Positions 1 through 21,034 of a stretch of 21,034 nucleotides of DNA are shown here, in pieces (position 1 is the first letter of the stretch; each line of letters begins with the position of its first letter). The stretch is from IMG/VR virus record IMGVR_UViG_3300005917_000540, positions 1 to 21,034 of that record. One strand, given 5' to 3'. The position numbers were made by a program, and so were the translations under genes. This DNA is from a virus. The notes under the pieces are model-generated. The model did not search any database. It was not told where the DNA came from and saw nothing but the letters and a program-made list of their open reading frames with translations.

Positions 1-2
1 AG

Positions 3-494
3 CGATTGAAACATGAACAAAGAAAGCTTGGCCGGAAAAAGAAAAACAAAAAAGGAGAGTCTGCTAAAAACAGGGCTAGGCAGGTATTGAAAATTCAGAA
101 AATATATAAAAGAATAGCCAATATTCGAACAGATTATTTAAAGAAAATTGTTAGCGAGATAGTGAAATCCAATCCATCTTTCATAACAATAGAAAATCTG
201 AATATCAAGGGTATGATGAAAAATCGACATCTATCCGCAGCTATATCCGAACAGAAATTGTCTGAGATTAAAACGTGGTTAATCTGGAAGTGTAGACAGT
301 ATGGAATAGAGCTGAGACAGGTGAATAGGTTTTATCCTTCTTCAAAAATATGTAGCCGGTGCGGAAGTATTAAAAGCGATCTGAAACTATCAGACAGGGT
401 GTATCACTGTAGTGATTGCGGATTTGTTTGCGACAGAGACATAAATGCCGGCACAAATTTGAAGAACGCCCAAGAATATAGGATAGCGGCATGA
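3..494 (+). CDS. tnpB: TnpB-family RNA-guided nuclease (IS200/IS605 OrfB), 5'-truncated by window edge
   Basis: The reading frame is open to the left edge, so only the C-terminal ~164 residues are visible. Numbering from the TTG codon at base 6: a basic helical region, then the RuvC-II segment with the sequence TIENLNIKG (catalytic Glu63), then the typical NRFYPSSKICSRCG segment. A four-Cys zinc ribbon follows (C116, C119, C135, C138), and the RuvC-III motif DRDINAG carries Asp145. This order is diagnostic of TnpB/OrfB, the transposon-encoded ancestor of Cas12 nucleases. The first RuvC Asp would lie upstream of the window. All visible catalytic and zinc positions are intact, so it is not obviously decayed. 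No TnpA transposase is visible. It precedes a structured non-coding stretch, as expected for the element's right end. Family assignment is firm; activity is inferred. Confidence 0.93.
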   Translation, partial: RLKHEQRKLGRKKKNKKGESAKNRARQVLKIQKIYKRIANIRTDYLKKIVSEIVKSNPSFITIENLNIKGMMKNRHLSAAISEQKLSEIKTWLIWKCRQYGIELRQVNRFYPSSKICSRCGSIKSDLKLSDRVYHCSDCGFVCDRDINAGTNLKNAQEYRIAA

Positions 495-650
495 TAAATT
501 TAACAAAATACCGATGGCTAATCGGGAATCTAAGCCTGCGGACTGTTATATCAAACGAGATTAGGAGCTTTCTTGCGAAAGTTTTGAAATCGGACAGGAT
601 GAAGCAGGAAAACTCATTAATCTATAAGATAATTGTAGATTTTTGTTAGC
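495..650 (+). ncRNA. Putative right end / guide (omega) RNA region of the TnpB element
   Basis: The ~220 bases between the tnpB stop and the next gene hold no convincing ORF but several hairpins: CCGAT/ATCGG at 511-515/521-525 with a 5-base loop, AGCTTTC/GAAAGTT at 566-572/577-583 (one G-T pair), and AATCTA/TAGATT at 619-624/636-641 followed by a short T run. The phrases GGAATCTAAGCCTGCGGACTG-like (525 onward, not quoted fully) and GATGAAGCAGGAA (~599-611) resemble the 3' ends of IS605-type elements. In known TnpB systems the guide RNA is transcribed from this position. Exact RNA ends and the element boundary cannot be fixed by eye. Confidence 0.4.
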
Positions 651-655
651 AGATA

Positions 656-664
656 TGATATAAT
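656..664 (+). promoter_or_regulatory. Extended -10 promoter candidate
   Basis: TGATATAAT gives a TGn extension followed by a perfect TATAAT (659-664), about 50 bases upstream of the ATG at 715. A -35 match is weak (TTGTAG at 633-638, spacing 20), which is tolerated in extended -10 promoters. It is placed to start transcription of the accessory gene run. Confidence 0.4.
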
Positions 665-714
665 TCTACATAAGAAAACTCGCAAAAAATTAGAAAAAAT
701 GTTAGGAGTGTGAG

Positions 715-912
715 ATGACTAAATTAAAAAGAATAAAATATTTAAGACTCACGAAGTCACACCTACAGGAAATAGACAGAACGTTAGATAAATTAGATAA
801 AGTTGATATATATGGAGATCTTGTGCAGAATTTCGAAGATGACTGCAGGATAAGGGAGACCGCGCGATTAATTAATTTGATTGATACCGATCTCGAGAGG
901 ACAAGGCAATGA
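715..912 (+). CDS. Small charged hypothetical protein (65 aa)
   Basis: AGGAG at 704-708 is well spaced from ATG 715. The product is basic at the N terminus and otherwise a charged, probably helical protein rich in Lys, Arg, Asp and Leu, with no Cys and no membrane segment. No family recognised. Its stop overlaps the next start (ATGA at 909-912), which suggests translational coupling. It is the first gene after the promoter-like sequence at 656-664. Confidence 0.6.
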   Translation: MTKLKRIKYLRLTKSHLQEIDRTLDKLDKVDIYGDLVQNFEDDCRIRETARLINLIDTDLERTRQ

Positions 913-1055
913 GAATTGAATTTATTTGTCCGCGATGTGGACATTGGTGGACCAAGAATATTCCGGAAAAATACATATCCGATCCGTCTTCCTGTCCTAT
1001 TTGCGGCAAGCTTATAGTCGGCAGGGATGAGTCGTCCAGAATTAAAAAGAATTAA
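909..1055 (+). CDS. Zinc-ribbon miniprotein (48 aa)
   Basis: Starts in an ATGA overlap with the preceding gene and encodes 48 residues. The sequence begins MRIEFICPRCGHWW and has a second knuckle, SCPICGK, about 19 residues on. The CPxCG...CPxCG arrangement (C7, C10, C29, C32) is a textbook zinc ribbon with no other domain. Such miniproteins are common in phage accessory regions, but their partners are usually unknown. No specific function is assigned. The overlap and the clean Cys pairs support it as a real gene despite its size. Confidence 0.65.
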   Translation: MRIEFICPRCGHWWTKNIPEKYISDPSSCPICGKLIVGRDESSRIKKN

Positions 1056-1063
1056 GGATTAAG

Positions 1064-1222
1064 ATGAAACTTTTAACCGATGAAGAGATAGAAGAAATTA
1101 TCTGGGATGGATTTTGCACAATCCCAGTAAGCGAGCACGCTCAGATAGAGCGAGAGTGGCTGATTTCTCTTGTTGCTGAGATTAAAGAACGGAGGAGAAA
1201 TGATTGCGAAAAAGAAAGGTAA
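1064..1222 (+). CDS. Small acidic hypothetical protein (52 aa)
   Basis: AAGGA (1054-1058) precedes ATG 1064 at about 5 bases. The product starts MKLLTDEEIEEII, an acidic amphipathic helix, and ends in a charged Arg/Lys/Glu-rich helix. No family recognised. It overlaps the next gene by 23 bases in another frame; both carry ribosome-binding sites, so an overlapping pair is plausible. Confidence 0.45.
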   Translation: MKLLTDEEIEEIIWDGFCTIPVSEHAQIEREWLISLVAEIKERRRNDCEKER

Positions 1223-1430
1223 ACAAATGGATACGAAAAAGAAAAGATGGAAATATCCATCCGAACTTGAGACTTATTCCAATAGTCACCCAGTATTTGA
1301 TAAACCAGGAAATGATCCGACATATTCAGAAAGACTGGCTTATGGATTTGGGCTGACTGATACGCGCGATGATAATGATGATGATGAGCCATTGTTGGCG
1401 TTTTGTAATGGCTTAGAAATAAGAAGATAA
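1200..1430 (+). CDS. Hypothetical basic-to-acidic protein (76 aa)
   Basis: The chosen start, ATG 1200, follows GGAGGAG at 1191-1197, though the spacing is short. A later ATG at 1227, preceded by AAAGG, is an alternative. The N terminus is very Lys-rich (IAKKKGKQMDTKKKR), the middle has aromatic and Pro residues, and there is an acidic DDNDDDE patch near the C terminus. It has no membrane segment and no recognised domain. Confidence 0.5.
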   Translation: MIAKKKGKQMDTKKKRWKYPSELETYSNSHPVFDKPGNDPTYSERLAYGFGLTDTRDDNDDDEPLLAFCNGLEIRR

Positions 1431-1444
1431 AAAAGGAGAATTAA

Positions 1445-1699
1445 ATGCCTTGCGAAAGAATTGGAACAGCAATTATCCGTAGTCCTTATAGACGTAAATT
1501 TCATTGGTTTTTTAGGACGTATTATGTAGAAGAGGGCGGATGGGGACGTGGTATTTGTAATGCGAATGGGGACGGCTTATTTCCAGAGGATTATAAGTAT
1601 ATTGATCCATTGAAATATTTGTATTTTATTAAACAGTTAAATAAAGGCGTTAAAAAAAGGAGAACTAAATGCTTTTTACAAGAAAAGAATTACAATTGA
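1445..1699 (+). CDS. Hypothetical aromatic-rich protein (84 aa)
   Basis: AAAAAGGAG ends 7 bases before ATG 1445. The product begins MPCERIGTAII and is rich in Tyr, Phe, Trp and Gly. It is basic at the C terminus (KKRRTK). No known fold is recognised. The last 31 bases overlap the next gene, whose ribosome-binding site lies inside this coding sequence. Confidence 0.6.
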   Translation: MPCERIGTAIIRSPYRRKFHWFFRTYYVEEGGWGRGICNANGDGLFPEDYKYIDPLKYLYFIKQLNKGVKKRRTKCFLQEKNYN

Positions 1700-1860
1700 T
1701 TAGGAGCAAGGCGGAGATGAATGCTGGTGTAAGCTGGGGTATTGACTCATCATGGGTTCGTGCCTATCAGGCACTGGCTTTTGCAGCAGATCATTTAGAT
1801 GCGATGATAGCAAGATCTAGTGAGAGCGAAATACCTATAGCGGGAGAAAAGGAGAGCTAA
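1669..1860 (+). CDS. Small hypothetical protein (63 aa)
   Basis: AAAGGAG lies 6 bases before ATG 1669, inside the end of the preceding gene. The product is a mostly helical 63-residue chain with an Ala-rich middle (RAYQALAFAADHLDAMIA). No family recognised. The next gene's ATG follows its stop immediately (TAA then ATG at 1861) and uses the GGAGAG within its last codons. Confidence 0.6.
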   Translation: MLFTRKELQLIRSKAEMNAGVSWGIDSSWVRAYQALAFAADHLDAMIARSSESEIPIAGEKES

Positions 1861-2400
1861 ATGCCTATAAATTGGGGAGCTTTTAAATCAGAATTAACAA
1901 ACTATTTTGCCGGGAAGGGTGCTGCGAATGAGGCGGCCGCAGCGCAGAAAATAGCAAACCTGTATGATGCCGCCGCAAAAACGGCAAAGGTAATTTTAAC
2001 ACAATGCCAGCTAATAGATAATGGAAACAAGGGCAGGTTTTATCCGGTTATTTTACAGGGATTTATTAGTGCAAAATCAATTTCGCAGGGAAGCGCCGCA
2101 TCGGCTATCAGTGCTGCATGGAATAATGCCATCATAGCATATTGGACGGGGGCTATAATAGCAAGTAATTATTCCGGGTTGCCTCCCGGGCTATCTACTC
2201 TCGGTCCGCCCATAGTAGTTACTTCGCCGGGCGTGTGTAATTTCATTATGCCTTCCGGAGGGGTGCCGCCGAGCGCTATGCCGAATGCGATGACAAAAGC
2301 ATTCAAGGCGCATTTACTGACGATAGAAGGAACTTATGCTGCCAAGACAACTTCATCGCCGCCAGCACCAATTCCTATTCCGTGGACAGGGATGAGTTGA
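1861..2400 (+). CDS. Ala/Gly/Pro-rich hypothetical protein, possible virion component (179 aa)
   Basis: Starts directly at the preceding stop with GGAGAG as ribosome-binding site. It has an Ala-rich helical N-terminal half (GAANEAAAAQKIANLYDAAA), a mildly hydrophobic middle (NNAIIAYWTGAIIAS), and a Gly/Pro/Ser-rich C-terminal half with repeated PPG and GVPP elements, ending in a Pro-rich tail. Its base composition is visibly more G+C-rich than its neighbours, which suggests a different origin or strong constraint. The pattern resembles small phage virion or assembly proteins, but I cannot name a family. It has no signal peptide. It is the longest product among the small accessory genes here. 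Confidence 0.7.
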   Translation: MPINWGAFKSELTNYFAGKGAANEAAAAQKIANLYDAAAKTAKVILTQCQLIDNGNKGRFYPVILQGFISAKSISQGSAASAISAAWNNAIIAYWTGAIIASNYSGLPPGLSTLGPPIVVTSPGVCNFIMPSGGVPPSAMPNAMTKAFKAHLLTIEGTYAAKTTSSPPAPIPIPWTGMS

Positions 2401-2702
2401 TGATAAAAATAATTTTAAAAGATTACTTTTGTCCTCTCTGTGGAAAGCCATATACGAAAGAGGATTGTTATGGCGTACTTTATGGAATACCACATTGGTT
2501 TTGCCTAAATTGCAGTAGTAAAAGTGGTGTAGAACGGCTAAAAAAATGTCTTGAAAAAGGAATTCCCGAAAACATGAGAAGAGGAAATGATGGGTGGGCA
2601 AAAAAGGATGAATATGAAATAGTGGAAACGTTACCTGAATTAATTGAAGTAGTTAAAAAGGAGAAAAAAACAAATGAAAAAATTTATGGTGGATGGGGAT
2701 AA
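2400..2702 (+). CDS. Zinc-ribbon hypothetical protein (100 aa)
   Basis: Starts at the ATG in a TGATG overlap with the previous stop. An in-frame GTG at 2382 would add six residues. CPLCGKPY near residue 11 and FCLNCSS near residue 35 form a CxxC...CxxC zinc site. The C-terminal half is charged and Lys/Glu-rich. It overlaps the next gene by 29 bases. No specific function can be assigned. It is one of several small zinc-binding proteins in this run. Confidence 0.65.
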   Translation: MIKIILKDYFCPLCGKPYTKEDCYGVLYGIPHWFCLNCSSKSGVERLKKCLEKGIPENMRRGNDGWAKKDEYEIVETLPELIEVVKKEKKTNEKIYGGWG

Positions 2703-2922
2703 AATTGAATGGAATTTATTGAGAAAAAGAAAACGCAGGCTTTCGGAGATTACTGATTACATTAAAGTGAAGCACTTAAATAATCAATCTAAAGAAAGTA
2801 AAAAAGCAAACGAGACTATTGAATATTTAAGGGGCACTTTACATTTAATAGATTTTATTCAAGATGGTGCCGCAGAAAGCGGAATGTGGACAGAAAAAGA
2901 AATATTTGGGGAATTGGAATAA
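2674..2922 (+). CDS. Hypothetical charged helical protein (82 aa)
   Basis: AAAAGGAG precedes ATG 2674 within the end of the previous gene. The product has a basic segment (LRKRKRRLSEI) and a Lys/Glu-rich helical middle, likely coiled. The C terminus is acidic. No Cys or membrane segment. No family recognised. Confidence 0.6.
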   Translation: MKKFMVDGDKIEWNLLRKRKRRLSEITDYIKVKHLNNQSKESKKANETIEYLRGTLHLIDFIQDGAAESGMWTEKEIFGELE

Positions 2923-2969
2923 AGAATAATGGGAATGCTTTTAAAATAAAAAGATGGAGATAACATGAA

Positions 2970-3191
2970 ATGTCAAAAAATAAAAGAAAAATACTTAAAT
3001 GTCAGAGGAAAAAATCTTATGTGTCATTCGCAGAAGCTGAGCGATCTCGAATGCAGCACCCTGAAAAAGGATGTTGGTTGATGAGTTATCATTGCGGGGT
3101 ATGTGGCAAATGGCATTTAGCAAAAAAACACAAACACGTAACTAATGCTATAACAAAGCTTCTAAGAGGAACACTTTTTAAGGAAGGGTAG
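2970..3191 (+). CDS. Zinc-ribbon-like miniprotein (73 aa)
   Basis: GGAG at 2956-2959 precedes ATG 2970. The product starts with a Lys/Arg-rich stretch and contains a Cys at residue 11, then YHCGVCGKWHLAKKHKH. The knuckle YxCxxCGxWHL is common in small phage zinc proteins, with the two Cys and nearby His residues likely binding zinc. A competing ATG at 2965 in another frame gives only 38 residues; the 73-residue frame is preferred because it holds the zinc knuckle. Confidence 0.65.
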   Translation: MSKNKRKILKCQRKKSYVSFAEAERSRMQHPEKGCWLMSYHCGVCGKWHLAKKHKHVTNAITKLLRGTLFKEG

Positions 3192-3195
3192 GGGA

Positions 3196-3426
3196 ATGGT
3201 AAAAGGTTCGGAATTAAATATAGATTTACACATCAAAGTAGGGGAGTATGAAGAGATATTGACACCAAGGTGTCGTCTGTGTGGAGATTCATATGAGATT
3301 CTGAACCATTATCCTCGTCCTGATTGGCAATATTTATATTGCTGCGAAGAGTGCAGGGATGCGGATAAGACTATACTTGAATTTGAAAAATTAAATAAAA
3401 TAATTTCAATTAGCTTGACAAAATAA
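3196..3426 (+). CDS. Small Cys-rich zinc-binding protein (76 aa)
   Basis: A purine-rich AAGGAAGGG element and GGGG lie just before ATG 3196. CRLCG near residue 26 and CCEEC near residue 49 form the zinc site, with a conserved-looking HYPRPDWQYLY segment between them. This resembles HNH-less zinc knuckles found alone in phage genomes; no His-Asn-His catalytic motif is visible. Function not assigned. A TTGACA promoter-like element overlaps its last codons. Confidence 0.65.
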   Translation: MVKGSELNIDLHIKVGEYEEILTPRCRLCGDSYEILNHYPRPDWQYLYCCEECRDADKTILEFEKLNKIISISLTK

Positions 3427-3444
3427 AGCAAGGTGTTCTTATTA
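3415..3444 (+). promoter_or_regulatory. Sigma70-like promoter candidate
   Basis: TTGACA at 3415-3420, then TTATTA at 3439-3444 with an 18-base spacer. It is too close to the ATG at 3450 to serve it with a leader, so it would mainly serve 3710 onward. The -35 is perfect and the -10 is weak. Confidence 0.3.
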
Positions 3445-3449
3445 AAACC

Positions 3450-3713
3450 ATGGAATGGGATTATAGGGTTGTTAGATTTCCGAACAAATATCTAAAAAAA
3501 ATAGTTCCGTCGTGCAATGATTTCTATTATCATATAATGGAAATCCTTTATGACGACGATGGTTCTATTGGGTCGATGATTTCTCATGATGATTTGATTT
3601 TTCCGAATAAACATGATTTATTAACGGAGGTAGAAATGATATCGCTCGCTTTAAGGAAGCCGATAATAGATAAGGATGGAAACATAGTTGGTTCACCAAT
3701 AGTGATTAAATGA
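3450..3713 (+). CDS. Hypothetical protein (87 aa)
   Basis: The product begins MEWDYRVVRFPNKY, a start seen in small phage proteins of unknown function. It continues with an Asp-rich ILYDDDGSIGS element and ends in a mixed beta-like segment (IIDKDGNIVGSPIVI). The ribosome-binding site is weak: only AAGG about 17 bases upstream. It overlaps the next gene by ATGA. No function assigned. Confidence 0.6.
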   Translation: MEWDYRVVRFPNKYLKKIVPSCNDFYYHIMEILYDDDGSIGSMISHDDLIFPNKHDLLTEVEMISLALRKPIIDKDGNIVGSPIVIK

Positions 3714-4186
3714 ATAAATTTTACGAAAAGAAACGTAATTATCCTGGAGAGACTCAATTTGCTAAAGAGTTAGAAAGGGAAGCTCCTATACATGGATGTA
3801 AACTTATAGATATACCAGATGTTGTTGTCACTGCAGAAAAGTTGGATCAATTCGAAGAAACAGGAAAATTTAATGAGAGAAGAAGACCTTTCGATAAACT
3901 ATTGGTATCTTTATCCGGGAATTATTGTATAGAACTGAAATATGAAAACAGACCGCTAAAGCCATATCAGAGAAAGACTCAAATTAAAATAAATAAAATT
4001 AACCGAAGTTATTTTGTTGTCAGAAAGAAGGTTAAGATAGACAAGGTATCCAGGAAGGTTATTCCGCGATATTCAATAGAACAAATAATAAATGGCCAGA
4101 AAATAATCTACAGATTTGATTATATGAAAGAAATATTCGGGTTCTTTAATAGTCTTAGAATTTTTATCGATGTGAATGTTAAATAG
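3710..4186 (+). CDS. Putative PD-(D/E)xK superfamily nuclease (VRR-NUC / Holliday-resolvase-like), 158 aa
   Basis: Starts in an ATGA overlap. The residue pattern fits the PD-(D/E)xK core: a helix with Glu14 and Glu20 (ETQFAKELERE), then RRPFDKLLVS with Asp62 at the start of a strand, then NYCIELKYE with Glu75-Leu-Lys77 as the E-x-K motif. Gln87 follows in the next helix (PYQRKTQIKI), and a strand SYFVVRK comes after it. This order (E, D, ExK, Q) is shared by VRR-NUC and RecU-like resolvases. In phages such enzymes resolve branched DNA before packaging. The C-terminal 50 residues are not recognised. I am moderately sure of the superfamily and unsure of the subfamily. Confidence 0.55.
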   Translation: MNKFYEKKRNYPGETQFAKELEREAPIHGCKLIDIPDVVVTAEKLDQFEETGKFNERRRPFDKLLVSLSGNYCIELKYENRPLKPYQRKTQIKINKINRSYFVVRKKVKIDKVSRKVIPRYSIEQIINGQKIIYRFDYMKEIFGFFNSLRIFIDVNVK

Positions 4187-4193
4187 AAATAGC

Positions 4194-4237
4194 TTGACAA
4201 GAAATCTATTTGACTTCACATATTCAACAGATAAATT
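4194..4237 (+). promoter_or_regulatory. Promoter region before the first tag-bearing gene
   Basis: The ~97-base gap after the nuclease gene has TTGACA (4194-4199) and, 16 bases later, TTGACT (4210-4215). The second pairs with TAAATT at 4232-4237 (16-base spacer). An A/T-rich leader and GGGAGGAG just before ATG 4284 follow. It probably starts a late transcript. Confidence 0.4.
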
Positions 4238-4283
4238 TTTTTTAGCTATCAGCCAAAAAAAAATAGGGAGGAGCAAGGCATAA

Positions 4284-4793
4284 ATGGATTATTTACGCAT
4301 CTATGTAAAAGAAGCAGACGTGGACAGGCTTAATAAGAAAATTAAATTGGCTTGTCCCCTTATTATAAAAGAAGCAATGTCAGATAACTCTAAAAGAAAT
4401 TGGGGGACAGCAGGAGGAGTAGCTCTTGGAGCAGGAGCAGTCGGCGGAGGGTTACATTTAAAAAAACTTAAAAAACTAAAAAACATAAAGAGATTTGAAG
4501 CATTGAAAAAGCCCACAGTCAGCGCAAAGGGTTCACATTTCGCTCCAAGGCTTAGACAAACCCCTCTCATTAGACCAAAACCTTCCGTCAAGTTTCGTGA
4601 AGCAGGGAGCGTTAAGGTTAAGATGCATTCCTCTGGTCTTCCCATAAGCTGGAAGGATAAACCCGGGAAGGTCATCAAGAATGTTGTCAAGAAGACCAAG
4701 AAGGGATTGTTCAATAAAGCGCTTACGGGGCTATGGGTAGGCGACTCTGTGTTAGATACACTGAAATACAGTCCGAAAGGATTACCGTTTTAA
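4284..4793 (+). CDS. Tag-bearing basic protein with Gly-rich hydrophobic segment; predicted capsid-internal (169 aa)
   Basis: GGGAGGAG precedes ATG 4284. Residues 22-31 (LACPLIIKEA) are a variant of the decapeptide tag, with a predicted cut after Glu30; a similar YVKEA lies at 7-11. A Gly/Ala-rich hydrophobic segment follows (GTAGGVALGAGAVGGG, residues ~41-56), resembling a glycine-zipper membrane helix. After that comes a very basic tail, rich in Lys/Pro and with repeated KKLKKLKN- and VKKTKKG-type elements. Basic composition suits DNA or capsid-interior contact. If cut at the tag the mature chain would be about 139 residues. No enzymatic domain is seen. The cargo role is inferred from the tag and the neighbouring tag genes. 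Confidence 0.7.
   Translation: MDYLRIYVKEADVDRLNKKIKLACPLIIKEAMSDNSKRNWGTAGGVALGAGAVGGGLHLKKLKKLKNIKRFEALKKPTVSAKGSHFAPRLRQTPLIRPKPSVKFREAGSVKVKMHSSGLPISWKDKPGKVIKNVVKKTKKGLFNKALTGLWVGDSVLDTLKYSPKGLPF
4347..4376 (+). other. Decapeptide tag copy, divergent (LACPLIIKEA)
   Basis: Residues 22-31 of the 169-residue protein. It keeps Cys, Pro, Ile-Ile-Lys-Glu-Ala but has Leu-Ala instead of Met-Lys, and is preceded by 21 residues. The TTG codon could act as a start but has no close ribosome-binding site, so I read it as an internal processing site. Confidence 0.6.
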
Positions 4794-4811
4794 AATAAAA
4801 AGGAGAAAAAT

Positions 4812-4997
4812 ATGACAAAAATGAGATTAGGCAAGAATGCTTATGCTGAAATAGTTGAATATCAAGGAGGATATATTGTTGATGTATATAGCGTCAATGA
4901 TGGACGCAAAAGTAAAGCATCTAATTACGTTTACAGAAATAGTTTAAATCGAGCAAAAAGAGTTTCCCGACAGTGTTTTAAAGAATTATTTAAATAA
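4812..4997 (+). CDS. Small basic hypothetical protein (61 aa)
   Basis: AAAAAGGAG precedes ATG 4812. The product (MTKMRLGKNAYAEIVEYQGG...) has a beta-like N-terminal half ending in YIVDVYSV and a basic helical C-terminal half. It lacks the decapeptide tag, unlike both neighbours. No family recognised. Confidence 0.6.
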   Translation: MTKMRLGKNAYAEIVEYQGGYIVDVYSVNDGRKSKASNYVYRNSLNRAKRVSRQCFKELFK

Positions 4998-5006
4998 AGA
5001 GCAATC

Positions 5007-6347
5007 ATGAAATGTCCAGGAATGATTAAAGAAGCGTTCCCTAAGATGATATTACCAATAGTTGCCGGCGTCGGAGTATTAGGATATATTGGCGCAAGGA
5101 AATTAACCGAGCCAGACAGAGAAAAATTAAAGGAAGAAGTTAAAAAAGAGCTCAGCAATATTCCATTAATTAACCCGAAACATTCAACGGTAAAAGTAAA
5201 GCCCGGGATATTTAATCCCACAACTAAGAAGGTTGAAATTGACCTAAGGGTTAAACCGAGCGAATCCGTATTAAGTAAATCCAAGTCGATGTTTGGACAA
5301 GGCACGGCCGATTTTCATATTCCTGGAAGATTATTAAATAAAAAAATTGAGATTGATTCAATTTATTTAAAAGACAAATACAAACGGAAGGGAATTGGTA
5401 AGAGTTTTTTAGATTTGATAGACAATATAGCGAGAAAGAGAAATATTCCAAATGTATCGGTAATTGCTGATGATGAAGGCAGGTATTTTTGGTCGAGAGT
5501 AAAAGGAATGGAGGCAACTAAACAAGACATGGGGAATTTAAAGCAAAATTATAAGATATGGTGCCAAAAGAATAATAAAAAATCGGCTGAAAAAATAACT
5601 TCTATTAAAGATTTTCCTAAAGAGTTTTTATTGAGTGATGATGCTACTGACGGTGCTATTTGGGGTTTCGTCAGTATGAATAAAAAAATCGAAAAGACTG
5701 CCCAATTAAAATGCCCAGGAATGATTAAGGAAGCGATGAATAGCAGGGATCCGGTAAGTCTTAAGGATAGTTTTATAGCCGGCATAGATCCAACTGGATC
5801 AAAAACTTTTCGCTTATCACAAAAAGCAACGAGACACAAAAAACATAGAGCCGTGGGATTAGCTGGCGGATTGATCGGAGGAACAGTTTTGATTCCTTCT
5901 ACAGTAAGTGGAATTATTGGAGGAATTAAAGGTTTCGCAAAAGGACGAGGAGCCGTAGGGAGAATGATAGGCGGATTGAAAGGTTTTGGAAAAGGAGCAA
6001 TACTTCCCTACTCCACGTTACATCATGGAATAAAGGGAACAAGAGCTCTCGGAAAAGCAAGAAAAACCGGATTATTGTCAAGAAAAGGATCGTCTCACAT
6101 TGAAAAAGCATTAGGATTGGAAGCGGGCGGAAAACTGATTAAAAGTAAGTCATTCAGAAACATGTTACCTCAATTGCGCGGCACAAAAGGAATGACAGAA
6201 GCCCATAGATTAGTTAAGGATAAAACCATTAACGCCGCATCGGCATTAGGAGCATCGGCATTGCTGGGAGGGTCTTCTTCTATCTTGCAATATAATCTTG
6301 GCAAAAGAGTAGGGGATGAAAGAAGAAGAGGTTGGGCAAAATCATGA
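5007..6347 (+). CDS. Two-tag composite protein: tag, membrane helix, GNAT-like acetyltransferase, second tag, Gly-rich membrane segments (446 aa)
   Basis: Residues 1-10 are MKCPGMIKEA. A hydrophobic segment follows (~14-30, ILPIVAGVGVLGYIGA), then a charged linker. A domain at ~110-170 looks like a GNAT N-acetyltransferase: a strand IDSIYL, then YKRKGIGKSFLD (125-136) matching the acetyl-CoA-binding motif A (R-x-G-x-G), then VSVIADDEGRYFWSRVKGME. Residues 234-243 repeat the tag as LKCPGMIKEA. The second half has Gly-rich hydrophobic segments (~283-310 and ~314-333) and a third near 408-425. Cuts after both tags would release an ~233-residue GNAT protein and a ~204-residue basic membrane-active protein. 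The ribosome-binding site is weak (AAAGAG). GNAT substrates cannot be predicted. The processing is inferred. Confidence 0.75.
   Translation: MKCPGMIKEAFPKMILPIVAGVGVLGYIGARKLTEPDREKLKEEVKKELSNIPLINPKHSTVKVKPGIFNPTTKKVEIDLRVKPSESVLSKSKSMFGQGTADFHIPGRLLNKKIEIDSIYLKDKYKRKGIGKSFLDLIDNIARKRNIPNVSVIADDEGRYFWSRVKGMEATKQDMGNLKQNYKIWCQKNNKKSAEKITSIKDFPKEFLLSDDATDGAIWGFVSMNKKIEKTAQLKCPGMIKEAMNSRDPVSLKDSFIAGIDPTGSKTFRLSQKATRHKKHRAVGLAGGLIGGTVLIPSTVSGIIGGIKGFAKGRGAVGRMIGGLKGFGKGAILPYSTLHHGIKGTRALGKARKTGLLSRKGSSHIEKALGLEAGGKLIKSKSFRNMLPQLRGTKGMTEAHRLVKDKTINAASALGASALLGGSSSILQYNLGKRVGDERRRGWAKS
5706..5735 (+). other. Internal tag copy that cannot initiate (LKCPGMIKEA)
   Basis: Residues 234-243 of the 446-residue protein. 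Nine of ten residues equal the N-terminal tag of the same protein, but the first codon is TTA, which is not a start. The copy therefore functions, if at all, as a peptide inside a longer chain. Codons differ from the N-terminal copy (TGC for TGT, CCC for CCA, AAG for AAA). Confidence 0.85.
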
Positions 6348-6373
6348 AATGTCCAGGAATAATTAAAAGTTGA
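6344..6373 (+). pseudogene. Cargo-less tag mini-ORF (MKCPGIIKS)
   Basis: An ATG in an ATGA overlap with the end of the 446-residue gene opens a nine-codon frame, MKCPGIIKS, then TGA. The first eight residues are the tag consensus; the Glu-Ala ending is lost. It looks like the stump of a former tag-bearing gene or an empty cassette site. About 30 bases later the next gene's AAAAAGGAG begins. Confidence 0.65.
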
Positions 6374-6403
6374 AATGATCATTAAATAAAAAGGAGAAAA
6401 ATA

Positions 6404-8401
6404 ATGAATTTATTTAAACAACCATTAGCAGCTAAAGACGTATTTTCTTTCATTAAGAAAGAGGCATCCTTAGAGCTTTCCGGTAAAGTTGAGAACTGGC
6501 GAAAAGAAATCGATGGATATATGGATGAGCGTTATTCATTCTTATCGTCAGGATTGGGAAGTGTTAATTTCAAAAAAGTAGACGAAAACTCAAAAGACGC
6601 AGTAGGACAAATTGTCTGGTCGGAAAATAATATGTCTTTTACTATTCCTATCATTATAGAGGACGGAAAGTTAAAGGAACCCAATACTGCTATTTACAGA
6701 GATAAAGTCATTCCGTTAGATGAGGAATTCCTGTCCTGGACACAAAATTCGAATGAAGGCGTGGGAGAGGTAGTTAAAGACGATAAAGACATCACTGATA
6801 ATATGGAATATATTGCACAGGATGGATTATTCTCATATGATGAAGAAGGACAACAGAAAATATCTGCAGATCTGTCGACTATCGATCGCGTTAAAGGTTA
6901 TCTTCAGGATAAGAGAATTAAATTGACCGATAAGATAGCCACTTTCGTAAGAGAGGTGACACCTGTAACGGCCCCCGCGAAAGATGTTCTATTGAAAGTT
7001 TTATCGGAAAATGCGGATGTTCCTTATCATTATAAGGTTGCCGCATTATATAGAAACACCGTAGGTCGACTGGAGGTCAAGGAAGGGACATTCAATGCGG
7101 AAGATATGAAGAAACTTGGATATATATCTTCTGTGGGATACGGACAGACCGAAAATCCGGATAAGCCGGAGGAAGAATATAATTATATTAGAAATGATAA
7201 GAATCTGCAAAAAATACCGGTCGTAAAAAGAATAATAGATACAAGAAATTGCGATCAGTTACTTGTAGAAGGAAAAGCAGTTGAAGGAAAAGTTTTTAAT
7301 AATCTTTTCGCAATATGGGAAAGTAAGCCCGAGATAAAAAGCCTGGCAATAATTGATGGTGAAAAACCGGAAGATGTGGATAAGTGGGTATACGGAGACG
7401 TGTATGGGAGCGTTTCTCCTGAAACCACAAAGTATGAAAAAGGAATGTTTGGAGCAAGTATATCTACTGAAAAAATAGACAGGGCTGCCGAAACATATGA
7501 TAAAACAATTGTATTATTTGCAGGAGCAGATAGTATGTCTGTTCCATATCACGTCATTGGATGTGAAGATGTGAAAATCGGAGAAGAAGGTAATCGCGCC
7601 AGGATTCTTAAGGTAAAATCTTTAACAGACGATAAAATAGCTGTTCTCTGGCTTGATCATGATATCACAAAGATACTAAAGGCAGATAACAAGAAACTAA
7701 AGACCAGGGGTTACTCGTCTTTAACCTGGGCCGATTATAATGTTTATCTTATCCCCGCATCATATAAAGTCGGAATGCTTAAAGGCAGGAGAATTCCCGC
7801 AACATCCTATAAAGAAGATTATCGCAAAATGATTAAAGATATTACGGGACAATATCCAATAGAATTAGAAGTGGAACAAAAAGATGTTGACTTATACAAG
7901 GTGCAGGTAGCTGATGCCGGCGGCAAGAAAGAGTATGATGGATTGTCGAAAAAAGCCGCGACCGTATTGATGAGATATTTCACAGGAGATGGAATTAAGG
8001 ATATTCAAGACATTAAGTATAATACTTCTTATAATATTCAGAAAGTTGCCAAAGAAGAAGAGAAAACAAAACCAGTAGACTTGTCTCCTCTTAAAAGATA
8101 TCGAGGCAGCTGGATTAAGACAGCCAGTATAATGTGTAGTGTGCCTGAGGAAATTCTTAAAAAAGCTGAAGTTAAAAAAGTTGTTGACGATTTAGTTGGC
8201 ATGGAATATATGGACAATACCAATATTCAAGATATGTCCGAAGTAGAAGCAAGGATCATGAAATCTTTGGATGATGTCGGGCAATTGCTCCTGGTAGCAA
8301 GAATGGGAAAAACCGAATTATCCGAAGCAGTATTAGCTAAAAGTTTTAGTGCTCTAACCAAACTGATAGGTGAGATTAGGGGCAAGAATGAGAAGGGGTA
8401 A
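6404..8401 (+). CDS. Large hypothetical protein, probably structural (665 aa)
   Basis: AAAAAGGAG precedes ATG 6404. The 665-residue product has no signal peptide, membrane segment or recognised catalytic motif. It is acidic overall, with alternating strand-like and charged helical stretches. The N terminus reads MNLFKQPLAAKDVFSFIKKEASLELS; the FIKKEA element at 15-22 is distantly like the tag but lacks Cys-Pro and has an extra Lys. The C-terminal ~100 residues are helical. Position between tag genes and upstream of the terminase suggests a virion or head-assembly role. I do not recognise the family. Confidence 0.8.
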   Translation: MNLFKQPLAAKDVFSFIKKEASLELSGKVENWRKEIDGYMDERYSFLSSGLGSVNFKKVDENSKDAVGQIVWSENNMSFTIPIIIEDGKLKEPNTAIYRDKVIPLDEEFLSWTQNSNEGVGEVVKDDKDITDNMEYIAQDGLFSYDEEGQQKISADLSTIDRVKGYLQDKRIKLTDKIATFVREVTPVTAPAKDVLLKVLSENADVPYHYKVAALYRNTVGRLEVKEGTFNAEDMKKLGYISSVGYGQTENPDKPEEEYNYIRNDKNLQKIPVVKRIIDTRNCDQLLVEGKAVEGKVFNNLFAIWESKPEIKSLAIIDGEKPEDVDKWVYGDVYGSVSPETTKYEKGMFGASISTEKIDRAAETYDKTIVLFAGADSMSVPYHVIGCEDVKIGEEGNRARILKVKSLTDDKIAVLWLDHDITKILKADNKKLKTRGYSSLTWADYNVYLIPASYKVGMLKGRRIPATSYKEDYRKMIKDITGQYPIELEVEQKDVDLYKVQVADAGGKKEYDGLSKKAATVLMRYFTGDGIKDIQDIKYNTSYNIQKVAKEEEKTKPVDLSPLKRYRGSWIKTASIMCSVPEEILKKAEVKKVVDDLVGMEYMDNTNIQDMSEVEARIMKSLDDVGQLLLVARMGKTELSEAVLAKSFSALTKLIGEIRGKNEKG

Positions 8402-8404
8402 AAT

Positions 8405-9421
8405 ATGTCGTCAAAACAGACGCTAAGAGCAGTGCCGCACGAAAACTATATCAAAGTCTTAATATTGAGCGGAATACCGGTAAAGCCAACGGCTATGCAA
8501 AACAGCATAGACGAAACCCTGGTAGAAGACAACTACAATAGTTTACCGGAACATTATTACGAATTAATAGAAGCTGAATGCAGGACTATTCCCGGCGGAA
8601 GCAAGATGATTGATCATAATCGTATTGTCCAGGAATATAATTCCAAGCTTATCAGGCCTGCGACCGCTAAGAAATTGTTAATACTCGATGCGGTTGCTGA
8701 AAAATTTAGAAGGCCAGACGTGTTCTATGACCTGGTTAATTATCAAAATTTTAAAAGAAGCACATTTAAGTGTACGGGAGTATATAAAATACTATATGTC
8801 CTCAGGACCGAAACAGCAAGGCAATATATAGAGTGCTGCGTTTTAACAAAAATGGCTTTATCCGAATTAATTAGAGGCTGGAATGACATAGCGGCAGGGC
8901 AGAAATCTATGAGATTGGTGCCTAAAAACATAAGCATCTATGTATATTATTTTTGGAATTGCAGGGAAACAACCTTACGTAAACAAGGCACAACCAGATT
9001 AGATATCATGTCTTATCTCGATGCTGATAAGCGGAACGAATTCTACAGGTATCATAGAGAGTTATTATTCAGGGAACCATCGTTCACGAAACATAAATTC
9101 GGAACATTTTCAGAAGATGACAGAAGAATAGATATTAATGTTATGCGGGGAAAGACCAGAGATCGTATAATAGAAATTTTGAATAGCACAAAATACAGGG
9201 CAATATCTGCGGATATTTTAGATCTTTTCAAATATACCGACGCACAGATAAAAGATAGTGCTGATAAAGGTAAAAGTGTCAATGAATATAAGGCTGTTAT
9301 TGAGGACTTTAAGCACAGAATAGTGGTATGTATAGAAGAGGATATTTCTTTGGATGAATTAAAAAATCAGAAAATTGATCCAAGTCTTATACATCAAGAC
9401 GAGCCAGCGGGAAGAAAATAA
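8405..9421 (+). CDS. Hypothetical protein upstream of terminase (338 aa)
   Basis: Starts 3 bases after the previous stop, with the AAGGGG of the upstream gene's end as ribosome-binding site. The product is largely helical and charged. It has scattered Cys residues and aromatic patches (ISIYVYYFWNC near 176-186), but no zinc arrangement I can defend. The C-terminal third is acidic. Position two to four genes upstream of the large terminase would suit a small terminase subunit or packaging factor, but no DNA-binding motif is clear and the length is above the usual 150-200. Function is not assigned. Confidence 0.75.
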   Translation: MSSKQTLRAVPHENYIKVLILSGIPVKPTAMQNSIDETLVEDNYNSLPEHYYELIEAECRTIPGGSKMIDHNRIVQEYNSKLIRPATAKKLLILDAVAEKFRRPDVFYDLVNYQNFKRSTFKCTGVYKILYVLRTETARQYIECCVLTKMALSELIRGWNDIAAGQKSMRLVPKNISIYVYYFWNCRETTLRKQGTTRLDIMSYLDADKRNEFYRYHRELLFREPSFTKHKFGTFSEDDRRIDINVMRGKTRDRIIEILNSTKYRAISADILDLFKYTDAQIKDSADKGKSVNEYKAVIEDFKHRIVVCIEEDISLDELKNQKIDPSLIHQDEPAGRK

Positions 9422-9546
9422 AAGGAGAAGTTATGAGAACACCAGAAATAATTAAAGAAGCGTGTGTAAAAAAAATGGAAGGATTGCCAGAAAAAGTGGC
9501 AGAAAGGAGAAAGTTTATGAGAACACCAGAAATTATTAAGGAAGCG
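9421..9546 (+). repeat. Tandem duplication of RBS plus tag
   Basis: Bases 9421-9462 (AAAGGAG, short spacer, ATG and the ten tag codons) reappear at 9503-9546 with a 2-base longer spacer and two synonymous changes (ATA/ATT, AAA/AAG). The repeats are in frame. This shows the tag being duplicated together with its ribosome-binding site as one unit. Confidence 0.8.
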
Positions 9547-9726
9547 TTATTTGCTAAAATAGCAGAACGTGGGCAAGGAATTGGTCAAGGCGGAGCAAGA
9601 CAACTTGACCTTGGAGCAGATAAATGTAAATGCCCCAAGTGTGGACATGTCGCAAATCACGATAGAGGTACACCGTGTAGCGAGATAAGTTGTCCGGAAT
9701 GCGGAACTAAGATGGGTGGAGTATAA
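9433..9726 (+). CDS. Double-tagged zinc-ribbon cargo protein (97 aa)
   Basis: AAAGGAG at 9421-9427 precedes ATG 9433. The protein starts MRTPEIIKEA and carries the same decapeptide again at residues 29-38. The second copy has its own AAAGGAG (9503-9509), so translation may also start at 9517. After a Gly-rich linker (RGQGIGQGGARQ) comes a zinc ribbon, CKCPKCGHV...PCSEISCPECG, with C65, C67, C70, C82, C87 and C90. This resembles a small ribbon found attached to varied bacterial and phage proteins. In the tag, Lys-Cys is replaced by Arg-Thr, which may avoid extra Cys beside the zinc site. A cut at the second tag would leave a ~60-residue ribbon. Confidence 0.75.
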   Translation: MRTPEIIKEACVKKMEGLPEKVAERRKFMRTPEIIKEALFAKIAERGQGIGQGGARQLDLGADKCKCPKCGHVANHDRGTPCSEISCPECGTKMGGV

Positions 9727-9728
9727 AT

Positions 9729-9881
9729 ATGAAATGTCCAGAAATTATTAAAGAAGCCGAGATGTCTAATCTTGATAAGAAAAATTTAATATTAGCCGTA
9801 AGTAATCCGAATAGTTATACGTTGCGTTCTGGAAAAAGGGTAAAATTAGCCCAACGTTTACTTCCCGTGATCCCAATATGA
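9729..9881 (+). CDS. Small tag-bearing protein (50 aa)
   Basis: GGTGGAG precedes ATG 9729. The product starts MKCPEIIKEA and continues with about 40 residues, EMSNLDKKNL then a basic LRSGKRVKLAQRLL segment. The mature chain after a cut at Glu9 would be only ~41 residues, too small for most enzymes. It overlaps the next gene by ATGA at 9878-9881. Role inferred only from the tag. Confidence 0.7.
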   Translation: MKCPEIIKEAEMSNLDKKNLILAVSNPNSYTLRSGKRVKLAQRLLPVIPI

Positions 9882-10189
9882 TAAAGATGTATAATTTTAA
9901 ATTTCCGGGATCTAATAGCTTTTTAAAAACAGCCGGCATGAAATGTCCAGAAATAATTAAGGAAGCGGTTAGATATCCTATTCCGTACCTGGATTTTACT
10001 AATCCTAAAACACAAAAACTATATAGAGATGCTAGTTTGGCCTGGGATAAAACTCCTCATGGGCTACATTATAAAAAGGTGCTTTCTAAGAATAAAGGTA
10101 TGCTTGGTCCGGGCGGAGCGAGAGCCATGGCATTCCAAAAGAGCAAAGAATATGCTAAAATTAAAGATAAAGTAACATCCTATAAGTAG
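9878..10189 (+). CDS. Tag-bearing basic protein with 20-residue N-terminal extension (103 aa)
   Basis: ATG 9878 is in an ATGA overlap. Twenty residues (MIKMYNFKFPGSNSFLKTAG) precede the tag MKCPEIIKEA at 21-30. The tag's own ATG (9938) has no good ribosome-binding site, so the longer form is preferred and the tag would be internal. The remainder is basic and helical, with a Gly-rich GMLGPGGARAMAF segment near the C terminus resembling the linker of the zinc-ribbon gene just upstream. No known domain. The terminase gene follows after 11 bases. Confidence 0.7.
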   Translation: MIKMYNFKFPGSNSFLKTAGMKCPEIIKEAVRYPIPYLDFTNPKTQKLYRDASLAWDKTPHGLHYKKVLSKNKGMLGPGGARAMAFQKSKEYAKIKDKVTSYK

Positions 10190-10200
10190 ATAAGGAATCA

Positions 10201-11976
10201 ATGAAAGATTTAGATCCCAAAAAGATCCTTGTAGTTTCAGAGCATAAAAAAGTCCCAAGTGATTATCTTAAAAAGGGGCATAAGCGTATAGCTAAAATGT
10301 ACGCAGATGGAAGAGAATTGGCCGTAGCAAGAGCCAATCGCTTTAAAGGTGAGTATAAGGGCTATATTTATAGAACCCACTTTCTAAACGCATTATTAAA
10401 CCTTAAGAACGAACCGCTATCTTATTGGTTTCTGGAATTCTGGAGAGAGATATTAAACTCAGCACGATTAAGTGTAGCTGTTCCTCCTGAAAGAAGAAAA
10501 ATGGTATGGAAAAATTCCCGACAGACAGGAAAATCTGTAAATGCAGGAGCCCTGGCTATTGGATTATCGGTTGAGAATAAAAACTTCACAACCGTTATAA
10601 CTCAGCCGACAGACAAGCAGATAAGCAGATTTTCCGTAGACATATTAAAGCGAATGAACAGAGATTCTGTGATAACCGAAACATGGTATTATGACAATAA
10701 GCTGAATGAAAGACAGGTTAAGAACAAATCATATACAACCGGATCGCGTATAGTTCTCGCTAATATATTTTCCTCCGTATTGTCTGCCAGGGGTATTTCC
10801 GCAGATTTTTATCATGCAGACGAATACCAGGATACTCCGGAGCATCATGCTACTATTATTGAAGAAGCGTTAAGCAGATCTCCTTTCAGATATATGGTTA
10901 AGAGCGGAACTCCCTTACAGCCGGAAAATCCTTTACAGAAAGAATTTGACAGATCCACCGGACACGAATGGATGATAAAGTGTGGAAAATGTAATACGTG
11001 GAACGGTCCTCTCGGGATTAAAAATATAGGTAAGTACGGCACTATATGTTACAAGTGCGGAGCTGAAATATATACCAGGTTTGGAATATGGGCGGCAGCG
11101 CAGCCGTCTGCTGTTGTAAAAGGTTATCATTGCAACGAGCTAATGGTTCCACCTGGCGCAGAATACGCTGCAACCTGGCCGGAAATAATATTCAAGCTTG
11201 AAAATAAAACGACTTTAGAGTTTATGAACGAAGTTCTCGGCATGTCTTATTCCGATAACAAACATCCCATATCCAGGCAAGATGTAATATCTGTATGTGA
11301 TCCGGGACGATGTTACGTAAGGGAAACAACGGAAATAACTCCGAGAATGAAACGGTATGCCTATGCGGGTTTAGACTGGGCGACGGAAACGCGGCCAGGC
11401 AGAGAAAAAGATAAGATAAAATCTTTCACAACTCTCGTAATAGGTTCATTTATACCGGACATTAATAAAATTGAAATAAATTACGTAAAAAGATATTATG
11501 ATCTTGAATTTGAAGATTCGAATAATCCTATTGCCGTTACAGACGATATTATAAAATGGGTTAATGCATTCAGTGTTAGAGTATTAGGTATGGACTATGG
11601 AGCTGGACATAAGGAAAATATGCGATTATCAAACATACTGGGATATGATAGGACTATGGAATTACAATACCTTGGAGGAACTGACGATAAGGTCGTTTAT
11701 TCCAGCGCGGCGCTTAAATGGATACTAAATAGATCAAGGGTTATGGAAGATTTTATTGAGGCTTTTGTGGTCAATAAGACAATCAGGATGGCTAAGTATG
11801 ATGGGGAAACATCAGAGTATTCTTCCGATCTGACGACGGTATATAAATATCATGATCCGGCTAAAAGATCCTTGCGGTATGGCAAGTCCGGACCGGACGA
11901 CCTGTTCCATTCTCTGTTATTTATGAGATTGGCATTTATGTTTGATCACGACAAGTTGTCATATGTAACAAAATAA
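10201..11976 (+). CDS. terL: Terminase large subunit (591 aa)
   Basis: The DNA-packaging motor: an N-terminal ATPase and a C-terminal nuclease that cuts concatemers. Walker A is SRQTGKS (106-112). Walker B is ADFYHADEYQD (201-211; Asp207, Glu208). A zinc knuckle CGKCN...CYKCG (C261, C264, C283, C286) lies between the ATPase and nuclease domains. The RNase H-like nuclease shows Asp392 in AGLDWA, Asp465 in LGMDYGAG and Asp566/567 in GPDDLFH. Length is normal for the family. The ribosome-binding site is AAGGA. Zinc-ribbon insertions occur in some terminases but not in most. It acts at the portal of the prohead, and the portal gene lies 3 kb downstream. Confidence 0.93.
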   Translation: MKDLDPKKILVVSEHKKVPSDYLKKGHKRIAKMYADGRELAVARANRFKGEYKGYIYRTHFLNALLNLKNEPLSYWFLEFWREILNSARLSVAVPPERRKMVWKNSRQTGKSVNAGALAIGLSVENKNFTTVITQPTDKQISRFSVDILKRMNRDSVITETWYYDNKLNERQVKNKSYTTGSRIVLANIFSSVLSARGISADFYHADEYQDTPEHHATIIEEALSRSPFRYMVKSGTPLQPENPLQKEFDRSTGHEWMIKCGKCNTWNGPLGIKNIGKYGTICYKCGAEIYTRFGIWAAAQPSAVVKGYHCNELMVPPGAEYAATWPEIIFKLENKTTLEFMNEVLGMSYSDNKHPISRQDVISVCDPGRCYVRETTEITPRMKRYAYAGLDWATETRPGREKDKIKSFTTLVIGSFIPDINKIEINYVKRYYDLEFEDSNNPIAVTDDIIKWVNAFSVRVLGMDYGAGHKENMRLSNILGYDRTMELQYLGGTDDKVVYSSAALKWILNRSRVMEDFIEAFVVNKTIRMAKYDGETSEYSSDLTTVYKYHDPAKRSLRYGKSGPDDLFHSLLFMRLAFMFDHDKLSYVTK

Positions 11977-11982
11977 AAAATG

Positions 11983-12013
11983 TTGACAAAAAATTTAAGT
12001 TAGTTCTTATGTT
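11983..12013 (+). promoter_or_regulatory. Promoter candidate after terminase
   Basis: TTGACA at 11983-11988 and TATGTT at 12008-12013 (19-base spacer; TTATGT with 18 is equivalent) lie in the 60-base gap before the microprotein gene. The -35 is perfect, the -10 moderate. Confidence 0.35.
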
Positions 12014-12036
12014 TCTACATGGAAAAGGAGATTAAA

Positions 12037-12135
12037 ATGAGATGGTGGGTATGGATTTTGGCAGTACTTGCTGCAATAGTAATAATTGCAGCTGTAGTAA
12101 TTTATTTTATTTTACGTTCGATGAATATTGGATAG
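12037..12135 (+). CDS. Single-helix membrane microprotein (32 aa)
   Basis: AAAAGGAG precedes ATG 12037 by about 6 bases. The product is MRWWVWILAV followed by an uninterrupted hydrophobic stretch to residue ~26, then LRSMNIG. It is one transmembrane helix with an aromatic, positive N terminus. Its stop falls inside the start of the next gene. Such microproteins can be holins, antiholins or virion membrane peptides; the sequence does not decide among them. Confidence 0.65.
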   Translation: MRWWVWILAVLAAIVIIAAVVIYFILRSMNIG

Positions 12136-13042
12136 AAAATTAATGGAAAAAGAATCTTTCGTAGCGCCGCTTAGCATAAAAAGCAATAAAGAGCGGCAAT
12201 CTTTTAAGGGAATCTCTAAAGAATATATCAATGAGATAATGGGCGGAACATTAGGGTTGGCTGCGTCATTGCCCATAGGATATGCTTTCGGTAGAGGATT
12301 ACAGAAAGTTCCAGCTATTGGAAAAAACCCTCGTCTCGCAAAGTTTATGCAGGCGCATCTTAAAGTGGTTCCAACTAAAGTTATGAGAACGGCGGCGAAA
12401 AAGATGATTTCTTCTACGTCTAAAAATTCTCTCGCTTTAAAAAGAATAGATATTGCAACATCGAAATATATCCGGGCAGGAGCAAAGAAATGGATCGGGA
12501 AGCCTAAAAACTTATCTATGTTGGCCGGAATAATGATAGTAGGAACAGTCGGCTCATACTTGGGAGGAAAGTCTTCAATAAGAAAAATGGAGAAGAAAGA
12601 CAATCTTCCTCCTGTTGATCCGGAGTTAATTGCGGCAAGAAGAGCCGCCGGTATGTTTATTCCCGATATTGTTAAGCCGTTAGAAATGGTTGCATATTAC
12701 GGGATAACTAAAAAATATTTAAAAGATAAGGATAAAAAAATGAATAAAACAGGAAAAGTTATGAAATGTCCAGAAATGATTAAGGAAGCGATGTCCCCAT
12801 ATGCCAAAGGGGCGTTAATTGGCGGCGGACTATTAGGAGGAACAACGTTTATGTCTAATTTATTAATGAAACAAAAAGATGGAAAGAAAATGAAGTTTTC
12901 TAAAGTTTTAGGGAGAACTGCGCTGGGAACGGCAGCGGGAGCAGGATTCGGTGCCTTAGGTGTCAAAGGATTGAGAAGTGCGCGATCATATGGCATAGGG
13001 GATGCCGCCACTGAAATAGGAGCAAGCTTAGGAGCGTTATAA
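12128..13042 (+). CDS. Composite tag-bearing glycine-rich membrane protein (304 aa)
   Basis: The frame opens at TTG 12128, overlapping the microprotein stop; ATG 12143 (residue 6) after GGATAG may be the true start. The first part (to ~210) is basic, with Gly-rich hydrophobic segments at ~39-54 and ~131-146. Residues 176-185 (MFIPDIVKPL) resemble a degraded tag. Residues 212-221 are MKCPEMIKEA, preceded by AGGAAAA at 12751-12757, so a separate protein may start at 12761. The last part has two more glycine-zipper segments (ALIGGGLLGG near 229-238; ALGTAAGAGFGALG near 265-278). Either a cut at the tag or internal initiation would give a ~83-93-residue second product. No enzyme domain is seen. 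Confidence 0.7.
   Translation: MDRKLMEKESFVAPLSIKSNKERQSFKGISKEYINEIMGGTLGLAASLPIGYAFGRGLQKVPAIGKNPRLAKFMQAHLKVVPTKVMRTAAKKMISSTSKNSLALKRIDIATSKYIRAGAKKWIGKPKNLSMLAGIMIVGTVGSYLGGKSSIRKMEKKDNLPPVDPELIAARRAAGMFIPDIVKPLEMVAYYGITKKYLKDKDKKMNKTGKVMKCPEMIKEAMSPYAKGALIGGGLLGGTTFMSNLLMKQKDGKKMKFSKVLGRTALGTAAGAGFGALGVKGLRSARSYGIGDAATEIGASLGAL
12713..12739 (+). repeat. 27-bp direct repeat, left copy
   Basis: Encodes the KYLKDKDKK stretch ending at residue 204 of the 304-residue protein. It matches 13268-13294 at 26 of 27 bases and lies 21 bases before the internal tag ATG. Confidence 0.8.
12761..13042 (+). CDS. Possible internally initiated tag-bearing protein (93 aa)
   Basis: In frame within the 304-residue gene. 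ATG 12761 follows AGGAAAA by a few bases and opens MKCPEMIKEAMSPYAKG. The 93 residues hold two Gly-rich hydrophobic segments and a basic linker (MKQKDGKKMKFSK). All stand-alone tags begin with such an ATG, so independent initiation is plausible; the sequence cannot distinguish it from proteolytic release. Its stop overlaps the next tag gene (TAATG). Confidence 0.5.
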   Translation: MKCPEMIKEAMSPYAKGALIGGGLLGGTTFMSNLLMKQKDGKKMKFSKVLGRTALGTAAGAGFGALGVKGLRSARSYGIGDAATEIGASLGAL

Positions 13043-13269
13043 TGAAATGTCCAATAATTATCAAGGAAGCAATGGGTGATAACCCTTATAATATGTCGGA
13101 TGCGAGAATGGAGAAGTTAATAACTAAACAAACCAAGATATTAAGAAGCCATGATGTAAAGCCGGGTGGCGCATTGAAATGGTATGCTAAGGGCAAGTGG
13201 GGATCTGTGCCTAAAATGACAATAACGGATAGAGGCCACCTGGTAAGCAATGTTAATAAATTGTTATAA
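13042..13269 (+). CDS. Small tag-bearing basic protein (75 aa)
   Basis: Begins at a TAATG overlap with AGGAG about 8 bases upstream. It starts MKCPIIIKEAMGDNPYN, where Ile replaces the usual Glu/Gly at position 5. After the tag come a helical segment (DARMEKLITKQTKIL) and a beta-like basic segment (GGALKWYAKGKWGSVPKMTI). No known family. It lies inside the block flanked by 27-bp direct repeats. Confidence 0.7.
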   Translation: MKCPIIIKEAMGDNPYNMSDARMEKLITKQTKILRSHDVKPGGALKWYAKGKWGSVPKMTITDRGHLVSNVNKLL

Positions 13270-13294
13270 ATATTTAAAAGATAAAGATAAAAAA
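13268..13294 (+). repeat. 27-bp direct repeat, right copy
   Basis: Matches 12713-12739 with one mismatch and in the same codon register, encoding KYLKDKDKK again, but here just after a stop codon. It is followed in frame by LKMPDIVKQAVWAR and TAA. Confidence 0.8.
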
Positions 13295-13300
13295 TTAAAA

Positions 13301-13339
13301 ATGCCTGACATAGTAAAGCAAGCTGTGTGGGCGAGATAA
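13301..13339 (+). pseudogene. Orphan 3' gene end with degenerate tag (MPDIVKQAVWAR)
   Basis: A 12-codon frame that continues the reading frame of the right 27-bp repeat. LKMPDIVKQA aligns with the tag (Lys2, Pro4, acidic 5, I/V-Lys, Ala10). It is best explained as the separated C-terminal end of the gene interrupted at 12739, although a functional micro-ORF is possible. The next gene's AAAGGAG begins right after. Confidence 0.5.
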
Positions 13340-13349
13340 AGGAGATGAA

Positions 13350-14738
13350 ATGTTCGGAATAAAATCTTTTGACGAAGAACGAATTGAAAAATTAGCAACA
13401 CAAGTATTGTCATATGCACAGGAAACACAAATAAGCCTAACTGACGGGCTTAGAAAAATAGCAACAGATTATGGTCTGTCTTCTGCTGAAATAGAAAATG
13501 TTTGCGGCAGGGTAAATCATATACATTTCAGCAATAAATTTGCAGAGGATAAATTAGTATCATTTAAAAGAGCGGTTTTTGAAGACGTCATAGGTTCTAC
13601 TACTAAAACTGCCGGCTACAGGATTTATTCCGGAAAGCTGATGAAAAACGTCTATGAATATCTTGACAAGGAAGCTGCTGTTGCAGATGTTGCATCAGAA
13701 GGAGAATTTGCTGAACCGAGAAAGTTCAAGCAATCCGATACGCAGAGAAAATCATCGCTAATAGACGCTGCCAGCAGGAATGTCGATACCTTAAACGAGA
13801 TGGATAGCAATAGAAATGCTGAGCTTGATAAGATGCGGAATACAATCATCCAGCTTGCTCAATCCGGCGAATCTCTTAATAATATATATGAAGTCATATA
13901 TAAGACGTGGGGAAAAGAAAATGTTGGTGAACTCGATAGATATTTTGCCGAACTCATTGGAGAATTGAAAGCGGATGGATATCTTTCAAGTAAGGATGAG
14001 CTCAAAATACCCGGCATAGAAGATATTCCGGATAGGGAAATAGCTGAGACACCCTTACAAAAAAGTGCGGAAGCAATATTGAAGTTAAGTAGTGAAATTA
14101 TTAAAAGAGAGATAGTTCATTATAATCTCCAGGATATGCTCAAAGAAGCAGGAGAGCATGTTTCTGCCAGGATGGTGGATGAGATCGCAGGAGATGAGTT
14201 TGTGGTAGCTGATATAATAGCTGCTTCCATTGAAAAGGACGCTAACTTTCTTAAAACTATAGGAAAAGCCCTAAAGGCATCTGGTGTTGATAAGGCGATT
14301 CTGGCAGGGACTGCTCTTGCTGTTCCATCGGCTATATTTGGAGCCAGTATTGCTCGAGCAGATGATGTTGCCCTGAAAATAAAGAAAAAGAAAATACAGA
14401 AAAGTTTACCAGATAGATTTCCTGAGCTGAAAGAGATTCCGGCTCAGAAATATATTGATATTTACGAGACTTTAACGGCTTTAACTCCGGTGCTCTTGAA
14501 AGCTCCGTATGCGCTTGCTGAAACAATCAAGGGAGTATATAATTACGATACCATTGACGTTGGAAAGATAACATCATTGATAAGCGCAAAAGGCAAACAG
14601 CCATCCATAGGAGCGGAAGCACTTATGAAAAATTTGTCTCAAGGAATTGGTTCGCAGATGCCGAAGCCATTGGATGCGGCGGCAAAATTTGCATTATCAG
14701 AAAAAATGAAAGCAAAAGAAAATAAGGGGAAGGTATGA
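13350..14738 (+). CDS. Hypothetical helical protein, probably virion-associated (462 aa)
   Basis: AAAGGAG at 13338-13344 serves ATG 13350. The product is largely helical and acidic, with one hydrophobic segment (~316-335, AILAGTALAVPSAIFGASIA) and a basic stretch directly after (KIKKKKIQK). MLKEAGE (263-269) matches an L-x-E/A cleavage site and could divide the chain in two. The C-terminal region is Ala/Lys-rich. It lies between tag genes and the portal. No family is recognised; a head-interior or core component is a reasonable guess from position. Confidence 0.78.
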   Translation: MFGIKSFDEERIEKLATQVLSYAQETQISLTDGLRKIATDYGLSSAEIENVCGRVNHIHFSNKFAEDKLVSFKRAVFEDVIGSTTKTAGYRIYSGKLMKNVYEYLDKEAAVADVASEGEFAEPRKFKQSDTQRKSSLIDAASRNVDTLNEMDSNRNAELDKMRNTIIQLAQSGESLNNIYEVIYKTWGKENVGELDRYFAELIGELKADGYLSSKDELKIPGIEDIPDREIAETPLQKSAEAILKLSSEIIKREIVHYNLQDMLKEAGEHVSARMVDEIAGDEFVVADIIAASIEKDANFLKTIGKALKASGVDKAILAGTALAVPSAIFGASIARADDVALKIKKKKIQKSLPDRFPELKEIPAQKYIDIYETLTALTPVLLKAPYALAETIKGVYNYDTIDVGKITSLISAKGKQPSIGAEALMKNLSQGIGSQMPKPLDAAAKFALSEKMKAKENKGKV

Positions 14739-14938
14739 AATGTCCAGAGATGATTAAAGAAGCGTTATTTGGATTAGGGAAAAGCACCCCTAAAGGATGG
14801 ATAAAAACCAAGCATAAGGGCACTCCCTATATATTTAGCAACACTGCGGAAGCCCATAAAATCATGCAAAGACGAGATATTAACAGTGATGAAAGAGTTG
14901 GGTTAATGTTGAAAAATAAGCTTATGAAAAAAGTTTAA
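14735..14938 (+). CDS. Small tag-bearing basic protein (67 aa)
   Basis: Begins in an ATGA overlap after GGGGAAGG. It starts MKCPEMIKEALFGLGKSTP and continues as a basic, possibly nucleic-acid-binding chain: GWIKTKHKGTPYIFSNTAEAHKIMQ, with a Lys-rich C terminus. Mature length after a cut at Glu9 would be 58. It is immediately upstream of the portal gene. Confidence 0.72.
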   Translation: MKCPEMIKEALFGLGKSTPKGWIKTKHKGTPYIFSNTAEAHKIMQRRDINSDERVGLMLKNKLMKKV

Positions 14939-14975
14939 CCGTAATCCATAGTTAATAAAAAATAAAAGGATAAAT

Positions 14976-17759
14976 ATGGCCATAAGCGATATTAATGACG
15001 CAAAATTAGTGCTTCTCACAGGGGATAAAAATATAGTCGACATGATATTTGCGACTAATTTGAATAAGTTATATATCCCTGACAGTGTTTATGTATATTA
15101 TTTATTTGCCGAATATTTCTTTACCTATATGAGTATCGGCGCGGCTATAACAAAGTTAGCCCGATTCCCGATATCCAACCTGGATTCCGTGTGTGAAAGT
15201 GCTGTTCTTAAGAAAGCAGCAAAAAAGATCCAGCGTAAAATTAAGCTGAAAGAAAAATTAGTTAAGATAGGGATAAATTATTTTTTATACGGATCGTCTT
15301 ATGTTATTCCCACATTTCCTATAAGAAAGACGATTATCTGTCGTTCTTGTGGAAAAACTTATCAGCTTATGAAATTGGAAAAGAACGGAATACAGAGATA
15401 TACATTCGTAAATGGAGACTATAAGTTTAAGTGTACAAATAAAAAATGTAAATGGCATAAGCAAGAAAGAGCTTTCAGGGTTGAGGACAGGCCGATAAAA
15501 GATATCTCTAAGATGAGTTTAGCGTTATGGTCTCCTCTTAATATGGAGATTAATGAAAACACCGTGACAGGTCAACTGCAATATTTATATAAGCTCGATA
15601 AAACAATGGTGAATAAAATATCAAGAGGCGATCACTTTACTTTATGTACTACCCCGGAAATGTATATTAAAGCGGCTCTCGGCGGTTATTCTATTAAGGT
15701 TAATTCTGATAAAATGTTCGTCCTACATGCCCCGACATTAAAAATAAAGGGTATTCCTATTCCTCCGATGGTCATGGCTATGAATGATCTAATCTTGAGA
15801 ACAAAATATTTGACTGCCAATAGAACTATTTCGGAAGATCTTCTGGTGCCGTTGAGAATGTTATTCCCTATTAATAAAGGAGAGGTGGGGCAAAGACCAT
15901 TAACCCAACAACTCAGGACTGTAGATTGGGTCACTAAAACAAGAAGTGAATTGGATAAATGGGAAAAAGATAAAAGCCATATCATAACTCTCCCGATAGA
16001 GATTGGATCAAAAGACGCCTGGGGACAGGGAAAATTATTGGCAATGCATCAAGAACTAAAAGCCAATATGAGCGATATATTGTCTACGATGGATATGCCG
16101 ATAGAATTCTTTTATGGTGGAGCAGTTTGGTCTAGACACAATGTGTCGGCTATTATAATGGAAAACACATTCAAACAATACGCGACGCTTCTACAGGATA
16201 TTCTCGATTATATAGCTGATGAAATAAATAAGAAGAAAATTACTTCAGACATCCTGGAGATGAAAATTAATACTCCTCGCCTGGTCGATGCTATGGCGGA
16301 AGGTGTTTATCTTGAAAGAGGAATGGACAAAGGGGATATTAGCCCTCAAACATATTATGATAGATTCAATATAAGCTATCCAAGAGAAATGCAGATCATT
16401 GACAAGAATAGGGAGATGATTGAAGGGGCTAGGCAGGATAGGGCAAAAGGAACCGCTCTTGCTGAGGCTAAAGCTCAGGAATCCTTACTGAATGTTCAGG
16501 AGAAAATAAGAAGTTTCGAAAGAGTAGAAAATCTGAAAGATGGTATAGCTCAGGGCAGAGTTGAAGAAGATAGTCTTAATAGAAATATTAAAGCACAAAA
16601 AGAATTAGCTTTGCTTAATGCGGAAATACAAAAAGAAATAATACGTGCTAATGCCTCGATAATGTCGAAGCAAATGAAAGAACAGTCTTCTGATTCTATT
16701 AAAAACATGGAAATCCAGCTTAAGCTTCAATCTGATGAAGAGTATAAAAACGCCCAAAAAATGCAGAAACTTGAAGTTAAAGGAATGAAAGATCAAGCAA
16801 GGGCTGAAGATCAGATAATGGCAGAAAGAGAAGGAAATGCTGCCAAAAAGCAAATTACCGACATATTCGAATCACTTCCGCCTGAGATTAAGGAAGAGAT
16901 AACTAAGCTTCCTCCTGAAGAACAGGAGCCGGCCATAATGCAATATGGCGAACAGCAGAAAAAGCAAGAAACATTAGCGTCTCTGCCGGAAGAAGAAAGA
17001 GAATCGATCCAGGATCTTCCGGAAAAAGAACAGGACCAGAGATTAGGGGAATTGACTCAGGGGCAGGAAGAAGAAGGGCAACCGAAACAAGAAACACAAG
17101 AAGACCCTGGTCTTGGAAAAGAGAAGATCAAACAGAAGCTTGAAGCCGAGAAGGAAGAAGAGGGAATTGATATTCAGGCTACAACATTAAATAAATTACA
17201 AGGACAGGAAAGGGAAGTTTTTAAAGCTAAATTAATACAGGAAGATTCGAAAAGATTTGCTCAAATTAAAGAAGTGGCAGATATGATGTTCGTGCAGGAC
17301 GTTGTTAATAATATTATGGAGGCAGATCCAAAAGATGCCGAAGCCATTTATGAGGAAGTTAAGAAAAATAGACCCGAATTAGCCATTGATGTTTATAAAG
17401 AATTAGAAAGACAACTGTTTTATCAACATCAATCTAATGGTTGGGCATTAAGATTATTACAGACGGAAGGAACTCCGGAACAGGAAGAACTTGTTGGACA
17501 GCTTCGCAAAGATACCCCGAAGCAGTTTAGGCAAATGGTTTTCCAAAACTATCAACAGCTATCTAAGGTTCCTGCTGAAAAAAGAGAAACTTATTTAGAC
17601 AAAGCTGCTTATGCGAATGACAGGCGTAACGATATGGCAAAAGAACTTGCAGCAAGCATAAGTGCTTTTCCGGAAGACGAAAGAAAAAAATTGCTCGGGG
17701 CTTTGAAGCATGAAAATCCTGAGCTATATAAGAATACGACATATTTCATGGAGGAATAA
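14976..17759 (+). CDS. Portal protein with zinc knuckle and acidic Gln/Glu-rich C-terminal extension (927 aa)
   Basis: The ring at the capsid vertex through which DNA is packaged and ejected. Portal-like features: INYFLYGSSYV (100-110), a long helix with MAMNDLILRTKYLTANRTISEDLL (266-290), the segment HIITLPIEIGS (335-345), and the MPIEFFYGGAVWSRHNVSA region (374-392). An unusual zinc knuckle (C122, C125, C153, C158) interrupts the N-terminal half. From ~480 the chain is coiled-coil-like. At ~620-730 it has Glu/Gln/Pro-rich LPPEEQ-type repeats. At 927 residues it is long for a portal; the extension may act as built-in scaffold or as binding surface. The ribosome-binding site is weak (AAAGGA). 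Confidence 0.85.
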   Translation: MAISDINDAKLVLLTGDKNIVDMIFATNLNKLYIPDSVYVYYLFAEYFFTYMSIGAAITKLARFPISNLDSVCESAVLKKAAKKIQRKIKLKEKLVKIGINYFLYGSSYVIPTFPIRKTIICRSCGKTYQLMKLEKNGIQRYTFVNGDYKFKCTNKKCKWHKQERAFRVEDRPIKDISKMSLALWSPLNMEINENTVTGQLQYLYKLDKTMVNKISRGDHFTLCTTPEMYIKAALGGYSIKVNSDKMFVLHAPTLKIKGIPIPPMVMAMNDLILRTKYLTANRTISEDLLVPLRMLFPINKGEVGQRPLTQQLRTVDWVTKTRSELDKWEKDKSHIITLPIEIGSKDAWGQGKLLAMHQELKANMSDILSTMDMPIEFFYGGAVWSRHNVSAIIMENTFKQYATLLQDILDYIADEINKKKITSDILEMKINTPRLVDAMAEGVYLERGMDKGDISPQTYYDRFNISYPREMQIIDKNREMIEGARQDRAKGTALAEAKAQESLLNVQEKIRSFERVENLKDGIAQGRVEEDSLNRNIKAQKELALLNAEIQKEIIRANASIMSKQMKEQSSDSIKNMEIQLKLQSDEEYKNAQKMQKLEVKGMKDQARAEDQIMAEREGNAAKKQITDIFESLPPEIKEEITKLPPEEQEPAIMQYGEQQKKQETLASLPEEERESIQDLPEKEQDQRLGELTQGQEEEGQPKQETQEDPGLGKEKIKQKLEAEKEEEGIDIQATTLNKLQGQEREVFKAKLIQEDSKRFAQIKEVADMMFVQDVVNNIMEADPKDAEAIYEEVKKNRPELAIDVYKELERQLFYQHQSNGWALRLLQTEGTPEQEELVGQLRKDTPKQFRQMVFQNYQQLSKVPAEKRETYLDKAAYANDRRNDMAKELAASISAFPEDERKKLLGALKHENPELYKNTTYFMEE

Positions 17760-17762
17760 AAA

Positions 17763-18098
17763 ATGGCAGACGCACAATTTGAGTTCAATAAAGGATTTGA
17801 CGGTAAAGAATCTTCGATAGGAAGCAGAAATGCTAAAATACAACAGGGAGCATATGGTTCTGTGCCTCTGACGGCCGTAAGCGATAATACGGGAGCTACA
17901 CAAATGTTTCGCTGGATATTCTGTTTAAGCGCAGTAGAATTTTCATCTATAGTGAATGATGATTTTCCGGCCGGAGAAACAACGTTTTTGCAAGGATTAG
18001 CATTTCCAATATCGACGTGGATACCAGGAAAATTTCACAGCCTTAAATTAGCGGGCGGATCCGTAATAGCTTACAAAGACGTGCCTGAGGACGTATAA
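17763..18098 (+). CDS. Hypothetical virion-like protein (111 aa)
   Basis: Begins 3 bases after the portal stop, with GGAGG in the portal's last codons. The product is beta-rich with Gly, Ser and Thr, few Lys, and ends GGSVIAYKDVPEDV. Composition and place suggest a decoration or head-tail connector component. No family recognised. Its stop overlaps the next gene (TAATG). Confidence 0.7.
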   Translation: MADAQFEFNKGFDGKESSIGSRNAKIQQGAYGSVPLTAVSDNTGATQMFRWIFCLSAVEFSSIVNDDFPAGETTFLQGLAFPISTWIPGKFHSLKLAGGSVIAYKDVPEDV

Positions 18099-18250
18099 TG
18101 AAAATGGCGTTAGGATTAACAATCGGGAGATTGACATTTGAAATGGTTAATCCGTCTCCTACGGGAGAACTGGCGATAGACGTTGCTCCGTCTTCGGACG
18201 AAGCTATCGATGCTGATCTTACATTAGCGGAAGACAAGAATATATCATAA
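18098..18250 (+). CDS. Small acidic protein (50 aa)
   Basis: ATG in a TAATG overlap; 50 residues, beta-like at the start (MKMALGLTIGRLTFEM) and very acidic after residue 25. No recognised domain. Tight coupling to the preceding gene supports it. Confidence 0.55.
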   Translation: MKMALGLTIGRLTFEMVNPSPTGELAIDVAPSSDEAIDADLTLAEDKNIS

Positions 18251-18255
18251 AAATC

Positions 18256-18284
18256 TTGACGAAAAATGATATTTTTATCTAAAT
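18256..18284 (+). promoter_or_regulatory. Promoter candidate before fibre-like genes
   Basis: TTGACG at 18256-18261 with TCTAAA at 18278-18283 (16-base spacer) in a 54-base gap. It is the fourth TTGAC-type box in an intergenic position of this window. The -10 is weak. Confidence 0.3.
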
Positions 18285-18304
18285 AAAATTAAGAGAGGAA
18301 AATT

Positions 18305-18730
18305 ATGAAACAATTAACGGAATTATGGGAAACCGTCAACGCCGTGATAACTATGTTGAAAAGTTTTACGGTGGCGGAGAGTATTGCCACAGGGGAATTA
18401 TTGGCACATGGAGCGATAGCAACAAAACTCGCTCTTCCGTATGCAAATATAACGGCTAATTCTCAAAAGACGGATATAATAACAGCGGGATGGAAGCTTG
18501 ATAGTATTATTATTAAAAACAATGGGGCTGCGACCGTTACGCTGAATATTGGAACAAGCGATGGCGGAACCCAGGTTATGATCCAGGAAGATATAGCGAC
18601 GGGGGTATTGTTGAATTACTCGGTTGGAGATATATTCAGTTTATCTGCAGCAACTTCGCTTTGGTTCCATGCTTTAGATTGGACCAATATTGATCTTGAA
18701 GTATATGTATTAATCGAGCGGGTTAAATAA
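18305..18730 (+). CDS. Fibre-domain paralogue (141 aa)
   Basis: AGAGAGGA precedes ATG 18305. The last ~90 residues (50-141) are a beta-rich domain with LNIGTSDGGTQVMI, SLWFHALDWTNIDLEVYV. They match residues ~318-408 of the next gene closely, so one is a copy of the other's C-terminal domain. The first ~40 residues are helical. It is likely a virion surface or fibre-tip component. It has no signal peptide, unlike the next two genes. Confidence 0.75.
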   Translation: MKQLTELWETVNAVITMLKSFTVAESIATGELLAHGAIATKLALPYANITANSQKTDIITAGWKLDSIIIKNNGAATVTLNIGTSDGGTQVMIQEDIATGVLLNYSVGDIFSLSAATSLWFHALDWTNIDLEVYVLIERVK

Positions 18731-18745
18731 AAAGGAGATTTAAAG

Positions 18746-19972
18746 ATGAAAAAGTTATTAGTAATTTTATTAGTATTACTGTTTGCTGTAAATGTATTAT
18801 ATGCAAACACGATGAAAGCCGATAAGCTTCTTACTGGGCTTATTACATCAACATCAGCCGACGGGAATATAGCAATAACCCCGCATGGGACCGGAAATAT
18901 TATTTTAGACAGCCATTGGAATTTTAATGCCAATGCCTTAACTTCGCTTACCGAAAATAACACAACTCTTACTGCTTATGCGGGTAAGAATATTACTGTT
19001 GAAAGCGTTACTTTTGACGGGGGTGTAGTTGGTAGTGTAACCACATTAACGATGAACAGTACGCTTACTAACTCAAGTTTAAATACAGTGGGCGGTATAG
19101 TACAAACAGATGGCAGCGGTGTTTTTTCAACCTCGGTCGATATACCTACGGCAACCACTATCGGAACTAAATATGTTTATCGTGTCGATGGAACCGATGT
19201 TGCTGTTGCTGATGGCGGATTAGCCTTGTCGACTATTGGACAGGGAGAAATCCTTTATGCTTCAGGAGCGGACGCATATTCCGCTCTTGCCGTGAATTCT
19301 ACAGGTACCAATAAATTTTTACGCCAGGTTAGTTCGGGCGCTCCGTCTTGGTCAATATTAGAAACCGGGGATATTCCTGATATATCGGGTACTTACCAGC
19401 CGTTAGATGCTGCTTTAACAAATATTTCCGCATTGGTATTTGCTACAGAAAGTTTCATAAAGCTTACTGCCGACGATACATATACGGTTAGAACTATTGC
19501 TCAGACAAAAGTAGATTTATCTTTAGATAACGTTACCAACGTTGCTACCGATGGTACCGCTTACAATGAATCTTCATGGGATGCTAATACCGATGCGTCT
19601 ACTAAAAATGCAATCAGAGATAAAATAGAGACAATGGATACTGCTATTGCCGCGAATACAGCAAGGGAAAGCACTGTCGCGGATGCTTCCTTAACGGCAA
19701 ATGAAGAAAAAACAAATATCATAACATCCGGATATAAGCTTAATACTATAGTTATTATGAATAACGGAGCAGGAGGTGTTACTCTGAATATTGGAACGAG
19801 TGATTCCGGAGTAGACGTTATGCTGGATGAATCAATAGGGGCGGGGGAGCTACTGACCTATAATGTAGGCGAGATGTATGCTTTAGCTACAGCAAAATCG
19901 CTCTGGTTTCATGCTTTAGATTGGACAAATGTCGATCTCGAGGTTTATGTAATGATTGAGAAGGTGAAATAA
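18746..19972 (+). CDS. Fibre-like protein with Sec-type signal peptide (408 aa)
   Basis: AAAAAGGAG precedes ATG 18746. Residues 1-20 (MKKLLVILLVLLFAVNVLYA) are a textbook signal peptide, with a cut expected after Ala20. Residues ~26-55 hold DKLLTGLITSTSADGNI and HGTGNI, a phage-fibre-type start. The middle has tail-fibre phrases: GQGEILYASGADAYSAL, SSGAPSWSIL, GTYQPLDAALTNISAL and LSLDNVTNVA. The C-terminal domain (~318-408) is shared with the preceding gene. The fibre assignment is good; export across a membrane is unusual for a virion protein and is inferred only from the signal peptide. Confidence 0.8.
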   Translation: MKKLLVILLVLLFAVNVLYANTMKADKLLTGLITSTSADGNIAITPHGTGNIILDSHWNFNANALTSLTENNTTLTAYAGKNITVESVTFDGGVVGSVTTLTMNSTLTNSSLNTVGGIVQTDGSGVFSTSVDIPTATTIGTKYVYRVDGTDVAVADGGLALSTIGQGEILYASGADAYSALAVNSTGTNKFLRQVSSGAPSWSILETGDIPDISGTYQPLDAALTNISALVFATESFIKLTADDTYTVRTIAQTKVDLSLDNVTNVATDGTAYNESSWDANTDASTKNAIRDKIETMDTAIAANTARESTVADASLTANEEKTNIITSGYKLNTIVIMNNGAGGVTLNIGTSDSGVDVMLDESIGAGELLTYNVGEMYALATAKSLWFHALDWTNVDLEVYVMIEKVK

Positions 19973-20005
19973 AATCCGGCAAAATAAAATAAAAGAGGTT
20001 AGTAA

Positions 20006-21034
20006 ATGAAAAAGATATTAGGAATTTTATTAGTATTCTTGTTAGTAACGGGAATGCTGCAAGCAATAAGCGTGGAGAGAATCGATAAGCTTATTACGGC
20101 TCTTATTACATCAATATCAACCGATGGGGACATAACTCTAGATCCTCTTGGAACCGGAAAGGTTATTATCACAGGAGATATTGATATTAGTAATGATATT
20201 CTTCTGGCAACCGCAGGGGTGATAGATTGGAATTCGGCGGATAAACTTACTCATTCTGAACATAAATTAACCTGGAGCGGATTTACGGAAGTAGACTTTG
20301 GGGCAATTGTCACCGTAGATTTCGATGGAGCACCCACTTTTACAAGCGCAAATGGCCTGTTTCTTTTCACAAGCACAGCGGGGCTACAAGCAGATATTAT
20401 AGGCTCAGGCACAGCCCCAGTTGCAGGACAGGCTCTTGCGATGGCAACCGGCGGAGTATTAGGATGGAACTCAGCTGACTATATGACCCACTCAGAGCAC
20501 ATAATGACTTTGAGCGGATTTACTAAGTGGGATTTCGGAACTGGTTCAGATGTTTACATTGGAGATGATAAAAAACTATACTTTGGTGTTTCAGATTTCA
20601 GTATGGAATATGATGAGGACGGAAATGATAACATGTCATTTGATGGAACAGACATTAATATGAATGGCTATTCGCTTCTAAATGCCCAACTTGATTTATC
20701 GTTATCACAAGGTCTTGCTTGGGACCAGGCAAATGATACTTATGAAAGATTAGGCAGTATAGCTGGTATAGCCACATCGCAAAGTGCTGGTAATGCTTAT
20801 TTACCTATTCAATCCGATATGAGACGATGTCTTTTGGAAGATGCTGGGACTATAAATTATTATATTGATGAAGATGATCCGATAATGAAAGACGGAACTA
20901 CTGTAGCTGTTTCTGGAAATGCAACGAGTCAACCTGAATTTTTCACAACTCAGATAGATAGAGATTTTTCCGGTGGTGATACGCACTGGGAAAATGTTGA
21001 TCTTGGAACAACTTTTAATGAAGAAGATGGAGGA
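20006..21034 (+). CDS. Fibre-like protein with Sec-type signal peptide, 3'-partial
   Basis: AGAGG precedes ATG 20006; the frame stays open to the window end (343 codons). Residues 1-20 (MKKILGILLVFLLVTGMLQA) form a signal peptide, and the next 30 parallel those of the preceding gene (IDKLITALITSISTDGDI, PLGTGKV). Two internal repeats follow at ~71-98 and ~150-177, each with G-x-x-x-W-N-S-A-D, THSEH and SGFT. Near 266-300 come LPIQSDMRRCLLEDAGTIN and KDGTTVAVSG, a pattern seen in phage host-recognition proteins. It is a second, longer member of the secreted fibre-like pair. Confidence 0.8.
   Translation, partial: MKKILGILLVFLLVTGMLQAISVERIDKLITALITSISTDGDITLDPLGTGKVIITGDIDISNDILLATAGVIDWNSADKLTHSEHKLTWSGFTEVDFGAIVTVDFDGAPTFTSANGLFLFTSTAGLQADIIGSGTAPVAGQALAMATGGVLGWNSADYMTHSEHIMTLSGFTKWDFGTGSDVYIGDDKKLYFGVSDFSMEYDEDGNDNMSFDGTDINMNGYSLLNAQLDLSLSQGLAWDQANDTYERLGSIAGIATSQSAGNAYLPIQSDMRRCLLEDAGTINYYIDEDDPIMKDGTTVAVSGNATSQPEFFTTQIDRDFSGGDTHWENVDLGTTFNEEDGG

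Follow-up and report, generated by a model that had tools for sequence, protein, structure and literature searches.

A recurrent decapeptide on unrelated genes of an uncultured bacterial virus as a candidate capsid-targeting propeptide ending in h-x-K-x-A

The unrelated, basic internal head proteins IPI-IPIII of bacteriophage T4 carry an N-terminal capsid-targeting sequence (CTS) of about ten residues, which is cut by the protease gp21. In the ten-residue CTS of IPIII, residues 4 and 7 serve targeting and residues 8 and 10 direct processing, and the published gp21 site is L/I-x-E (PMC9026906). Both head and ejected proteins are processed in phiKZ and SPN3US, whose head propeptides (cut by gp175/gp245; A-X-E in SPN3US) are mostly long and diverse. 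Ser is favoured at P1' of the A-X-E sites of SPN3US (PMC10052503), and Glu at P1 has been described for T4, phiKZ and SPN3US (PMC9026906, PMC10052503). Finally, InPase, zincin and GNAT domains occur in the polyvalent proteins, which are predicted to be packaged and injected (Iyer et al. 2017). The decapeptide analyzed here resembles the T4 CTS in its length, in standing on unrelated basic proteins apparently of the head, in ending with what seems to be the head-protease motif of its lineage, and in the coincidence of the key positions 4, 7, 8 and 10, but its sequence is unrelated and it ends in h-x-K-x-A (h = I, L, V, M or F) instead of L/I-x-E; moreover, it also occurs inside open reading frames (ORFs), and its cargos are more numerous and larger, some of them with enzymatic domains. 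A short P3-x-P1 motif and Ser at P1' would likewise relate it to the phiKZ/SPN3US propeptides, from which it differs in being short and uniform and in having apparently Lys/Ala, not Ala/Glu, at P3/P1. The best explanation, to which the sequence data lead us to assign a probability of about 0.78, is that the peptide is a T4-like capsid-targeting propeptide, removed by a protease at its C-terminal end and borne by cargo that is later ejected; it would thus work as the T4 CTS does, while its probable cleavage motif places it outside the T4 system.

The window, i.e. the whole stretch of DNA analyzed, is an entire IMG/VR record of 21,034 bases from an uncultured virus of bacteria and was taken to be a fragment. 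It was compared with two tagged relatives, G001 (IMG/VR 3300033144_007704, 64 kb; the closest relative, with a portal protein 82% identical to that of the window) and G002 (IMG/VR 3300009314_000008, 78 kb; portal 38% identical). The first-pass annotation had counted eleven copies of the motif in the window, and all eleven are present, ten at full length and one as a stub. The degenerate pattern [MLVI][KRAN][CTR]P.[IVM][IVLM]K.[AS] occurs 10 times in the window, 8 times in G001 and 11 times in G002, against 0.03, 0 and 0 occurrences expected from Markov shuffles. The intact copies of the window, all on the plus strand, follow the consensus M-K-C/T-P-x-I/M-I-K-E-A and are divided equally between ORF starts and in-frame internal positions. 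The five initial copies are MKCPGMIKEA (5007-5036, ORF 5007-6347), MRTPEIIKEA (9433-9462, ORF 9433-9726), MKCPEIIKEA (9729-9758, ORF 9729-9881, encoding a basic protein of 50 aa), MKCPIIIKEA (13042-13071, ORF 13042-13269, with Met as the first cargo residue) and MKCPEMIKEA (14735-14764, ORF 14735-14938). The internal copies comprise LACPLIIKEA (4347-4376), with TTG as first codon, at residue 22 of ORF 4284-4793; LKCPGMIKEA (5706-5735), right behind IEKTAQ in ORF 5007-6347 and certainly internal, since its first codon, TTA, is not a start codon; a second MRTPEIIKEA in ORF 9433-9726 (9517-9546), preceding a zinc-ribbon-like cargo with 80% identity to G001 44149; MKCPEIIKEA (9938-9967), at residue 21 of ORF 9878-10189 and right behind FLKTAG; and MKCPEMIKEA (12761-12790) in ORF 12128-13042, with Met as the next residue and a hydrophobic, glycine-rich cargo behind it, the equivalent site in G001 (46812) being occupied by MRTPEIIKEA. 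A Shine-Dalgarno-like stretch precedes the internal copies at 9517 and 12761, and copies at ORF starts and internal copies may differ in action and need not all act alike. The stub, MKCPGIIKS followed by a stop codon (6344-6373, plus strand), lacks both the end of the tag and a cargo; the equivalent site in G001 is an intact tagged gene of 70 aa (39812-40024).

Alignment of 28 copies showed that P4 and K8 are invariant, that position 10 is Ala in 26 copies and Ser in two, that positions 6 and 7 are hydrophobic, and that C3 is conserved less strictly than P4, whereas position 9 departs from Glu in half of the G002 copies (T, I, R, M or K). Identities at codon positions 1, 2 and 3 within the tag are 0.87, 0.85 and 0.64, respectively, and pN/pS is 0.31 in the window (pS 0.49, pN 0.15) and 0.39 in G002. 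Nucleotide identity amounts to 0.79 over the tag and to 0.28-0.35 on either side, with 0.28 in the next 30 bases. Since the tag varies synonymously and nucleotide identity falls right beside it, selection acts on the peptide; the codon pattern and the pN/pS of 0.31 bear out the first reading of a conserved peptide, and on the codon pattern a mere DNA repeat was rejected.

Two scans of 2.9 million viral contigs for the exact tag pattern returned matches only in the related G001 and G002. G001 holds eight further copies and G002 about eleven, which are more diverged. One tag position is common to all three genomes, namely 4347 in the window, 39461 in G001 (LACPAIIKEA) and 67069 in G002 (IKCPSILKKS). 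Relatives without the tag include L024 (portal 32% identical), L032 (terminase 25%), Salmonella phage Arash and Vibrio phages D69, D148 and D181. Arash and the three Vibrio phages resemble the window lineage in their homologous portal, terminase (Arash) and maturation protease, but the MKCPEIIKEA tag was not found in the stretches scanned. A portal search over one genome per prokaryote species gave no match, and a limited literature search found no paper on the tag peptide itself. TnpB/OrfB-like transposon proteins, recognized from sequence, are encoded in the window (3-494) and in G001 (224-1336, 5070-6528, 21979-23151 and 60740-61912), where apparently several such genes exist, one of them adjoining a resolvase-like gene.

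The proteins behind the tags had been described as otherwise unrelated, and this is mostly the case: among 30 post-tag stretches compared, relatedness was limited to orthologues, to a single pair duplicated within G002 and to two matches of low significance (E 0.01-0.05). What they have in common is charge, with a median net value of +13 per 100 aa versus +0.6 in the other proteins of the window, G001 and G002 (p = 4e-12). Polyvalent-type domains (InPase, zincin-like and GNAT-like) are found among this cargo in a virion-gene context. In particular, the G002 protein 58597-60444 combines an InPase (7e-51) with an M91-like zincin (5e-5), with the tag-like MNCPSILQKK between them, and the cargo of ORF 5007-6347 gives a weak match to GNAT acetyltransferases (residues 103-150, 0.0018, below the curated cut-off); here the tag at 5706 splits the ORF into the GNAT-like part and a glycine-rich hydrophobic part. 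Another G002 protein (50418) carries DUF3008 and DnaJ-like domains in one polypeptide. Apart from the multidomain G002 58597 and 50418, tagged genes mostly consist of one small unit, and in this the cargo differs from polyvalent proteins, consisting mostly of separate small genes, or of tag-separated parts, each with the same decapeptide. An InPase protein is also encoded in L024 (2.5e-56; N-terminus MAIEFLQKIASS).

The combinations of tag and cargo are reshuffled between relatives. The tagged genes before the portal, at 14735 in the window and 48567 in G001, share the tag and differ in cargo, and the cargo of the former (79% identical) is located behind a different tag in G001 (43531). Met stands right behind the tag in five of 18 cases in the window and G001 (p about 1e-4, a rough value, the copies not all being independent), as if the tag had been inserted ahead of an existing start. 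In G001, a DUF3008-like protein (43336-43734) is followed by an in-frame tag; in the window (9433-9546), only its last residues are kept between two tags, the first tag being fused to a remnant resembling the C-terminal end of DUF3008 (GLPEKVAERRKF), and this remnant suggests recombination at tags. G002 (9349-9507, minus strand) also encodes a relative of the cargo at G001 48567, placed behind a transmembrane-like segment and with no tag. Such recombination joints, together with duplicated flanks around tags in G001 and Shine-Dalgarno-like stretches at several copies, would fit a spreading DNA element (Shine-Dalgarno sequence, start and ten codons) that aids translation or recombination and has no role as protein. 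That is hardly credible, given that the peptide is kept amid synonymous variation (pN/pS 0.31-0.39), that internal copies begin with the non-start codons TTA or GCT, that the cargo is biased towards basic proteins and that the terminal motif of the tag also occurs in head proteins without it.

Glycine-rich hydrophobic segments of GxxxGxxxG-like type are seen in many cargos (window 4284-4793, 5007-6347 and 12128-13042; G002 48136-49654 and 58059-58310) and are possibly membrane-active after ejection. Packaging being inferred, the same segments could instead mean that the tag directs proteins elsewhere in the infected cell, to the membrane or a replication compartment, during phage growth. This is very improbable, in view of the position of the tagged genes within a terminase-portal-head cluster and of the concentration of the terminal motif in head genes, not in tail or other structural genes. 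The cluster in the window includes the terminase large subunit (10201-11976, plus strand; phrog_675 3e-49, PF05876 1e-7) and the portal protein (14976-17759, plus strand; 24% identity to the annotated portal of Arash, 1e-28). Long fibre-like proteins are encoded further on (18746-19972 and 20006-21034; 52709-55606 in G001), with an apparent secretion signal start (MKKLLVILLVLLFAVNVLYA), which is unusual among phage structural genes; the C-terminal stretch of protein 18746-19972 recurs in 18305-18730.

Neither an MCP nor a protease gene was found in the window or in G001, both of which are fragments. The first-pass annotation had suggested a search for a prohead protease, and a maturation protease is present in the relatives G002, Arash, D69 and L032. 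Arash gp222, D69 0270 and L032 14107 match phrog_18299 (head maturation protease) with values of 2e-6, 7e-7 and 7e-5, respectively, and the D69 protease has further matches in Rhodococcus phage E3 (annotated prohead protease) and in Gordonia phages (capsid maturation proteases). The G002 protease (45602-47590) gives no direct phrog match and was placed through its homologues, Arash gp222 and D69 0270. The MCPs of G002, D69 and L032 match phrog_2522, and Arash gp226 is annotated as MCP. A search of the protease profile against PDB sequences yielded no credible match, the Pfam and NCBIfam search of the protease nothing credible, and a structure prediction from a two-row alignment (pLDDT 34) was not used.

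The h-x-K-x-A motif at the C-terminal end of the tag recurs in untagged proteins of the head cluster, as compared with counts expected from residue shuffles. In the window it occurs four times in protein 6404-8401 (plus strand; beginning MNLFKQPLAAKDVFSFIKKEAS) against 1.2 expected, and seven times against 0.9 in the G002 orthologue; protein 13350-14738 (plus strand) has six sites against 1.6, and its L024 counterpart (6318) ten against 1.1. Comparable values were obtained for G001 47170 (6 vs 1.0) and G002 64829 (7 vs 0.9), with the control motifs h.E.A, A.K.h and h.K.S mostly near 1x in the untagged head-cluster proteins of the window, G001, G002 and L024. For these four, h.K.A is 1.7-3x enriched and [IL].E about 1.1-1.2x. 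In Arash gp218-226, i.e. protease gp222, MCP gp226 and their neighbours, 38 sites were counted against 5.8 expected (six control motifs, 0.6-2.0x), and in the MCP, scaffold and protease genes of L032, 39 against 5.2; the head genes of D69 are enriched as well. The first-pass annotation had suggested a search for IKE/A sites in the capsid protein; the relatives' MCPs carry h-x-K-x-A close to their N-termini (Arash GLVKEAGAAMS, D69 GLTKEAGAAMS, G002 TQLIKEAND and L032 DPEVMEKVAAT). Ser directly after the motif Ala is 4.5x enriched at the Arash and D69 sites. Enrichment of K.A or h-x-K-x-A is not clear in Myrna and E3, which have related proteases, and is weak in the head genes of phage G (9 vs 2.8), where it comes chiefly from protease gp19; this Bacillus phage G protein (L035:8841-9743), homologous to the maturation protease, has seven h-x-K-x-A sites of its own, and no clear enrichment is seen in the remaining head genes of phage G. 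The L024 genes at 1915, 4700 and 4937 begin MNTIECLQKIARLS, MTTVTILEKIAAEG and MAIEFLQKIASSN, possibly a second, looser tag ending in h-x-K-x-A.

The motif was first seen by eye and then sought by a blind scan covering every one of the 2000 residue pairs at distances of 1-5, in gene sets picked for their position near MCP and protease (in G002, two orthologues of window head proteins were added). K.A took first rank in three sets, namely Arash gp218-226, the D69 stretch homologous to it and the head genes of L032, and third rank in the head genes of G002; outside head genes, it ranked 874 in the G002 tail genes and 1356 in the other structural genes of Arash. The three untagged head proteins of the window alone gave rank 20 of 2000. 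In the T4 control (gp67, 68, 21, 22, 23 and 24), I.E ranked first, [IL].E was counted 46 times against 22.5 expected, and K.A ranked 122. All this evidence is of sequence level, and the enrichment could reflect a shared head binding motif, not cutting, with the tag as an uncleaved docking peptide for scaffold, shell or another phage structure; the conservation of P4 and, less strictly, C3 outside the minimal motif would suit such a role. We nevertheless regard docking as unlikely, considering that the motif is repeated in scaffold-like proteins and lies close to MCP N-termini, as T4 cleavage sites do, that the blind scan recovers the T4 cleavage site, that Ser after Ala resembles a P1' preference, and that conservation ends at A10.

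As a capsid-targeting propeptide, the decapeptide, standing ahead of or between unrelated basic proteins, would carry each of them into the assembling prohead, where the phage maturation protease would cut it off at the C-terminal end, with Ala10 as the most likely P1 residue; the released cargo would remain with the DNA and then be ejected into the host, and internal tags would allow one precursor to be cut into several cargo pieces. Targeting, cleavage, scissile bond and ejection are all inferred. If the T4 geometry holds, K8 would correspond to P3 and A10 to P1, with the cut after Ala10, the residue at which conservation ends; a cut after Lys (h-x-K) is the alternative. The first-pass annotation had proposed a tag that targets the capsid and is removed by a protease, in a phage lineage other than that of T4, and this part is supported by the head motif, the basic and partly polyvalent-type cargo and the protease of the relatives. 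Its T4-type cut after the Glu of IKE was rejected: Glu9 is variable, K8 invariant and position 10 always Ala or Ser, and [IL].E shows hardly any enrichment. The coverage table for Arash contains nothing but percentages and so does not locate cleavage. A more elaborate proposal, to which we give somewhat less than an even chance, is that of a portable cassette, grafted before start codons or inside multidomain proteins, at which a maturation protease of new specificity (h-x-K-x-A, cutting after Ala) would split polyvalent-type precursors into separate injected effectors, with cargo being swapped from one tag site to another.

The phage proteins that are injected with the DNA are usually unknown, and a readable tag points directly to candidates, including those of unknown function. 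The blind pair scan offers a general route from sequence to the likely specificity of a head protease, the T4 rule having been recovered by it. Since virion proteomics exists for Arash, a Salmonella phage in culture, the cleavage prediction is testable now, and MKCPEIIKEAMSPY is a candidate substrate peptide for Arash gp222 or for the protease domain of G002 or L032. A Lys/Ala site, if true, would widen the picture of Glu at P1 known from T4, phiKZ and SPN3US.

Follow-up and report, generated by a model that had tools for sequence, protein, structure and literature searches.

A leader repeated within a fused phage protein is a predicted capsid-targeting and processing signal of a nearly uncultured clade of tailed phages

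The DNA analysed here (the window, 21,034 nucleotides) comprises the complete 21-kb IMG/VR record and represents part of the genome of an uncultured phage, with a late region that carries genes for a terminase large subunit, a portal protein and a core-type protein (Table 1). It contains ten copies of a short peptide tag in eight ORFs with unrelated bodies, which is the pattern of a shared leader of T4 type. The small ORFs start with MKCPxxIKEA or MRTPEIIKEA, and AAGGAG or AGGAG lies 5-9 nt upstream of most stand-alone tagged genes. A chance repeat is ruled out by the counts: where 0.01 matches to a DNA pattern for the tag core would be expected, the window has 8, and a search of four related genomes for a tag-like peptide pattern gave 39 matches, compared with 4.3 for shuffled proteins. 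The tag strongly conserves a Cys (or Thr) at residue 3 and the Pro that follows it, neither of which belongs to the predicted cut core described below. The start of the contig (3-494) also holds a piece of a TnpB/OrfB-like protein, further pieces of which occur in the relative G001 (L006:3140-3298 and L017:1979-3151).

Table 1. Features of the window; arrows mark predicted cut positions, h a hydrophobic residue and SD a Shine-Dalgarno sequence.
Position	Strand	Feature	Basis or remark
4347-4376	+	Internal tag LACPLIIKEA in ORF 4284-4793	TTG, no SD; TTA at this place in the G001 ortholog
5007-6347	+	446-aa ORF with tag, GNAT-like half, linker that holds the internal tag, and glycine-rich helical half	Single open frame
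5007-5036	+	N-terminal tag MKCPGMIKEA, predicted site MIKE↓A	Sequence
5313-5522	+	GNAT-like stretch, residues 103-174	Pfam PF00583/PF13673, below gathering cut-off
5688-5702	+	IEKT↓A, second predicted cut site, residues 228-232, upstream of internal tag	Match to clade logo L-E-K-T-A
5706-5735	+	Internal tag LKCPGMIKEA, residues 234-243, first codon TTA; predicted site MIKE↓A, residues 239-243	
5736-6344	+	Second module; first ~50 aa related to a stand-alone leader-bearing L027 protein (4700-4933)	
6344-6373	+	Degenerate, truncated third tag MKCPGIIKS, then stop	Missed in the original prediction
9433-9462	+	Tag MRTPEIIKEA, start of ORF 9433-9726	
9517-9546	+	Second tag MRTPEIIKEA in ORF 9433-9726	ATG with AAGGAG; unit stand-alone in G001
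9729-9758	+	Tag MKCPEIIKEA, start of 50-aa ORF	
9938-9967	+	Tag MKCPEIIKEA after FLKTAG, in ORF 9878-10189	
10201-11976	+	Terminase large subunit	phrog_675, E 3.2e-49
12761-12790	+	Internal tag MKCPEMIKEA in ORF 12128-13042	Tag and module stand-alone in G002
13042-13071	+	Tag MKCPIIIKEA, start of ORF 13042-13269	
13350-14738	+	462-aa core-type protein with several h-x-K-x-A sites	7 against 3.8 expected
14735-14764	+	Tag MKCPEMIKEA, start of ORF 14735-14938	Unit internal in G001 and G003
14976-17759	+	Portal protein	Similar to annotated portal of Salmonella phage Arash, E 1e-28

The two halves of the 446-aa protein are joined by the linker MNKKIEKTAQLKCPGMIKEAMNSRD, which holds a pair of h-x-K-x-A sites that flank the tag at a distance of 11 residues from each other. 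The GNAT match is sub-threshold (Pfam E 0.0018), PHROG and Pfam scans gave nothing beyond it, and the helical character of the second half is read from a poor single-sequence structure model (pLDDT 41) that is usable for secondary structure only. Searches of phage records and IMG/VR found no homologue of the whole protein, and its second half stands alone in L027 (40% over 50 aa). The original prediction correctly described the internal copy as lying in frame, as matching nine of the ten residues of the N-terminal copy and as beginning with TTA, a codon that cannot start translation. Its statement that the shared residues use different codons holds for two of the nine: the copies at 5007 and 5706 are identical at 26 of 30 nucleotides, and the codons that differ are ATG/TTA, TGT/TGC and AAA/AAG only. 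Outside its first codon, the 5706 copy is equally near (25/27 nt) to the tags at 5007 and 12761. The TTA codon and the absence of a Shine-Dalgarno sequence rule out a translation signal at this internal copy, as had been argued, but the argument at this one copy leaves room for other roles of the N-terminal copies, for which capsid targeting, as in T4, is likely. The IEKTA site in the linker had been overlooked. The truncated tag at 6344 overlaps the stop of the ORF at a place where G001 has a full tagged gene, and could be either the remnant of a gene or a nine-residue peptide.

G001 (contig L006) is syntenic with the window, with a terminase 85% identical, and more distant relatives are G002 (terminase 51% identical), G003 and L027. 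We rejected G004 (L030) as a relative, its match to the DNA pattern being a chance one and no tagged gene family being seen there, and a profile search of the genome contigs with the portal alignment found no relative. The tags of G002 and G003 keep C-P, a hydrophobic residue, K and A/S, and the residue before Ala is E, M, V, R, T, I, N or K; relatives' tags end in IIKVA, IVKMA, ILKRA and IIKTS, and the leaders of L027 read FLQKIA or ILEKIA. Because the residue before Ala varies in this way, the common core is h-x-K-x-A/S rather than x-E. A T4-style (L/I)xE rule is thereby rejected; although IKE-A of the window fits the gp21 motif, (L/I)-x-E before A/S/G, formally, its Glu is not kept in relatives. 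The same variation makes Glu242, which had been put forward as the residue to mutate, the wrong first choice, since what is conserved at the internal site is Lys241 and Ala243, with Lys before and Ala or Ser after the variable position in relatives.

Relatives carry further tag copies, some of them internal and lacking a usable start, including TTA in G001 (L006:5031), GCT in G002 (L021:10418) and TTG with no Shine-Dalgarno sequence in G002 (L021:9154). Members of four module families occur as separate genes in one phage and, in another, are joined to a neighbour at a tag or K-x-A. The 14735 unit lies inside a longer protein in G001 (E 9e-35) and also in G003, where it follows ISIKIA (E 4e-7), the C-terminal unit of the 12128 ORF is stand-alone in G002 (E 2e-4), and so is the second unit of the 9433 ORF in G001 (E 3e-37). 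Leaders of their own are likewise reused on several genes by other phages of the group, parallel to T4: several genes of L090 begin with MNKYLEKVA, MENKYLEKIA or MSTNKYLEKAA, L113 has similar leaders, and MIKEAQFQKLVE...LLEKLAG occurs twice in L064.

Other features of these genomes were observed alongside the tags. In L027, a frameshift, which may be genuine or an error of sequencing, divides the portal gene into ORFs 7721-8536 and 8554-10551. G001 carries a diversity-generating retroelement (L006:18342-21239 and 21246-21497; L018:21-926) in which a 965-aa fibre-like protein has a variable end, an imperfect repeat of this end lies downstream with 21 of 25 differences at template A positions, and a reverse transcriptase is encoded (RVT_1, E 1e-16); window 20006-21034 is a cut-off ortholog of this fibre gene. 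In G002, a gene for a phage RNA polymerase beta-like subunit (L019:797-4036; RNA_pol_Rpb2_6, E 7e-52) adjoins a tagged gene. In the virion proteome of Arash, obtained with trypsin, an RNA polymerase subunit accounts for more spectra than any other virion protein (PMC10585845); the coverages given there, 100% from two unique peptides among them, are uninformative about cut sites. InPase-domain fusions occur in G002 (L021:18597-19784 / L022:98-1945), G003 (L036:1610-2911) and L027 (4937-6337); they also carry a peptidase-like domain or a DnaJ-like end, with K-x-A/S/G near the edges, and the G002 protein P0007 combines InPase with a Peptidase_M91 match near the cut-off. These fused proteins are probably head-associated.

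Relatives encode a candidate for the processing enzyme within their head module. In G002, the gene for a 662-aa protein, P0001, separates the tagged genes from that for the capsid protein (PHROG 2522 major head match, 1.6e-5). P0001 has relatives in Arash and Vibrio phages, and the family is encoded in 167 contigs of IMG/VR. Among 36 aligned members of the family, 26 match the head maturation protease PHROG 18299 (best E 5.5e-13), and H100 and S151 are invariant among the aligned proteases. In VIA-align comparisons, the AlphaFold2 model (pLDDT 76) best matches the protease of varicella-zoster virus, a herpesvirus assemblin (Z 8.7), and matches T4 gp21 with Z 8.5 over 129 residues at 2.9 Å, both above the background of MCE domains near Z 6. 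Foldseek alone found no significant match of the model in the PDB. The VIA-align matches agree with PHROG 18299 and with BFVD matches that include proteins annotated as prohead protease, and together they identify P0001 and its relatives as a family of gp21/assemblin fold with predicted prohead protease activity. The protease and capsid genes of the clade are known from G002, Arash and metagenomic relatives. Both are absent from the window, a 21-kb fragment, and from the contigs of G001, G003 and L027, and we infer that the window phage's own protease lies off the contig. Near residue 28, the proteases have a K-x-A of which K and A are each at least 90% conserved, in a stretch that is disordered in the model.

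The proposed site is statistically linked to this protease family. We took all 400 X,Z pairs in the pattern hydrophobic-x-X-x-Z, counted each in head-module proteins and compared the counts with those of shuffled proteins. At 60 of the 79 protease loci the K,A pair had the top rank among the 400, mostly at z values of 4-11, although the loci include near-duplicates and are not all independent. h-x-K-x-A ranked first in the window (29 against 12.8), first or second in the window, G001, G002, G003 and L027, and first in Arash and Vibrio D69. T4, lambda, SPO1 and phiKZ show it at background levels, as do tail and early genes of G001-G003. With its preferred neighbours, the core reads [LMF]-E-K-[TIQLEV]-A-[SA]. 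The density of the motif is 8-15 per thousand positions in the first 40 residues and 4-6 further in, with about 1 per thousand for the Arg control. Core- and scaffold-type proteins hold 7-12 copies, including 12 against 2.9 expected in the L027 homologue of the window's 462-aa protein, and there is no clear difference in motif density between residues beside and inside InPase domains (7/381 and 7/568). In all 25 representative capsid proteins, K-x-A precedes the first conserved helix. Many capsid proteins have no hydrophobic residue two before the Lys (GKEKIA), so that K-x-A alone is common to all sites. As read from the sequences, this distribution is the one that would be expected of the site of a maturation protease.

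We consider it likely that the tag serves as a leader for capsid targeting and processing, and that the 446-aa protein represents two fused head proteins with predicted cut sites between them. The leader, x-[KR]-[CT]-P-x-x-I-K-x↓A, would bring internal head proteins into the prohead, where the phage prohead protease would then remove it at hydrophobic-x-K-x-A, most likely by cutting the bond just before Ala. Fusion of two tagged genes would have produced the 446-aa protein, whose GNAT-like and helical halves would enter the head as a single chain. Three cuts are predicted: in the N-terminal MIKE↓A, in IEKT↓A and in the internal MIKE↓A. Two mature proteins, one GNAT-like and the other helical and glycine-rich, would result, and the linker AQLKCPGMIKE would be discarded; one gene would thus probably yield two packaged proteins. 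The earlier proposal of a cut site that divides a polyprotein survives in this form. A processing site between two head-protein modules is favoured because relatives encode the protease family, the motif recurs across head modules and units bearing the tag stand alone in one phage and lie inside a longer protein in another, but "polyprotein" is a fair term only for the fusion of two tagged genes.

The internal copy might instead be the remnant of a fusion of two tagged genes, with the 446-aa chain packaged uncut. In these phages, genes often fuse or split at tags, and the present fusion may be a recent one, perhaps formed by recombination at near-identical 27-nt tag DNA; the 25/27 identity of the internal copy to two other tags and the decayed tag at 6344 are in keeping with such a history. 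We nevertheless regard an inert remnant as unlikely. The two changes that removed the start codon left K-x-A intact, the same linker holds a second consensus-like site, IEKTA, and other internal non-start copies have been kept, as at window 4347, where the copy and its G001 ortholog agree in protein and the DNA shares only 15 of 27 nucleotides with the 5706 copy. Rather more doubtful is the idea that the motif binds the prohead core or shell and remains uncut at internal sites, where it would give fused proteins stronger targeting. In T4 leaders, the residues for targeting can be separated from those for processing (PMC9026906), the predicted cut core of the tag described here does not include C-P, and a motif that binds the prohead core could yield identical statistics, but K-x-A lies near the N-termini of the capsid protein and of the protease, where maturation and autoprocessing sites are expected. 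Finally, a second product from a nested start, as in T4 gene 21, with the tag as its leader, is very improbable: T4 has such internal starts, an in-frame ATG (5676, MNKKIEKTAQLKCPGMIKEA) lies ten codons upstream of the internal tag, and the internal tags at 9517 and 12761 have ATG and an SD-like sequence, but only TTGGGG, and no AAGGAG-like site, precedes 5676, while other starts of this phage have strong ones.

If the tag is a targeting and processing leader, the proteins that a whole clade packs into its heads, probably for ejection into the host, could be recognised, together with their cut sites, from the motif alone. It would also define a new prohead-protease specificity (Lys at P2, a variable P1 and Ala at P1') beside the known Glu-type ones, and recombination at a portable leader would offer a route by which phages gain packaged proteins, including fused units that separate themselves. 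On balance, we favour a broader proposal: that head maturation in a large, nearly uncultured clade of tailed phages, from which four isolates were found in the collection, depends on an assemblin-fold protease specific for h-x-K-x↓A, where T4 and phiKZ have Glu sites, and that leaders particular to each lineage (MKCPxIIKEA here, MNKYLEKIA elsewhere) end in this site and serve both to package many small proteins and to separate fused ones in the same polypeptide.

Several known systems bear parallels with this arrangement. In phage P1, the N-terminal localisation signal of DarB is sufficient to package a foreign protein (PMC9024508), but, unlike the tag described here, the Dar proteins have no common consensus and no reported internal copies. 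Polyvalent proteins (Iyer et al. 2017, PMC5512222) are likewise multi-domain and probably head-packaged, and InPase domains occur in G002, G003 and L027. Their proposed processing is by an embedded metallopeptidase (PMC5512222), whereas here it would involve tag sites and a separate prohead protease; moreover, two or more recognised domains characterise polyvalent proteins, and the 446-aa protein, with its sub-threshold GNAT match alone, has no confirmed polyvalent domain. The phiKZ gp175 and SPN3US gp245 systems resemble the present one in that many head proteins are processed, long propeptides contain several motif copies and the protease processes itself (PMC10052503, PMC9026906). They cut after Glu (AXE in SPN3US), in contrast to the predicted Lys, variable residue and Ala here. 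In T4, the capsid targeting sequences (CTS) are leaders of 10-19 residues on variable internal proteins, target the core and are cut by gp21 (PMC9026906). As in the T4 internal proteins IPI-III, a short N-terminal leader is carried by unrelated proteins and ends in a predicted protease site, and a protease of gp21 fold is present in the head module of the window's relatives. The T4 leader is unrelated to CPxxIK and ends in (L/I)-x-E, whereas here h-x-K-x-A is the conserved element and copies of the leader also lie internally, between fused modules.
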